Below are positions 1-64,000 of a stretch of 64,000 nucleotides of DNA, one piece after another; the stretch's first letter is position 1; each line of letters starts with the position of its first letter. Origin of the DNA: Lentibacter sp. XHP0401 (GTDB lineage Bacteria; Pseudomonadota; Alphaproteobacteria; Rhodobacterales; Rhodobacteraceae). The DNA lies in the NCBI RefSeq assembly GCF_025751535.1, contig NZ_JAOWLC010000013.1, positions 62,001 through 126,000 on the forward strand, given 5' to 3'. A program made the translations under genes and the position numbers. Under the pieces are notes generated by a model. It had not been told where the DNA came from and ran no database searches. It saw nothing but the letters and a program-made list of their open reading frames with translations.

Positions 1-83
1 ACAGAAATCCCCGCAACAGTCGCAAGCGCAATTCGTCGCGGAGTGATCAGCCTTGGAGCCGCGGGAGCTTTGGTCTTGGTCAT
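1..83 (-). CDS. N-terminus of an unidentified protein, cut by window edge
   Basis: An open frame runs leftward off the window from an ATG at 81-83. The 27 visible residues begin MTKTKAPAAP and continue with RR followed by a short hydrophobic stretch (IALATVAG), which looks like the start of a signal peptide or membrane anchor. It is divergent from ybeY. The translation signal is weak (AGGA about 9 bases upstream). Too little is visible to name a family. In many relatives a phoH gene precedes ybeY on the same strand, but there is no room for it here. Confidence 0.4.
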   Translation of the reverse strand, partial: MTKTKAPAAPRLITPRRIALATVAGIS

Positions 84-187
84 AGCCTGTGTCCTAATTC
101 CGAGCATTTCTATCAGATATGTAAATTCTTCCTGCCTTCGTCAAGCCTTCTCTTTATCCTCGCGCCGCAAACGGCTATCGCTCGCGC

Positions 188-691
188 ATGTTGATTGATC
201 TCATCACCGAAGACCCGCGCTGGCAAGAGGCCGGCCTTGACACGTTGGCCGAAAATGCTGCGCGCGCCGCGCTCGCACATCTCGGCCTTGTGCCCGCCGC
301 GCATGAAATCGCCCTGCTCGCCTGCGATGATGCCCGCATCGCAACCCTCAATACCGAGTTTCGCGGCAAGCCGGTGCCAACCAATGTGCTCAGCTGGCCC
401 GATGAAGACCTCGCCGCCGAAGAGGCAGGCGCACCGCCCGCCCTGCCAGACCCAAGCGCCCAAGACCCCGAAGAAGCGCTCTTCCTCGGCGATATCGCCA
501 TCAGCTATGACACCTGTGCGCGCGAAGCCGCCGATCAGGCCAAGCCCTTTGCCGATCATGTCACCCATCTGATCCTCCACGCCACCCTTCATTTGCTGGG
601 CTATGATCACATTCGTGACAAGGATGCCACGCTCATGGAAACACTCGAGATAGAAATACTTGGCAAAATGGGCATTGCTAACCCATATTGA
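188..691 (+). CDS. ybeY: Endoribonuclease YbeY (rRNA maturation factor)
   Basis: A 167-residue protein of the usual YbeY length. The zinc site H-x3-H-x5-H is complete: His131, His135 and His141 in HATLHLLGYDH, near the C-terminus. YbeY is a cytoplasmic metal-dependent endoribonuclease needed for 16S rRNA 3'-end maturation and 70S quality control. It leads a compact same-strand group with ybeX/corC and lnt, the conserved ybeY-ybeX-lnt order. There is no clear Shine-Dalgarno before the ATG, but the downstream frame and the family start fit. Residues about 73-97 form an acidic, Pro/Ala-rich insertion common in alphaproteobacterial versions. Confidence 0.95.
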   Translation: MLIDLITEDPRWQEAGLDTLAENAARAALAHLGLVPAAHEIALLACDDARIATLNTEFRGKPVPTNVLSWPDEDLAAEEAGAPPALPDPSAQDPEEALFLGDIAISYDTCAREAADQAKPFADHVTHLILHATLHLLGYDHIRDKDATLMETLEIEILGKMGIANPY

Positions 692-727
692 ACGCAGTAT
701 CGCAAGGCTCCCTTCAGGAAAGAGATA

Positions 728-1690
728 ATGGGCGACAGTATAGACGGTTCTTCTAACGCAGCGCCAAGCGCGCAGCCTTCCCCCGAGGCCAACCCTCACC
801 CGACACCCCAAAAAACCGGTTTTTTCGCGCGTATCATCGGCGCGCTCAGCCCGTCTGATGCAGGTGACAAACCCCTGTCCCCACGGCCCGGTAACAGCAG
901 AACAAACATCGCCCATGGCGTTCTAAATCTGCGCCGCATGGCGGTTGAAGACGTCATGGTCCCCGCCGCCGATATCGTCGCCGTGCCGTCCACCACCACA
1001 AAAGAAGAGCTGGTCAACGTGTTCCGCGAAAGCGGTCTTACGCGCCTGCCCGTCTATGAAGACACGCTCGACAGCCCGATCGGCATGGCCCACCTCAAGG
1101 ATTTCGCACTCCAGCACGGCTTCAACGGCTCTGCCAAAGGCCGCTTCTCGCTCAAGGCTCTGCTGCGCCCGCTCATGTTCGTGCCGCCGTCGATGCCAAT
1201 CGGTGTTCTGCTTGCCAAAATGCAGGCCGAGCGCAAGCACATGGCGCTGGTGATTGATGAATACGGCGGCGTCGATGGTCTGGTGACCATTGAAGACCTC
1301 ATCGAGCAGGTCGTCGGCGAAATCGAAGACGAACACGACGCCGAAGAAGATGTCTATTTCACCTCCGACAAAAAAGGCGGCTATTTCGCGCTCGCCAAAA
1401 CCCCGCTCGACGAGTTCGAGGAAGAAATCGGCCTGCCCCTCACCGACGTTGATGAAGTCGATGGAGAAGAAGTCGATACTCTCGGCGGCCTTGTCTTCAT
1501 GCTCACAGGTCGCGTGCCCGTACGCGGCGAGGTGGTAAAACATCCGGAAGGCTTCGAGTTCGAAGTGGTCGATGCCGACCCGCGCCGCATCAAGCGTCTT
1601 CGCGTGCGCCTGCCAGATCACGCCGAGCGTGCCGCCAAAGCAGCCGCCGCCTCAACGGCCGAAAAAAGCAGCAATGCGGCGGCCACTTAA
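728..1690 (+). CDS. ybeX: CBS-domain protein of the CorC/YbeX (hemolysin C) family
   Basis: 320 residues. After a low-complexity N-terminus, a CBS pair spans roughly residues 70-205; it starts at VEDVMVPAADIVAV and the second half contains LVIDEYGGVDGLVTIEDL, a signature of this family. A CorC_HlyC transporter-associated domain follows at about 215-300. There is no N-terminal DUF21 membrane domain, so this is the soluble YbeX/CorC type. The start is supported by AGGAAAGAG just upstream. Proposed roles are in Mg/Co efflux or in ribosome metabolism together with YbeY; which applies here cannot be told. Its 3' end overlaps the likely lnt start. Confidence 0.9.
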   Translation: MGDSIDGSSNAAPSAQPSPEANPHPTPQKTGFFARIIGALSPSDAGDKPLSPRPGNSRTNIAHGVLNLRRMAVEDVMVPAADIVAVPSTTTKEELVNVFRESGLTRLPVYEDTLDSPIGMAHLKDFALQHGFNGSAKGRFSLKALLRPLMFVPPSMPIGVLLAKMQAERKHMALVIDEYGGVDGLVTIEDLIEQVVGEIEDEHDAEEDVYFTSDKKGGYFALAKTPLDEFEEEIGLPLTDVDEVDGEEVDTLGGLVFMLTGRVPVRGEVVKHPEGFEFEVVDADPRRIKRLRVRLPDHAERAAKAAAASTAEKSSNAAAT

Positions 1691-3203
1691 CCCTATGCCA
1701 TGGCTCACGGCGCTCGGCCTGCGTGCGCAAATGGCCCTCGCGGCTCTGGCGGGCGGGGGCGCCGCGCTCGGCCTTGCACCGTTCAATCTCTGGCCCCTCG
1801 CCCTTGTGGCGCTGGCCTGCGTTTATCTTATGTCTCTTGCGGCACAGAGCCGCCGCGCAGCCGCATGGCTCGGCCTCGCCGCAGGCACAGGCTACTTTGC
1901 CTTCGCCCTCATCTGGCTGGTCGAACCTTTCATGGTCGACCCGTGGCGCCACGCATGGATGGCCCCTTTTGCGCTGTTTTTCATGTCCGCAGGCCTTGCG
2001 CTTTTCTGGGGCGCGGGCTTTGCCTTCGCCCACAAACGTGGCCGCATTGCATTCATCGCATCACTGGCCATGGCCGAGCTCACCCGCTCTTACGTGCTCA
2101 CAGGCTTTCCCTGGGCGCTTCTGGGCTATCTCTGGTCCGAAAGCCCGATGGCGATTTATGCGGCCTATATCGGCCCGCACGGCCTCACGCTTGTGGCACT
2201 TGTCGCCGCTGTCTCTCTCGCCACACGCCCGGCTCAGGCGCATATCACAGGCAATCTGCCGCTTGTGGGCGTGCTCATAGCCCTTGGTCTCACTCCGCAG
2301 CTCAAACAAGACACCGGCGCGCAGGCCACCGCCCCGCTTGTCCGCCTCATCCAGCCCAACGCGCCCCAGCATCAGAAATGGGACCCCGAGCATGTGATCG
2401 GGTTTTACGAACGCCAGCTTGGCTTCACTCAGGCCTCCTCTGAAACAGGCCAGCGCCCCGATCTTATCGTCTGGCCCGAAACCGCCGTGCCATGGACACT
2501 GGACCGCGCCGATACAGCGCTTGATATGATATCAGACGCCGCAGGCGATGTGCCCGTCGTCCTCGGCATCCAGCGCTTTGACAAGTTACGCCTCTTCAAC
2601 TCGCTTCTCCTGCTTGACGGCTCGGGCCAGCAAGCCGCGCTCTATGACAAGTATCACCTCGTCCCCTTCGGCGAATATATCCCCTATGGCGACTGGCTCA
2701 CACGCTTCGGCATCCGTGGTTTCGCCGCCCAGGAAGGCGATGGCTATTCTTCGGGCACAGGCCCCAAGCTCATCACCCTGCCGCGCATTGGAACAGCCCT
2801 GCCGCTCATCTGCTACGAAGCCGTCTTCCCGCAAGACGTACGCGCCGCGCCCGAGCGCCCCGCCCTCCTGCTCCAGATCACCAATGACGCTTGGTTCGGC
2901 AACTTCTCCGGCCCCCAGCAGCATCTCTCCCAAGCCCGTATGCGGGCTATAGAGCAAGGCCTGCCCCTCATCCGCGCCGCCAATACGGGCGTTTCTGCCG
3001 TGATCGACGCCCAAGGCAACATCACCGCCTTCCTACCTCTCGGCGAAGCCGGTTTTCTTGATGCTCGCCTGCCGCCCCCTCTGCCACCCACGCTTTATGC
3101 CCGCACAGGCGACTGGCCTGCCCTCGCGCTTTTCCTCGCGCTCATGGCGGCCTCTTGGCAACGCTTCCGCGCCGGCCGTCCGCGCGGGGTGAAATCTCAT
3201 TGA
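1674..3203 (+). CDS. lnt: Apolipoprotein N-acyltransferase
   Basis: 509 residues with several N-terminal membrane segments (about residues 15-220) followed by a periplasmic carbon-nitrogen hydrolase domain. The Glu-Lys-Cys catalytic triad is visible as E269 (VWPETAVPW), K326 (YDKYHLVPFGEYIP) and C380 (LICYEAVFP). Lnt transfers a third acyl chain to the N-terminal cysteine of lipoproteins, the last step of lipoprotein maturation in the inner membrane. The ATG at 1674 overlaps the ybeX stop; a second ATG at 1695 is also possible. Translational coupling to ybeX is likely. Confidence 0.93.
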   Translation: MRRPLNPMPWLTALGLRAQMALAALAGGGAALGLAPFNLWPLALVALACVYLMSLAAQSRRAAAWLGLAAGTGYFAFALIWLVEPFMVDPWRHAWMAPFALFFMSAGLALFWGAGFAFAHKRGRIAFIASLAMAELTRSYVLTGFPWALLGYLWSESPMAIYAAYIGPHGLTLVALVAAVSLATRPAQAHITGNLPLVGVLIALGLTPQLKQDTGAQATAPLVRLIQPNAPQHQKWDPEHVIGFYERQLGFTQASSETGQRPDLIVWPETAVPWTLDRADTALDMISDAAGDVPVVLGIQRFDKLRLFNSLLLLDGSGQQAALYDKYHLVPFGEYIPYGDWLTRFGIRGFAAQEGDGYSSGTGPKLITLPRIGTALPLICYEAVFPQDVRAAPERPALLLQITNDAWFGNFSGPQQHLSQARMRAIEQGLPLIRAANTGVSAVIDAQGNITAFLPLGEAGFLDARLPPPLPPTLYARTGDWPALALFLALMAASWQRFRAGRPRGVKSH

Positions 3204-3251
3204 CATTCACACGCCCACGCGCGACCTACGTTGCAATAAATGAGCAAAACA

Positions 3252-3300
3252 CCATCCCAACGGCTTCCTGACGGGGTGGATAACAAAGAACCGGAGCACT
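3252..3300 (+). promoter_or_regulatory. SAM/SAH-type riboswitch upstream of metK
   Basis: The leader contains AACGGCTTCCTG and, just before metK, CCGGAGCAC, the conserved parts of the SAM/SAH riboswitch class known from Rhodobacterales metK leaders. A 7-bp stem (one G-U pair) forms between CCATCCC at 3252-3258 and GGGGTGG at 3273-3279. The loop segment GGCTTCC can pair as a pseudoknot with GGAGC at 3293-3297. GGAGC is also the ribosome binding site 6 bases before the ATG, so ligand binding should block translation initiation. Recognition is from memory of the consensus plus the visible pairing. Confidence 0.85.
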
Positions 3301-3303
3301 TTC

Positions 3304-4485
3304 ATGGCACGTAATAACTATATTTTCACCTCGGAATCCGTTTCCGAAGGACACCCCGACAAAGTCTGCGACCGCATCTCCGATGCCGTCCTTGACGCCT
3401 TCCTCGCCCAAGAGCCCGAAGCCCGTGTGGCTTGCGAAACTTTCGCCACAACCAACCGCGTTGTCATCGGCGGCGAAGTCGGCTTGTCAGACCAAGGCAA
3501 ACTCGCCGAATACATGGGCAAGATCGACGGGATCACCCGCGACTGCATCAAAGACATCGGCTACGAGCAGGAAAAGTTCAGCTGGAAGACCTGCGAAGTT
3601 ACCAACCTTCTGCACGAGCAATCCGCGCATATCGCACAGGGCGTTGACGCCTCAAGCGAGAAAGACGAAGGCGCTGGTGATCAGGGCATCATGTTCGGCT
3701 ACGCCTGCACCGAAACAGACGCGCTCATGCCCGCGCCGATCCAGTTCGCCCACGCAATTCTGCGCCGCCTCGCCGAGGTGCGCAAGGACGGAACCGAGCC
3801 GACCCTCGGCCCCGATGCCAAAAGCCAGATCTCGGTCATTTACAAAGACCGCAAGCCCGTCGGCATCAGCTCGATCGTGCTTTCGACCCAGCACCTCGAT
3901 GAGAGCATGACATCGCAAGATGTGCGCGCAGTCGTTGAACCCTACATCCTCGAAGTGCTCCCCGAAGGCTGGATCATGCCCGAAACCGAATGGCACGTGA
4001 ACCCGACAGGCAAGTTCGTCATCGGCGGCCCCGATGGCGATGCAGGCCTGACAGGTCGCAAGATCATCGTCGATACCTACGGTGGCGCAGCCCCTCACGG
4101 CGGCGGCGCATTCTCGGGCAAAGATCCAACAAAAGTTGACCGTTCCGCCGCCTACGCCGCGCGTTATCTGGCCAAAAACGTGGTCGCCTCGGGTATGGCC
4201 GAGCGCTGCACATTGCAACTCAGCTACGCCATCGGCGTAAGCAAGCCCCTGTCAATCTACGTTGACACGCACCAGACAGGTCAGGTTGAAGACGCCGCCA
4301 TCGAGCGCGCAATAGCCCAGTGCATGGACCTCACACCCCGCGGCATCCGCCAGCACCTGTCGCTCAACAAACCGATCTACGAGCGCACAGCCGCCTACGG
4401 CCACTTCGGCCGCGCCCCCGAAGCCGACGGCGGCTTCTCATGGGAACGCACCGATCTGGCAGACAAGCTGAAAGCAGCGGTCTAA
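3304..4485 (+). CDS. metK: S-adenosylmethionine synthase
   Basis: 393 residues, full length for MetK. Family motifs are present: [16 protein letters not shown] near residue 17, the [15 protein letters not shown]-site motif near residue 120, and the phosphate-binding [19 protein letters not shown] near residue 260. The cytoplasmic enzyme makes SAM from methionine and ATP. It stands alone between a riboswitch leader and a strong intrinsic terminator, consistent with feedback control of a single-gene transcript by its own product. Confidence 0.98.
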
Positions 4486-4506
4486 GCCACTCTAATAATT
4501 CAAAAA

Positions 4507-4540
4507 GGCGCGGGCGCATCAAGCCCCGCGCCTTTTTCTT
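4507..4540 (+). terminator. Intrinsic terminator of metK
   Basis: A perfect 8-bp GC-rich stem (GGCGCGGG at 4507-4514 with CCCGCGCC at 4525-4532) is followed directly by TTTTTCTTT, 21 bases after the metK stop. Confidence 0.9.
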
Positions 4541-4566
4541 TGTCCTGCGTGAGGGGGCAACCGTGC

Positions 4567-4785
4567 TCAAGCCCCTTCCATCATCATCGACCTGATTTTA
4601 ACAGCCTTCTCAAAGTGGTCGAGCTTGTGGATCATGATCCACCACTCCGCCGCCTCCATCAGAAGCTCGGGGTCATCGTTCCTATTCGCAAAAAACGCAT
4701 AAAACGAAAGGCCGACCCCTTCGCCTGTCTTGGCAATCTTCGCGTCACACACCGCTATCGCCTTGTCGCGCAAGCTTTGCCTCAT
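4567..4785 (-). CDS. Small conserved-looking protein of unknown function
   Basis: 72 residues, rich in Lys, Met and acidic residues, with a likely amphipathic helical C-terminal half (PELLMEAAEWWIMIHKL). No domain recognised. I accept it as a gene because a strong Shine-Dalgarno (AGAAGGAGAGG) lies 5 bases before the ATG and it fills the space between the metK terminator and trmB on the opposite strand. No function can be assigned. Confidence 0.6.
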   Translation of the reverse strand: MRQSLRDKAIAVCDAKIAKTGEGVGLSFYAFFANRNDDPELLMEAAEWWIMIHKLDHFEKAVKIRSMMMEGA

Positions 4786-4976
4786 AACACCTCTCCTTCT
4801 CCTTAAAGTTACCTTCGCCGACTCGCTTCAAAGCGGCAATTTTGAAGGTACACTCTACGTCCTCATTCGTAAGGATGATCTCGCCGCACAGCGTTTTGAG
4901 CACGCCATAGCCGTCTATCAACAAACCTGAGCCGCGCCCCGTTGCGCCCTCGCTGCTTTCGCGCTAAAGCCCGCCC

Positions 4977-5699
4977 ATGAGCGATGATACCCCAACAAAC
5001 CACCCAACCGGCGCCCCATGGCGCAACTTCTACGGCCGCTTCAAAGGCAAGGGCCTGCGGCCCTCCCAAGAAGGCTACCTTGAGGAAGACCTCGCGGCCC
5101 TCTCTCCGGGCGCCGTCGGCTGGGAAGAAAACCCCGAGCGCAACAACCTCGATCTCGCTGCGCTCTTTGGTGATCGTGATATCTGGCTCGAAGTCGGCTT
5201 TGGCGGCGGCGAACATATGGTCCATCAGGCGCAAGCCAACCCCGATGTCGGCTTCATCGGCTGCGAGCCCTATATCAATGGCGTCGCCATGCTTCTGGGT
5301 AAAATCCGTCAGGCAGGCACCGACAATATCCGCATCCACGCAGGCGATGCGCGCAATATGTTCGATGTCCTCCCCGACGAATGCCTCTCACGCGCCTTCC
5401 TGCTCTATCCAGATCCATGGCCCAAAAAGCGGCATCACCGCCGCCGCTTCGTGACACAGGAACACCTCGTCCCGCTGGCCGCCAAGCTCAAACAGGGCGC
5501 CATTTTCCGCATCGCCACCGATATCGAAGATTACGTGCGCCAAACGCTGGAAGAAGTGCCGCGCGCAGGCTTTGAATGGCTCGCCGAAAGTGCAGAAGAC
5601 TGGCGTACGCCTTGGGCAGACTGGATTTCAACCCGCTATGAACAAAAGGCCCACCGTGAGGGGCGCACACCGCACTACCTCACCTTCCGAAAGCTCTAA
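4977..5699 (+). CDS. trmB: tRNA (guanine-N7-)-methyltransferase
   Basis: 240 residues. The SAM-binding motif is VGFGGGEHMVHQA (residues about 74-86), then GCEPYINGVA, and the TrmB signature LYPDPWPKKRHHRRRF at about residues 142-157. TrmB forms m7G46 in the variable loop of tRNAs in the cytoplasm. The N-terminal 60 residues are a typical extension in this group. No clear Shine-Dalgarno is visible; the ATG was chosen because the alignable N-terminus starts close to it. metK lies upstream behind its own terminator, so trmB is probably transcribed separately. Confidence 0.95.
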   Translation: MSDDTPTNHPTGAPWRNFYGRFKGKGLRPSQEGYLEEDLAALSPGAVGWEENPERNNLDLAALFGDRDIWLEVGFGGGEHMVHQAQANPDVGFIGCEPYINGVAMLLGKIRQAGTDNIRIHAGDARNMFDVLPDECLSRAFLLYPDPWPKKRHHRRRFVTQEHLVPLAAKLKQGAIFRIATDIEDYVRQTLEEVPRAGFEWLAESAEDWRTPWADWISTRYEQKAHREGRTPHYLTFRKL

Positions 5700-5714
5700 C
5701 CGCACAGTAAAATG

Positions 5715-5768
5715 CGCCCCGTCTAAACTCGAAACCACATGAATCGACACAGAAAAACCGACGGGGCG
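5715..5768. repeat. 9-bp perfect inverted repeat downstream of trmB
   Basis: CGCCCCGTC at 5715-5723 and GACGGGGCG at 5760-5768 are separated by 36 bases. It lies between the convergent trmB and fabI genes. On the minus strand the outer arm is followed by CATTTTAC, so it may be a weak back-up terminator; that role is inference. Confidence 0.4.
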
Positions 5769-5857
5769 ACTTACTTAAACGCCCATCGGTCTCAGCCTGT
5801 GACGTGCCCTAGGTTTACCCCCAAAGTCTTAACAGGTGGTAAACATGTCTTCCTCTT

Positions 5858-5897
5858 TCAAAAAATATCCCGGGGAGCACGAGGGGCAGCGCCCCTC
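5858..5897 (-). terminator. Likely terminator of the fab cluster
   Basis: Read on the minus strand, the hairpin GAGGGGC/GCCCCTC (5881-5897) is followed by a CCCCGGGATA spacer and a T-run (TTTTTT) ending near 5858. Hairpins of this composition followed by CCCGGGATATTT recur downstream of genes in Rhodobacteraceae genomes. It is 37 bases past the fabI stop. Confidence 0.6.
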
Positions 5898-5933
5898 GCC
5901 GGTCGGATTGCCCGCAGGGCAATTCGAAACCGC

Positions 5934-6722
5934 TTACAGGTTCTCCTGCTGCGGCATCCCCAGCACATGAAATCCGCCATCGACACGGATAATCTCGCCT
6001 GTGGTGCAAGCCCCCGCATCCGAAGCAAGGTAAACAGCCGTGCCGCCCACCGCCTCCAATGTCGCGTTGGAGCGCAGTGGCGCGTTTTTGTCCGTGTGCT
6101 TGAAGGTCGCCCGCGCGCCGCCAATGGCCGCGCCTGCCAGCGTTTTCATCGGGCCGGGGCTGATCGCATTTACGCGAATACCCTCTGGCCCCAGATCATT
6201 TGCCAGATAGCGCACAGTTGCCTCCAAAGCCGCCTTGGCCACGCCCATTACGTTGTAGTTCGGAGTGACCCGCGTCGAGCCCATATATGTCAACGTCAAT
6301 AGCGTGCCACCATGCTCTTGCATCATCGGATGCGCACGCCGCGCGACCTCGATGAAAGAATAAGCCGAGATATCCATGGAGTTCTTGAAGTTATCCCGCG
6401 AGGTGTTCAAAATCCGCCCCGTCAGCTCGGTCTTGTCACTGTAAGCAATCGCATGGACAACAAAGTCCAAAGTCCCCCAGCGCGCCTCAAGCTGTGCAAA
6501 AGCCGCGTCGAGTGAAGCGTCATCCGTGACATCGACATCTACCATGAAATCGCTGCCGACAGAGGCCGCCAGCGGTTCAAGTCGTTTGCCAAAAGCCTCG
6601 CCCTGATAGGTAAACGCCAGTTCTGCGCCCGCCTCTGCCATCGCTTTTGCAATCCCCCAAGCGATAGAACGCTCGTTCGCGACGCCCATAATCAGCCCGC
6701 GTTTTCCCGTCATAGCGCCCAT
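5934..6722 (-). CDS. fabI: Enoyl-[acyl-carrier-protein] reductase (NADH)
   Basis: 262 residues, SDR fold. It begins with GKRGLIMGVANERSIAWG, the FabI-type nucleotide loop. The catalytic Tyr-x6-Tyr-x6-Lys arrangement is visible as YMGSTRVTPNYNVMGVAK around residues 145-163, and SPGPMKTLA follows. FabI performs the last reduction of each fatty-acid elongation cycle. The start codon is 5 bases after the fabB stop, so it is the last gene of the fabA-nuclease-fabB-fabI group. Confidence 0.96.
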   Translation of the reverse strand: MGAMTGKRGLIMGVANERSIAWGIAKAMAEAGAELAFTYQGEAFGKRLEPLAASVGSDFMVDVDVTDDASLDAAFAQLEARWGTLDFVVHAIAYSDKTELTGRILNTSRDNFKNSMDISAYSFIEVARRAHPMMQEHGGTLLTLTYMGSTRVTPNYNVMGVAKAALEATVRYLANDLGPEGIRVNAISPGPMKTLAGAAIGGARATFKHTDKNAPLRSNATLEAVGGTAVYLASDAGACTTGEIIRVDGGFHVLGMPQQENL

Positions 6723-6727
6723 ATGCG

Positions 6728-7957
6728 TTATCCCTTGAATTTCGACAAAATCATCGAGCCGTTCGTCCCGCCAAAGCCGAACGAGTTGGTCATAACGCTA
6801 TCAAGCCCCGCGTTGTCCACGCGCTTCACAGCAATCTCGCCCTCGCGAATGGCAGGGTCGAGCGTTTCCACGTTGATGCTCGGAATGATGAAATCATGCT
6901 CCAGTGACAGCAAACAATAGATCGCCTCCTGCGCGCCCGTCGCGCCTTGCGAGTGCCCCGTCATCGACTTGGTCGACGAGATCACCGGCTGCTTGATGCC
7001 TTCAAACACCGCGCGCACCGCTTCCACTTCGCCCACATCGCCCACAGGCGTGCTGGTTCCGTGTGCATTGATATAATCAACCTGCCGGCCCTCGGGCAGC
7101 GTGCTCAAAGCCAGCTTCATCGCACGCATCCCACCTTCACCCGAAGGCGCAACCATGTCGGCCCCGTCCGATGTCGCGCCATATCCGGTCACTTCCGCGT
7201 AGATCTTGGCGCCCCGCGCCTGCGCATGGCCCAGTTCTTCAAGCACCAGGATACCGCCACCGCCGCCAATGACAAAACCGTCACGGTTCGCATCAAACGC
7301 GCGGCTCGCGCGCTCGGGCGTGTCGTTATACTTGCTGCTCATCGCGCCCATCGCGTCAAACAGGCAAGAAAGCGTCCAGTCCAGCTCTTCGCCCCCGCCC
7401 GCAAACATGATGTCCTGCTTGCCCATCATGATCTGCTCCGCCGCATTGCCGATGCAGTGCAGGCTTGTCGAGCAGGCCGAGGTGATCGAATAGTTGATCC
7501 CCTTGATCTGATAGGCCGTCGACAGGTTCGCCGAAACTGTCGAACACATGGTCTTGGGAACCGCAAATGGCCCGATCCGCTTGGTCGCGCCCGAGCTGAG
7601 AACAGCCTGATGCGCCGTGAGCATCGCGCTGGTCGAGGGCCCGCCGGACCCCGCCACAAGCCCCGTGCGCTCGTTGATCACATCGCTTTCTTCAAGCCCC
7701 GCATCGGCAATAGCCTGCCCCATCGCAATATGCGCATAAGCCGCTCCCGGCCCCATAAAACGAAGCGTGCGCTTGTCGACATGGTCGGCAACATCAAGCT
7801 TCACATTCCCCGCAACACGGCTCCTGAAGCCATGCTCCGCCATATCTTCGTTAAAGGTAATCCCCGACTTGCCCGCCTTCAGCGAAGCCAAGACCTCTTC
7901 AACATTGTTCCCGATGGATGAGACAACCCCCAACCCTGTGACAACTACTCGGCGCAT
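6728..7957 (-). CDS. fabB: 3-oxoacyl-[acyl-carrier-protein] synthase I
   Basis: 409 residues, thiolase fold. The Cys-His-His triad is visible: Cys in [14 protein letters not shown] (about residue 163), His in [11 protein letters not shown] (about 300) and His in [16 protein letters not shown] (about 335). FabB elongates unsaturated acyl-ACP made through FabA and so sets membrane unsaturation. The start has a strong Shine-Dalgarno (AGGAGG, 6 bases before ATG). It is normally next to fabA; here a nuclease gene lies between them. Confidence 0.96.
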
Positions 7958-8060
7958 GATGGCCTCCTATTGCTTTGCTTAGTGCCTGTTTAAGACAGCC
8001 TAGGCGGGGGAGCAAGGAGGTTGCGATACTTGCAGAACCATCCGTCAACCAATAGGGCGT

Positions 8061-8663
8061 TCATCCGTTATAAGAACGGTTCTTCTGCCGGGCTTCAAAC
8101 TGCTCCCACACATGCATCCGCCCTTTCTGGCGCGCATCGGCCAACCACATTTTCTTACGAGCCTCATGCACTTCCAAGTCACGGTAAATGCCGCCGGAAA
8201 ACTTTGGCCAGTCGATCGCCAGGCCCATTTTGACCAATTCAGCTGATAGGTCGCGCCCATCAGGCAAGAAACACTTTGCGACAGTCCGACCATGGGCATC
8301 TTCCTCGGTAACTTCCGCACGCACAACCTGCCCCTTGCATAACTCCACCATCGCCCATTTCGACTTCTTGCCAAACGGGTGGTTCATTTCTGGAGCATCA
8401 ATACCAAACAGCCTGATTTGAGTTTTCTGGATTACAATCGTATCGCCATCGACAACATAGGCCCGCCCGACAACTTCTTTCTGCGTGGGCGCAGGCCTTG
8501 AACTGGCGCTATCAAAAGTTTGGCTCGGGCCTTCCTCAAATGTTCGACGCCGAACTGCTTTTGTTTCTTGTCGCGGGGAATGGTGCCTATGCTTCTTTTT
8601 TGGCTCTTTAATCAATAAAGCCACGACACCCGTGCAGAGGCAAATCAGAAGAAAAAACTCCAC
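8061..8663 (-). CDS. Membrane-anchored thermonuclease-family (SNase-like) protein
   Basis: 200 residues. One N-terminal hydrophobic segment (MEFFLLICLCTGVVALLI) is followed by a basic, low-complexity linker and then an SNase-like OB-fold from about residue 63. Visible catalytic-type residues are VDGDTIVI with RLFGIDAPEM, and EDAHGRTVAKCFL with its Arg. Such proteins are Ca-dependent nucleases, often surface exposed. The placement is odd: it sits in the same orientation between fabA and fabB. It may be co-transcribed with them but has no known role in lipid synthesis. Confidence 0.85.
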   Translation of the reverse strand: MEFFLLICLCTGVVALLIKEPKKKHRHHSPRQETKAVRRRTFEEGPSQTFDSASSRPAPTQKEVVGRAYVVDGDTIVIQKTQIRLFGIDAPEMNHPFGKKSKWAMVELCKGQVVRAEVTEEDAHGRTVAKCFLPDGRDLSAELVKMGLAIDWPKFSGGIYRDLEVHEARKKMWLADARQKGRMHVWEQFEARQKNRSYNG

Positions 8664-8698
8664 GATCTCACTCCCCGCTCATCACTCCAGTCCCGCCC

Positions 8699-9208
8699 TC
8701 AGCTCTCGCTCAGCGCCACCTTCATGTCCTTGACCTCATAAATCACCTCACCATCGGCTTCCACGATCCCGTCGGCAACCCCCATAGTCAGGCGGCGGGT
8801 CTGGATCGCCTTGGTGAAATCAATCTTGTAGGTCAGCATCTTACGGTCGGGCCGCACCATGCCTTTAAGCTTCACTTCGCCCACACCAAGCGCATAGCCG
8901 CGCCCTGTCCAGCCGCGCCAGCCGAGGTTGAAGCCCGTCAACTGCCACAAGCCATCAAGGCCCAGACAGCCCGGCATAATAGGGTTGCCCGGGAAGTGGC
9001 AGTCAAAGAACCAGAGGTCAGGCGTAATATCAAACTCCGCCGTTATGTGCCCCTTGCCGTGCGCCCCGCCGTCGGCCGACACATCGGTGATCCGGTCCAT
9101 CATGAGCATCGGCGGTTCGGGAAGCTGCGCGTTGCCTTCGCCGAAAAGCTCGCCGCGGGCGCATTTCAGCAAATCGTCGCGGTCAAAACTGCTGGGGTAT
9201 TGAGCCAT
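8699..9208 (-). CDS. fabA: 3-hydroxydecanoyl-[acyl-carrier-protein] dehydratase/isomerase
   Basis: 169 residues, starting [14 protein letters not shown]. The hot-dog active site is visible in [24 protein letters not shown] (catalytic His about residue 70 and Asp about 84). FabA dehydrates 3-hydroxydecanoyl-ACP and isomerises the product to cis-3, the branch point of unsaturated fatty-acid synthesis. A GTG 12 bases upstream (9220) is an alternative start; the ATG is preferred because AAGGTG lies about 9 bases before it and it gives the usual length. It is divergent from irr. Confidence 0.95.
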
Positions 9209-9385
9209 AGGAAGAGGCACCTTTCTGTCTTGATATCATAGCGTTCTCTCTCCTGTAACACCCTGCCCAAGCCCCTTGCAAGGGCGCGGCACATACCAAG
9301 TTGCGAGGCATTCGCACTATGTCTTGAAAGCAGCACCCCTTTCACCCTATATTGAAGCAATCAAACAGGACACAAGACACACCAC

Positions 9386-9814
9386 ATGACACTTCCACAC
9401 GCCTCCTCGCCCGCCGAGCGCAGCACCAAATGGCTCGCTGCCAAAGGCCTGCGCCCCACGCGTCAACGCCTCGCGCTGGCCGAGTTGCTCGTGGGCGATG
9501 GCAAGCACCGTCACGTCACCGCCGAAAGCCTGTTTGACGCCTCCAAAGACATGAGCGAAAGTGTCTCTCTGGCCACGGTTTACAATACGCTTCGTGCGTT
9601 TTGCGAAGCGGGCCTCATGCACGAAATCACAGTGGACGGCTCCAAAAGCTACTTTGACACAAACACATCCGAGCACCCCCATTTCTTCTGGGAAGACTCA
9701 GGCGAGCTTACCGACGCCTCAACCGAGCGCATGGACATCACCAACCTGCCCAGCGCTCCCAAGAATGCCGAGATCGCCTCGGTCGATGTGGTCATCCGCC
9801 TGCGCCGCACCTGA
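9386..9814 (+). CDS. irr: Fur-family iron response regulator (Irr)
   Basis: 142 residues. A winged-helix domain with GLRPTRQRLALAELL and VSLATVYNTLRAFCEAGL is followed by a dimerisation domain containing the SEHPHFFWEDSGEL motif. Irr proteins keep the HxH heme/metal motif and lack the Cys-x2-Cys zinc sites of true Fur, as here. In alphaproteobacteria Irr accumulates under iron limitation and represses iron- and heme-using genes. irr divergent from fabA is a recurring arrangement in Roseobacters. Confidence 0.88.
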   Translation: MTLPHASSPAERSTKWLAAKGLRPTRQRLALAELLVGDGKHRHVTAESLFDASKDMSESVSLATVYNTLRAFCEAGLMHEITVDGSKSYFDTNTSEHPHFFWEDSGELTDASTERMDITNLPSAPKNAEIASVDVVIRLRRT

Positions 9815-9876
9815 GCGGCTCTTGACCCTCCCCTAACGCTGCCGCACAAAGCCTCCCAAATACGGGAGACAAAACA

Positions 9877-10866
9877 ATGCGCGCCATCACCTATTCTGCC
9901 TTCGGCCCTGCCGCCGATGTGCTCACCCTTTCAGAAATCGAGACACCCGCACCCAAGGCAGGCGAAGTCCTCGTGCGCGTGCATCTCTCCGGCGTGAACC
10001 CCTCCGATGTAAAGGCCCGCGCAGGTGGCCGCCCCGGCGTCACGAAGCCGCCTTACCCGCAGATCATCCCGCACTCCGACGGCGCAGGCATCATCGAAGC
10101 GGTCGGCACGGGTGTTGACCCTGCGCGCATCGGTGAGCGCGTCTGGCTCTGGAACGGCCAGTGGCAACGCGCGCAAGGCACCTGCGCCGAATATATCGCG
10201 CTTCCGTCTGCCCAAGCCGTCCCGCTGGGCGATCACAGCTTTCAGACAGGCGCCTCCCTCGGAATCCCTGCGCTCACGGCCGCACAATGCGTCCTCGGCG
10301 GTGGTTCCGTTGAGGGCAAAACACTGCTCGTCTCGGGCGGTGGCGGCTCTGTCGGCTTCATGGCGGTGCAATTCGCAAAATGGGCAGGCGCACGCGTCAT
10401 CGCAACCGCCTCCGCTGGCCCCTCGACAGATCAGGCCCAAGCCGCTGGCGCCGATCTGGTGCTCGATCACCGCTCGCCCACTCTGGCAGACGATATCCTG
10501 CAAGCCACCTCAGGCAATCTCGTCTACCGCGCGGTTGAGTGCGAATTCGGCGCAAACATCGACACGCTCGCCGCCGTCATGTCCCCAAACAGCACAATCG
10601 CCGCCTACGGCTCCGCGGTGAACATGGCCCCGACCCTGCCGTTCGGCCCACTCCTCTTCAAAGGGGTTAAAATCGACATCACCCTAATCTACATCCTCCC
10701 CGAGGCTGAACGCGCCGTTGCGATTGATCACATTCACCGCGCTTTGGCGGAGGGTGCGCTCACCGCACGTGTGCACAAAACCTACGCCCTGGAAGAGACG
10801 GCCAAAGCACATGAAGCGGTCGAGGCCGCGCACCGCTACGGTGCAATTCTGGTGAACACCGTGTAA
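9877..10866 (+). CDS. NADPH:quinone reductase / zeta-crystallin-like oxidoreductase
   Basis: 329 residues of the medium-chain dehydrogenase/reductase superfamily. A GroES-like N-terminal half contains GVNPSDVKARAG and PHSDGAGIIEAVG. The nucleotide-binding half contains SGGGGSVGFMAVQFAKWAGA. There are no zinc-binding cysteines, so it belongs to the zinc-free quinone oxidoreductase branch. It follows irr closely on the same strand. The physiological substrate cannot be told from sequence. Confidence 0.85.
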   Translation: MRAITYSAFGPAADVLTLSEIETPAPKAGEVLVRVHLSGVNPSDVKARAGGRPGVTKPPYPQIIPHSDGAGIIEAVGTGVDPARIGERVWLWNGQWQRAQGTCAEYIALPSAQAVPLGDHSFQTGASLGIPALTAAQCVLGGGSVEGKTLLVSGGGGSVGFMAVQFAKWAGARVIATASAGPSTDQAQAAGADLVLDHRSPTLADDILQATSGNLVYRAVECEFGANIDTLAAVMSPNSTIAAYGSAVNMAPTLPFGPLLFKGVKIDITLIYILPEAERAVAIDHIHRALAEGALTARVHKTYALEETAKAHEAVEAAHRYGAILVNTV

Positions 10867-10921
10867 ACCCGCCGCGCGCAACATTACCTAAATTTGCGTT
10901 AACAAATCCCCTCATCAGCCG

Positions 10922-10950
10922 GTGCACGGGTTGTGCACGCATGGTGCACG
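10922..10950. repeat. Three GTGCACG repeats at exact 11-bp spacing
   Basis: GTGCACG occurs at 10922-10928, 10933-10939 and 10944-10950. The core GTGCAC is itself palindromic. The array lies in the 238-bp region upstream of sodB, so a role as a phased protein-binding array is plausible but is inference. Confidence 0.6.
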
Positions 10951-11104
10951 AGTATCACCCCCCTGGAATCAGAGACACAATCCCTCCGTTAACCAAGCTG
11001 AACGCAGCTCAAATTCGGGCTTTTTTGCCCCAAGCCCTTGACCTTACCGCCGCTTAGGCCCCATCTGAAGGAGAGATAAACGCGAACATTAAAGGGGACC
11101 CCTC

Positions 11105-11707
11105 ATGGCATTTGAACTTCCAGATCTTCCATACGCACACGACGCACTCGCCGCGCACGGCATGTCAAAAGAGACACTCGAATTTCACCACGACCTGCAC
11201 CACAAAGCCTATGTCGATAACGGCAACAAGCTGATCGCAGGGACCGAGTGGGAAAGCAAATCTCTCGAAGAGATCATCACCGGAACATACGACAAATCAT
11301 CTGTCGCCCAGAGCGGTATTTTCAACAATATCAGCCAGTTGTGGAACCACAACGAGTTCTGGAAAATGATGAGTCCGACCAAAACAGCGATGCCTTCGGA
11401 GCTTGAAAAAGCCATCACAGAAAGCTTCGGTTCGGTCGACAAGTTCAAAGACGAGTTCTCCGCCGCAGGCGCAGGTCAGTTCGGCTCGGGCTGGTGCTGG
11501 CTCGTGAAAAACGCCGACGGCTCGCTCGCCGTCACCAAAACAGAAAACGGCGTCAACCCGCTCTGTTTCGGCCAGACAGCTCTTCTGGGTTGCGACGTGT
11601 GGGAGCACAGCTACTACATTGATTTCCGCAACAAACGCCCGGTCTACCTCACCAACTTCCTCGACAATCTGGTGAACTGGGAAAACGTGGCCAGCCGCCT
11701 TGGCTAA
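11105..11707 (+). CDS. sodB: Superoxide dismutase (Fe type)
   Basis: 200 residues. Metal ligands are in place: His in LEFHHDLHHKAYVDN, His in ISQLWNHNEFW, and Asp/His in DVWEHSYYIDF. The Gln of SQLWNH at the position typical of Fe-SODs favours iron rather than manganese. The cytoplasmic enzyme dismutes superoxide. It is a single-gene unit: a leader with AAAGGGGACC before the ATG and a strong terminator after it. Confidence 0.95.
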   Translation: MAFELPDLPYAHDALAAHGMSKETLEFHHDLHHKAYVDNGNKLIAGTEWESKSLEEIITGTYDKSSVAQSGIFNNISQLWNHNEFWKMMSPTKTAMPSELEKAITESFGSVDKFKDEFSAAGAGQFGSGWCWLVKNADGSLAVTKTENGVNPLCFGQTALLGCDVWEHSYYIDFRNKRPVYLTNFLDNLVNWENVASRLG

Positions 11708-11730
11708 GCCTCTGTAAAACAAATGCTTTC

Positions 11731-11766
11731 AAACGCCTCGCAAGCCAGTCTTGTGAGGCGTTTTTG
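11731..11766 (+). terminator. Intrinsic terminator of sodB
   Basis: The stem AACGCCTC-CAA with TTG-GAGGCGTT (11732-11762) runs into TTTTTG, 24 bases past the sodB stop. Confidence 0.88.
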
Positions 11767-11806
11767 CCTTAAGTTCCCTACCTTTCCCTCCTGAAAGCCC
11801 GCCAGA

Positions 11807-13027
11807 ATGCCCTCTCGCCTGCCCGTCTTTTTCATCGTGATGACCGTGGTGATTGATGCCATGGGCATTGGCCTCATCGTTCCTGTGATGCCCGAACTGA
11901 TCCAAGCGGTTCACGGTGGCAATATTGGCAATGCCGCCATCTGGGGCGGCATTCTGGCCACCTCTTTCGCCGTCATGCAGTTTCTCTTCTCCCCCTTCCT
12001 CGGTGCGCTCTCCGACAGCTTCGGTCGGCGGCCCGTCCTGCTCGTTAGTCTTTTGGTCATGGCTGCAGACTACGTTGTCATGGCTTTGGCGGGTTCCATC
12101 TGGCTTTTGCTCGCAGGACGCATCGTTGGCGGCATCACTGCGGCGACTCACAGCACCGCCATGGCCTATATGGCCGATATCTCCGCGCCGCATGAAAAAG
12201 CCGCGCGCTTCGGGCTTATCGGCGCAGGGTTTGGCATCGGCTTTGTCATTGGTCCTGTTCTGGGCGGGTTGCTGGCCGATTTCGGCACGCGCGCACCCTT
12301 CTGGGGCGCTGCAGCGCTGGCGCTGGCCAATGCGGCGCTTGGTTTTTTCGTGCTGCGCGAGACAGTCACAGCCGCCAAAGCCCGCGTCTTTGAATGGCGC
12401 CGCGCCAATCCCTTCGGCGCGCTGCGTTCGGTTGCCCGCCTTGACGGGCTCAAGCTGCTCCTTGTGGTGTTTTTCTTGTTCAACATCGCAACCCATGTCT
12501 ACCCCTCGGTCTGGGCCTATTTCGGGGCCGAGCACTTTTCATGGCCCGCCAGCACCATCGGCCTCAGCCTTGGCCTCTACGGCATCGGCTTTGCCTTCGC
12601 CCAAGGCGTTCTGGTCCGCCCCGCCATCCGCCAGCTCGGATCGCGCCGCGCCGTGATGCTCGGCATGTGCTTCAGCATTGCCTCGTTCCTCTTGCTGACC
12701 TTCATCTCCAATGGCACATTGCTCCTGTGGCTGATCCCGCTTTTCTCCCTCGGCGCAATCGCCATGCCTGCCCTGCAAGGGACACTCTCACAGGCGGTGC
12801 CGGACAACGCCCAGGGCGAGCTGCAAGGCGTGCTTGGCTCGCTCTCCTCACTTTCGATGATCCTCTCCCCTCTGATCATGACACAGACCTTCGCGTCTTT
12901 CACACGCAACGACAGCGTAATATACCTGCCCGGCGCGCCCTTCCTGCTGGCCGCACTCATCATGGCGTTTGCGCTCATCCTTTACATCACGGACAAATCC
13001 GCTCGCCAAATCCCGAACGCGACATAA
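11807..13027 (+). CDS. MFS transporter, TCR/Tet-like multidrug efflux family
   Basis: 406 residues with about 12 hydrophobic segments. Motif A after helix 2 is GALSDSFGRRPVLL, the helix-4 region has LLAGRIVGGITAAT and motif C is GFGIGFVIGPVLGG, all typical of proton-driven drug antiporters related to TetA. The family similarity does not establish tetracycline resistance. The substrate is unknown. It follows the sodB terminator and precedes a separate catabolic cluster. Confidence 0.85.
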   Translation: MPSRLPVFFIVMTVVIDAMGIGLIVPVMPELIQAVHGGNIGNAAIWGGILATSFAVMQFLFSPFLGALSDSFGRRPVLLVSLLVMAADYVVMALAGSIWLLLAGRIVGGITAATHSTAMAYMADISAPHEKAARFGLIGAGFGIGFVIGPVLGGLLADFGTRAPFWGAAALALANAALGFFVLRETVTAAKARVFEWRRANPFGALRSVARLDGLKLLLVVFFLFNIATHVYPSVWAYFGAEHFSWPASTIGLSLGLYGIGFAFAQGVLVRPAIRQLGSRRAVMLGMCFSIASFLLLTFISNGTLLLWLIPLFSLGAIAMPALQGTLSQAVPDNAQGELQGVLGSLSSLSMILSPLIMTQTFASFTRNDSVIYLPGAPFLLAALIMAFALILYITDKSARQIPNAT

Positions 13028-13094
13028 ATTAGTCGCCATTCAGGCTTGCAGCCCGCTAATACACTTGTCAGGCTCCCCTAAAATGGAGACTCGT

Positions 13095-14177
13095 ATGACA
13101 ACAATCAAAGCCGCCGTTTGCCACGAGTTCGGCAAGCCTCTCACCATCGAAAATGTAGCGTTGCGCGCGCCCGAGGGCGGCGAGGTCGAAGTCACGCTTG
13201 AGGCGGTCGCGATCTGTCACTCCGATATTTCTTACGCCGAAGGCGCTTGGGGCGGCTCGCTGCCGGCTGTCTACGGCCATGAGGCTGCTGGCCGCATCAC
13301 AGCCCTTGGCGAGGGCGTCAAAGACTTCAAGCAAGGCGACAGCGTCATCGTCACGCTCATTCGCGCTTGCGGCACATGCCCTTCCTGCGCTGGCGGCAAG
13401 CCTACCATCTGCCAAACACCTTACGATGGTGACCTTGGCCCGCTCAAAACCGCGACAGGCGGTAAGCTGCATCAGGCCATGGCCTGTGGCGCTTTCGCTG
13501 AAAAGGTTGTGGTCGATCAAAGCCAGATCGTCACAATTCCAGACGATATGCCCAAAGACGCCGCCTCGCTCATCTCCTGCGGGGTCATCACGGGTGTCGG
13601 CTCGGTGGTCAACGCAGCCCAGCTTAGGGCTGGTCAGGATGTAGTGGTCATCGGCGCAGGTGGCGTGGGCCTCAACGCAATCCAGGGCGCACGCATCGCA
13701 GGTGCACGGCGCATCGTGGCTGTTGATATGAGCGAAGAAAAGCTCGAAGTCGCCAAACAATTTGGCGCAACAGACGGCGTTCTCGCCACCGTTGAAAAGC
13801 CGTGGCATGCCGCCAAAGAAGCGATGGGCCGTGGCGCGGATGCCGTGCTTGTCACAGTCGGCGCGCCCCGCGCCTATGATGAAGCCCCGCGCTATCTTGC
13901 CTATGGTGGTAAGGTCATCATGGTCGGAATGCCCGCCACAGGTGCATTTTCAAGCTATGAACCCGCCAACTTTGCCGCCGTTGGCCAGTCCATGATCGGC
14001 TCCAAAATGGGCGATACGGTCATTCAACGTGACATCCCGTGGATGGTCGATCTTTACAGTCAAGGCCGCCTCAAGCTTGACGAGCTGATCTCCAACCGCT
14101 GGTCTCTGGAACAGATCAACGAGGCCATCGCCGACACCAAGACAGGTTCTGCCAAACGCAATGTCATCGTCTTCTAA
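13095..14177 (+). CDS. Zinc-dependent alcohol dehydrogenase
   Basis: 360 residues of the medium-chain dehydrogenase superfamily. The catalytic zinc site is visible as AICHSD with GHEAAGRI and a later Cys (about residue 164). The structural zinc motif is CGTCPSCAGGKPTIC. The NAD-binding motif GAGGVGLNAIQGARIAG is followed by an acidic residue (VAVDMS), which favours NAD. The start has GGAG 5 bases upstream; an in-frame ATG 12 bases earlier is less likely. It is followed 18 bases later by the gamma-butyrobetaine-hydroxylase-like gene, suggesting an operon. The substrate is unknown. Confidence 0.88.
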   Translation: MTTIKAAVCHEFGKPLTIENVALRAPEGGEVEVTLEAVAICHSDISYAEGAWGGSLPAVYGHEAAGRITALGEGVKDFKQGDSVIVTLIRACGTCPSCAGGKPTICQTPYDGDLGPLKTATGGKLHQAMACGAFAEKVVVDQSQIVTIPDDMPKDAASLISCGVITGVGSVVNAAQLRAGQDVVVIGAGGVGLNAIQGARIAGARRIVAVDMSEEKLEVAKQFGATDGVLATVEKPWHAAKEAMGRGADAVLVTVGAPRAYDEAPRYLAYGGKVIMVGMPATGAFSSYEPANFAAVGQSMIGSKMGDTVIQRDIPWMVDLYSQGRLKLDELISNRWSLEQINEAIADTKTGSAKRNVIVF

Positions 14178-14195
14178 AGCTCTTAAGGATCACGC

Positions 14196-15245
14196 ATGCC
14201 AGAGTCACTGATCGAAAACGAAGGCCGTGTCCTGCGGGTCAATGGCCAACGCTTTCATGCAATATGGCTGCGCGACAATGTTCAAGACGGCCAGCGCCCT
14301 GCCGCGCTGGCCACTTTGCCCGCGAACCTCGGCTTAAGTGCCGCCGTCTTACGGGGCGACAGCCTCGAAATTACCTTCGCCCCCGAGGATAAAACCGCAG
14401 TTTTTGCTCTCCAATGGCTCAAAGATCACGCCTACGACACCCCGCAGGAGCGCTCAGAAGGCCACATTCCCGCAAACTGCACCCCATGGGGCGCAGGGTT
14501 TGCCTCTGCCGTACCCGCTGCCCCTCTGCCTGCGCTCTTGGCCTATGAAGCCACCAAATACAGCTGGCTCGACGCCATTCGCAGTTTCGGCTTTGCCAAA
14601 GTCACCGAATTGGTCGACCGTGAACCCGCGTTTCGTGATGTCGTTGCGATATTCGACCCGCTCTGCGAGTTGCAGCAAGATCAAGCAATGAGCAGCCACG
14701 GCCAGCTCCCCGCAACGGCAGCGCCCTACCGTGAACCTGTGCCAAGCCTCAAACTGCTCATAAACCTAAACCCGTCTTTGGGCGGCGAAATCATCCTCGT
14801 CGATGGCTTCGCCTGCGCGCTCAGGCTCATGCAGGAAGACCCCGAGGGCTTCACTGCACTCACCGCCCACTCCAACCGCTTTGCCGACACCAGCCGCCAA
14901 GGCGAGGCACTCCATTCACGCCGCCAGATCATCGAGCTTCTCCCCGAAGGCACATTGCAAACCATCCGTTTCAACCCCCGCTTTGCCGCGCCTGTCACGG
15001 ATGTGCCATTTGACCGGATGGAGACCTATTACCGCGCCTATCGCCGCTTTGCAGAGCTTGTCGACAGCCCCGAAATGCAGATCACGCTCCCCTTGGCCGC
15101 AGGCGAAGCCCTCCTCCTCGACAACACCCGCGTCTTGCAAGGCCGGAAGCCCTCAGAGAGCGAAAACGCTTGCCAGTTTCAAAGCTGTTTTGCCCAAAAA
15201 GACAGGCTTCTTTCAGCCCTCGCAGCCCTCGAGGCAAGCTTATGA
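14196..15245 (+). CDS. Gamma-butyrobetaine hydroxylase-like protein lacking iron ligands
   Basis: 349 residues. The N-terminus has the DUF971-like HAIWLRDNVQDG motif; the C-terminal two thirds align by eye with TauD/GBBH Fe(II)/2-oxoglutarate oxygenases (YREPVPSLKLLINL, METYYRAYRRFAEL). Where active enzymes read HTDNPYREPVP this protein reads ATAAPYREPVP, and where they read RVLHGR it reads RVLQGR. All three iron ligands (His, Asp, His) are therefore replaced by Ala, Ala and Gln. The frame is intact, so it is either a non-catalytic paralogue or a divergent protein, not an obvious pseudogene. It is probably co-transcribed with the upstream dehydrogenase. Confidence 0.75.
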   Translation: MPESLIENEGRVLRVNGQRFHAIWLRDNVQDGQRPAALATLPANLGLSAAVLRGDSLEITFAPEDKTAVFALQWLKDHAYDTPQERSEGHIPANCTPWGAGFASAVPAAPLPALLAYEATKYSWLDAIRSFGFAKVTELVDREPAFRDVVAIFDPLCELQQDQAMSSHGQLPATAAPYREPVPSLKLLINLNPSLGGEIILVDGFACALRLMQEDPEGFTALTAHSNRFADTSRQGEALHSRRQIIELLPEGTLQTIRFNPRFAAPVTDVPFDRMETYYRAYRRFAELVDSPEMQITLPLAAGEALLLDNTRVLQGRKPSESENACQFQSCFAQKDRLLSALAALEASL

Positions 15246-15346
15246 AACCACGCAAAACCGCTCAAACTTGCTATCCTCACCAAAGCCCAAATCCCTTCGC
15301 CCCGATGATGCACCGCATCGTTGAGCCGCAATCAGGAGACTGACCC

Positions 15347-16579
15347 ATGCACCTCAAAGACCTCGACATCATCGTCACCGCCCCGCCTGCCCCAGGCTGG
15401 GGCGGGCGTTATTGGATCCTCGTGAAGGTCACCACAGATAACGGCATTGTCGGCTGGGGCGAGTGCTACGCAAGCTCTGTTGGGCCCGATGCCATGCGCG
15501 CCGTGATCGAAGATGTCTTCGCCCGCCACATGGAAGGTGAAAATCCCGAGAATATCGAGCTTATGTTCCGCCGCGTCTACTCGTCAGGCTTCACACAACG
15601 CCCTGACCTTACCGTCATGGGCGCTTTTTCGGGCCTTGAAATCGCCTGCTGGGATATTTTAGGCAAAGCCCGCAACCGCCCTGTCTACGCCCTCCTCGGT
15701 GGGCGCATGAACGAGCGCATCCGCACATACACCTACCTCTACCCGCTGGATTATCATGATTTGGGCACCTTCTGGACAGACCCCGACGCCGCTGCTGAAA
15801 GCGCAATAGATTGTGTTTCACGCGGCTATACGGCGGTGAAGTTTGACCCCGCTGGGCCCTATACCCTGCGCGGCGGCCATATGCCTGCGATGAGCGATAT
15901 TTCAACCTCTGTTGCCTTCTGCAAAGCCATCCGCGAGGCCGTGGGCGACAAGGCCGATTTGCTCTTTGGCACGCATGGCCAGTTCAATACAGGCGGCGCG
16001 ATCCGCTTGGGCCAAGCGATCGAAGAGTTTTCCCCGCTATGGTATGAAGAGCCGACGCCCCCCGACAATATCGAAGACATGGCCCGCGTAGCCCGCAACG
16101 TGCGCATCCCCGTGGCCACAGGCGAGCGGATGACAACAAAAGCCGAGTTCGGCGCTGTCCTGCGCGCGGGGGCCGCCGAAATCCTCCAGCCCGCCTTGGG
16201 CCGCGCCGGTGGCATCTGGGAGATGAAAAAAGTCGCCGCCATGGCCGAATGTTACAACGCCCAGATGGCCCCGCACCTTTACGCAGGCCCAGTTGAGTGG
16301 GCCGCAAACCTGCACCTCGCCACCTCGATCCCGAACCTGCTCATCGCCGAAACCATCGAAACAGATTTCCACGATGCGCTCATTCGCAGCTCCATCCGCG
16401 TGGAAAACGGCTTCGTGCGCCTCTCCGAAGCGCCAGGCCTTGGCATTGATGTGGATGAAGACCTCGCCCGTGCGCACCCCTACCGTGGCGAAGGGCTGCA
16501 TCTGGAAATGCAGGAAGACCCTTGTGATTACCAAAATGGCAACTATTTCCAAGGCGGTGCACCTGCGACCTCACTGTAA
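15347..16579 (+). CDS. Enolase-superfamily (mandelate racemase-like) enzyme
   Basis: 410 residues. The capping domain is followed by a TIM barrel containing YTAVKFDPAGPY, the metal ligands in EEPTPPDN and ATGERMTTKAEF, and GTHGQFNTGGA. The arrangement resembles sugar-acid dehydratases of the mandelate racemase subgroup, which abstract a proton alpha to a carboxylate using Mg. The exact sugar acid cannot be read. It follows the preceding two genes on the same strand with a 100-base gap, so it may share their catabolic role. Confidence 0.85.
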   Translation: MHLKDLDIIVTAPPAPGWGGRYWILVKVTTDNGIVGWGECYASSVGPDAMRAVIEDVFARHMEGENPENIELMFRRVYSSGFTQRPDLTVMGAFSGLEIACWDILGKARNRPVYALLGGRMNERIRTYTYLYPLDYHDLGTFWTDPDAAAESAIDCVSRGYTAVKFDPAGPYTLRGGHMPAMSDISTSVAFCKAIREAVGDKADLLFGTHGQFNTGGAIRLGQAIEEFSPLWYEEPTPPDNIEDMARVARNVRIPVATGERMTTKAEFGAVLRAGAAEILQPALGRAGGIWEMKKVAAMAECYNAQMAPHLYAGPVEWAANLHLATSIPNLLIAETIETDFHDALIRSSIRVENGFVRLSEAPGLGIDVDEDLARAHPYRGEGLHLEMQEDPCDYQNGNYFQGGAPATSL

Positions 16580-16604
16580 CTCGCCAAAGTGAAAACAGCG
16601 TGAT

Positions 16605-16624
16605 ACATAGAAATAAACCTATGT
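16605..16624. promoter_or_regulatory. Likely autoregulatory operator of the ArsR-type gene
   Basis: A 6-bp inverted repeat ACATAG / CTATGT with an 8-base AT-rich spacer lies directly before the start of the downstream regulator, overlapping where its promoter should be. Confidence 0.55.
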
Positions 16625-16633
16625 GAGAGACAA

Positions 16634-16966
16634 ATGCTGCAAGAAAGCCCCCCTCCAGCATCCGAAATGGCGCAAAACGCCTCGGATGCGGCCTCATATC
16701 TCAAAACACTGGCCCATGAGGGCCGGCTGATGATCCTGTGTCACTTGGGGTCTGGCGAAAAGTCTGTTGGTGAATTGGAACAACTCCTAGATCTGCGCCA
16801 AGCCGCCGTCAGCCAAATGCTCGCCCGCCTGCGCGATGACGGGCTGGTGACAACGCGCCGCGAAGGCAAAACCATCTTTTACGCCCTCGCCGACGACAAA
16901 ACAGCCGAAGTCATCTCGATGCTCTACCGCCTCTTCTGCGCGCCCAGCGGGGCAACCTGTCGGTAA
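16634..16966 (+). CDS. ArsR-family regulator, BigR/SqrR-like
   Basis: 110 residues, one winged-helix domain with the recognition region RQAAVSQMLARLRDDGLVTTRREGK. Two cysteines, C36 in LMILCHL and C102 in YRLFC, sit where the redox cysteines of the BigR/SqrR persulfide sensors sit; C109 is extra. The arsenic (CVC) motif of classical ArsR is absent. By analogy it may respond to reactive sulfur species, but no sulfur-oxidation gene is adjacent here. An inverted repeat just upstream suggests autoregulation. Confidence 0.75.
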   Translation: MLQESPPPASEMAQNASDAASYLKTLAHEGRLMILCHLGSGEKSVGELEQLLDLRQAAVSQMLARLRDDGLVTTRREGKTIFYALADDKTAEVISMLYRLFCAPSGATCR

Positions 16967-16982
16967 GACAAAAATAGAAAAA

Positions 16983-17060
16983 TGGCGAGCCGTGGAGGAC
17001 TCGAACCCCCGACCTGAGAATTAGAAGTTCCCTGCTCTAATCCAGCTGAGCTAACGGCCC
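16983..17060 (-). tRNA. tRNA-Arg (UCU anticodon)
   Basis: Read on the minus strand it folds as a full cloverleaf of 78 bases: acceptor GGGCCGT with ACGGCTC, D-arm GCTCAGCTGGATTAGAGC, anticodon arm GGGAA-CTTCTAA-TTCTC (anticodon TCT), T-arm GGGGG-TTCGAGT-CCTCC, and an encoded CCA. It lies about 300 bases from the MYG1-family gene. Confidence 0.95.
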
Positions 17061-17287
17061 GCACTTTGTGTTGAGGGTATCGGCCAAATCCCCCAACGTT
17101 GTCAACTTGCTAAACAGGCAGAACACCTACCTGTCAAAAATATCTTATTCAAATTAGATAGCTGCATATGCCCATTGTAGCGGTCAGGCACCGACACCGA
17201 GATTATCAATCTCCAAAGCATAAATTCTTGTGCCGCGCTTTACACTACATACTGCGGCAGGCGGCTTGCGGTCGTGCAAAAAGAGCA

Positions 17288-18460
17288 GAAATGATCATGT
17301 AGCTTCACCACGAAACAGGAAGCAGCGCCTGCAAACACCTTGCCGCTTGCGGCAACTATTCAGCCAGGGCCTCAGCCACCGCGATATCCGCCATTTCTAA
17401 GACAGCTTCGCGGGAGGATGCCACCGCAATGAAGCGGCCGTTGTGGCAAAACTTCGCCCCCGCAACGCCGCTCGCGGCTTCCAGCGCGTCATCGGTTAAC
17501 CCCGCCCAAGCCACAGGGAGATCAGCGCGATTGTCGAATGTGTCATCACCCGTTCGGATTGTCGTAAGCGCCCAATCCGTGCCGCGCGGGTGGACCACAA
17601 ACAGAAGATGGTCAGCACCTGCCTTTTGCACGCCCGCGCGAAACGGCATGCCCATGGGAAGCTCAAGCACCCGCTCCTCGCCGGCCGCTTCAATGGCCGC
17701 CAAAACCATCGTCTCGGCGCGGTATTTCGCGGCTTTGCGCTTGACCTGCGCCTCCACAAAAGCCCGCGCTATGGGGAGGGCCGCCATAAATGCGCGATCA
17801 TCGGCCCTGTCAGTGCGGTCATCAAACGCGGGTTTCAGGCTCTCCAGCAAAACCGGCAAGGTCAGCCCGGCAAACAGCGGCCCCGCCTCGGAGGCATTGA
17901 CAGCGCCATTGTCGAGCAGATCAACGGGCAGAACAAAGTCACGATCAAACGCACTATGGATCGCTTCGATATCATGCTCAGGCACATCCATCGCGCGCAG
18001 GTAATCACGGCCATACTGCGCCCAGACCAACCCAAAGGAGCTAAAAGGCTGACCATCGCTCCGCAGCGGGTTGGGCCGTTGGTGATGATCAAAAATCTGT
18101 GCTTCCGCATCAAACTGGCCACCGACATCATAGATGATCCGATCCTGTGCAGGCATAATCCACGCCTTATCACGACTGCGGATGAGCTTAGCCTCCGGGA
18201 ACAGTCGCGTCAGGATGACCGAAGACAGAATCTCATCGGCATGAAATCCGCCGGAATGGGTGACGAGGTGGGTGATGGTCATAAAAGATGGGCTCCAGCC
18301 GGGCTTGAAACGAATTGGGCGACCAGAAAGGCCGCCCGTCGGTAAATGCGATCTCGGTTTTGCGTGAGCGTTAGAGGCGATCTGATCGCTGCGCCAGGTA
18401 AGTCAGCAAGCGGCAACATACGGGAACCTGATCAGATTCGCAGGATCTTTGCCCCGATTC
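17288..18460. repeat. MYG1 direct repeat, chromosomal copy (outside transposon)
   Basis: This block (gene plus both spacers) is repeated in the same orientation at about 40706-41877 with a constant offset of 23,418 bp across the gene. Identity is high over the gene (roughly 95% by eye) and drops in the spacer at 18384-18443. The match resumes at GATCTTTGCCCCGATTC, which ends 2 bases before the transposon target duplication. The left limit is approximate. Confidence 0.85.
17356..18282 (-). CDS. MYG1-family metal-dependent phosphoesterase (DHH-like), chromosomal copy
   Basis: 308 residues of the MYG1/COG4286 family. Metal-site motifs characteristic of DHH-type phosphoesterases are THSGGFHADE (residues 8-17), YDVGGQFD (51-58) and FDHHQR (64-69). 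The eukaryotic relative MYG1 is a 3'-5' RNA exonuclease; the bacterial role is not established. It probably once followed ndufS4 with a spacer of about 185 bp, now split by the transposon. The transposon carries a second copy differing at 13 residues, 12 of them in the N-terminal two thirds. Confidence 0.88.
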   Translation of the reverse strand: MTITHLVTHSGGFHADEILSSVILTRLFPEAKLIRSRDKAWIMPAQDRIIYDVGGQFDAEAQIFDHHQRPNPLRSDGQPFSSFGLVWAQYGRDYLRAMDVPEHDIEAIHSAFDRDFVLPVDLLDNGAVNASEAGPLFAGLTLPVLLESLKPAFDDRTDRADDRAFMAALPIARAFVEAQVKRKAAKYRAETMVLAAIEAAGEERVLELPMGMPFRAGVQKAGADHLLFVVHPRGTDWALTTIRTGDDTFDNRADLPVAWAGLTDDALEAASGVAGAKFCHNGRFIAVASSREAVLEMADIAVAEALAE

Positions 18461-18462
18461 AC

Positions 18463-18467
18463 ACAGC
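18463..18467. repeat. Left target-site duplication (ACAGC)
   Basis: ACAGC directly precedes the left terminal TGT. The same five bases directly follow the right terminal ACA at 41903-41907. Five-base duplications are the rule for Tn7/Tn5053-type DDE transposition. Confidence 0.9.
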
Positions 18468-18492
18468 TGTAAAACGGAGTTAAGTTGTCTCG
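18468..18492 (+). repeat. Left terminal inverted repeat
   Basis: It begins TGTAAAACGG and continues AGTTAAGTTGTCTCG; the inverse of the right end with one mismatch (position 7, A versus T). Its inner part GGAGTTAAGTT is the likely core of a TnsB (TniA) binding site. Confidence 0.92.
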
Positions 18493-18548
18493 AAGGGCTT
18501 TGCTTTTATTTAATATAATCAATTACTTAAATGGACCCCAAATAAAAG

Positions 18549-18567
18549 CGGGAGTTAAGTTTACGCG
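18549..18567 (+). repeat. Subterminal TnsB-type binding site
   Basis: CGGGAGTTAAGTTTACGCG repeats the core of the terminal repeat (GGAGTTAAGTT identical, then a similar C-CG tail) in the same orientation, 74 bases further in. Multiple sites per end are typical of Tn7-like elements. No equivalent second site is seen at the right end. Confidence 0.75.
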
Positions 18568-18602
18568 AAAATGGGGGCAAGATAACGCTAAGACGAGAGC
18601 GA

Positions 18603-18630
18603 AATAATAAAAAGGCCCGCAGAAGCGGGC
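18603..18630 (-). terminator. Intrinsic terminator of the transposition operon
   Basis: On the minus strand GCCCGC-TTCT-GCGGGC (18615-18630) is followed by CTTTTTATTATTT, starting 32 bases past the tniQ stop. Confidence 0.9.
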
Positions 18631-18661
18631 TCACATTCAGGTATTTTTAGAAAGATCAGGT

Positions 18662-20131
18662 CTACGACTTCATCTCGATAATAGCATTCACATCGACATA
18701 TATTGCCCTAACACCTGTTTTTTCAGGATGGCGAAAAGACGGGATCCGACCCTCTAAGATATCAACGAAAATATCCTTAAAGGGTCCTGCCCCGCGCTGG
18801 CAGGCATAAGAAATCGAGTGAAATTTCGCACCTGCGTTGGCGGCAAGCTCCGGAAGCGCACCCAACTTTGCGAGAATACCGTCGAGGTGCTGCCGAGCAA
18901 AGACGACCTGACGGACTGAACCGCGACTAGTTCTGGGGATGAGCGGCTTCACGACGCCTGCACTATAAAGAGTTTCAACCTGACGTTTGGTGGCCCCAAG
19001 GTATTCGGGAACGTCCTGGAGCGGCACTGCAGTTTTGAAGGCTTCAATCAGCGGAAGGATCTTCGCAGCCTCAAATATCATATTGCCGCTTTCTACATCA
19101 GTTGCTGACGAGGGAATCTGGCCAAGCCTCTTGAGGAGCCGCGCGAGACGGAGGCGACGGATACCGACTTCGACAGACAAACTATAGATCGTATGGAAAC
19201 GCCGTTCTGTAATCTTGACCCCAAGGACGATAGCACCCTGCTCCACGGCAGAGTGTTTCACGATATGATCGCGCAGAAGGTCCTTGATTGGTCCCGGATC
19301 AATCGCATTGCTCCGACGATCGAGCCAGTCGAACAGCGAACCATAGTAAGCCAGAGGGCCGGCCTGAACGGCCATCGCAGACGAAGCCTGGCGAATGGAG
19401 TTCAGGGCTTCCTCGATCGCCAGCGGACCTTCCCGATAGATAGAGAATCCTATGTCTGTGGCCTCCTCGGTCTGTGCGGGGTTCAGTTTTGTAACGGCGA
19501 CTTTATGTCCGTGCTCGAGGATTGCACCAAGCATTTCTGACGCTCCAAGAATCTGTTCAGTGGTCTGGCCGTCCAACCAAGGGGCATTGCCGCAGCGGTC
19601 ACCATCCAACCGACTGCGGAGCCAACACAGATATTCTGGCGTCTCGGCACAAGCCTCACGAGGCATGGCCAACGGCGATACTCCAAGTGCGATCCGCAAA
19701 TTGGTGGCATTCGCAACCGGAGCATTCTCCAGCCAGAGTGAATGCCGATCGCACCTGCTGACATGCCGGAACCCCCACAGCAGGCGAAAACGGCGTTCAT
19801 CCATAGGTCCATCTTCGGCGAGACAGGTGGGGCAATATCAGGATGCACGCGCTGAGAGAAACGCTTTAGAGCTATCTTCACCACGAAAGGATGCACACCT
19901 CTGAAACACCCGGATTGCGGTGCGTTGCACCTCGTCAAAGGCATGCCCCGTAGCCTCAGCCAATATCGCGACCGCATCCGGCCGACCCGAGATAAAGTGC
20001 TCTTTGTGAATACCCCAGTCTTTGAGAAGACGCTCCATACCGCGACCGGTATGCATCCGCGACAGCCGATCGGTATAGGACAGCAGCGTCTCTTCTGGGT
20101 CGATGGGAAGTTGCGGCCAAAGGGGCATCAC
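18662..20131 (-). pseudogene. tniQ: tniQ, target-selection protein, interrupted by in-frame TGA
   Basis: One frame of 489 codons, broken at codon 98 by TGA (19838-19840). The first 97 codons give the TniQ N-terminus (WPQLPIDPEETLLSYTDRLS). Directly after the stop, in the same frame, come YCPTCLAEDGP and then LLWGFRHVSRCDRHS, the TniQ zinc-finger (CPxC...CxxH). Homologues usually have Arg before YCP or FCP, so a single CGA to TGA transition explains the stop. The remainder could restart at the ATG at 19804, giving a 380-residue protein without the CPxC. TniQ/TnsD proteins choose the insertion site, so target selection is probably impaired unless the stop is read through. The start overlaps the tniB stop (ATGA). 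Confidence 0.85.
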
Positions 20132-21102
20132 AGTTCCCAGCCGATGGCTTTTAACTCCCTCTTGACCGAGCTCCAGTCATCGAGATGAAAGGGAGTCAAA
20201 GCGGCGTCACCATTGATCTTCCTGAACACTTGCTCCGCATACTCAAGAGAAAGTGCGGCATGTTTCCGGCGCACAGCGTCCCGAAGGATTTCCTTGCTCA
20301 GTTCCACACTGCGGCCAATCTGGCCGTGTGCCGCATAAAGAATGCGCTCCGCGAAAGCATCCTCCGCCTGGACCATAACACCAAGGTCTTCGGCAAACTT
20401 CATGAAATTCTTACCAAAAAGATCGGCCGGGCGGCTGTCAGGGCGGATATTAGGCAGGTGAAACTCCCGAAAACGACGGTAGGTCTCGGCGGACGACTCC
20501 TTCAGGATGTCATCGCGCAGGCTCGGAACTCCTGCGATGATCAGCGCGACGCCCGGGTCGGACTGCATGATGTGCTTCAATGACTGAATAGCCGCGAGCA
20601 CATCGCGACCCTGCCCGGCCCGAAGGATGTGGTGACATTCATCAATCACGACTGCCTTAATGCCAACGACACCAAAACGATGCCGCGCCATCTCCCAAGC
20701 ATCTGCCGCGCGCAACTTAGAGTCCAGCTTCTCATACCCCGTCCGCTCAAGGATGATTTCGGCGAGTTTCTTAACCGTCGCCTCAGGCGGCACAGTGATG
20801 TAGAGGGTGTTACCCCCCTCTTCCCTCTTGAACTCGGTCAGCACAGGGCTCTTACGCAAGGTGCGTTCGAGCAGCGCCGTCTTCCCATTCCCAGACCCAC
20901 CCAGCACCATCAGCCCCTTAGTTTCACCTGTAAGAGGATCACGACGGGGCTGGGCCGTCATCTGACCTTCGTCATCTACATCAAACAGGTCATACAGATA
21001 GTCGCTCAATGTCTCGTCCTGGCCAAACCGCAAGTAGCGCTGAGCCAACCAGTCGAGCTTCTCGGAGATCGTGACGGGGAAAATTGGGGACGTATCGTTC
21101 AT
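20128..21102 (-). CDS. tniB: TniB/TnsC-type AAA+ transposition regulator
   Basis: 324 residues. Walker A is GGSGNGKT (residues 68-75) and Walker B is AVVIDECHHIL (about 150-160), with the sensor region LIIAGVPSLRDDI near 200. TnsC/TniB ATPases polymerise on target DNA, connect the target selector (TniQ) to the transposase and give target immunity. It begins 3 bases after tniA ends and overlaps tniQ by 4 bases, so it is translationally coupled in the operon. Confidence 0.94.
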   Translation of the reverse strand: MNDTSPIFPVTISEKLDWLAQRYLRFGQDETLSDYLYDLFDVDDEGQMTAQPRRDPLTGETKGLMVLGGSGNGKTALLERTLRKSPVLTEFKREEGGNTLYITVPPEATVKKLAEIILERTGYEKLDSKLRAADAWEMARHRFGVVGIKAVVIDECHHILRAGQGRDVLAAIQSLKHIMQSDPGVALIIAGVPSLRDDILKESSAETYRRFREFHLPNIRPDSRPADLFGKNFMKFAEDLGVMVQAEDAFAERILYAAHGQIGRSVELSKEILRDAVRRKHAALSLEYAEQVFRKINGDAALTPFHLDDWSSVKRELKAIGWEL

Positions 21103-21105
21103 GAT

Positions 21106-23298
21106 TTACTCCATTGAATCTTCATCGGAAATTTCTACGCCAATCACATAGCCATCGGAAGAAGTGATGGTTTCGGGGTCAAGGGAAGCGCGACTGACCT
21201 CGGGCTCAGGCTCCCCCTCCAGCAGTTCTCGGTATTCCCCAGCCGCATGGCGCCGCTCTGCGGTATCGACAAAGCGCGAGAACTTCACGCACTCGTTGTC
21301 GAGCTCGTCGGGGGTTCTCGGTAAAGTAATCAACCCCGCCAAACGTTTCAGTCGGTAGGACTCGTCATTGATATCAATAATGAAGTTTCTGCGCGCACGG
21401 CCTTCCTCTTCATCCTCATCCGGCCTCTCTGAGAGCCATACCCGCAGATCGGTATCGGTTTTGCCAATCCACCTCGGGTCAGCTGCCGTAGCCGTCGTCC
21501 AGGAGCCGTCTTCTGTCATGATGCTAATAGCGCCAATATCGCCGTCCCATCGGAGAACTTCGACATGCTTGGTATTGGTTTTGTATCTCTTTTTGATGAC
21601 TTCATCTGTCTGATAATAAATGTGGTCAACCAGCAGGCCTTTAGGACCAAGCTTTCGGCGTTTATGGACCCCGAAGGCCGAGCGCATTTCGTCACTTGAT
21701 AACGAGCGTGGCTCGCTTACTTTTGTCGCTTTGGCCCATGCCTGCGCTGGAGACATCCTGAGGGCAGCATGAGTGCGCGTGTGATACGCATCCACGGTCC
21801 AGCGAACGAGCCAGCCCAGGAAGGCCTCCAGCGTCAGAGTTGCACGCTTTGCGGCATCGTTCTCACCCCGCTCAACCACATTGCTGAATGCACGCCCGGA
21901 GAACCGCAGCAGGAGGTCTTCGTGGACCGTCCTGAAGACGCGCTCAATGAAAGGCTTCAGCCACGGCTTGCCTGCAGGAGCACCAAGGTTGGTAATCCCA
22001 AGTGAGGCCAAGATATCGTATGCGTCATCAGTGATGTAAGCTGGCCCGCGATCGAATACGATTGCTTCCGGGGCACCAGCCATGGGCCAGCCGAATTTTG
22101 CACCTGCAGCATCGGCGATTGGGGACTTATCCATGTAAATCATTTCAAGCGTCTGCGCGAGTGGGCTTTCAACGGCCTGAGGCACGATCTGAAGGGCAAG
22201 AAAGCACCGAGTATGGACATCGATAGCCGCCGAAAGCGTGACACGGTGGGCGGAACCGTCCAACCCTATCAGCAGCTTAAGGGACTCCGGAAGATGATCG
22301 AAAAGGCCTGTTCTCTCCATAAGCACGAACAGGTCAACTGTATATTCATCAATCTCAACGCGCTCAAGCGCCCGGTGTGTCTCAATCCCCAGCCCAAGGG
22401 CGTGCATATCCTTGTAAGCCTTGTCCCAACCATGCTTGCGAATGGCGTGGTCAAGTGGAGCACTTTCTTTGATCAGATCCCTAATGTAGTCATACCCAGG
22501 CCTCTTGAGTTTCGGCTTAGGCACCGGCAACCTCTCACGACGGTCGTTCTCAGCGTCAATTAATGCCTGAACACTCTCGACACACGATTTAATCGTGACA
22601 CGCTCCTGATCAAAAACTTTACCAAGGGCTTCTGAAACGAATGTTTTGACCTCGCTGTCGTAATATGGAGACTTCCCGCAATTACCGTATTTGTCATACA
22701 GGGCCTTGGTCCCAACTTCACGCCACCGCCGATGCCTCCCCCACAGGGCCTGACCGCATTTGAACCCATGATGAAACTCTACCAGCCGCTCGCGTTCAGC
22801 CCGTGATAGCTTGACTTTTGCACCGCCTCGCCTTGTCCCCTTGATTGATTGCTCAGCAAGGTAATTCTCATACCTCGACTTTCCATTTTTTACGATTTTG
22901 GGAAGCTTGGCTTGGAAATCATCCCGGGTGGGCTTCAATTCCCCATTCTCCAACATCTCTTGGATGGCCAATGCGTATTGCTTCCGAAATCTTTGCCGCG
23001 CGACTTCCGCTGAAGACCGCTTGCCGAGTCTAACACCATTCGGGTCAACAGGCTTCGCCAGTGGCCGCTTAAGAAGCTTAAGTTTGCCCATGTTATTTTC
23101 GGTAACGATCGCCTCGTATGAAATAACGCCGGCTTCGCTTTCATGGCATTCGCCTGTATCAGGGTCTGCCCACTCTTCCCAAAATACGAAATATCCCTCG
23201 GGGCGAAGTTCCAATACACGCCCCTTGCGGATGCCTATCTGGAATTCACAGTCTTTCTCCAGCAGGATCTTGACGCGTTTATTGGAAGGGGAGGCCAT
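21106..23298 (-). CDS. tniA: TniA/TnsB-type DDE transposase
   Basis: 730 residues. A Mu-type integrase core (rve) lies at about residues 310-460 with catalytic acidic residues in RVEIDEYTVDL (D317 or D322), IVFDRGPAY (D416) and KPFIERVFRTV (E452). N-terminal helix-turn-helix regions (about 95-260) should bind the GGAGTTAAGTT sites at the ends, and a C-terminal beta-barrel follows. It cuts and joins the 3' ends during transposition. It overlaps the tnsA stop by one base. Confidence 0.95.
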   Translation of the reverse strand: MASPSNKRVKILLEKDCEFQIGIRKGRVLELRPEGYFVFWEEWADPDTGECHESEAGVISYEAIVTENNMGKLKLLKRPLAKPVDPNGVRLGKRSSAEVARQRFRKQYALAIQEMLENGELKPTRDDFQAKLPKIVKNGKSRYENYLAEQSIKGTRRGGAKVKLSRAERERLVEFHHGFKCGQALWGRHRRWREVGTKALYDKYGNCGKSPYYDSEVKTFVSEALGKVFDQERVTIKSCVESVQALIDAENDRRERLPVPKPKLKRPGYDYIRDLIKESAPLDHAIRKHGWDKAYKDMHALGLGIETHRALERVEIDEYTVDLFVLMERTGLFDHLPESLKLLIGLDGSAHRVTLSAAIDVHTRCFLALQIVPQAVESPLAQTLEMIYMDKSPIADAAGAKFGWPMAGAPEAIVFDRGPAYITDDAYDILASLGITNLGAPAGKPWLKPFIERVFRTVHEDLLLRFSGRAFSNVVERGENDAAKRATLTLEAFLGWLVRWTVDAYHTRTHAALRMSPAQAWAKATKVSEPRSLSSDEMRSAFGVHKRRKLGPKGLLVDHIYYQTDEVIKKRYKTNTKHVEVLRWDGDIGAISIMTEDGSWTTATAADPRWIGKTDTDLRVWLSERPDEDEEEGRARRNFIIDINDESYRLKRLAGLITLPRTPDELDNECVKFSRFVDTAERRHAAGEYRELLEGEPEPEVSRASLDPETITSSDGYVIGVEISDEDSME

Positions 23299-24017
23299 TA
23301 CGCAGCTACCCTACTTTCGATCAAGGTCTCGCCTACGATCCTTTCCGGGGTCAACAGGCTCGCCTGGCCATAACGGATTGCTCGCGCGACGCTGAAAAAC
23401 CCACGCCCGCCGATTTCCATTTCGGTCAAAAAATCAATAACGCTGATGGGGGCGGAAACCTTCCTCAAGCCATCGAGCACAGCTTCGTCCACTTCTGGTT
23501 CAGGATCGCGAGCCGCATGGAAAAGCTTGGAATTGTGAAGCTGCACAGGATGAATGTTGCGCTCAGTGATCGTTTTGACGTCATCACAAATATTGCCAAT
23601 AGCCGCCTGACTTACCCTTTCCATCAACGCCTGATAAATGGCGGTATTCGCGATCCTTTCGGGCTTCACTGAAATACAGATCCGCCGCCCGCTTTTCTGG
23701 GTAAACCTGAAATCGAAGAATTGTTTACTCGGTTTTCCATTTGGCAGCGTGAAAGGCTGGGCAGCCAACTGCTCTTCAAGGTCCAAGAAATCCGAACGGT
23801 AGATCAGGCATAGTGCTGCATGGTATTCCAGAAGGCTGGCGAACCCCAGACGCTGAAGCTGATCGCCCCTATTGAATACCAGTTCGCCTACGAAATGCGC
23901 CTTCGAGGATTTTGGGATCGGGCGCACCGCACGACTTTTGGCCGGCGTCTTCCTGAGATGTTGCTTCGTGTCTTTCATTAGCAGCTTTATCCATACGGCT
24001 AGACATGACTTCTCCAT
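23298..24017 (-). CDS. tnsA: TnsA-like endonuclease
   Basis: 239 residues. The restriction-like nuclease residues can be placed as E64 (ASLLEYHAAL), D102 (KQFFDFRF) and K118 (CISVKPE), the same E-D-K order and spacing as Tn7 TnsA (E63, D114, K132). TnsA makes the 5'-strand cuts, turning replicative movement into cut-and-paste. Its presence places the element with Tn7-like rather than Tn5053/Tn402-like transposons. The start is uncertain: ATG at 24017 or at 23978; neither has a strong ribosome site. It heads the operon and is preceded by a 464-bp control region. Confidence 0.88.
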   Translation of the reverse strand: MEKSCLAVWIKLLMKDTKQHLRKTPAKSRAVRPIPKSSKAHFVGELVFNRGDQLQRLGFASLLEYHAALCLIYRSDFLDLEEQLAAQPFTLPNGKPSKQFFDFRFTQKSGRRICISVKPERIANTAIYQALMERVSQAAIGNICDDVKTITERNIHPVQLHNSKLFHAARDPEPEVDEAVLDGLRKVSAPISVIDFLTEMEIGGRGFFSVARAIRYGQASLLTPERIVGETLIESRVAA

Positions 24018-24481
24018 TCTCGGCTTTACGCAAGCCGAGTTAGGATGGGGTGTTTCTGTTTGAGAATGCCAGTCTAGGCTGACTGACGGGGTTATAGAGG
24101 CGCACCCTTTGGTTAGTGCGCGTTTTCGTCGTTTGCCTTACTCCTGTGTCTTCACGATTGGCACGCACGAACATTCAGAACCTGCGTGAAACCCATGGGT
24201 TTCATGGGACGCGTTAGTTTCACACGTTAAGTGAAGAGTCAAATTTATTATTAATTTCAGATACTTATGCGAAAAAATCTTTGATATTACTTTTCCACAA
24301 CTACATCGCTTCTCCTTTTTCTTCGTTCTATAAATGCACGAACCGCATCGGCGGCTCTTTAAACATGCGATTATTGATCGTCAGGAGCCCAGTTATCGCT
24401 CCGGCGACGATTACAATATAGAACATATGGGAGCGTGCAGATAGTCAACGAGGGCAGGTTTATGGGGACAACCTATATACT
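24018..24481. promoter_or_regulatory. Upstream control region of tnsA (no gene)
   Basis: 464 bp without a convincing frame. It holds a perfect 16-bp palindrome GAAACCCATGGGTTTC (24188-24203), a hairpin GCGCAC/GTGCGC (24100-24121) that would lie in the tnsA leader, a weaker inverted pair TTTCAC/GTGAAG (24218-24236), and an AT-rich stretch at about 24240-24300 likely to contain promoters. The palindrome is a good operator candidate for control of transposition. None of it resembles the terminal repeats. Confidence 0.55.
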
Positions 24482-25084
24482 TTACTCAACAGATGCGCGG
24501 TTCTGTTTTTCAGCCTCAAATCTCTCGTTTACTCGTTCAGTTTGAACTTGAAACAACCACTTTAGGTGGTCAGTAGAGTTCGGAATGACATGATCCGGCA
24601 GATTTACCTTCTCGGTGCAAACCAGACTGCGAAAAAAGCCGGGGCCACCATCTCTCATGTCGTTCAACAACCGGTGACGGGCCTTGAACCCAGACCTGTA
24701 GGAAACACCTAGAAATTTGGCAAAAGTCTGCACCGTCATATTCCAGCCAATCGGGGAAGAATACTGGTCTTCGATGATCCGTTCGGCCCCTCGCAGCCAC
24801 CACAGCAGGGAAATGCGAGTTCCATGCAAAGGAGTGCCGGACGTTAACGAGAATTGCTTTCTGCAGCGCCGGCACGCAAATTCATCTCTTTTTTGAATCT
24901 GCTTCACGTCAGCCCCTGAACATCGCGGGCACTGTGGACCGTCAGGCCAACGCACTTCCGACAACCGTGCTCGGCTCCCTTCCTCTGTTGGGTATCGCTT
25001 TTTTATACCTTCAGGAGGCAACATCAGGGCAAGTGTGCCCCAGTAGATCTTGTCCTTCTCCACGTTGGTCAGCTTGCGAGACAT
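24482..25084 (-). CDS. IS1595-type zinc-ribbon DNA-binding protein without DDE domain
   Basis: 200 residues. The zinc ribbon is clear: WPDGPQCPRCSGADVK followed by FACRRCRKQFSLTSGTPLHGT (residues about 46-90), as in the N-terminus of IS1595-family transposases. A helical region with LLWWLRGAERIIED and VQTFAKFLGVSYRSGFKARHRL follows, as in those transposases, but the ISXO2-like DDE nuclease domain that should come next is absent. The C-terminus ends in a charged tail. It reads toward tnsA. It may be a domesticated DNA-binding factor or regulator of the transposon rather than an active transposase. Confidence 0.7.
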   Translation of the reverse strand: MSRKLTNVEKDKIYWGTLALMLPPEGIKKRYPTEEGSRARLSEVRWPDGPQCPRCSGADVKQIQKRDEFACRRCRKQFSLTSGTPLHGTRISLLWWLRGAERIIEDQYSSPIGWNMTVQTFAKFLGVSYRSGFKARHRLLNDMRDGGPGFFRSLVCTEKVNLPDHVIPNSTDHLKWLFQVQTERVNERFEAEKQNRASVE

Positions 25085-25405
25085 ATGTTTTTACCCAAGA
25101 CCCTATGACGCTCAAACGCCAGCGCCAACTCTTACGATCGTTTATGAGTGGTTAGACAGGTCATTTGCAATCGGCCTTACCGGCATACATGCGGTTTCTA
25201 AAATTTAGGCTGGCAAATAGTCAACGATGACTGCGGAGTAGATCTCCCTCACTTGCACTCGGTTATTCGCCGCTTTCAACCCTTTCGGGACCTCGCTCAC
25301 TTTCCTTAAACAAGTGAGCCGTTCAATGGCGCGGCTTGCAGACTGCATCGTTCAAGTGGGTTTGCGTCTCAGCTATTACGACACCGATTGAAACAGTCTA
25401 GCCCT
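25085..25405. other. Intergenic region before hsdM
   Basis: 321 bp between the divergent zinc-ribbon gene and hsdM. I see no gene, repeat or clear operator. It should contain both promoters. Confidence 0.5.
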
Positions 25406-26980
25406 ATGCCTAAGGTAGCGGAAGTAAATGAGGCACAGCACATGATTACCGGCACCGTTCGCACGCAAATCGACCAAATCTGGAACGCGTTTTGGTCGGG
25501 TGGTGTCTCTAACCCTCTGTCCGTCATTGAGCAGCTTACATTTCTGCTCTTCATCAAGCGGCTGGATGATCTTCATACTGTCGAAGAGCGTAAATCCGAA
25601 GACCTCGGCATCCCGATGCAGCGCAACATCTTTCCCGAAGGCGCGGATGATAAGGGCGAGCCATACGACAATCTGCGCTGGTCCCGTTTCAAGAACTTCG
25701 AGGCGCGCGAGATGATGCGCATCGTGGATGAGCACGTCTTTCCCTTCCTGCGTCAGATGGGTGAGGAAGGTTCCTCCTACGGCACCCACATGAAAGACGC
25801 GCGGCTTGGCTTTTCCAATCCCAACCTGTTGGCCAAGGTCGTGCAGATGCTCGACGACATCCCGATGGATGATCGCGACACCAAGGGCGACGTGTTCGAA
25901 TACATGCTGGGCAAGATCGCCAGCGCGGGCCAGAACGGTCAGTTTCGCACGCCACGCCATATCATCAAGCTGATGGTCAACCTCATGGCGCCAACCCCCC
26001 AGGATACCATCTGCGATCCGGCAGCGGGCACCTGCGGTTTCCTTGTGTCGGCGGGCGAATACCTGCGCGACCATCACCCCAAAATGCTGCGCGACAAAGA
26101 CCAGCGCAAACATTTCCACAACGACATGTTCCACGGCTTTGACTTCGACAGCACCATGCTGCGGATCGGCGCGATGAACATGACGCTGCACGGCGTGGAT
26201 AATCCCGACATCGCCTACCGCGACAGCCTTGCCGAGGAACATGGCGCGGACGAAGGGCGCTATTCCCTGATCCTTGCCAACCCGCCCTTTGCCGGATCGC
26301 TGGATTATGACACCACGTCCAAAGACCTGCTGAAGATCGTCAAAACCAAAAAGACCGAACTGCTGTTCATGGCGCTGTTCCTGCGCCTGATGCGCACGGG
26401 TGGGCGCGCGGCGGTGGTTGTGCCGGACGGGGTGCTGTTCGGCTCCTCCAAGGCGCACAAAGACATCCGCAAAATGCTGGTCGAGGATCACAAGCTGGAC
26501 GCGATCATCAAAATGCCTTCGGGCGTGTTCCGCCCCTATGCCGGTGTGTCCTGCGCCATCGTGGTGTTCACCAAGACGGGTGTGGGCGGCACGGAGGACG
26601 TGTGGTTCTACGACATGACCGCCGACGGGATGAGCCTTGATGACAAGCGCACGCCGCTGCTGGACGACGCCAAGCTTGGCCCCGTGCCGGAGGTTGCACT
26701 GTCCGAAGACGAGCACGCCAAGAACAACCTGCCCGATATCCTGACCCGCTGGCAGGCGCTGGAGGGGGAGGCCGACCGCCCCCGCACCGCGCAAAGCTTT
26801 ATGGTGCCCGCGTCCGAGATTATCGCCACCGGATCATGGGACCTGTCCCTGAACCGCTACAAAGAGATCGAGCACGAAGAGGTCGAGCACCAATCCCCCG
26901 CCGAGATCATCGCGGAGCTGCGCGCGCTGGAAGCAGAGATCGCCGAGGGGTTGGATCGGTTGGAGGGGATGTTGGGATGA
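25406..26980 (+). CDS. hsdM: Type I restriction-modification methyltransferase subunit
   Basis: 524 residues from the ATG chosen here; a TTG 18 bases upstream and an ATG at 25442 are alternatives. An N-terminal HsdM_N helical domain (IDQIWNAFWSGGV...FLLFIKRLDDL) is followed by an N6-adenine methyltransferase domain with the SAM motif DPAAGTCGFLV (about residue 205) and the catalytic NPPFAGS motif (about 290). Together with HsdS it methylates the recognition site; with HsdR it forms the restriction complex. hsdS starts within its stop codon. Confidence 0.95.
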   Translation: MPKVAEVNEAQHMITGTVRTQIDQIWNAFWSGGVSNPLSVIEQLTFLLFIKRLDDLHTVEERKSEDLGIPMQRNIFPEGADDKGEPYDNLRWSRFKNFEAREMMRIVDEHVFPFLRQMGEEGSSYGTHMKDARLGFSNPNLLAKVVQMLDDIPMDDRDTKGDVFEYMLGKIASAGQNGQFRTPRHIIKLMVNLMAPTPQDTICDPAAGTCGFLVSAGEYLRDHHPKMLRDKDQRKHFHNDMFHGFDFDSTMLRIGAMNMTLHGVDNPDIAYRDSLAEEHGADEGRYSLILANPPFAGSLDYDTTSKDLLKIVKTKKTELLFMALFLRLMRTGGRAAVVVPDGVLFGSSKAHKDIRKMLVEDHKLDAIIKMPSGVFRPYAGVSCAIVVFTKTGVGGTEDVWFYDMTADGMSLDDKRTPLLDDAKLGPVPEVALSEDEHAKNNLPDILTRWQALEGEADRPRTAQSFMVPASEIIATGSWDLSLNRYKEIEHEEVEHQSPAEIIAELRALEAEIAEGLDRLEGMLG

Positions 26981-28161
26981 GTTGGCCCCTTGTCGAATTA
27001 CAAAGTTTCTGCCGCACGGGAAGCGGAACAACACCATCAAGGAAGAATGCAGAGTTCTATGAGGGCACGATCCCTTGGGTCAAATCTGGCGAATTACGCG
27101 AAACAGAAATTTGCTCAACGGCGGAACATGTTTCTGCTGAGGCCCTTGAGAAAACACCTTTGAAACTTGTTCCGAAAGGCGCGCTATTGGTTGCGATGTA
27201 TGGTGCCACAGTAGGCCGTGTAGGCTTACTTGGCATTGAGGCAACTACTAACCAAGCGGTATGCCATGTGGTCCCAGACCCGTCCAAAGCTGATACTGGA
27301 TACATGTTTCACTTACTGCAGGCCAAAGCTGCTGAACTCGTGGCACGTGGTGTCGGTGGTGCGCAACCAAACATTAGCCAAGGCATAATAAAGTCACTCA
27401 AAATCCCCGTCCCGCCGCTGGAGGAGCAGAAGCGGATTGCGGGGATATTGGATCAGGCGGACGCGCTCCGCCGCCTCCGCACCCGCGCCCTCGACAAACT
27501 CAACACCCTCGGACAGGCGATCTTTCATGAGATGTTTGGGGATGTGGTGCGAAACTCCAAAGGTTGGGCTGACAAAGATTATTTGGAAAGTATCGCAGAC
27601 ATCGCTTCAGGAATTACAAAGGGCCGCAAAACTGGCGATGCACCGTTGCGCACTGTGCCATACATGGCAGTGTCAAACGTTCAAGACCAGCGCCTCAAGA
27701 TGGACGTTGTCAAAGAAATTGAAGCGACAGAGGCCGAAATTGCCAGATATCTACTCAAGCAAGGCGACCTGCTTTTAACTGAGGGTGGCGACCCCGATAA
27801 ATTGGGGCGCGGATGCCTCTGGAGTGGAGAGCTTCCCGAGTGCATCCATCAGAACCATGTATTCCGCGTTCGTATCAGTGATGAGCGCGTCAAACCAATT
27901 TTCTTACAGTGGCTCGTCGGGAGCCAGCGAGGGAAGCGATACTTTCTAAGCGTTGCAAAGCAAACCACAGGTATCGCATCAATAAATAAAACCCAGTTAA
28001 AGAAGTTTCCGCTTCTGTTGCCTCCTTTGGACCAGCAAAAAGAATTCGAATCTCGCATTTCGGTATTGGCCAAATCGTTGGGCCAGCAAGTTTCCGCAGC
28101 GAAGAAAGAGAAATCCCTCTTTGCCGCGCTCCAACACCGCGCATTTCGCGGGGAGCTTTGA
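26977..28161 (+). CDS. hsdS: Type I restriction-modification specificity subunit
   Basis: 394 residues with two target-recognition domains, each closed by a conserved helical spacer: the first ends at LKIPVPPLEEQKRIAGILDQ (about residues 145-165), the second at FPLLLPPLDQQKEFESRISV (about 345-365). The two domains define the two halves of a bipartite DNA target, which cannot be predicted here. ATG overlaps the hsdM stop (ATGA), so the two are coupled. Confidence 0.94.
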   Translation: MSWPLVELQSFCRTGSGTTPSRKNAEFYEGTIPWVKSGELRETEICSTAEHVSAEALEKTPLKLVPKGALLVAMYGATVGRVGLLGIEATTNQAVCHVVPDPSKADTGYMFHLLQAKAAELVARGVGGAQPNISQGIIKSLKIPVPPLEEQKRIAGILDQADALRRLRTRALDKLNTLGQAIFHEMFGDVVRNSKGWADKDYLESIADIASGITKGRKTGDAPLRTVPYMAVSNVQDQRLKMDVVKEIEATEAEIARYLLKQGDLLLTEGGDPDKLGRGCLWSGELPECIHQNHVFRVRISDERVKPIFLQWLVGSQRGKRYFLSVAKQTTGIASINKTQLKKFPLLLPPLDQQKEFESRISVLAKSLGQQVSAAKKEKSLFAALQHRAFRGEL

Positions 28162-28282
28162 CCACAGCTCACTCAAAGGTTGAGAAAACCAACACTCCGC
28201 TCTAACCTCCTGAAATTCAGGAATTCACAAATCCAATTGCCCGTTATCAGGCTTCGGCCACCCAAATTTGTAAAGTGTCGCC

Positions 28283-30382
28283 ATGAAAGCCACCCACGCC
28301 CATCTTTTGAAGTTCATCAATAGCGCCACGCAGTTCGTGATCCCGATTTATCAGCGCACCTACTCATGGACCGAAAAAGAATGTCAGCAACTTTGGGGCG
28401 ATATCCGCAAGGCCGGCAACACCGATCATATCCCCGTGCATTTCCTTGGCTCGGTTGTCTATATTGAGGAAAGCCTGTCCAACGCGTCAAGCAGGGCCCC
28501 GTTGCTTGTCATTGACGGCCAACAGCGTCTGACATCAGTGACCCTTCTTTTGGCGGCCCTCGCGCGCAAGGTTGGCGACGATGAACCTTTCGACGGGTTT
28601 TCCTTCAAAAAAATCCGCAACCGCTATCTGCTTGACCCTGATGAAACAGGTGAACGTCAATTCAAGCTTCTGCTATCCCAGACAGATCGCGAAACGCTTA
28701 ATGCGCTTGTGCAGGGCAACGCATTGCCAGACCTAAAATCCAGGCGGCTGTCGGAGAATTTTGATCTCTTTTGCCGTTGGCTCGATCAGGATAAAGGTGC
28801 CGTTGCAGAGATCTGCGCGGGTTTGGCAAAGTTGATGATCGTCGATGTCGCGTTGAGCCGTGATCACGACAATCCGCAGCTGATTTTTGAAAGCATGAAC
28901 TCGACCGGTAAAAAGCTGTCACAGGCCGATCTGATCCGTAATTTCGTGCTGATGGGACTGGAGCCTGACCTTCAAACGCGCCTTTACGAGCAGTATTGGC
29001 GCCGTATGGAAGAAGGGTTCGGCCAATCGGCCTATGCCTCGCACTTTGACGGCTTCATGAGGCATTATCTCACTGTCGTAACAGGATCGATCCCGCGTCT
29101 GGATGACGTGTATGAAGCCTACAAGCTTTACGCACATGAACAACTTGCGCACGCGCGCGACATCGAGGATCTAGTTCGGGAAGTGTGGGAATTTTCCAGT
29201 TGTTTTCGTGCGTTGGCATTGGGGCAAGAGAAGAACCCGCAGCTTGCAATGGGGTTCAATGATCTGCGCGAGTTAAAGGTAGACGTCGCGTATCCATTCC
29301 TGCTCGAAGTTTACAGAGATTTCGAAGCTGGCCTGCTGAATGCTGATGAGTTCCTCGAGATCGTTCGATTGGTCGAATCCTATGTGTTCCGGCGCGCAAT
29401 CTGTGCTGTCCCCACCAATTCAATGAACAAGACATTCGCGACTTTCGGACGGTCGCTAAAGAAAGATCGATATCTTGAGAGCGTGAAGGCACATTTCCTT
29501 ACTATGAAGTCCTATCGCCGTTTCCCCGTCGATGATGAGTTTATCGCCCGCATGCAAGACCGCGACCTCTACAACTTTAGAAGCCGCGCCTACTGGTTGC
29601 GGAGGTTTGAGAACTTCGGGCGCAAAGAGCGCGTCCATATTGATGACTACACCATCGAACACATCATGCCACAGAATGAAATCCTGCCAAAGCCATGGCG
29701 TGACGCCCTTGGCGACGATTGGTCCGAAATCCAGGCAAAGTGGCTGCACACTCTCGGAAACCTGACCTTAACTGCTTATAATTCTGAATACAGCGATAAG
29801 AGTTTCGATCAAAAGCGGGACATGGAAGGCGGGTTCAAGGAAAGCCCGTTGCGTGTAAGTCGAGGCCTCGCCCAGTTGGAAAAGTGGGACGAGAACGCCA
29901 TCAAAGCCAGAGCGAATACAATGGCGAAGCACGCAGCCGAAATTTGGTCGAGGCCTCAATTGGCTGCGTCAGTATTGTCGACTTATCAAGAGCCAACTTC
30001 GACAGCTGCTGAATACTCTATTGATGACCACCCCCACCTTTTGAATGGCGAAATGAGTAGTTTGTTTGCCGAATTCAGCAGAGAAGTTAAAGCTCTCGAC
30101 CCTTGTGTGTCCGAGCAGTTCTTGAAGCTCTATGTTGCGTTCAAAGCAGAAACAAATTTCGTGGATGTGATACCTCAGGTGAAGGCGCTCTTGGTTTCGC
30201 TTAAGATTGATATTGAAGAGCTATCTGACCCTAGGAAACTTGCTGTTGATGTCCGTGACCGTGGGCGTTGGGGGAATGGCAATACTGAAGTGAAGTTTAG
30301 TGATCGAGACGATCTTCCATACGTCATTGGGTTGGTCCGACAGGCTCTCGACTTACAGTTGGGCTCGGAAGTCACTACATGA
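28283..30382 (+). CDS. DUF262/DUF1524 (GmrSD-like) nuclease within the type I locus
   Basis: 699 residues. The N-terminal DUF262 domain has FVIPIYQRTYSWTEKECQQL (residues about 17-36) and the ParB-like nucleotide-site motif LLVIDGQQRLTSVTLL (about 75-90). The DUF1524 domain has the HNH-type motif DDYTIEHIMPQNE with HTLGNLTLTAYNSEYSDKSF (about 455-515). The last 110 residues look like a DUF5655 tail. This architecture resembles GmrSD-type IV restriction enzymes that cut modified phage DNA. It lies between hsdS and hsdR and overlaps hsdR by 4 bases (ATGA), so it is made in step with the restriction subunit. Confidence 0.88.
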   Translation: MKATHAHLLKFINSATQFVIPIYQRTYSWTEKECQQLWGDIRKAGNTDHIPVHFLGSVVYIEESLSNASSRAPLLVIDGQQRLTSVTLLLAALARKVGDDEPFDGFSFKKIRNRYLLDPDETGERQFKLLLSQTDRETLNALVQGNALPDLKSRRLSENFDLFCRWLDQDKGAVAEICAGLAKLMIVDVALSRDHDNPQLIFESMNSTGKKLSQADLIRNFVLMGLEPDLQTRLYEQYWRRMEEGFGQSAYASHFDGFMRHYLTVVTGSIPRLDDVYEAYKLYAHEQLAHARDIEDLVREVWEFSSCFRALALGQEKNPQLAMGFNDLRELKVDVAYPFLLEVYRDFEAGLLNADEFLEIVRLVESYVFRRAICAVPTNSMNKTFATFGRSLKKDRYLESVKAHFLTMKSYRRFPVDDEFIARMQDRDLYNFRSRAYWLRRFENFGRKERVHIDDYTIEHIMPQNEILPKPWRDALGDDWSEIQAKWLHTLGNLTLTAYNSEYSDKSFDQKRDMEGGFKESPLRVSRGLAQLEKWDENAIKARANTMAKHAAEIWSRPQLAASVLSTYQEPTSTAAEYSIDDHPHLLNGEMSSLFAEFSREVKALDPCVSEQFLKLYVAFKAETNFVDVIPQVKALLVSLKIDIEELSDPRKLAVDVRDRGRWGNGNTEVKFSDRDDLPYVIGLVRQALDLQLGSEVTT

Positions 30383-33300
30383 CCCAATTCGCATTTCTCT
30401 CCTCCGATTTCCCCGACCTCAAGCAACACGCCGAAAAGGCCGAAAAGTTGGCCCTGTCCGACCCGCGCGGCGCGTGTTTCTGGGCGCGCCTCACGTTGGA
30501 AACGGCGCTGAAATGGCTTTATCGTCGTGATCCGGTGTTGCGGAATCCTTACGATCAGAATCTGGCCGCCCTGATCGCGGAACCCAGCCTTGAGGCGCTG
30601 ACCGGCCCCGCCATCGCCACCAAGGCAAAATACATCAAGGATCAGGGCAACCGCGCCGCCCATGACAGTGGCAAGCCCCTGACCCCGCAGGATGCGGCCT
30701 CAACCGTGCGCGAGCTGTTCCACGTCTGCTACTGGATCGCCCGCACTTATGCGACGGGGGCGAAACCTGATCCGGCGCTGACTTTTGACATCGCCAAGCT
30801 GGAAAAGTCCCTCACCATCTCGGCCAGCACGGTTGCGCAGATCCAAAAGATCGAGGGCGACGTCAAAGCGGCCAACAAACGCGCAGAAGATGCCGAGGAG
30901 GCGCGCAAAACCTCTGAGGATGGCCGCAAGGCGCTCGAGGAAGAGCTATCCCGCCTGCGCACCGAAGTCGCCGAGGCCCGCCGCGCCAACCAAGCCGTTC
31001 CGGACGACCACGATTACGACGAAGCCACCACACGCGACGCATTCATCGACCTGTTGCTTAACGAGGCAGGTTGGCCTTTGGATCAACCCCGTGACCGTGA
31101 ATATCCGGTATCCGGAATGCCAAACCAGAAAGGCACCGGTTTTGTCGATTATGTGCTTTGGGGCGATGACGGCAAACCCCTGGCCGTGATTGAGGCCAAA
31201 CGCACCAAGAAAGACAGCCGCACAGGGCAGCAACAGGCAAAACTCTACGCCGACTGCCTTGAGAAACAGTTCGGGCGCCGCCCCGTCATGTTCACCACCA
31301 ACGGGTATGAGCATTGGCTCTGGGATGACGCGCAATATCCCCCGCGTTCCGTGTCGGGGTTCCTAAAGAAAGACGAGCTACAGCTGCTGCACCAACGTCG
31401 TGGCAATGTGAAACGCCTTGGAGATGTCGAGATCGACCAAGACATCGCAGGCCGTTTCTATCAACAGCGGGCCATCCGTCGCGTGGGCGAAGCGTTCGAG
31501 AAACACGCACAGCGTAAAGCATTGTTAGTCATGGCGACAGGCAGCGGCAAAACCCGCACTGTGATCGCGCTGATCGATCAGCTGATGCGCGCCAACCGCG
31601 TCAAGCGCGTGCTGTTCCTCGCCGACCGGATCGCATTGGTGAAACAGGCGCACGGTGCATTCAAGGCACATTTGGGTGCGACACCGAGCGCCAACCTGCT
31701 CGAGCGCCACGACCCCAAAAAGAATGACCACTCCGGCGCACGCGTTTGCTTGTCGACCTACCCCACGATGATGGGCCTCATTGAGCAGATGAAGGGCGGC
31801 GAAAAGCGGTTCGGCTCGGGTCACTTTGACATGATCGTCATTGATGAGGCACACCGATCCGTTTACCGGAAATACCGCGCCATTTTTGAATATTTTGACA
31901 GTCTACTGGTCGGTCTAACCGCCACCCCGCGCGACGAAATCGATAAAGATACCTATTCGCTCTTTGGTCTCGAAAAAGGTGTTCCGACGGACTCCTATGA
32001 CCTCGACGATGCCGTAAGTGACGGTTTCCTCGTGCCGCCAAAGACTATCTCGGTGCCGCTAAAGTTCCAGCGTGACGGCATCGACTATAATCAGCTGACG
32101 GACGAAGAAAAGGAAGAATGGGACGCAATCGAGTGGGACGAGGAGGGCAACGTTCCCGACCGTGTGGAGAGTGCCGAGCTGAATAAATGGCTGTTCAACA
32201 TCAATACCGTGGACAAGGTCCTGGAACACTTAATGCGCAACGGCGTCAAAGTTGCGGGTGGGGATCGCCTTGGCAAGACAATCATATTCGCGAAAGGCAA
32301 CAAGCACGCCCAATTCATTGTCGACAGGTTCGATGCAAACTATCCCCACTATAAAGGGCAATTCGCCAAGCTTATTGATTACAGTGTCAGCTATACCCAA
32401 TCCCTGATTGATGACTTTTCCGAAAAAGAAAAAGCACCACATATCGCGGTGTCGGTAGACATGCTCGACACGGGCATCGACGTGCCTGAAGTGGTGAACT
32501 TGGTATTCTTCAAGATCGTCCGCTCAAAAACCAAATTCTGGCAAATGGTTGGTAGAGGCACACGTTTGTGCCCGGATTTATTCGGCCCGGGTGAGGACAA
32601 GAGCGAGTTCGTGATCTTCGATTTTTGCCAGAACCTCGAGTTCTTTAGCGAAAACCCCAACGTGACCGATGGCGCGGGAACCAAACCGATCGGTGAACGC
32701 CTGTTTGTAACGCGCGTAGAGCTGATCGAAGCGGCACAAGAGCACGAGGAGCCACATGATGAGTTCGTAGCCGCCATCAAATTGCGCCTTCAAAACGAAG
32801 TGAGCGGCATGCCTATCGAGAACTTTATCGTGAGGGCTAAACGCCGGAGCGTTGAAAGGTTCCAGAAACCCGATGGCTGGTCAGAACTTGACCTTGAGGC
32901 CCGGCTCGCGCTTGTTGAAGATGTTGCCGGCCTTCCATCGGCTTTTGATGATGGCGGACTACCAGCTAAGCAGTTTGACCTTCTTTGCTTAAACGCACAG
33001 CTCCAGCTACTTAAAAATGAGAGTGGGTTTAGCCGTCTGCAACAGCGCATTATTCAGTTTGCGTCCGCGCTGGAGGAATTATCCAATGTGCCATTGGTGG
33101 CGACGGAATTGGAACTGATCCTGGAGATCCAGACAGATGCCTATTGGGATGATGTCACCGTTGAAATGCTCGAAACTATCAGGCGCCGACTGCGTGATCT
33201 TGCGGAGCTGATCCAGCCAAAGGAACGGAAGATCGTGATCACCGATTTTGAGGATGAAATCGGAACGGGAGAAGACGTCACGATGCCCGCTATCGGGGAC

Positions 33301-33774
33301 GGCGTGGACAAGGCGCGCTTCAAAATGAAAGTTCGCCGGTTTGTAGATGAGCACCGCAATCACATCACGCTAAATAAAGTCAGACTTGGTGAGCAATTGA
33401 CCAAGCAGGATCTGGAGGAATTGGGCCGGATACTGATCAATGAGGGCGTTGCTGACGATACGGCTTTGGAGGATCTTGCGATGGACGGAGGGCTGGGTCG
33501 CTTCCTAAGATCGCTGACTGGGTTGGATCGGGCTGCAGCGAAGGGGGCCTTTAGCGACTTCACCACACAACACCAGCTCAACGCCGATCAAACCGAGTTT
33601 CTTGATCTGATAATCGATAGCTTAACCGAGAGTGGCATCATTGAACCCCAAACTTTCTATGAAAGCCCATTTACCGACTTAGATGACATGGGGATCGCTG
33701 GGATTTTTGACCGAGAGCAAGCCAAAACGATTATCGGCATAGTCAGAACACTGAATGATGCCGCGGCAGCGTGA
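30379..33774 (+). CDS. hsdR: Type I restriction endonuclease subunit with N-terminal DUF4145
   Basis: 1131 residues. A DUF4145 domain (about 1-115; ARLTLETALKWLYRR) is followed by a charged coiled coil (about 135-205), then the HsdR_N nuclease (TGFVDYVLWGDDGKPLAVIEAKRTKKD, with the D...ExK residues at about 253-275). The SF2 translocase follows with Walker A MATGSGKTRTVIALI (about 385), VIDEAHRSVYRKY (about 490) and QMVGRGTRLCPDLFG (about 720), and then an EcoEI-type C-terminal domain. It translocates DNA and cleaves unmethylated DNA as part of the HsdRMS complex. Confidence 0.95.
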   Translation: MTQFAFLSSDFPDLKQHAEKAEKLALSDPRGACFWARLTLETALKWLYRRDPVLRNPYDQNLAALIAEPSLEALTGPAIATKAKYIKDQGNRAAHDSGKPLTPQDAASTVRELFHVCYWIARTYATGAKPDPALTFDIAKLEKSLTISASTVAQIQKIEGDVKAANKRAEDAEEARKTSEDGRKALEEELSRLRTEVAEARRANQAVPDDHDYDEATTRDAFIDLLLNEAGWPLDQPRDREYPVSGMPNQKGTGFVDYVLWGDDGKPLAVIEAKRTKKDSRTGQQQAKLYADCLEKQFGRRPVMFTTNGYEHWLWDDAQYPPRSVSGFLKKDELQLLHQRRGNVKRLGDVEIDQDIAGRFYQQRAIRRVGEAFEKHAQRKALLVMATGSGKTRTVIALIDQLMRANRVKRVLFLADRIALVKQAHGAFKAHLGATPSANLLERHDPKKNDHSGARVCLSTYPTMMGLIEQMKGGEKRFGSGHFDMIVIDEAHRSVYRKYRAIFEYFDSLLVGLTATPRDEIDKDTYSLFGLEKGVPTDSYDLDDAVSDGFLVPPKTISVPLKFQRDGIDYNQLTDEEKEEWDAIEWDEEGNVPDRVESAELNKWLFNINTVDKVLEHLMRNGVKVAGGDRLGKTIIFAKGNKHAQFIVDRFDANYPHYKGQFAKLIDYSVSYTQSLIDDFSEKEKAPHIAVSVDMLDTGIDVPEVVNLVFFKIVRSKTKFWQMVGRGTRLCPDLFGPGEDKSEFVIFDFCQNLEFFSENPNVTDGAGTKPIGERLFVTRVELIEAAQEHEEPHDEFVAAIKLRLQNEVSGMPIENFIVRAKRRSVERFQKPDGWSELDLEARLALVEDVAGLPSAFDDGGLPAKQFDLLCLNAQLQLLKNESGFSRLQQRIIQFASALEELSNVPLVATELELILEIQTDAYWDDVTVEMLETIRRRLRDLAELIQPKERKIVITDFEDEIGTGEDVTMPAIGDGVDKARFKMKVRRFVDEHRNHITLNKVRLGEQLTKQDLEELGRILINEGVADDTALEDLAMDGGLGRFLRSLTGLDRAAAKGAFSDFTTQHQLNADQTEFLDLIIDSLTESGIIEPQTFYESPFTDLDDMGIAGIFDREQAKTIIGIVRTLNDAAAA

Positions 33775-33822
33775 AAGACGAAGTGTTGCGATTGTGGCTT
33801 TAGGCCCCAGACACTCCCGGCG

Positions 33823-34605
33823 GTGAATTCGCAGTGTGAATGCATCATGGAACTGAAATGCGGTCTATGGCAGCATGCTGATATGATCGAATTCCGCACT
33901 CTCGCCGATGACCATCCCGACCTCGCGCATTCTCCGATGCTTCGAGGCGCTCTCCTGACCCTGCAGTATGCGCAGAAACACGGCTCAATTGGCTTGACTA
34001 ATACCAAGGCCTTCAAGCGCATCTTCGTTCATTGGGCCGTCGAGAATTTCGACTGGCCGGGGAAAAGTGCAGAAGAGATGTTCCGCTACAACAAGGTGAT
34101 CAATGAATATGATTTTCCCCCGCTCGAGGTTTTGCATTTCCTGCTGATTTCCCTGCGTTTGGGACGTCATTTCAAGGGTGAGTTTCGGCTGACCAAGCGT
34201 GGCGCCGAGTTGACGCAAGCACCTGGCCGCTTGTTCGCCGAGTTGATTCCGCACTTTGTGCTCTGGATCGATCACGCTTCCTATGCACGCTTTGACGGCC
34301 GCCCCTTAGGAAAATGGGACGTCTGGATGAACGTGATTAACGTAGAGGCCGATCATGGCACGACCGAGGCTGCCTTGTTCGAAACCTTCTACGGTGAGCC
34401 AAAAGATTGGCATACCGAGGGGTGGCGAGAGATGGCAGCGTTTTCATCGTGCGTGCTGCGGCCGCTCGAATGGGCGGGATTGCTGATCGAGACTCGCGAA
34501 GACGGCGCCGGCAAGCAAGTGTCTCATGTGTTCAAGACCCCGCTCTGGCGCAGCGCGCTTAACCTTGACACAGATGACATGCTGCGTCCGATGTTCGTTC
34601 AGTGA
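33823..34605 (+). CDS. Unknown island protein
   Basis: 260 residues, or 240 from the internal ATG at 33883 (MIEFRTLADDHPDL), which may be the true start; neither has a strong ribosome site. No catalytic motif or membrane segment is evident. It is rich in aromatic residues and looks alpha-helical (HFLLISLRLGRHFKGEFRLTKRGAELTQAPGRLF), suggestive of a winged-helix-like fold. It lies 48 bases past hsdR and is convergent with hamB. I do not recognise a named family with confidence. The setting suggests a defence or island-maintenance role, which is inference only. Confidence 0.7.
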   Translation: MNSQCECIMELKCGLWQHADMIEFRTLADDHPDLAHSPMLRGALLTLQYAQKHGSIGLTNTKAFKRIFVHWAVENFDWPGKSAEEMFRYNKVINEYDFPPLEVLHFLLISLRLGRHFKGEFRLTKRGAELTQAPGRLFAELIPHFVLWIDHASYARFDGRPLGKWDVWMNVINVEADHGTTEAALFETFYGEPKDWHTEGWREMAAFSSCVLRPLEWAGLLIETREDGAGKQVSHVFKTPLWRSALNLDTDDMLRPMFVQ

Positions 34606-34728
34606 GATGTTTCTACTGCTCCCCAAAACGCGACGCGGCTCGCTTATGACGGCCCAAACCGGGCCTTTCTAATGTCTTCAATCGCTGCGGTGCATCTTCA
34701 TCGGAACAGACGTTCATTGTTGGCCCAG

Positions 34729-37700
34729 TTAAAGGTCATCAATAGAAGAGAAGAGCCTCAGGGCTAGTGCCACCCTGACCTCATTGTGAACTGTATCAAG
34801 ATCGGCACTAGCATCCGCAGAAAACCCATCCGCAATCGTTTTGAGGTCCTCATATGAGCCGACACGGCTAGTGCTATTCGTCTCCCGCCGGAGACAAGAA
34901 TGATGCCTATTAAAATCGCCTGCTTTGACCATCTGTTGTAGCATTTCGATAACAGGGCTCGGAGAAATCCCTGTCTCAAGCTCTAATCCCTTCCCGATCT
35001 GGCTCAGTAAGCCACACACAAAAGCAATGTCAGGCAGTATTCTGATAGAAAAACGCCGAGCGCGGTTAGCGTGTTTTTGAGCAGTTGCTTGCCGGGTTAC
35101 GGGCTGCTCATGTTCGCGGATGAATGCCAGAAGCCAAGTCTCGATCTCGACAAGCGACTTACCTCCACACCACATCTCGACCAATGACTTCAAAGCACCT
35201 AATATGATTAGCGATCCAGCATCCTTGTCCACCTGATTTGAGTAAGCGCGCCCAAATACGGTTTGCAGCGATGTTTCCCGCACGAGCAGCGTTAAGTCTG
35301 CCGAAGATGTCACACACACATCTAGAAGCCAAAAAACCCAATCGCTAGTTTCAGCTTTGTCGTTTGGTGCCGAACCCATTTGGTTGACAATACGGGCGAC
35401 TAGTTCAGGTGGAATACCGTTCCGAACAGCCAAGGTTTGTTGCCAAGGAAGCACAGGAGGATCCTGTAAAGTTGCTGTCGCTGCGGTGAGTGCTATTCGC
35501 CGAGACTGAAGCCATGCATCGGCAGAGGCCGTCTCTCGCGATTTTCGCACAAAATATCCGAAAGACCTTCCTGCGATGTCGTCAAAGCCCGATCGACCAT
35601 CGATCGTAACCGAAGAAAGGCGTCGTATCATTGCCTGAGTTTTGGGGTCGGAACTCGCTGTTGCTTCGACAGCATCCAAGAGTAGTTCGACTGGGTCGAT
35701 AATAACCTGACACGCATCTTTATCAGAAAAAACGATATCCAAAGGATTTTGATGCAGCCCGAAAGAAAGTGTTGAAGGGTCAATTCGGATTGGATTCGCC
35801 GGAACAACAATGGCGAGTCCCGTTGCCGAATAAGCAGCGCGCCCGGCGCGACCCATGGCATTCAAAATCTCATGGGGAAGCAAATCCTTTCTTGGGTTTC
35901 CTCCTGGATCATCTTGGGCGCTTCGATCAGTTCCTGCGAGAATTACCACGTCGCATGGCAAATTGAGACCTTGAGCGATTGTTGAAGTAGCAGCGATTAC
36001 CTCCAACCCAAACTGTGCCCCCTCCGGAGGGCGGCTCCTGCGAAAGACGGCTTCCATCAATCTTCGTTCTAAAGGTATCAAGTCACCATGATGCACGCCC
36101 GCACGTAACCCCGTCGGTTCATACGTTGCCTCTGAAGAGCCAACATCTTTCAGTATCGATGCCCGCATTCCTTCTTGATCAGCGGTCAATGGGATGTCTG
36201 CACCATCCAATTGGTCATTAATGCCGTCGGCAATACTCCCACATGCTGTTGCGTCAGCGCAGAAAACGACCACCCGTTTGCCTTGCGCCGCATAGTCAGC
36301 GGCGACCTGTGCCGCGATGGCGTTTCTATTGGACGTGTGACGTCCATTAGGTTTGCGTGTCAACGGCGGAGATGCTGCCGTTAGTCTACGAACCGCGAGT
36401 TTCTCTGGCCTCTCTGGATGCCAACCTGACAAAAGTGAAAACAACCCGAAGGGCTGAACGGGAATCGCATTCTGTGCTTTCTTTGTGAGTAAGTTCGCAG
36501 TTTCCGCGGCCGAACTCCTGACCTCGGCGTCATCGTATACGACACATGAACGTAACTGACGTGTCGGCTTCCACGGGTCATTGAAGCAGTGGACTGTCTG
36601 CCCCGTGGTCGAGCGAAGCCAATTCCTAATTTCCTCTCCGTTTGCGACCATCGCGGAAAGCAGCAGTAGGTCGGCACTCTGCCGATGGCTCATGAAACTC
36701 AACAGAGCCAACATTGCATCGATTGCACGCGAGTTGATTTTGGGTGAGATTTGTGAGTCGTCCGCACTGATCAAGTGAAACTCGTCAAAAACAAGCAAAC
36801 CTACATTTTCGAAGAGCTCAGGGGCCGAACCCAGCAATGCAAGACATCTCTCTGGGGTCATTACAGAGAGTTGGGGGAGGCGATCCCCAATCTCCTCCAG
36901 CAAAGTATCTTCAACGCTTTCTGGATTGATGTCTCCGACTTCACCCGACAAGTCGTGCTCTACCTGGTCCACAAGTGCATGGGTCGGCGCGAGATAAACA
37001 ACACTTTCGTCGGCGCACAAAACAGCGGCAATTTTCAAGACCGACAACGTGGTCTTCCCAGAACCAGTCGGTGTTGTCATCACCATTGAGGCACCACGGT
37101 CGAGGTATCCTGTCGCGACTGCGCTCAAGTGGTTGGTCCAAAGAAATGGCCTTTTTTGCACTTGGGGAAGCAACCACCCCTTCCAAGTGGTCGGGTTAGC
37201 ACCTGCAGGAGCGGGCGTGCGAATAAGCATGGCCTGCCTGACTCTGGGCAACAACCTAAGCAACAGGGTAGCCACGTGATGCGGTCCGGCATATTGCTCG
37301 TGCATCAGGCCGACGATCCCCTCTGGCAGTTCAGTGCCACCTGGCTCCGAAAGTGAAATGACTCGACCCAACCTTTGTTCTAAGTCTTCCAAGATTTCTG
37401 CCTTGCCCAGAGCTTCCACAGCAAGACCTTGAACCACTTGAGCACATTCACGGAATAAGAGGTTAGTGGCGTGCTGCCTGCTGTCGTCCGCTGCGACCCA
37501 CTCCCCCTCCAAGTTTCGTTCAGAAATCTTCGAGAGTTCACCCTTTGCGAGCTCGCGAATTGAAATTATCAACGCTCGCCGAATTGCATGATCTTCGCCT
37601 ACTGCGATGAGCTTCGAAGCAGCCTCCGCAGCATCAGCCGCTCGGTCTGCAATCAAGAACAGCAATGTGCTTGCAATGGTGGACGACACTGCGTCGCTAG

Positions 37701-38016
37701 AAAGTAGCGTCGGCCCAACTGCTCGACCGTCGGTTGCACTGGTAATTACCTGATGAGCACTCGCGGCGACAAATGCTGCCGCTTGTGTCCGTGCTGGCTG
37801 CAAGTCAAATGCAACATAGGCTTCGAACGTAGCTGCCAAACGTCGCACTTTATCAAGAAGAATGTTCCGCCGAACTTCGTCTTCCTCTAAAATTTCGATC
37901 CGTATCGTCGCAAGCTCGATGTGGGCTTCTGTTAGCAGCTCATCCAACATCTCGGCTTCAAGCCCTGGAAGATTTGGCGCCGTTCGAATTAAACGTAGTG
38001 AGCTTTCGTCAAACAT
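34729..38016 (-). CDS. hamB: HamB-like SF2 helicase (Hachiman defence)
   Basis: 1095 residues. The helicase core has Walker A TTPTGSGKTTLSVLKIA (about residue 315), the DExH box LLVFDEFHLIS (about 405) and motif VI NAMGRAGRAAYS (about 720), as in Ski2/Hel308-like helicases; long N- and C-terminal regions are less clear. In Hachiman systems HamB is a DNA helicase that holds the HamA nuclease inactive until damaged or phage-type DNA is met. The start at 38016 has GGAGGG 5 bases upstream and overlaps the end of hamA by 8 bases, so the two are co-translated. Confidence 0.85.
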   Translation of the reverse strand: MFDESSLRLIRTAPNLPGLEAEMLDELLTEAHIELATIRIEILEEDEVRRNILLDKVRRLAATFEAYVAFDLQPARTQAAAFVAASAHQVITSATDGRAVGPTLLSSDAVSSTIASTLLFLIADRAADAAEAASKLIAVGEDHAIRRALIISIRELAKGELSKISERNLEGEWVAADDSRQHATNLLFRECAQVVQGLAVEALGKAEILEDLEQRLGRVISLSEPGGTELPEGIVGLMHEQYAGPHHVATLLLRLLPRVRQAMLIRTPAPAGANPTTWKGWLLPQVQKRPFLWTNHLSAVATGYLDRGASMVMTTPTGSGKTTLSVLKIAAVLCADESVVYLAPTHALVDQVEHDLSGEVGDINPESVEDTLLEEIGDRLPQLSVMTPERCLALLGSAPELFENVGLLVFDEFHLISADDSQISPKINSRAIDAMLALLSFMSHRQSADLLLLSAMVANGEEIRNWLRSTTGQTVHCFNDPWKPTRQLRSCVVYDDAEVRSSAAETANLLTKKAQNAIPVQPFGLFSLLSGWHPERPEKLAVRRLTAASPPLTRKPNGRHTSNRNAIAAQVAADYAAQGKRVVVFCADATACGSIADGINDQLDGADIPLTADQEGMRASILKDVGSSEATYEPTGLRAGVHHGDLIPLERRLMEAVFRRSRPPEGAQFGLEVIAATSTIAQGLNLPCDVVILAGTDRSAQDDPGGNPRKDLLPHEILNAMGRAGRAAYSATGLAIVVPANPIRIDPSTLSFGLHQNPLDIVFSDKDACQVIIDPVELLLDAVEATASSDPKTQAMIRRLSSVTIDGRSGFDDIAGRSFGYFVRKSRETASADAWLQSRRIALTAATATLQDPPVLPWQQTLAVRNGIPPELVARIVNQMGSAPNDKAETSDWVFWLLDVCVTSSADLTLLVRETSLQTVFGRAYSNQVDKDAGSLIILGALKSLVEMWCGGKSLVEIETWLLAFIREHEQPVTRQATAQKHANRARRFSIRILPDIAFVCGLLSQIGKGLELETGISPSPVIEMLQQMVKAGDFNRHHSCLRRETNSTSRVGSYEDLKTIADGFSADASADLDTVHNEVRVALALRLFSSIDDL

Positions 38017-38911
38017 CACCACCCTCCGTTGCCGAACCGATGCTTTGCAACTTCGCAATCACGTCTTGAGCAAGCTGGTGAAGCCCAATTCTAACATCGT
38101 CGAAAGGCAGAACCCCGCCAATCCTACTTGATAGTGCCCCCAATGCTACGTCATCAAAGCCAGCGACGAGATGGGCAAAATCAGTCGTTCCGCGCTGATC
38201 TTCACCTGTGGCTATAGACACACGGAACTGCCGAATCTTCTCCCAGAATATCGCATCAACCGCATCCTCAAGTTCTTCATCTGAAAGACCCGGGACGGCC
38301 TTTAGAAGGGTTGTAAGTGCAGACGATGCCTCATCTTCGCGTTCACCGGCGCATATTGATGCGATTTCGTCCCAAACTCCTCCCTTCTTGGTCACCAACC
38401 TACGTGGGTCCTGCGACGCCTTATCTTCACACAGAACCACTTTCTGCACTCGTTTCTGTGCGTCATCAAATTCAATAATGAACCCATCAAAGCCTTTGTC
38501 AGCCTGCCGGACATGTGGCGGCGTAAGGATGTCGTTAGGGTTAGCTAATCGAGCAACGACCCAGGACAAGTATTGAAAGAGGTGTCCATCCCTGTGCCAA
38601 ATCGACACCTTAATACGGTCAGCAGCTTTCTTTCGCTCACCCTCATCGCCATGCTGGGACATCTCAATATCGGCAGGCTTTGGGGCGGTGAGCTTTGCAA
38701 TAGCGTTCGGCAAGACCCTTTCTGTTGAAGAACGCGTCCTCGTTTCCAAAGTTTCTATAATGCGTTCGGCGTTTTGTTCTTGTCGTAGATATAGGTATGC
38801 CAAAATCGTAACGAGCTGGTCTCTTTTGGCCGGGTCGATTGACCACTCGTTTAGGTCACACTCAGTTGAGGTGAGTTGAGATTGGGTTACTGGCAAAAAA
38901 ACGCACTCCAA
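38009..38911 (-). CDS. hamA: HamA-like DUF1837 nuclease (Hachiman defence)
   Basis: 300 residues from a TTG. The frame stays open further upstream without an ATG, so the start is uncertain. The DUF1837-type nuclease signature is visible: KGFDGFIIEFDD (D142) and VVLCEDKAS (E162, K164), a D...ExK active site. HamA is the DNase effector of Hachiman and degrades DNA after release by its helicase partner HamB, causing abortive infection or phantom cells. The pairing with an overlapping large SF2 helicase gene makes the assignment firm at the level of gene architecture. Confidence 0.83.
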   Translation of the reverse strand: MECVFLPVTQSQLTSTECDLNEWSIDPAKRDQLVTILAYLYLRQEQNAERIIETLETRTRSSTERVLPNAIAKLTAPKPADIEMSQHGDEGERKKAADRIKVSIWHRDGHLFQYLSWVVARLANPNDILTPPHVRQADKGFDGFIIEFDDAQKRVQKVVLCEDKASQDPRRLVTKKGGVWDEIASICAGEREDEASSALTTLLKAVPGLSDEELEDAVDAIFWEKIRQFRVSIATGEDQRGTTDFAHLVAGFDDVALGALSSRIGGVLPFDDVRIGLHQLAQDVIAKLQSIGSATEGGDV

Positions 38912-39109
38912 AATTGGTTTTCTAACAATATATGTCTGAACACACCTATAGGGGGAAGCCTGTAATGTGCGTTCACTCAGTAATAGATGGATAAGATACG
39001 GTCGGTTTTCGTGAAATCAGACTGCGCGATGCCTAGTCGGTCTGAATGTCTGCTAACGCGGAGCGACCCTTGCAATATTGCACCGCAGCTAATGACGGCT
39101 CTCCGCCGA

Positions 39110-40640
39110 TTCTGTGGAAAAACTAACGTTTGCGAGCGCAGAAATAGCTGTTCCAAATCCGGCGCGAGCGCCTTTTCTATCAGGCTTTGCGTATTTGCTG
39201 CGGTGCAGGAAATATCTTGGCGAGTTTGCGGAGGTTTTGGGCGGTTGCGGCGAGGAGGAATTCGTCATTTGCACCGCATGGACCACGTAATCGAAGCCGG
39301 CTCAGGCCGAGAATACGTTTGAGGTGGGCAAAGAGCATCTCAACCTTCTTCCTGAGCTTCATCGCAATCGCGTATTCATCCGTTTTGGCCAGATCCCTGG
39401 CAACTTGACGGGCATCTTCGTGTTCTTCACGCGTGATCGATCTGGCGTCGGCATTGGGGCAGCACTTCGGCTTGGATGGGCAAACCTGACAGGTCAGCTT
39501 CAGCGCACGATACTTCGCGGTGCCTTTGCCCGTCTGGCCTCGGTTCGGGTCGGAATAATTCCGGCGGAACTGCTTGAGCGCGTGCCCCTCGGGGCAGATG
39601 TATTGGTCGTTCTGCGCATCCCAGTCGAAATCTGTGCGTGTCCAGGTCCCATCGGGGCGTCCGGCCTTGTCGATCACAGGGATGTAGGGATCGATCTTGC
39701 GATCCACGAGCCAGCCGAGCATTGGGCCTGAGCCATAGGCAGTGTCGGCGATCATCCAGTCAGGAACCAGGCCAAACTTGTCTTTCACCCGCGTCAGCAT
39801 GGTTTTTGTCGATCCAACCTCGGCTTGCCGGATGGAGCGGGTGGGTTCCACATCCAAGATGAAACCGTGATCCGTGTCGATGAGATAGTTGTCGGAATAG
39901 CTAAAGAAAGCAGGGCCTTTGCGGGCTGCTGTCCACTGACTGGCGGGATCAGAATGCGAGGTAAACTTGGGCTGCACCTCGCTTGCTGCGCCAAAGGCTG
40001 CCTTGTCCAGTGTGTCGAGATACTCGCGGACGGCGCGGGGCGCATCCGCCGGGTCTATGCTTGCCGCGTGCCAGTCTTCCTTCGGCGTGGAGTTCTGCTT
40101 GTTGGCATCCGCTTCAATCAGGCTGGCATCAACTGCCATGCGCTGGCCGCTGACCAGACCTTCGGCGATGCAACGCGCGACAGTCGTCTCGAACAGGTGG
40201 CGCAGAAGTTCGCTGTCGCGAAAACGCCCATGCCGGTTCTTGGAAAACGTCGAGTGATCCGGGACACGATCGCTCAGATCGAGGCGACAAAACCAGCGAT
40301 ACGCGAGGTTCAGATGGACCTCTTCGCAGAGCCGCCGCTCTGAACGGATGCCGAAACAGTATCCGACCAGCAGCATCCGGATCAGCAGTTCGGGATCGAC
40401 CGACGGGCGGCCCGTATGACTGTAGAACTCCGCCAGATGGGCACGGATGCTGCTCAGGTCGACGAACCGGTCGATGGATCGCAGCAGGTGATCCGTGGGA
40501 ATGTGATCCTCGAGCGAAAACTCGTAAAACAGCGCCGGTTGCGCTTCCTGCCTCGGTCCCATCATCGCCGATCCTCCCCTCAATTACAGGAATTGAATCA
40601 GTAGTTCAGCTCTCGATCAAGGAAGAGTTTTTCAACAAAA
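39110..40640 (-). mobile_element. IS1182-like insertion sequence
   Basis: About 1.53 kb, bounded by imperfect terminal inverted repeats: TTCTGTGGAAAAACT at the left and, inverted, TTTTGTTGAAAAACT at the right (13 of 15 match). It contains one transposase gene. No direct repeat is evident at the flanks (CCGA/TACG), so the outer ends may be off by a base or two or the flank may have been rearranged. It separates the Hachiman genes from the second MYG1 copy. Confidence 0.8.
39180..40565 (-). CDS. IS1182-family DDE transposase
   Basis: 461 residues with a complete frame. An N-terminal DUF772-type DNA-binding domain (HTGRPSVDPELLIRMLLVGY) precedes the DDE core: D in QRMAVDASLIEADANK, D in WMIADTAYGSGPML, and E in the C-terminal KVEMLFAHLKRILGL region. 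GGGAGG lies 8 bases before the ATG chosen; an in-frame start 18 bases upstream is possible. The element looks intact and so possibly active. Confidence 0.88.
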   Translation of the reverse strand: MMGPRQEAQPALFYEFSLEDHIPTDHLLRSIDRFVDLSSIRAHLAEFYSHTGRPSVDPELLIRMLLVGYCFGIRSERRLCEEVHLNLAYRWFCRLDLSDRVPDHSTFSKNRHGRFRDSELLRHLFETTVARCIAEGLVSGQRMAVDASLIEADANKQNSTPKEDWHAASIDPADAPRAVREYLDTLDKAAFGAASEVQPKFTSHSDPASQWTAARKGPAFFSYSDNYLIDTDHGFILDVEPTRSIRQAEVGSTKTMLTRVKDKFGLVPDWMIADTAYGSGPMLGWLVDRKIDPYIPVIDKAGRPDGTWTRTDFDWDAQNDQYICPEGHALKQFRRNYSDPNRGQTGKGTAKYRALKLTCQVCPSKPKCCPNADARSITREEHEDARQVARDLAKTDEYAIAMKLRKKVEMLFAHLKRILGLSRLRLRGPCGANDEFLLAATAQNLRKLAKIFPAPQQIRKA

Positions 40641-40705
40641 TACGCCCCTTTTCCTGTTGAAGCTGGGCTTAGCGTCGAGCGAAGGGCGATCGCGCCTCAT
40701 GGGTA

Positions 40706-41877
40706 GAAATGCTAATGCGGCTCCACCTCGAAACAGGAAGCAGCGCCTGCAAACACCTTGCCGCTTGCGGCAACTATTCAGCCAGGGCCTCAGCCACCGC
40801 GATATCCGCCATTTCCAAGACAGCTTCGCGGGAGGATGCCACCGCAATGAAGCGGCCGTTGTGGCAAAACTTCGCCCCCGCAACGCCGCTCGCGGCTTCC
40901 AGCGCGTCGTCGGTTAACCCCGCCCAAGCTACAGGGAGATCAGCGCGATTGTCGAACGTGTCATCGCCCGTCCGGATTGTCGTCAGCGCCCAATCCGTGC
41001 CGCGCGGGTGGACCACAAACAGGAGATGGTCAGCACCGGCCTTCTGCACGCCTGCGCGAAACGGCATGCCCATGGGAAGCTCAAGTATCCGCTCCTCGCC
41101 GGCCGCTTCAATGGCCGCCAACACCATCGTCTCGGCGCGGTATTTCGCGGCTTTGCGCTTGACCTGTGCCTCCACAAAAGCCCGCGCTATGGGGAGGGCC
41201 GCCATGAAGGCGCGGTCATCGGCTTTGTCAGTTCGGTCATCAAACGCGGGTTTCAGGCTTTCCAGCAAAACCGGCAAGGTCAACCCGGCAAACAGCGGCC
41301 CCGCCTCGGAGGCATTGACCGCGCCATTGTCGAGTAGATCGACAGGCAGAACAAAGTCATGATCAAACGCACTATGGATCACTTCGATATCATGCGCAGG
41401 CACATCCATCGCGCGCAGGTAATCACGGCCATACTGCGACCAGACCAACCCGAAGGAACTATAAGGCAGGCCATCCTCGCGCAGCGGGTTGGGCCGTTGG
41501 TGGTGATCAAAAATCTGGGCCTCTGCATCAAACTGGCCTCCGACATCATAAATGATGCGGTCCTGTGCAGGCGTAATCCACGCCTTATCCCGACTACGGA
41601 TGAGCTCTGCCTCGGGGAACAGTCGCGTCAGGATGACCGAAGACAGAAGCTCATCGGCATGAAATCCGCCGGAATGGGTGACGAGGTGGGTGATGGACAT
41701 AAAAGATAGGCTCCAGCTGGGCTTAAAACGAATTGGGCGACCAAAAAGGCCGCCCGTCGGTGAATGTGATTTCAGTTTTGCGTGAGCGTTAGAGGTGATC
41801 TAAATCTTGTGCTGCGAAGTCAGAAATCCACTGAATGTGGGAAATCGGTGAGCTTCGTGGGATCTTTACCCCGATTC
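40706..41877. repeat. MYG1 direct repeat, transposon-borne copy
   Basis: The partner of the block at 17288-18460, same orientation. Its match to the chromosomal copy runs up to GATCTTTACCCCGATTC and stops at 41877, directly against the inner edge of the 25-bp right terminal repeat. The left limit is approximate. Confidence 0.85.
40774..41700 (-). CDS. MYG1-family phosphoesterase, transposon-borne copy
   Basis: 308 residues, about 96% identical to the chromosomal copy (13 substitutions, for example S75E, Q77L and R110H region changes; all metal motifs THSGGFHADE, DVGGQFD and FDHHQR kept). Nucleotide differences are scattered and many are synonymous, as expected for a copy from a related strain rather than a fresh duplication. 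The frame is intact. It is the last gene inside the right end and the only apparently non-defence, non-mobility cargo. Confidence 0.88.
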   Translation of the reverse strand: MSITHLVTHSGGFHADELLSSVILTRLFPEAELIRSRDKAWITPAQDRIIYDVGGQFDAEAQIFDHHQRPNPLREDGLPYSSFGLVWSQYGRDYLRAMDVPAHDIEVIHSAFDHDFVLPVDLLDNGAVNASEAGPLFAGLTLPVLLESLKPAFDDRTDKADDRAFMAALPIARAFVEAQVKRKAAKYRAETMVLAAIEAAGEERILELPMGMPFRAGVQKAGADHLLFVVHPRGTDWALTTIRTGDDTFDNRADLPVAWAGLTDDALEAASGVAGAKFCHNGRFIAVASSREAVLEMADIAVAEALAE

Positions 41878-41902
41878 CGAGACAACTTAACTCCGATTTA
41901 CA
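41878..41902 (-). repeat. Right terminal inverted repeat
   Basis: Plus-strand CGAGACAACTTAACTCCG followed by ATTTACA; inverse of the left end with one mismatch. Only one TnsB-type core (AACTTAACTCC) is present here, compared with two at the left end. Confidence 0.92.
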
Positions 41903-41907
41903 ACAGC
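41903..41907. repeat. Right target-site duplication (ACAGC)
   Basis: Identical to 18463-18467. It lies 2 bases from the ndufS4 stop codon. Confidence 0.9.
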
Positions 41908-41909
41908 AT

Positions 41910-42221
41910 TCAATGCGTCCATGCACCTCGGCGATTGGTTGCGAAGTTCTCGCCATACCCGCCTGCGCGAATGTTGGCTTTGCGCACCTTCGGCTCGCTC
42001 ACAACGGCCTCAATCCCGTGATCCTCGGCATACTCGATCGCAGCTTCTTTACTGTCAAAACGCAAACGCACCTGAGCTTGCGTGTCCGCCGAAGATGTCC
42101 AGCCCATAAGCGGGTCAACCTCACGCCGCGAAGCAGGCGCAAAATCCAGAACCCAGCGTTTACTTTTTGCTGATCCTGATTGCATCGCGTTGCGGGCGGG
42201 TTTGTAAATGCGTGCGCGCAT
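41910..42221 (-). CDS. NDUFS4-like ETC complex I subunit
   Basis: 103 residues from [16 protein letters not shown], with AAAGGAG about 8 bases upstream. The motifs [39 protein letters not shown] and the C-terminal [23 protein letters not shown] are those of the alphaproteobacterial/mitochondrial NDUFS4 family, an accessory subunit at the NADH-dehydrogenase module of complex I. Its 3' end lies immediately beside the transposon, so it is the best candidate for the attachment gene. Confidence 0.9.
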
Positions 42222-42401
42222 GGGGCTTGCTCCTTTGATCTGCACGTATTTATCGAGGATTTGCCCCAGCACTGCAAGGCCAAAACACCCGCAATCTTAA
42301 GCACTCTTCATGACAGTTATTGGCATGAAACACTCTGCTTAGCCTTGCAATTTGTCGCCGATAGATCAAGTTAGAAGACTGCACCAAACGCGAGCACCTC
42401 A

Positions 42402-44600
42402 ATGCCCCACGTCCACACCGACACATCCCCTGCCCTCACCAACGCCCCCACGGGCGATGTACGCGAGCGCGAGAAGCTCGAAGGCGGCAAGCGTTTTGTC
42501 ATGCATACGCCCTTCAAAGCCGCTGGCGACCAGCCCACGGCCATAGCCGAGCTGACCGAAGGCATCAATGAAGGCGAGCGCAACCAGGTGCTCCTAGGTG
42601 CAACGGGTACAGGCAAAACCTTCACCATGGCCAAGGTGATAGAAGGAACACAGCGCCCCGCAATCATCCTCGCCCCCAACAAGACACTGGCCGCCCAGCT
42701 TTATGGCGAAATGAAAGGCTTCTTTCCCGACAACGCCGTCGAGTATTTCGTATCGTTTTATGATTACTACCAGCCCGAAGCCTATGTTGCGCGCTCCGAC
42801 ACATTCATCGAGAAAGAAAGCCAGATCAACGAGCAGATCGACCGCATGCGCCACTCTGCCACGCGCGCGCTTCTGGAGCGTGACGATGTGATCATCGTCG
42901 CCTCGGTGTCGTGCATCTACGGTATCGGCTCGGTCGAAACCTACGGAGCAATGACGCAAGACCTGATCGTCGGTCAGGAATATGACCAACGCACCATCAT
43001 GGCCGACCTTGTGGCACAGCAATACAAACGTAACGATGCTGGCTTCCAGCGCGGCTCTTTCCGCGTGCGCGGTGACAGCCTCGAGATCTGGCCAGCCCAC
43101 CTTGACGACCGCGCATGGAAGCTCAGTTTCTTTGGCGAAGAGCTTGAGAGCATTCAGGAAATCGACCCCCTCACAGGCGAAAAAGCCGGCAATATGGACA
43201 AGGTCCGCGTCTACGCCAACTCGCACTACGTGACGCCCAAGCCGACACTCTTGCAAGCCATCCAGCACATCAAACAAGAGCTGCGCACTCGGCTTGACCA
43301 GTTCGTGAGCGAAGGCAAATTGCTCGAAGCGCAGCGCCTTGAGCAGCGCACAAACTTTGACCTTGAGATGATGGAGGCCCAAGGCTTCTGCAACGGTATC
43401 GAAAACTATTCACGCTACCTTACAGGGCGCAAAACAGGCGAGCCGCCTCCCACATTGTTCGAGTTCATCCCCGACAATGCTATCGTTTTTGCCGATGAAA
43501 GCCACGTCTCTGTGCCCCAGATCGGCGGCATGTATAAGGGCGATTATCGCCGCAAATTCACCCTGTCGGAGCATGGCTTCCGCCTGCCCTCCTGCATGGA
43601 CAACCGCCCGCTGAAGTTCGAGGAATGGGACGCCATGCGCTCCCAATCGGTCTTTGTTTCCGCGACCCCCTCAAAATGGGAGTTAGAGCAATCAGGTGGC
43701 GTTTTCGCCGAGCAGGTTATCCGCCCCACAGGGCTTTTAGACCCCGTAATCGAAATCCGTCCGGTTGAAACGCAGGTTGATGACCTCTTGGATGAGGTCA
43801 AAAAAGTCACCGCCGATGGCTACCGCGTCCTTTGCACCACGCTCACCAAGCGTATGGCCGAAGACCTGACAGAATACATGCACGAGCAAGGCATTCGAGT
43901 GCGCTACATGCACTCGGATATCGACACATTGGAGCGGATCGAAATCCTGCGAGACCTGCGACTTGGCGCGTTTGACGTGCTCATCGGCATCAACCTTTTG
44001 CGCGAAGGCCTGGATATTCCAGAATGTGGGCTTGTGGCCATTCTCGATGCCGACAAGGAAGGCTTTTTGCGCTCCGAAACCTCGCTCATCCAGACAATCG
44101 GCCGCGCCGCACGCAACGCCGAAGGCCGTGTGATCATGTATGCCGACAAGATTACAGGCTCCATGGAGCGCGCGATGGGCGAGACGGAGCGACGCCGCGA
44201 AAAGCAGCACGCCTACAATCTCGAACACGGCATCACACCTGAAACGGTGAAGAAAAATGTCGATGACGTGCTCTCTGGCCTCTACCAAGGCGACGTCGAC
44301 ATGAACCGCGTGACGGCGAAGATTGATCCCGCCCTGCAAGGCGGCAATCTCAAATCCGTGCTCGAAGGCCTACGCACCGATATGCGCAAAGCCGCAGAGA
44401 ATCTGGAGTTTGAAGAGGCCGCAAGGCTGCGCGATGAAGTCAAACGCCTTGAGGCAGTGGACTTGGCCGTCCACGACGACCCTCTGGCCCGCCAATCCGC
44501 CGTCGAGGCCGCAGGTGCCGAGGCCACAAAAAGCCGTGGCCGCTCAACAGCGGGTAGGCCGGGGCAACGGGGCGGAAATGTGAAACGGCGGGGGCGTTAA
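42402..44600 (+). CDS. uvrB: UvrABC system protein B
   Basis: 732 residues. Walker A is [16 protein letters not shown] (about residue 65). The damage-verifying beta-hairpin follows in [20 protein letters not shown]. Helicase motifs include [26 protein letters not shown] and [14 protein letters not shown]-terminal UVR motif ([17 protein letters not shown]) binds UvrC. Nucleotide excision repair, cytoplasmic. The last 60 residues are an Ala/Arg/Gly-rich tail. ATG chosen at the family start; upstream is divergent ndufS4. Confidence 0.97.
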
Positions 44601-44603
44601 CGA

Positions 44604-45797
44604 ATGTTTGGACCGATCCTGACCCGAAACATACGCTCCTATTGGAAGCGCCTCTGTGACGCCAACAAGGATATTCAAGTCGGCCTAAGTGGACCAAGCC
44701 TGAAAGTGCCTCTTGGCAAAGTAAAACAGGCCGTTCAACAGCGTGAAGGTTTAAGCGAAACAGACGCGACTCCCTTCTATGAAAGCGACTACACGCGTTT
44801 GCGCAGTCTCTATAACGGCTATGACCGCAGCCCGCTCTTCTTTGCCGAATTGCTCTATGAAGACGTCGTCTATTTTCGCCCCGAAGGTTACGCCGCCATA
44901 TCTTCCGACGCCATCAATCCCGAAAATCTGAAGGTAATAGTTACCCCGCTATCTTACCGCCTCCCTCAGAAACTGCGCGCGCACACCGAAGCGATGGTGC
45001 AGTTTTTCAAAGAAACGCGCCGCCTGAACTGGGATTCAGCGACAAACACGTATGAAAACAACAGAACGGCACGAGTCGATGCGTTTGATATAGAGAACAC
45101 GACGCTAACCCTCTCCGAAGCCAGCTACTTTGATCAAATCGGAACAAATTTGTCCGTCGACACAAATTCCGGCAAGCTTCCGCACGGCATGGCCTCAATC
45201 CGGCACGGTTTTGAACCACCAGTGGACGGTCGTTTGCCACCACTGACACATTCCGGACTGGCAAATTCACTTGGCGTCGCCGCGATGGTCTTCACGCCGG
45301 ATTTTGCCACCCAACTGCTGCGCGTAAGAAGCTCTCGGCTTGCCTCGATTGCCCACAGGGCGCTACATTGCACTGTTTCGGGCGTTTATGAGCTGCCCAA
45401 TTCCGTCAAGAAAGGGGATATCACCGATTTTTCCGCTCTAGAAGCCGGCATGCAGCTTGAAATGCGCATGGAACTCGGACTTGAACCCGATGAATACGAC
45501 CTTTTCCCAGTTGCCTTTGCCCGCGAACTGCCCCGAGCAGGCAAACCACAACTGTTTTTCGTCGCCCGCTCGAAACTGCCCCTCGAGGAGTTGAAGCTTC
45601 GCTCTGCGAAAGCCAAAGAAAGTAACGAATTCATTAGCGAGGCTGACAAGCCGTTTCACGATCTGTCTTCAGGAGAGTTCACACGCGAAAGTTTCACCTA
45701 TGAAGGCTGGGCTTGTGTTCACTTTGCCAACCAATTCCTTGAAGCCAACAATTTGGCGAACGATCCGCAGGTTTTTAGCTCAAACTCTATGAGCTAA
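44604..45797 (+). CDS. Unknown protein with a possible degenerate Nudix fold
   Basis: 397 residues, starting 3 bases after uvrB, so probably co-transcribed with it. No named family recognised. Residues about 220-335 show a Nudix-like pattern: NSLGVAAMVFTPDFATQLLRVRSS, then TVSGVYEL, then QLEMRMELGLEPDEYDLFPVAFARELPR. The REUxEExGU catalytic box is only partly kept (EMRMELGL), which suggests loss of activity or a chance likeness. No signal peptide or membrane segment. Codon use and GC are visibly lower than in uvrB. Confidence 0.7.
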   Translation: MFGPILTRNIRSYWKRLCDANKDIQVGLSGPSLKVPLGKVKQAVQQREGLSETDATPFYESDYTRLRSLYNGYDRSPLFFAELLYEDVVYFRPEGYAAISSDAINPENLKVIVTPLSYRLPQKLRAHTEAMVQFFKETRRLNWDSATNTYENNRTARVDAFDIENTTLTLSEASYFDQIGTNLSVDTNSGKLPHGMASIRHGFEPPVDGRLPPLTHSGLANSLGVAAMVFTPDFATQLLRVRSSRLASIAHRALHCTVSGVYELPNSVKKGDITDFSALEAGMQLEMRMELGLEPDEYDLFPVAFARELPRAGKPQLFFVARSKLPLEELKLRSAKAKESNEFISEADKPFHDLSSGEFTRESFTYEGWACVHFANQFLEANNLANDPQVFSSNSMS

Positions 45798-46072
45798 TTT
45801 TCAAAGAATTCAAAGAAACGGTACAAACGGCACACCACAGCCTGAAAGGGCCGTCATAGCCACCAAAAACATCCAACCCCGCATGAAATTTCCTTGTTTT
45901 GCTCTTTTCGAAACCTAACTCTCAGGCTTCAAGCGCGTCAAAGTCATCTTCGCAATCATACGGGTATTTGCGCCAGTTCTGAGTCTCATTTGCAACGCTT
46001 GATCAGCTCTATCAATTCAAAATCCTCCCCAAATGCGGGAAGGGTTTCATTTTGGGCTTAAAAGAGCACTAA

Positions 46073-46372
46073 TCAGTCAAAATCGAACAGATCTTCCAGA
46101 ATATCCGCAAATCCGCCGCGCTTCTTCCGACGGCGGCCATGGCTATACTCCCTTGGCTCCTCACGCCGCGTCTCGCGGTAAGGTTCCTGATAAACATGCG
46201 GCTCAGGCGCCGGAGTTGGGGCCGGTGTAACTGGGGTTCTGCCTGCGACCTCGATGAGCTTGTCCAATTCGCCACGATCTAGCCAAACGCCGCGGCATCG
46301 TGGACAATAGTCGATCTCGACCCCGCTCCGTTCTGTAATCACCAAAAGCTCCCCGTCTACAGGACATTTCAT
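46073..46372 (-). CDS. zf-TFIIB-type zinc-ribbon protein
   Basis: 99 residues from MKCPVDGELL. Two Cys pairs, CPVD and CPRC within DYCPRCRGVWLDRGELDKLI, form the TFIIB-type zinc ribbon (residues about 3-42). A Pro-rich linker follows, then a very basic stretch (HGRRRKKRG) and an acidic end (DILEDLFDFD). The start is chosen for AAAGG 7 bases upstream; two earlier in-frame ATGs exist. Function unknown; such proteins are common and small in proteobacteria. Confidence 0.8.
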   Translation of the reverse strand: MKCPVDGELLVITERSGVEIDYCPRCRGVWLDRGELDKLIEVAGRTPVTPAPTPAPEPHVYQEPYRETRREEPREYSHGRRRKKRGGFADILEDLFDFD

Positions 46373-46483
46373 CAGCGCACCTTTCATATTGTTGCGTTTA
46401 AGGTATGTCGCCATTCGGAAGCTTCAAGCGCGTTAACCAAAACTTTACCGATTTTAATCAATGTGAACTTCGGATTAAGTATA

Positions 46484-47137
46484 ATGTTAAAAAGCGTATT
46501 CCTTCTCTTTCTGGCTTGGGCCAGCACAGCAGATGCGGGCCCCTGGCCACGCGGCAAAGGAGACGCGTTTATCATGACATCTTTACAAGTCACTGCGCCA
46601 AACCTTGAAGGGCCTGCAAGCTACTATTTCAGCAATTATCTAGAGTATGGGCTAACCGACAGCTTCACATTTGGGGCTGATGTAGGTCATTCAGTTTCAG
46701 GAGAATCCAAGTCCATCGCGTTTTTACGCCACCCCCTATGGCAGCACAACACTACGCATTATTTTGCAGCTGAGATTGGCCTCGGTCAAGTGGCTGGCAA
46801 TGTCGTTGTCAGGCCCGGATTTTCATATGGGCGCGGGTTTTCTAATGGGAAAACGTCTAGTTGGTTAACAGTTGACCTTCTATTTGAGCACCATCTTGTG
46901 AAAAAGCACACCGACTTTAAAGCAGATATCACTTACGGATTGAACCATCACGGCGGATTCAAGTCTATGATACAGATCCAAACAGGGAAACAGACAGGCG
47001 ACCCGAGTTTTCTGCGCCTTGCGCCGTCCTTTGCGCTGCCGATGGGTGCATCATCTCATCTAGAAATAGGGGGCTCAATTGCCTTGAGAGGCACTGATGA
47101 ATATGGCCTGAAAGTTGGCTTCTGGAAAAACTTTTAG
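46484..47137 (+). CDS. Secreted beta-barrel-like outer-membrane protein
   Basis: 217 residues. Signal peptide MLKSVFLLFLAWASTADA with cleavage likely after ADA. The mature part is made of alternating amphipathic strands (YLEYGLTDSFTFGADVGHS, IGGSIALRGTDEYGLKVGFWKNF) and ends in Phe, a hallmark of outer-membrane barrels. No specific family recognised. An upstream in-frame ATG (46463) would lengthen the signal by 7 residues. Confidence 0.72.
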   Translation: MLKSVFLLFLAWASTADAGPWPRGKGDAFIMTSLQVTAPNLEGPASYYFSNYLEYGLTDSFTFGADVGHSVSGESKSIAFLRHPLWQHNTTHYFAAEIGLGQVAGNVVVRPGFSYGRGFSNGKTSSWLTVDLLFEHHLVKKHTDFKADITYGLNHHGGFKSMIQIQTGKQTGDPSFLRLAPSFALPMGASSHLEIGGSIALRGTDEYGLKVGFWKNF

Positions 47138-47151
47138 GATGTTTCGTTGGG

Positions 47152-47191
47152 GCACGGAGCGCACTCAGCGAGGCGCCCCGTGCGGCTTTTC
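47152..47191 (+). terminator. Intrinsic terminator, shared by convergent genes
   Basis: An 11-bp stem with one mismatch, GCACGGAGCGC with GCGCCCCGTGC (47152-47183), then GGCTTTTC. It serves the barrel protein gene and lies at the end of the convergent beta-helix gene. Confidence 0.75.
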
Positions 47192-49479
47192 TAGATTGGA
47201 GTATCCATCCGCATGGTTACAACCACCTCTCCGCGCACTGGCTGATCCCAGTTCACATAGACTTCATCATTGTTTGAACCTTTGGAAACTTCGACATAGG
47301 GCATATCAAAGCGTTTTATATTGGCTGCATTCCTGATTGCGCCTTCCGCAACCACCGATTCAACTTTACGCACCCAGCCACCAAAAGGTAGCTTTGGTGC
47401 GCCGCTGATTACCCAGCGGTTGCTTTCAGTTTGCTGAGAGTGCGTATGCACCAACGGGTTGACAGTCGGAACATCAACAGCAGCATACATGTTGTCACGC
47501 CAGGTGATGTTCTTCATCCGCGAATAATTGAAATCGGAAAAGCTTGTGTCGATCCGCTCCACACGCTGGATTGTGCCACCAATGATGCGGAAAAAATTCC
47601 CCTGAACGTTCAATCCGTTTATAAAATGCCCACTCCCATGCGGCTTAACCACGACATAACTGAACCAGGGGGCAACCTGGCTCGCGAGAAATATGTTGTT
47701 TGAGAGATTGAGTTGGCTAAATGAGTATTCCGCACTGAAGTCTGGTTCATCATCATGCTCATTTGTCCACTCGATGAAGCAGTTATCAATGTAGTTGCCG
47801 TCGATCGTAGCGCGACAATTAGAGCCCGTCAGAACAATTCCGGCCAATCGCAAGCCATTGCTTTCCCCGTCCCCTTGGAAAAAGTGGTTCCCAGTAATAA
47901 TAGATCCCGACCCGCCGATGACGGCAAAATGGCGAAACTTTACCACACGGTTGTTGCGCAGCTTGATGTCGTTTCCATTTGTATTCAAAGCAATAGTCGT
48001 TCTGTCTTGAGACGGCACCGGGTTTTCATTTGACAGAAACTGGCATCGGTCGACATGCAACCCTTGGCAGCCCTCACCCGGGCTTGTGATGCCCCGATCC
48101 TTTGGGCCTGTAAAAAAACAATTCTCAACCGAGAAGATCAAACCCGTCGGAGCAAGAATGATACCACTCGCCTCGCCTTGCAGGCGAAACTCGACGTCTT
48201 TGATCGAGAAACGGTCAAAATCTTCCAGACCGGTAAAATCAAGAACATACTTGAAACGGCGAAAAGTGAAGTTTTGAGTGCCAACGGCGTCATAAAGGCG
48301 CTTGGAGAGCGTGATTTCCTGAGCCGCTATATTCTTTGCACGAACATAGACCTCACGCCCGACCCCGTTGCCTTCGACGAGCGAGCCAACTGGAATAGAG
48401 GCAATATTGGTCACTCCTGTCAATTTGAAGCTATTTGTGTATGAATACGTTCCCTGCCCTGTAAACGTTTCGGTATCCCAGGCGTCACCAGCTTTCACAT
48501 CAAACTGTCCACTGTGAATGTGGCGGCGTGTGGCGTAGCGGTCCCGTCCGATCACTGCTCGGATATCAATCGGAGCAGTGATCGAGATCCTGCGACCACA
48601 CATGTCAAGAGATTCATGGTCAGAGCTGTCAAACAGCGCTTGCACAGCCTTTTTAAATGCCAGTTCTTCATCTCCGAATGCGTCGATATAGGCGGGAAGA
48701 TTATAGTTTTTCGTCAGCGCGAAGACGTGCTCATCCGCCATGGTGATACTACCTTCGAAGCGGACACGACTTTCAAAAGTCATATCATCGCCAAGAAAGA
48801 ATGTGCCTTTCGACACAAGCACGGTTCTTCCGTCAGCCGCCGCATCCGCGGCCTCGAAGGCCGCCAGATCATCGGTTACGCCATCACCAACTGCGCCAAA
48901 GTCACGGACATCAACGGATGCAAGCATATCGCGCAGGAACGCGCTCGTTATGTCTTCAACAATAATATCATCGACACGAATAACACCCCCTGTCGTTCCT
49001 GCCATATCAAGGCCGACGTGAGCGTAAAGCGCTTCTTTTCCCCAGACCATATCAACGCCACTGCGGTTACCCGTACCAATAATGGCCGAAACTTCCACCA
49101 CTTCACCATAGCTGGTCAAGGAAACCATGGGGCCCTGCTCGACAACTCCGTTCACATGCGCACCCCCTGCACCGCCAGCCCAAGCCGCAATGCGGATGCT
49201 CGGAAGCGGGCCACTCACAGCTTTGACTCTTGCCCGGACTTGCAGGTAGCAACCCGGCAATATCGGTGTTTCCCCCATAGAGCGTAATTTCTGGACTGCA
49301 TCGGATTTTACCAGTTCGACACACCCGCCAAAATCAGGATCGGCAGGCACAAACACCGCATTAGGGTTATTGTCGTAAGTATCCGAGCCCGGCGTCCCAT
49401 CTTGGCTGGACCAGATATCAAGCCCAGCTGCAAATTTGGGCGGCATAAACAGCACGCCATCTGTAATCACTTTATTCAT
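47191..49479 (-). CDS. Right-handed beta-helix (pectate-lyase-3/tailspike-like) protein
   Basis: 762 residues from MNKVITDGV, with GAGGAAAGGG just upstream. A carbohydrate-module-like N-terminal part (about 1-190) is followed by SVDVRDFGAVGDGVTDDLAAFEAADAAA, the classic start of Pectate_lyase_3/GH28-type beta helices. A long run of NN- and G-rich rungs follows (LRNNRVVKF, ITGNHFFQG, IDGNYIDNC, LSNNIFLAS), then a small C-terminal domain. No signal peptide. The layout resembles phage tailspikes and the head-spike proteins of Rhodobacterales gene transfer agents, but no GTA structural gene is next to it. Confidence 0.75.
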   Translation of the reverse strand: MNKVITDGVLFMPPKFAAGLDIWSSQDGTPGSDTYDNNPNAVFVPADPDFGGCVELVKSDAVQKLRSMGETPILPGCYLQVRARVKAVSGPLPSIRIAAWAGGAGGAHVNGVVEQGPMVSLTSYGEVVEVSAIIGTGNRSGVDMVWGKEALYAHVGLDMAGTTGGVIRVDDIIVEDITSAFLRDMLASVDVRDFGAVGDGVTDDLAAFEAADAAADGRTVLVSKGTFFLGDDMTFESRVRFEGSITMADEHVFALTKNYNLPAYIDAFGDEELAFKKAVQALFDSSDHESLDMCGRRISITAPIDIRAVIGRDRYATRRHIHSGQFDVKAGDAWDTETFTGQGTYSYTNSFKLTGVTNIASIPVGSLVEGNGVGREVYVRAKNIAAQEITLSKRLYDAVGTQNFTFRRFKYVLDFTGLEDFDRFSIKDVEFRLQGEASGIILAPTGLIFSVENCFFTGPKDRGITSPGEGCQGLHVDRCQFLSNENPVPSQDRTTIALNTNGNDIKLRNNRVVKFRHFAVIGGSGSIITGNHFFQGDGESNGLRLAGIVLTGSNCRATIDGNYIDNCFIEWTNEHDDEPDFSAEYSFSQLNLSNNIFLASQVAPWFSYVVVKPHGSGHFINGLNVQGNFFRIIGGTIQRVERIDTSFSDFNYSRMKNITWRDNMYAAVDVPTVNPLVHTHSQQTESNRWVISGAPKLPFGGWVRKVESVVAEGAIRNAANIKRFDMPYVEVSKGSNNDEVYVNWDQPVRGEVVVTMRMDTPI

Positions 49480-49645
49480 GTGTTCCCTTTCCTCGCCCTT
49501 TTGGAGCGGAATCAACATTTAGAATCCGGCGGCAATCCGCACGGCTCAGGGAACTATCTACAAAGGATTAACATCGGCTCAGGGTAGCGCACGCTGGCCA
49601 AACAATACACTTGCCCTATTTGATTTTTCAGAAAACTCTAGAGCT

Positions 49646-50104
49646 TTAACTATTTGTTAAAGCCGCCTTAACTTTCGGCCCGGCAGCGCCGAAATCAATC
49701 TGACCTGTGTATTGTGATTTTAAAACACCCATCACTTTACCCATGTCACGTATGCTCTCGGCCCCTGTCGCCGCAATGGCCTGAGCTATCGCTTCGTCGG
49801 TTTTTTCCTCACTCAACTGCTGAGGTAAAAACTCTTCAATAATAACTATCTCAGAGAGTTCGCGCTCAGAGAGATCAAGTCTGTTGCCCTCTTCATAAAC
49901 ACGCGCACTCTCCTGACGTTGCTTGACCATTTTTACAAGAATGGAGAGAACCTCTTCATCTCCAACGCCAGCATCATTGCCCTCGCCGCGAGCAGCGATA
50001 TCTCGGTCTTTTATCGCTGCAGTGATCAGTCTTAGCGTTGAAAGACGGCTGCTATTCTTATCTTTCATCGCTTGCTTAAGTGCAGCGTTAATCTCATCGC
50101 GCAT
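49646..50104 (-). CDS. GatB/YqeY domain-containing protein
   Basis: 152 residues, all YqeY domain: MRDEINAALKQAMKDKNSSRLSTLRLITAAIKDRDI at the start, then EEFLPQQLSEEKTDEAI and MGKVMGVLKSQYTGQIDFGAAGPKVKAAL. It resembles the tRNA-binding tail of GatB amidotransferase, but the stand-alone protein has no settled function. Divergent from carA, as commonly seen in this group. Confidence 0.92.
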   Translation of the reverse strand: MRDEINAALKQAMKDKNSSRLSTLRLITAAIKDRDIAARGEGNDAGVGDEEVLSILVKMVKQRQESARVYEEGNRLDLSERELSEIVIIEEFLPQQLSEEKTDEAIAQAIAATGAESIRDMGKVMGVLKSQYTGQIDFGAAGPKVKAALTNS

Positions 50105-50247
50105 AACTTTTGGGCCCTTGAAGTTGGATTGGTTTCAACCCCGCGACATTAGACAACTGTAACAGCCGTGACAACAGGCGCATGAGCCCTTGACCCCCGC
50201 CAGCCCCAGACGTAGGAATGCGCCAATTTATCAGCGGAGTGACTCAT

Positions 50248-51402
50248 ATGGCGCAGGCGTCCCCCTCGCATCCAACAGCATGTCTGGCACTTGCAGATGG
50301 AACTGTTTTTTATGGCCATGGTTTCGGAGCCACAGGAATGCGTGTTGCTGAACTCTGCTTCAACACGGCCATGACCGGCTATCAGGAAATCATGACAGAC
50401 CCTTCATACGCAGGGCAGATTGTAACCTTCACCTTTCCTCACATTGGAAACACTGGGGTAAACCCAGAGGATGACGAAACCGGCGATCCGGTTTCAGAGG
50501 GTATGGTGGTAAAATGGGATCCGACAACTCCGAGCAACTGGCGCGCCACAGAGCATCTTTCCAGTTGGCTGGCTGCACGTGGTCGAATTGCCATCGGCGG
50601 CATCGACACGCGCCGCCTAACAAGGTCAATCCGCCAGCAAGGCGCTCCCCATGTAGCGCTCGCTCACGATCCGAGCGGAACTTTTGATACAGATGCATTG
50701 GTCGCCGCAGCACGAGGGTTTGCCGGTCTGGAAGGTATGGACCTAGCGAAAGATGTCACATGCGCGCAGTCTTACCACTGGAATGAGATGCGGTGGGCGT
50801 GGCCCGACGGGTATCAACCGCAGACAGCCCCCAATCATAAAGTCGTGGCTATAGATTACGGTGCAAAGCGCAATATTCTGAGGTGCCTTGCGTCTGCGGG
50901 TTGTGATGTAACTGTGCTGCCAGCCACTGCAACGGCTGAGGAAGTTCTTGCTCATAAACCTGACGGTGTTTTTCTGTCAAACGGCCCGGGAGACCCTGCC
51001 GCGACGGGTAAATATGCCGTGCCAATGATCCGTCAGATTCTGGACACGACAAATCTTCCAATTTTCGGAATTTGCTTGGGTCACCAAATGCTGGCTTTGG
51101 CATTAGGTGGCAAAACGATCAAAATGAATCATGGTCATCATGGTGCAAACCACCCGGTAAAAGATCTAGACAGTGGTAAAGTAGAAATTACTTCAATGAA
51201 CCACGGTTTTGCTGTTGACGCTCAAACCCTGCCAAAGGGCATACGGCAAACGCATGTCTCGCTTTTTGACGGTTCGAATTGCGGTATCGCTGTCGATGGT
51301 AGGCCAGTCTACTCAGTTCAGCACCACCCTGAGGCAAGTCCTGGCCCACAAGACAGCTTCTATCTGTTTGAGAAGTTCGCAGAGTCCATGGCAAAGCGTT
51401 AA
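50248..51402 (+). CDS. carA: Carbamoyl-phosphate synthase small subunit
   Basis: 384 residues from MAQASPSHPTAC, with GCGGAG about 9 bases upstream; an earlier in-frame ATG at 50218 is less likely. The N-terminal CPSase domain (DGTVFYGHGFGATG) is followed by a class I glutamine amidotransferase with catalytic Cys in IFGICLGHQMLALALGG and His/Glu in VQHHPEASPGPQD. It supplies ammonia to CarB for carbamoyl phosphate in arginine and pyrimidine synthesis. carB is not in the window. Confidence 0.96.
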   Translation: MAQASPSHPTACLALADGTVFYGHGFGATGMRVAELCFNTAMTGYQEIMTDPSYAGQIVTFTFPHIGNTGVNPEDDETGDPVSEGMVVKWDPTTPSNWRATEHLSSWLAARGRIAIGGIDTRRLTRSIRQQGAPHVALAHDPSGTFDTDALVAAARGFAGLEGMDLAKDVTCAQSYHWNEMRWAWPDGYQPQTAPNHKVVAIDYGAKRNILRCLASAGCDVTVLPATATAEEVLAHKPDGVFLSNGPGDPAATGKYAVPMIRQILDTTNLPIFGICLGHQMLALALGGKTIKMNHGHHGANHPVKDLDSGKVEITSMNHGFAVDAQTLPKGIRQTHVSLFDGSNCGIAVDGRPVYSVQHHPEASPGPQDSFYLFEKFAESMAKR

Positions 51403-51510
51403 CCAGTTAGCAGCTGGGTAATGTCTTGTTAACTTTGACTTAACGGACGGTTAACTAGTTTTTTATAGTATCTGAACGGTTGAGGAAAACTGTTCAGAAA
51501 GCTCTCAGAT

Positions 51511-53373
51511 ATGTATGCTCTAAAGCAACAACCGTTAGACACCACAAGCGACTTTGGACGTTACCTGGTGGATATGGGTCTGGTGAGCCCAAGCGCTCTG
51601 ATACGCGCTAAGTCTGAATGTCGAGAATTAAACGCCTCGCTTCAAAGCTGTCTCGAAATGCAAGGGGCACTAAGTGCTGACGAACTATCAGAAGCCAGTG
51701 CAAGCTATCTAGACCTCCCCCTAGTTGAGCTTACGCTCAGCCCGCCAGATCCAAATCTGTCCGCGCTTTTCGACCCCGCCCTCTTAATACGATACGGAGT
51801 GATCCCGTGGCGCAAAACTAACAGAAAAACCACGTTACTATGCTCCAATAGTGAAAATTATCGCGATTTTCTTGCTCGATTAGATGGCGATCCTTCTGTC
51901 TTTGAATTTGCAATCGCAAAGCAAAGCCACATTATGAATTGGCTGACAGGACACCATCGCGATGAGTTGACGAGGCGTGCATCAGCAAGAGTACCAGAAG
52001 ACGAAAGCTGCAGAGGATGGGAGCGCCATACGAGCAGAAGGCGCTTGTTCGCAACCATAGTTGGCCTTCTGGTGGTAACTTTGCTGGTCGCCCTGCACCC
52101 GCAGGCCGTATTTGGCCTATTTGCCGCGTGGGCCGTATTCACTCTTGTCGTATCAGCCGTTATGCGACTGGCCTCCTACATTTCCGAAGTCTCGAAAGAA
52201 CAGCAGGACTGTCCGCCGCCTTGCCCGCAAAATCGTTTGCCCCATATTTCAGTCTTAGTTCCCTTATTCAAAGAACGCGAAATCGCCAATGTGCTTCTCG
52301 CTCGTTTGATGCGTCTTACTTATCCAAAAGCATTGCTTGATGTTGTGCTCGTGGTGGAAGAAAGTGACGAATTGACGAAATCGGTCTTGCAGGCATGCTC
52401 GCTCCCTCAGTGGATGAGAGTGGTCGAAGTGCCCGAAGGCACACCCAAAACCAAGCCGCGAGCAATGAACTACGCTCTCGATTTTTGCAAAGGCGATATC
52501 ATCGGGATCTGGGATGCTGAAGACGCTCCGGCACATGACCAACTTCAAATTGTCGCAGATCATTTTCACTCTGCTGGCGAAGACCTAGTCTGTCTGCAAG
52601 GGATACTTGATTATTACAACAGTCGACAAAACTGGCTCGCACGGTGCTTCACGATCGAATATGCGGCGTGGTTCAGACTCATTTTGCCAGGCATGGCCCG
52701 CCTCGGCTTTGCTATTCCCTTGGGTGGCACAACTCTTTTTTTCCGCCGCAAACCCCTAGAAGAGATAGGCGGGTGGGACGCACACAATGTAACCGAGGAC
52801 GCTGATCTGGGATTTCGGCTCGCACGCCATGGCTATAGAACCGATGTCATTCCAACGCGCACAGGCGAAGAAGCAAACTGTCGTCTTTGGCCATGGGTGA
52901 GGCAAAGGTCACGTTGGCTCAAGGGTTACATGGTAACTTACCTTGTTCACATGCGTAGCCCTCGCCGGCTTTTAAGAGAGGTTGGTCTCTGGCGTTTTAT
53001 TGGGTTTCATGCACACTTCCTAACGGCTTTATCGCAATTCGTACTTGCTCCAGTCTTATGGAGTTTCTGGCTTGTTCTATTCGGCCTGCCGCATCCGCTA
53101 GAGGCATTTATCGAACGGGATCTCCTACTTATACTTGGCCTGTCTTTCCTCGGCATTGAGTTGATAAACGCCCTGATCAACGCAACTGCTGTTTCAAAAC
53201 CCACTTTGCGACATCTCTTCGCTTGGGTGCCCACTATGCACTTTTACTATCCGCTCGGCGCCATTGCCGCCTACAAGGCGCTCTTTGAACTGGTTGTCAA
53301 ACCTTTCTACTGGGACAAAACCCAACACGGCATTTCTTTATACCATCAAAAAAAGGTCAATAAAAACAGCTAG
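51511..53373 (+). CDS. GT2 processive glycosyltransferase with N-terminal MshEN-like domain
   Basis: 620 residues. An N-terminal region (about 10-150) resembles the MshEN/T2SSE_N domain (GRYLVDMGLVSPSALIRAKSE, SYLDLPLVEL, ...RYGVIPWRK), a fold that binds cyclic di-GMP in some proteins. Two membrane segments follow (about 172-220), then a GT2 domain with IWDAEDAP (DxD-type), TEDADLGFRLARHG and QRSRWLKG (Q-x2-RW), the signatures of cellulose-synthase-like processive enzymes, and C-terminal membrane helices. Probably an inner-membrane polysaccharide synthase; the product is unknown. It overlaps the convergent GntR gene by 4 bases. Confidence 0.87.
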   Translation: MYALKQQPLDTTSDFGRYLVDMGLVSPSALIRAKSECRELNASLQSCLEMQGALSADELSEASASYLDLPLVELTLSPPDPNLSALFDPALLIRYGVIPWRKTNRKTTLLCSNSENYRDFLARLDGDPSVFEFAIAKQSHIMNWLTGHHRDELTRRASARVPEDESCRGWERHTSRRRLFATIVGLLVVTLLVALHPQAVFGLFAAWAVFTLVVSAVMRLASYISEVSKEQQDCPPPCPQNRLPHISVLVPLFKEREIANVLLARLMRLTYPKALLDVVLVVEESDELTKSVLQACSLPQWMRVVEVPEGTPKTKPRAMNYALDFCKGDIIGIWDAEDAPAHDQLQIVADHFHSAGEDLVCLQGILDYYNSRQNWLARCFTIEYAAWFRLILPGMARLGFAIPLGGTTLFFRRKPLEEIGGWDAHNVTEDADLGFRLARHGYRTDVIPTRTGEEANCRLWPWVRQRSRWLKGYMVTYLVHMRSPRRLLREVGLWRFIGFHAHFLTALSQFVLAPVLWSFWLVLFGLPHPLEAFIERDLLLILGLSFLGIELINALINATAVSKPTLRHLFAWVPTMHFYYPLGAIAAYKALFELVVKPFYWDKTQHGISLYHQKKVNKNS

Positions 53374-54017
53374 CTTCCGACTTTTTCAGCGTCAAGCTTG
53401 AGGCGGGTTACAAAAGCCTTAGAGATATGTGATTTAAGGGCCTCTCTGGCTTTCTGCTCATCTCGCTCCTCAATCGCCTTCACTATCATATCGTGCTCGT
53501 CCAGAGCTTTTAGGCTGCGCCCTTTTGCGGCGAGAGATGTGGTCGCCATCAGCGCCATTGATTGATGCACAAGGTTGAGTTGCTGCACCAGAAATCGATT
53601 ATGAGACGCAAGATGAATCTGATGATGAAATCGGCGATTGGCTTGTGCCAGCGCATTTGGACTATCAACTAAAGCCCGGTCCTCTTCTATCATGTCACGC
53701 AACACCCGCATTTCCTCGTCTGTCGCATGTCTGGCCGCAAGCTGCGCAGCCAGACCCTCAAGCTCGGTTCTCACAGCGTAGAGCTCTGCCATTTGATTGT
53801 GATCAAGTGACGCAACAATCAGGCTTCGACCGTCACGTGTAAGCAGAGACTGCGTCTCAAGACGCTGCAACGCTTCTCGGATAGGCGTGCGTGACACGCC
53901 AAACCTTTCGGCAAGCTCGTTTTCGACCAATCGGTCACCAGGACGGTAAATACCTCGATCGATGGCTTCCAGAATAAGAGCGTAAGCATCTTTTTGAACA
54001 GGTTTCGCTTCTTTCAT
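53370..54017 (-). CDS. GntR-family regulator, FCD (FadR/VanR) subfamily
   Basis: 215 residues from MKEAKPVQKDAY, with AAAAGGA upstream. The winged helix contains GDRLVENELAERFGVSRTPIREALQRLETQSLL. The all-helical FCD ligand domain has the metal-type residues in RRFHHQIHLASHNRFLVQQL and DEHDMIVKAIEERD. Members sense small carboxylates and usually repress nearby catabolic genes. The nearest candidate partner is unclear. Effector unknown. Confidence 0.88.
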   Translation of the reverse strand: MKEAKPVQKDAYALILEAIDRGIYRPGDRLVENELAERFGVSRTPIREALQRLETQSLLTRDGRSLIVASLDHNQMAELYAVRTELEGLAAQLAARHATDEEMRVLRDMIEEDRALVDSPNALAQANRRFHHQIHLASHNRFLVQQLNLVHQSMALMATTSLAAKGRSLKALDEHDMIVKAIEERDEQKAREALKSHISKAFVTRLKLDAEKVGS

Positions 54018-54115
54018 GTGTATTCCTTTTGGCATTCAGGCAGATTACCGTGCCTTGAAAAAGGTGCAAGCCCGCAACGCTTGCCTCATGCCAAAACGCT
54101 GTATAACGTCATCGG

Positions 54116-54760
54116 ATGGCACGCCAGTTTTTCACTCATGTCGAGACTTGGGTCTTTGATCTCGACAATACACTCTACCCACCAAGCATGGCCCTTTTCG
54201 ACCAAATCGAAGAAAAAATGACAGCGCTGGTCATGCGTGAGCTAAACTTGCCTAAATCTGAAGCCAATCACTTACGCCAAGAATATTGGGCAAAATATGG
54301 GACTACGCTTGCTGGACTTATGAAACATCATGCTATCGACCCCGAACCATATCTCGTTGAGGTCCATGATATTTCATTTCATCCCCTCGAGGTAGACTTG
54401 TCCCTCAGGGCACATATCGATCAGTTACCAGGCCGCAAAATTGTCTATACGAATGGCAGCAGCCCCTATGCTGAGCGCGTTTTAAAGGCTAGGGGCTTAG
54501 ATGGGCTGTTTAGCGACATATTCGGTGTCGAGCATGCAAACTATGAACCAAAGCCCCGCAAAACAGCCTTTGAGCAAGTTTTCACCAAGGCAAAACTGGA
54601 CCCAACGCGCGCCGCGATGTTCGAAGATGACGCGCGCAATCTTGTTGTTCCCCATGCGCTTGGTATGCGCACTGTTCATGTCGCGCCGGAGCATCATCAC
54701 GCCAACCATATTCACCATCACACAGATGAGCTTTCAACCTTTCTTGGCAAGTTATTCTAA
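54116..54760 (+). CDS. HAD-family pyrimidine 5'-nucleotidase
   Basis: 214 residues. HAD motif I is VFDLDNTLYPPSMALF (residues 9-24), motif II KIVYTNGSSPYAERV, and motif III/IV KPRKTAFEQ with MFEDDARNL. The DNTLYPP form is that of the SDT1/Phm8-like pyrimidine 5'-nucleotidases. It likely dephosphorylates nucleoside monophosphates or related metabolites. Located in the cytoplasm; stand-alone gene. Confidence 0.88.
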   Translation: MARQFFTHVETWVFDLDNTLYPPSMALFDQIEEKMTALVMRELNLPKSEANHLRQEYWAKYGTTLAGLMKHHAIDPEPYLVEVHDISFHPLEVDLSLRAHIDQLPGRKIVYTNGSSPYAERVLKARGLDGLFSDIFGVEHANYEPKPRKTAFEQVFTKAKLDPTRAAMFEDDARNLVVPHALGMRTVHVAPEHHHANHIHHHTDELSTFLGKLF

Positions 54761-54870
54761 CGCACAGCCACAATTATTCCTGCCCTAACTTGTGCTGTTT
54801 TCACGCAGCCCTCCTCCTTGGAAAGCTCTCGGGGAAACGCTATTCTTATCTAGGAACAAGGAATTTAAAT

Positions 54871-56073
54871 ATGCAGCGCATTCAAACAGATATCTTCATA
54901 GCGGGCGGCGGTATCGCTGGAATGATTGCAGCATTAAGTTTTGCATCCCTTGGGAAAAAAGTGTTTTGCGTAGACCCTGCGGCCCCCATTACAGAAAGAG
55001 GCGCACCGAATGCCGACATGCGCTCGACAGCCTTCTTGCAACCGTCCAAAGAGTTGTTAGGCGAAATTGGGCTCTGGGAAAGGCTCACCCCCTTCGCAGC
55101 ACCGTTACAAGTAATGAGAATCGTTGACGCAGGGGGAGAAAAACCAGAACCTCGCATCGAATCCGAGTTTGATGCCAGCGAGATTTCCGAAGAACCGTTT
55201 GGCTGGAACTACCCGAACTGGCTTTTGAGGCGCGAATGCCTCGCGATGATGGACGAAAGTGAGAATATCACCTTCAAAGCAGGCGTTGCGGCCGAAAAAA
55301 TTCTGACACGCTCCGAGTTTGCCCAGATCTCACTCAGCAATGGCGAAGTCATTCAAGCTAAACTGTTGGTCGCAGCAGACGGCCGAAACTCCCAAATACG
55401 CAAGGCTGTCGGAATAGACGTAAAGACTATTCGCTACGGACAGAAGGCTCTCGCTTTTACAGTTACACATCCGATCCCCCACAAGAACGTCTCAACCGAA
55501 ATACACCGTTCTGGCGGCCCGTTTACTCTTGTTCCACTTCCTGATCACGATGGCCGGCCTGCATCTGCTATTGTCTGGATGGAGCGTGCTCCAGAAACCC
55601 TCCGACTACAGCAGTTATCCGTCAACGAATTTGAAAGCGCCATGAATGAGCGCTCCTGTGCAATCCTCGGGCCGCTCAGCCTTAACAGCCCGAGAACAAT
55701 CTGGCCTATAATTTCACAATATGCCAAGAGCATGTATTCAGAGCGCACGGCTCTCATAGCAGAAGCAGCACACGTTGTTCCGCCTATCGGCGCACAAGGG
55801 CTCAACATGTCGCTCGGAGACATAAGAGAACTCTATAAACTAACGAAAGCATCACCAGAGACGCTTGGCTCCCCTCAAATGCTGACAAAGTATCACAAAG
55901 CACGCCATCCTGAAATTCGGGTCAGGATCATAGGCATTGACACACTCAACCGCGCATCAATGGTTTCGGCTCGCCCGTTGCGCGACATGCGCGCTATCGG
56001 GCTCAATGTGATCTATGGCTTCGCACCTGTTCGAAAGGCCCTGATGAAAGCAGGATTAGGGGTTAAACTCTAA
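54871..56073 (+). CDS. UbiH/COQ6-family FAD-dependent monooxygenase
   Basis: 400 residues from MQRIQTDIFIAGGG, with AAGGA 10 bases upstream. The FAD dinucleotide motif is IAGGGIAGMIAALSFASLG (residues 9-27). The DG motif is LVAADGRNSQIRKAVGI (about 165) and the second FAD motif is AEAAHVVPPIGAQGLNMSLGDI (about 300). These enzymes hydroxylate the ubiquinone ring at the membrane. Which position it modifies (UbiH, UbiF, UbiI or UbiL type) cannot be decided by eye. It overlaps the convergent aminotransferase gene by 4 bases. Confidence 0.88.
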   Translation: MQRIQTDIFIAGGGIAGMIAALSFASLGKKVFCVDPAAPITERGAPNADMRSTAFLQPSKELLGEIGLWERLTPFAAPLQVMRIVDAGGEKPEPRIESEFDASEISEEPFGWNYPNWLLRRECLAMMDESENITFKAGVAAEKILTRSEFAQISLSNGEVIQAKLLVAADGRNSQIRKAVGIDVKTIRYGQKALAFTVTHPIPHKNVSTEIHRSGGPFTLVPLPDHDGRPASAIVWMERAPETLRLQQLSVNEFESAMNERSCAILGPLSLNSPRTIWPIISQYAKSMYSERTALIAEAAHVVPPIGAQGLNMSLGDIRELYKLTKASPETLGSPQMLTKYHKARHPEIRVRIIGIDTLNRASMVSARPLRDMRAIGLNVIYGFAPVRKALMKAGLGVKL

Positions 56074-57194
56074 AGCACCTTATCCATAACAGCCCTAAGT
56101 TTCGCCATTGTTCCTGTAACGTCATAAAGCTTATCGAGCCCGAATAGCCCGAGCCGGAATGTCATAAATCCTTCCGGCTCATCGCAAGCAAGTGGAACAC
56201 CTGCCGCAATCTGCATTCCTTCGGCGACAAACTTCTTACCATTTTGAATTTCAGGATCATTTGTATAGCTTACAACAACTCCAGGTGCTCCAAACCCCTC
56301 AGCCGCAACAGAAACAATACCTTTTTCCGAAAGCATATCGCGAACACCATTGCCCAATGCCCACTGGGCCGCTCGCAACTTCTCAAAGCCATAATCACGT
56401 GTTTCGAGCATCGTATCACGAAACGCGCGCAAGGCGTCTGTTGGCATTGTCGCGTGATAGGCGTGCCCGCCACTTTCGTATGCCTTCATAATGTCCCGCC
56501 ACTTCTTCAGGTCCAAAGCGAAACTGTCCGAAGTCGTTTTCTCCAAACGTGCGACAGCACGCTCCGACAACATCACCAATCCAGCAGACGGCGAGGCAGA
56601 CCAGCCTTTTTGCGGAGCCGATATTAGAACGTCCACTCCAGTTTCCTTCATATTCACCCATGCACAGCCTGACGCGATACAATCAAGAACCATCAAAGCG
56701 CCAACTTCGTGAGCCGCATCAGCAAGCGCAGTTATATAGTCGTCTGGTAGTATGAGGCCAGCCGACGTTTCCACATGAGGCGCGAATACAACATCCGGTT
56801 TGCTCTCGCGAATGGCAGCTGTAACATCGGCTATAGGCGCTGGCGCAAAAGGAGTCTGCACACCATTCCCCGTCTGGCGCGCCTTGAAAACACTCACATC
56901 TTCCGCAAAGTTCCCCGCATCAAAAATTTGGCTCCAGCGGAAAGAGAACCAGCCATTACGCACAACCAACGCATGTGCACCGGCTCCAAACTGACGTGCA
57001 ACCGCTTCCATAGCATAGCTTCCACCACCTGGTACGAGCGCGACCGCATCGGCATTGTAAACCTCTTTGAGCATTGAGGAGATGTCGTTCATAACTTTTT
57101 GAAAGCTCGCGCTCATGTGATTGAGGGAACGGTCAGTAAACACGACTGAAAATTCATCCAGTCCTTGCGGATCTACAGTTTTCAAAAGCGCCAT
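56070..57194 (-). CDS. Class V aminotransferase
   Basis: 374 residues, fold type I PLP enzyme. The PLP lysine is in LISAPQKGWSASPSAG (about residue 195). LVPGGGSYAMEAVARQFGAG and APHVETSAGLILPDDYITALA are typical of the serine-pyruvate/alanine-glyoxylate group. The substrate pair is not certain. GGAG lies 6 bases before the ATG. It is followed upstream on the same strand by two Lrp-type regulators. Confidence 0.88.
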   Translation of the reverse strand: MALLKTVDPQGLDEFSVVFTDRSLNHMSASFQKVMNDISSMLKEVYNADAVALVPGGGSYAMEAVARQFGAGAHALVVRNGWFSFRWSQIFDAGNFAEDVSVFKARQTGNGVQTPFAPAPIADVTAAIRESKPDVVFAPHVETSAGLILPDDYITALADAAHEVGALMVLDCIASGCAWVNMKETGVDVLISAPQKGWSASPSAGLVMLSERAVARLEKTTSDSFALDLKKWRDIMKAYESGGHAYHATMPTDALRAFRDTMLETRDYGFEKLRAAQWALGNGVRDMLSEKGIVSVAAEGFGAPGVVVSYTNDPEIQNGKKFVAEGMQIAAGVPLACDEPEGFMTFRLGLFGLDKLYDVTGTMAKLRAVMDKVL

Positions 57195-57269
57195 AAGGGT
57201 CTCCAGTATGTCTCATTTCTGACCTTGGGTATCAGCAACTCGGCGTGCCGCCTAGCTTGAAATATCCAA

Positions 57270-57725
57270 CTATATCGGACCGCGCCGTCGCTCCTCGCTG
57301 AGCAGCACGTTCGCCTCAACTTGCCCTGCCCCGGGAAGCGTCATAATCCGGCGGCGAAGGATGCGCTCAAAATCGGGAATGTCGCGCGCGACAACTTTAA
57401 GGCGGTAATCATACAGCCCAAGAATATGCTCAACACTCAACACTTCAGGGATGGCTGAAACCGCCCTTTCAAAGTCTTCGAGACTAACACGTCCTTTTGT
57501 TGCGAGCTTGATCCCCAAGAAAACGGTCACTCCCAGCCCCAGCTTTTCTCGATTCAGTAAAAGCCTGCGGCCCTTGATCACTCCAGCATCCTTGAGCCTC
57601 TTTATGCGCCGCCAGGTTGCAGGCTGGGAAAGTCCAAGTTTTTCTCCAAGAGCCTTGCTGCTCATCCGCGCATCGCTCATCAAAGCGCGCAGTATATTGT
57701 GATCAACTTCATCGAGATCCATCAT
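57270..57725 (-). CDS. Lrp/AsnC-family transcriptional regulator (downstream of a pair)
   Basis: 151 residues. An N-terminal winged helix (DEVDHNILRALMSDARMSSKALGEKLGLSQPATWRRIKRL) is followed by the AsnC ligand domain (EVLSVEHILGLYDYRLKVVARDIPDFERI). Amino acids are the usual effectors. It overlaps its neighbour by 4 bases. A start one codon later (57722) is equally possible. Confidence 0.92.
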   Translation of the reverse strand: MMDLDEVDHNILRALMSDARMSSKALGEKLGLSQPATWRRIKRLKDAGVIKGRRLLLNREKLGLGVTVFLGIKLATKGRVSLEDFERAVSAIPEVLSVEHILGLYDYRLKVVARDIPDFERILRRRIMTLPGAGQVEANVLLSEERRRGPI

Positions 57726-58177
57726 ATCGGCAAAATCTCGTCTGATTTGATCCGTGCCACATGCATCAACGCCTCGATATCAGAGATATGCGGCAAAGAG
57801 AGGATACGCGTTCGGTAAACATCTTGATAATGTGCCATGTCCCTCGCGATCACTGACAACCGCACGTCGATACGCCCTAAAAAAGTCTGAATTTCCAAAA
57901 CCTCAGGAACATCCCGTGCTTTGTTTATGAACTCATCAAAAGCCGTTGTTTGGGTTTTGTCCAACGTTACACGTAAACTCACCTCAACGGCAAAACCAAG
58001 CACTTGCCAATCTACAATAGCTTCCTGCCCCAGTATAACACCACTGCTTTCCAATTTTTCCAACCGCCGCCAGCAACTTGCTGTAGTCAGCGCACAACGC
58101 TCTGCCAATTCCGCCACTGATGCTTCAGGGCTGGCCTGAAACTGCCGCAGTATGCGTCGATCTACATCATCAAGCAT
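57722..58177 (-). CDS. Lrp/AsnC-family transcriptional regulator (upstream of a pair)
   Basis: 151 residues, the same architecture as its neighbour: DDVDRRILRQFQASPEASVAELAERCALTTASCWRRLEKL, then an AsnC domain (DVPEVLEIQTFLGRIDVRLSVIARDMAHYQDV). The two are about a third identical by eye, so they are old paralogues and could form hetero-oligomers. Divergent from ilvC across a 130-base region, so ilvC is a plausible target. Confidence 0.92.
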   Translation of the reverse strand: MLDDVDRRILRQFQASPEASVAELAERCALTTASCWRRLEKLESSGVILGQEAIVDWQVLGFAVEVSLRVTLDKTQTTAFDEFINKARDVPEVLEIQTFLGRIDVRLSVIARDMAHYQDVYRTRILSLPHISDIEALMHVARIKSDEILPI

Positions 58178-58271
58178 GAATTCACCGCAAATTTAACTTT
58201 TGGGAATAAATATCTCCATTTGAGCCCCATTGAAAGCAATTATGAAAAGCAAATCTAGCTATTCCGGTTAA

Positions 58272-59330
<1,059 letters not shown>

Positions 59331-59351
59331 TTTACTCAGCTTATACTAGGA

Positions 59352-59380
59352 AGAGGGCGCTCAACGGAGCGCCCTCTTTT
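59352..59380 (+). terminator. Intrinsic terminator of ilvC
   Basis: A perfect 10-bp stem AGAGGGCGCT / AGCGCCCTCT (59352-59377) with a 6-base loop is followed by TTTT. Confidence 0.92.
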
Positions 59381-59465
59381 ATGTCTATGTCGCCGCCAAT
59401 CGAAGCTCTGCAATTTGACCTCCGTAGATGGCACCGATCTTGTCGAACTCTAGAATGGAGACCCC

Positions 59466-60380
59466 ATGTCAGATAGCCCGATTATAACACCTGGCAGCTG
59501 GGCGATGATCGCTATTCTGGGGATGGTCTGGGGCGGCACATTTCTAGTGATCGAACTTGCACTCGAGAGCATGCCCCCTTTCTGGATTGCGGCAGCACGT
59601 ATCAGCTTCGCGACCGTTCTCACACTGCTCATTTGGCGGGCGATGGGTGGCAAACTTTGGCGCACAGATGAGCACGCATGGATATCACTGATCATCGTAG
59701 GGGGGCTTTCTTCGGCAGTTCCATTCATGTTGCTCAGTTGGGGACAGCAATTTGTAACATCTGGGTTTGCAGGTGTTTCGATGGCTGCTGTAGCTCTCTT
59801 GGTATTACCGTTAGCTCATTTCTTCGTGCCAGGGGACAGAATGACAACCCGCCGCTTACTGGGGTTTCTCATCGGTTTTGTCGGCGTCCTGATCCTCATT
59901 GGCGGACAGGCCTTTACCTCAACAGGAGACCTGCTCGAAACACCGGGTCGTATCGCCTGCCTCTGCGCCGCAAGTTGCTACGCAATCAGCTCAGTTGTCA
60001 TGCGCCGCTTACCACCGATTGATCCGATAGGGCTTGCCGCAGTTCCGCTCATCATTGGCTCTGCATTTGTCATACCTACGGCCTATCTCAGCGAAGGCCC
60101 GCCACCGTGGCCTGATGCACGCACTCTCGGGATATTGGTCTTTCTCGGGCTTGTCCCGACAGCCGGGGCAAACTTCTTGCGTGTGTGGGTGATCCGCACT
60201 GCGGGACCGGTCTTCATGAGCCTCACAAACTATCAAGTGCCAATCTGGTCAGTGGTACTTGGCGGGCTGTTTCTCTCGGAACCGCTCCCCAGTAGCCTAA
60301 TACTTGCGCTGGTGCTCATCCTAGCAGGTGTCGGCTTAAGCCAGTATGGCGCGCTCAGCCGACTTTTCAGCCGAGCTTAA
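59466..60380 (+). CDS. EamA/DMT-family transporter
   Basis: 304 residues with about ten hydrophobic segments in two EamA repeats; the first begins [21 protein letters not shown], the second near [22 protein letters not shown]. Such drug/metabolite transporters export amino acids or other small metabolites. No substrate can be given. Its 3' end overlaps the convergent glmM gene by 4 bases. Confidence 0.88.
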
Positions 60381-61720
60381 AGCACTGCTTCGACAGCCGC
60401 GATAACAGCATCAACAGATTGGTTCAAAAGGCCTTCATCTTCACACTCGGCCATCACCCGAACAAGTGGCTCAGTGCCGGATTTACGGATCAGGAGCCTG
60501 CCACGCCCTTTCAGATCTGCCTCCACCCGTGCAATTTCGGCCTGTACTGATGCGCTATCGAGAGGCGTTTGACCTGCCTCAAAACGTACATTCTTGAGCA
60601 GTTGAGGAACTGGTTCGAATGAACTTGCAAGCTCGGAAGCGCGCTTGCCCGAACGAACAAGCTCGGCAAGGAACTGGAGAGCAGCCATAAGACCATCGCC
60701 CGTTGTCGCATAATCGGTCATCACAATATGCCCGGACTGTTCGCCCCCAAGGTTAAAGCCACCGCTCCGCATTCTCTCAACAACGTATCTATCACCTACC
60801 CCCGTCCGTTGAAGGCCTATCCCTTGCCCTTCCAGATACCTCTCAAGTCCGAGGTTCGACATGACAGTCGCAACCAGAGCATTGCCCGCAAGCCGCCCCT
60901 CAACGGCCCAGCGAGAGGCAAACAACCCCATAATCTGATCGCCATCAGCGACAGCACCCGTTTCATCAATCAAGACAACACGGTCTGCATCGCCATCAAG
61001 ACAAATCCCGAGGTCAGCGCCATGGGCAACCACTGTTTCTGCCGCAATGCGCGGTTTTGTTGAGCCACAGTCATGGTTGATGTTGAACCCGTTAGGCGAC
61101 ACGCCAATCCCGATCACTTCCGCACCGAGTTCCCAAAGAACTTCGGGCGCGGCCTTATAAGCAGCCCCGTTTGCGCAATCGACAACAATTTTGATGCCAT
61201 CCAGGCGCATGCCGTTTGGAAAGGTCGATTTAACCCGCTCAATATAGCGAAAACGGCCATCATCAATCCGTTTTGCACGGCCAATATTACGAGACTGCGC
61301 AGGTTCCACACCTGACTTGACCAGACTTTCGATTTCCATCTCGGCTTCATCGGAAAGCTTAAATCCATCAGGTCCGAAAAACTTGATCCCGTTATCAACC
61401 GCTGGGTTATGACTGGCCGAAATCATTACTCCCAAGTCAGCACGCATTGATGTCGTCAGCAATCCGACCGCAGGTGTAGGAATAGGCCCAAGCAAAAGTA
61501 CATTCATGCCTGTACTTGTCAGACCCGCCGTAAGCGCACTTTCAAACATATAGCCTGAAAGTCTCGTATCTTTACCAATGACAACGCGATGGGCAACCGA
61601 CTTGTCTTTCCGAAAAAACCGCCCGACAGCTGCGCCTATCTTCAGCGCCATTTCGGCTGTCATCGGATATGTGTTTGCGGTCCCCCGCACGCCATCGGTA
61701 CCAAAAAGCTCTCGGGTCAT
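60377..61720 (-). CDS. glmM: Phosphoglucosamine mutase
   Basis: 447 residues from [13 protein letters not shown]. The catalytic phosphoserine loop is [20 protein letters not shown] (about residues 97-116), the Mg loop [12 protein letters not shown] (about 242), and the sugar-phosphate loop [13 protein letters not shown]. It converts glucosamine-6-phosphate to glucosamine-1-phosphate for peptidoglycan and LPS. The ATG shares one base with the folP stop (TGATG), with GAGGAG upstream, so it is coupled to folP. An in-frame ATG 30 bases upstream is unlikely. Confidence 0.96.
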
Positions 61721-62733
61721 CAGTATTCTCCTCGCGTCGCAGACAACCACAATCGCAGTGCTTGCTTTGTTTCACCCACATCGTGGACGCGCAACAGTTG
61801 CACACCCTGCGCGATCCCTACAAGTCCGGTTGCTACGGACCCGTGTGCGCTTTCTTGTGCGCTATCTACCAAGCCAATCTTTCGTATAAACCCTTTTCGA
61901 GATACCCCCAGCAGAATGGCGCAACCGAGGCTGTGGAACAGGCTAAGGCTGCTCAAAAGCTTAAGATTATGCTCGATTGTCTTGCCAAAACCTATGCCCG
62001 GGTCAACAACTATGCGCTCTGAAGGTATCCCCGCACTCTTGAGTTTATCTATTCTCTCAGCCAGATAGTCATACACATCAAGTACCACATCCTCATATTG
62101 CGGATCTAACTGCATTTTTTGGGGAGTTCCCTGCGCGTGCATTACAAAGACCGGTGCTTCACGCTCGGCACAAAGCGGAGTAAGGGCCGCATCAAAAGTG
62201 AGGCCGGAAACATCGTTGATAAAATCAGCCCCGGCATCAAGAGCGGCAGCTGCCACCACGGCTTTTCGAGTATCAATCGAGATCGGTATTTGAACCGCAC
62301 TTCGCAGAGCAGTGATAACGGGTGCAGTGCGAGCAATTTCTGCTTCATGTGGCACTTCTAGCGCACCTGGACGGGTGCTCTCACCACCGACATCAATGAT
62401 ATCAGCGCCTCGCTCAGCCATGCTCTTTGCATGCTTGAGGGCCATCGCCGCACCATTGAAGCGCCCTCCGTCACTGAAGCTATCAGGCGTCACATTTAAA
62501 ATACCCATTAGCCGAGGCTCATCAAAGGTAAGCTCCCCTAAGGGAGCGCGAGAAGCTGTAAGCTTCCGCAAGGCATCAGGTGGAAGACGCCCAGCAGGCA
62601 CATAAGAAGATGGCGCGCCGCGCTGGATCACTTCGACATGGGTAAACCAGCACCACCCGCCAGCAAGCGTTAGAGCTTCACTGGGACGTCTCGGACCAGT
62701 CTGAACGAAAGGGCGGTAGTAATAAACAGTCAT
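61720..62733 (-). CDS. folP: Dihydropteroate synthase
   Basis: 337 residues. Signature motifs are [18 protein letters not shown] (about residue 69), [15 protein letters not shown] (about 102), [13 protein letters not shown] and [14 protein letters not shown]. The last barrel strand has [10 protein letters not shown]. It joins p-aminobenzoate to the pterin pyrophosphate in folate synthesis. The N-terminal 65 residues are an extension usual in Rhodobacteraceae. It is the middle gene of folB-folP-glmM. Confidence 0.95.
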
Positions 62734-62772
62734 CGTGTCAGCCTTACATCAAAGTACACAATCCGATAAATA

Positions 62773-63696
62773 TCAGAACTGCACATCTGAAACTTCAAGC
62801 TGTGTTACATCAAAATTGTGCTCTAACTGTGCAACAGAAGTCCCGATCGAAACAAAGCGTGCAGCGTCCATTTCTTCAGCAAACCAAAGCGCCAGCTTAA
62901 GCGAATCTTGTTCCCCTGTGGCGGGGCCATCAACCGCATCAAGCACCATTTTGGAAGGAGCCCAGACGCTGATTTGACCGTTTTTTAGCGCCCATTCAAG
63001 CTCAGTGCGTGTTTCTACAACCACGCAACGCTTGTCACGCCCCGCAAGAACCCAGGCATTTTGTTCAATCGCCAGCAGATCGATCCGCCGCTGCGCCAAT
63101 ACTGATTTTGATTGGGGCGCAACTGTATCGGCGGCTCCCAAACAAATCAAAGCGGGAAGGCCAGTATCGACAATCTGGTCAATCCACGTTTTCAGATGAG
63201 GGGCGTTAATCGCCTGATTAGACAGGAATAAGACCAACGGATGCGGCCGGTCCTCATCGTCATGTGATCCTGTTTCTTCAGGTGCGGAGCGCACGATTTC
63301 AACACCCAATGCACCTGGCCCACGATCAAGTTTTTCAATACGCACAAAGGCCCGCACGGCTTGTGGTTCCCAAAGTATGCGTTCTGCGATCCGTGCAGCC
63401 AATGTTTCTAGTAGATTCAAGCGCTCTTCCCCAAGCGCAATGGCAATGGCCTCGGTTACTTTGTCATAAGAGAGAATCTTATCGACATCATCATCCACTG
63501 CCCCACACAACGGGCGAACCTCGACGACAATGTTAAAACATATCCGTTGCATCTTCCCACGCTCAGCCTGAAAAGCGCCGATCTCAACTTCGACGATATG
63601 GTCACGCACAGAAATACGGTCCAAAGGGCTTGCCTGTGAAGTGGCCCGAGAACGCGCATCAGGATGATCAAAAGCTTGTGTAATTTCGCAACTCAT
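62773..63696 (-). CDS. folB: Dihydroneopterin aldolase with C-terminal extension
   Basis: 307 residues from MSCEITQAFD. FolB enzymes are normally about 120 residues; that part is residues about 26-145 (SVRDHIVEVEIGAFQAERGKMQR, and RIEKLDRGPGALGVEIVR with the catalytic Lys). A second region of about 150 residues follows (HPLVLFLSNQAINAPHLKTWIDQ, ...WALKNGQISVWAPSKMV) that I do not recognise. FolB releases glycolaldehyde in folate synthesis. It is upstream of folP with a 39-base gap. Confidence 0.88.
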   Translation of the reverse strand: MSCEITQAFDHPDARSRATSQASPLDRISVRDHIVEVEIGAFQAERGKMQRICFNIVVEVRPLCGAVDDDVDKILSYDKVTEAIAIALGEERLNLLETLAARIAERILWEPQAVRAFVRIEKLDRGPGALGVEIVRSAPEETGSHDDEDRPHPLVLFLSNQAINAPHLKTWIDQIVDTGLPALICLGAADTVAPQSKSVLAQRRIDLLAIEQNAWVLAGRDKRCVVVETRTELEWALKNGQISVWAPSKMVLDAVDGPATGEQDSLKLALWFAEEMDAARFVSIGTSVAQLEHNFDVTQLEVSDVQF

Positions 63697-63791
63697 GGTG
63701 CAGGGCCCTCCATACTCGAACATCTACGGCCTACACACTCAATGGCCCTAAGGTAAACCCCACACCAAATAGTCAGTGTAAAAACTAGTGC

Positions 63792-64000
63792 TCAATTACT
63801 CGATAGCCGTGTCGGCTGTCTGTAGAAATGATGGTAACCGATCGTCGCGGTGCGAGGAAATTTGCTTGCCCATCGAGGAGAAACAGCTTTGGTGTGATAA
63901 TGTGTTGCGCCCTTGGTGAGTGGGCGCTTTGTATTCTTCATGGTAATTTTTGCTATCTTACCGACACGCTCAAAGGCGCGAGGTTCGGCTATCACCTCAG
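63792..64000 (-). CDS. C-terminal part of a SleB-like cell wall hydrolase
   Basis: The last 68 residues of a frame entering from the right edge. EVIAEPRAFERVGKIA, TKGATHYHTKAVSPRWASKF and the ending HHFYR match the C-terminus of the hydrolase_2 (SleB-type) domain of Roseobacter cell-wall hydrolases. The catalytic part would lie beyond the window. Confidence 0.75.
   Translation of the reverse strand, partial: EVIAEPRAFERVGKIAKITMKNTKRPLTKGATHYHTKAVSPRWASKFPRTATIGYHHFYRQPTRLSSN

Follow-up and report, generated by a model that had tools for sequence, protein, structure and literature searches.

The tniQ gene of a Tn7-like transposon in Lentibacter sp. XHP0401 is interrupted by one in-frame TGA in an element that is otherwise complete. 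We read this TGA, with a probability of roughly three in four, as a nonsense mutation that recently inactivated the target selector. On this reading, one resident Tn7-like defence-island transposon has lost its target selector while its transposase, ends and cargo are intact, plausibly the initial stage in the conversion of a mobile element into a fixed island. All coordinates (Table 1) are positions in the window, the whole stretch of 64,000 nt that was analysed (NZ_JAOWLC010000013.1, 62,001-126,000).

Table 1. Features of the transposon, its transposition genes, cargo and surroundings, in window coordinates
Feature	Position	Strand	Basis or remark
MYG1-family gene, copy 1, outside the element	17356..18282	-	PF03690
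Right end left over from an earlier element, directly adjoining the present left end	18439..18463	-	tandem insertion
Target-site duplication ACAGC, left copy	18463..18467	.
Whole transposon, 23,435 bp	18468..41902	.
Left terminal repeat TGTAAAACGGAGTTAAGTTGTCTCG	18468..18492	+
tniQ (TnsD-type target selector), frame intact apart from one TGA	18662..20131	-	PF06527, alignment, predicted fold
In-frame TGA in tniQ	19838..19840	-	codon 98 from GTG, 97 from ATG
tniB (TnsC-type AAA ATPase), intact	20128..21102	-	PF05621; Walker A GGSGNGKT, Walker B VIDE
tniA (TnsB-type DDE transposase), intact	21106..23298	-	D317, D416, E452
TnsA-like endonuclease gene, intact	23298..24017	-	position and E/D/K motif
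IS1595-type zinc-ribbon protein	24482..25084	-	PF12760; recurs beside tnsA in relatives
Type I restriction-modification genes hsdM, hsdS, hsdR, with a GmrSD/DUF262 gene between	25388..33774	+	cargo
DEAD-box helicase (HamB-like) and 300-aa partner	34729..38911	-	cargo
DDE insertion-sequence transposase (DUF772/DDE_Tnp_1) in the cargo	39180..40583	-
MYG1-family gene, copy 2, inside the element beside the right end	40774..41700	-	96% protein identity to copy 1
Right terminal repeat TGTAAATCGGAGTTAAGTTGTCTCG	41878..41902	-	second, diverged repeat next inward
Target-site duplication ACAGC, right copy	41903..41907	.
NDUFS4-like (NDUS4) gene, 3' end = attachment site	41910..42221	-	PF04800, 3.3e-36

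A complete Tn7-like transposon past an NDUFS4-like gene

The Lentibacter element is a complete Tn7-like transposon. Its 25-bp terminal repeats begin with 5'-TGT and differ from each other at one position, and its 5-bp target-site duplication is perfect; the matching ends and the perfect duplication together indicate that the insertion was complete. In relatives, the same kind of transposon end lies ~200 bp past tniQ. Tandem transposon ends also recur in relatives, which, with the older right-end remnant beside the present left end, indicates that the site has been hit repeatedly. Like Tn7 (TnsABCD, attTn7 past glmS), the element combines a putative TnsA-like gene and TnsB-, TnsC- and TnsD-type genes with 5'-TGT ends, a 5-bp duplication and insertion immediately downstream of a conserved gene. 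Unlike Tn7, its attachment gene is NDUFS4-like, with the element starting 7 bp after the stop codon, tnsE was not identified, and tniQ carries a nonsense codon.

The NDUFS4-like 3' end near uvrB is the Tn7-style attachment site of this transposon group. Junctions in which the NDUFS4 3' end is joined to a transposon end within 14 bp occur in 23 of 395 genomes of the family, against none for the reversed pattern used as a control; the NDUFS4-like gene is present at the match in all 20 junction loci that were fetched, with uvrB nearby in 18. In one genome of the same genus (L069), homology to both outer flanks is found ~107 bp apart and the insert is absent; elsewhere in the genus, the right flank is preserved as far as the point of insertion. 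Since the group uses this same site and the insertion was complete, TniQ was probably functional when the element inserted. With the site and the end sequences of the group now defined, a single locus serves to compare intact with broken copies throughout Rhodobacteraceae.

Two other candidate attachment genes were considered. A tRNA-Arg (17 kb) was rejected, as a genus relative that lacks the insert has the tRNA and NDUFS4 ~100 bp apart. MYG1 adjoins tniQ in Lentibacter and in two further genomes (G076, G521), yet it is the far-side neighbour. Both were rejected in view of the many genomes with an end directly past the NDUFS4 stop codon. A literature search joining the words Tn7-like and NDUFS4 returned no paper naming the site; it covered those words only, so absence from the literature is not proven. 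At four loci (L075, L083, L094, L100) whose fetched stretch is devoid of transposon genes, NDUFS4 and MYG1 are separated by a solitary right end made of two adjoining repeats, as if the element had been deleted or MYG1 had moved with a bare end.

Transposition genes

The tnsA-like gene, tniA and tniB had been described as apparently intact in the original prediction, and the catalytic and Walker motifs, once checked, proved to be present. TniB scores 66.5 bits against PF05621 (cut-off 22.4) and keeps its Walker motifs, and the TniA profile matches TnsB structures (E 5.5e-31) with the D, D and E positions retained. The putative TnsA fits by position and by its E/D/K motif, with no match in Pfam and PDB searches; an NCBIfam search likewise returned no match for TniQ, TniB or TnsA. 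The IS1595-type zinc-ribbon protein adjoining tnsA has no obvious transposase domain, is also found in L046, L047, L050 and L108, and is possibly an accessory protein.

A single in-frame stop ahead of the zinc finger

The tniQ frame contains exactly one internal stop, the TGA, and ends in TAG, in exact agreement with the predicted frame and coordinates. The remaining five frames over the region contain 6-22 stops each, so a 489-codon frame with a single stop is not due to chance. Translation could start at a GTG (20131) or at an ATG (20128) that overlaps the tniB stop codon; the ATG is the likelier start, which would make the interrupted codon number 97. Read through, the frame scores 58.9 bits against the Pfam TniQ family (cut-off 27) and can be aligned with intact homologues over its full length, and the two halves scored separately reach 22.7 and 23.1, just below the cut-off. 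The TGA does stand, as proposed, just ahead of the zinc motif: YCPTC follows, with ligands C100 and C103 after codon 98. An alignment of 17 homologues shows no variation at the zinc ligands C100, C103, C127 and H130, and the Lentibacter gene retains all four.

Structural modeling of the read-through protein, from an alignment of the window and genome loci with plasmid rows left out, gave a mean pLDDT of 87.9. In the predicted fold, the part resembling TniQ structures spans residues 2-306 (Z up to 13.4); MerR/excisionase-like modules follow at ~310-368, 367-426 and 438-489, with modest Z scores of 4.5-6.4. This combination of a TniQ core with C-terminal DNA-binding modules points to a TnsD-type selector as the predicted read-through product. 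The shared architecture of TniQ/TnsD selectors of Tn7-like transposons comprises a helical domain, a zinc finger, a second helical domain and C-terminal DNA-binding modules (Faure et al. 2023, PMC10293859); the Lentibacter gene differs in that its coding sequence is interrupted. Only the first helical domain lies upstream of the stop, the rest of the TniQ core and the MerR-like modules being encoded beyond it. The intact TniQ/TnsD frame that a self-homing Tn7-like transposon needs is absent here.

The interrupted codon and the state of related elements

The interrupted codon is covered by 21 distinct relatives with an identity of 54% or higher, and the residue is Arg in 18 (CGC, CGT or CGG), Cys in two (TGC) and Gly in one (GGC); the arginine that had been expected in homologues is thus found in most of them. 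None of the 21 has a stop there, and the TGA is accordingly private to the Lentibacter copy among the sampled genomes. This count also disposes of a conserved split of tniQ at the TGA position, the circumstance that had been named as refuting the prediction. A single CGA-to-TGA transition, as first suggested, is possible, but CGA is used at this codon by none of the 21 relatives and at none of the 42 Arg codons of the interrupted gene itself. The nearest sampled relatives are no closer than about 70% identity; a search for a near-identical copy on plasmids found none, nor did a single-sequence scan of genome contigs find close relatives.

Intact copies of the transposon are common in related bacteria. 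Rhodobacteraceae relatives such as those in Sulfitobacter undariae (L104), Maritalea mobilis (L105) and Pacificibacter maritimus (L110) share the gene order and the same kind of terminal repeats, their TniQ proteins are 63-69% identical, and in P. maritimus (genome G261) an end sits at the same NDUFS4 site. They differ from the Lentibacter copy in having an open tniQ frame, with Arg at the codon that is interrupted in Lentibacter. Four other loci (L109, L113, L114, L117) have an open tniQ beside the left end but have lost tniA together with part of tniB. In L113 the contig stops within the locus; L117 is a small derivative, complete from end to end, that lies in tandem with a second one.

No sign of relaxed selection on tniQ was detected. 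Its terminal branch in the Lentibacter element (0.26) is not longer than those of tniB (0.303), tniA (0.355) and tnsA (0.359), which argues that the stop is either recent or an error. Independent tniQ lesions are present in 8 of 35 distinct relatives (L045, L055, L057, L060, L108, L123, L126 and L128), and loss or disruption of tniA is seen in more relatives. Decay of the transposition modules is thus ordinary in this group, and the broken tniQ is ordinary in kind.

A probable recent nonsense mutation and its alternatives

In the history that we favour, a complete Tn7-like element would have inserted just past the NDUFS4-like 3' end by means of its own TniQ, a TnsD-type protein that, by analogy with Tn7 and judged here from anatomy, would bind the attachment site and recruit the TniB ATPase. 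Later, and recently, a nonsense mutation would have arisen at codon 98 of tniQ. Translation would now yield the first helical domain but neither the zinc finger nor the C-terminal DNA-binding modules, and the present copy presumably cannot home to its site unaided. The transposase, ATPase, ends and cargo would remain, leaving an element that is immobile alone and could in principle be mobilised in trans by the proteins of a relative. The description of the element as frozen at its site is accordingly the best one for self-directed homing, but the intact ends could still be acted on in trans. In Tn7 TnsD, mutating any of the four zinc ligands lowers transposition to <0.001 of wild type, and the nonsense truncations that were found are inactive (PMC2918618).

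A sequencing or assembly error that masks a sense codon and an intact tniQ is unlikely. In its favour, the TGA is the sole lesion in a well-conserved gene whose divergence is not excessive; a miscalled base would give the same picture, and the absence of other decay in tniQ is just as compatible with an error. The assembly, however, comprises 28 contigs at 100% completeness and 0.2% contamination, a quality at which erroneous single substitutions are generally rare; the frequency of tniQ lesions in the group also speaks for a real mutation. Preservation of the frame and of the zinc ligands beyond the stop, together with the need for full-length TniQ, would suit readthrough of the TGA, by a near-cognate tRNA or by recoding, that yields a little full-length protein and so limits transposition. 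This is improbable, as the stop is conserved in none of the 21 close relatives and is directly followed by T, an efficient termination context. Selenocysteine recoding was rejected: the best SelB match in the genome reaches 93 bits, below the cut-off of 242, and the one tRNA-Sec match (47.2 bits) is a tRNA-Ser(tga) according to ARAGORN. Readthrough had been placed on an equal footing with loss of function, a standing that these results do not support. A working switch, in which low-level readthrough or restart would limit the supply of TniQ and let the element leave its site only on rare occasions, is a long shot.

We give very little credence to a functional split TniQ, assembled from a 97-residue piece and a 380-residue piece restarting at Met110. 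There is an in-frame ATG 12 codons past the stop, and TniQ/TnsD genes split into partial genes have been recorded (PMC10293859), but relatives are split elsewhere or not at all, and the ATG is not preceded by a clear ribosome-binding site. The proposed sizes are correct as ORF lengths; neither fragment, however, includes YCPTCLAEDGP, so two of the four invariant zinc ligands are lost. The YCPTC absent from both is half of the zinc site that is essential in Tn7 TnsD, where the CPxC ligands are individually required, and N-terminally truncated TnsD showed no interaction with TnsC and could not be purified (PMC2918618). The split selector, raised as one option in the original prediction, is thus poorly supported. 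Homing might instead be kept, despite a real mutation, by a second TniQ acting in trans, and an intact TniQ-family gene does exist on contig 27; its product is only ~26% identical and of different length, and relatives of tniA, tniB and tnsA are absent from the surrounding 20 kb, which makes such rescue highly improbable. A recent nonsense mutation in the selector remains the best explanation.

Cargo and neighbouring genes

The cargo of the element includes defence genes (Table 1). The HamB-like helicase and its partner are a possible Hachiman variant; the 300-aa partner weakly resembles HamA (11.4 bits against a cut-off of 25). The MYG1-family gene, present in two copies in the window, was sought without success in six further genomes belonging to the genus. 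Elsewhere in the window, a SAM/SAH riboswitch aptamer (RF01727) at 3249-3298 scores above the gathering threshold.
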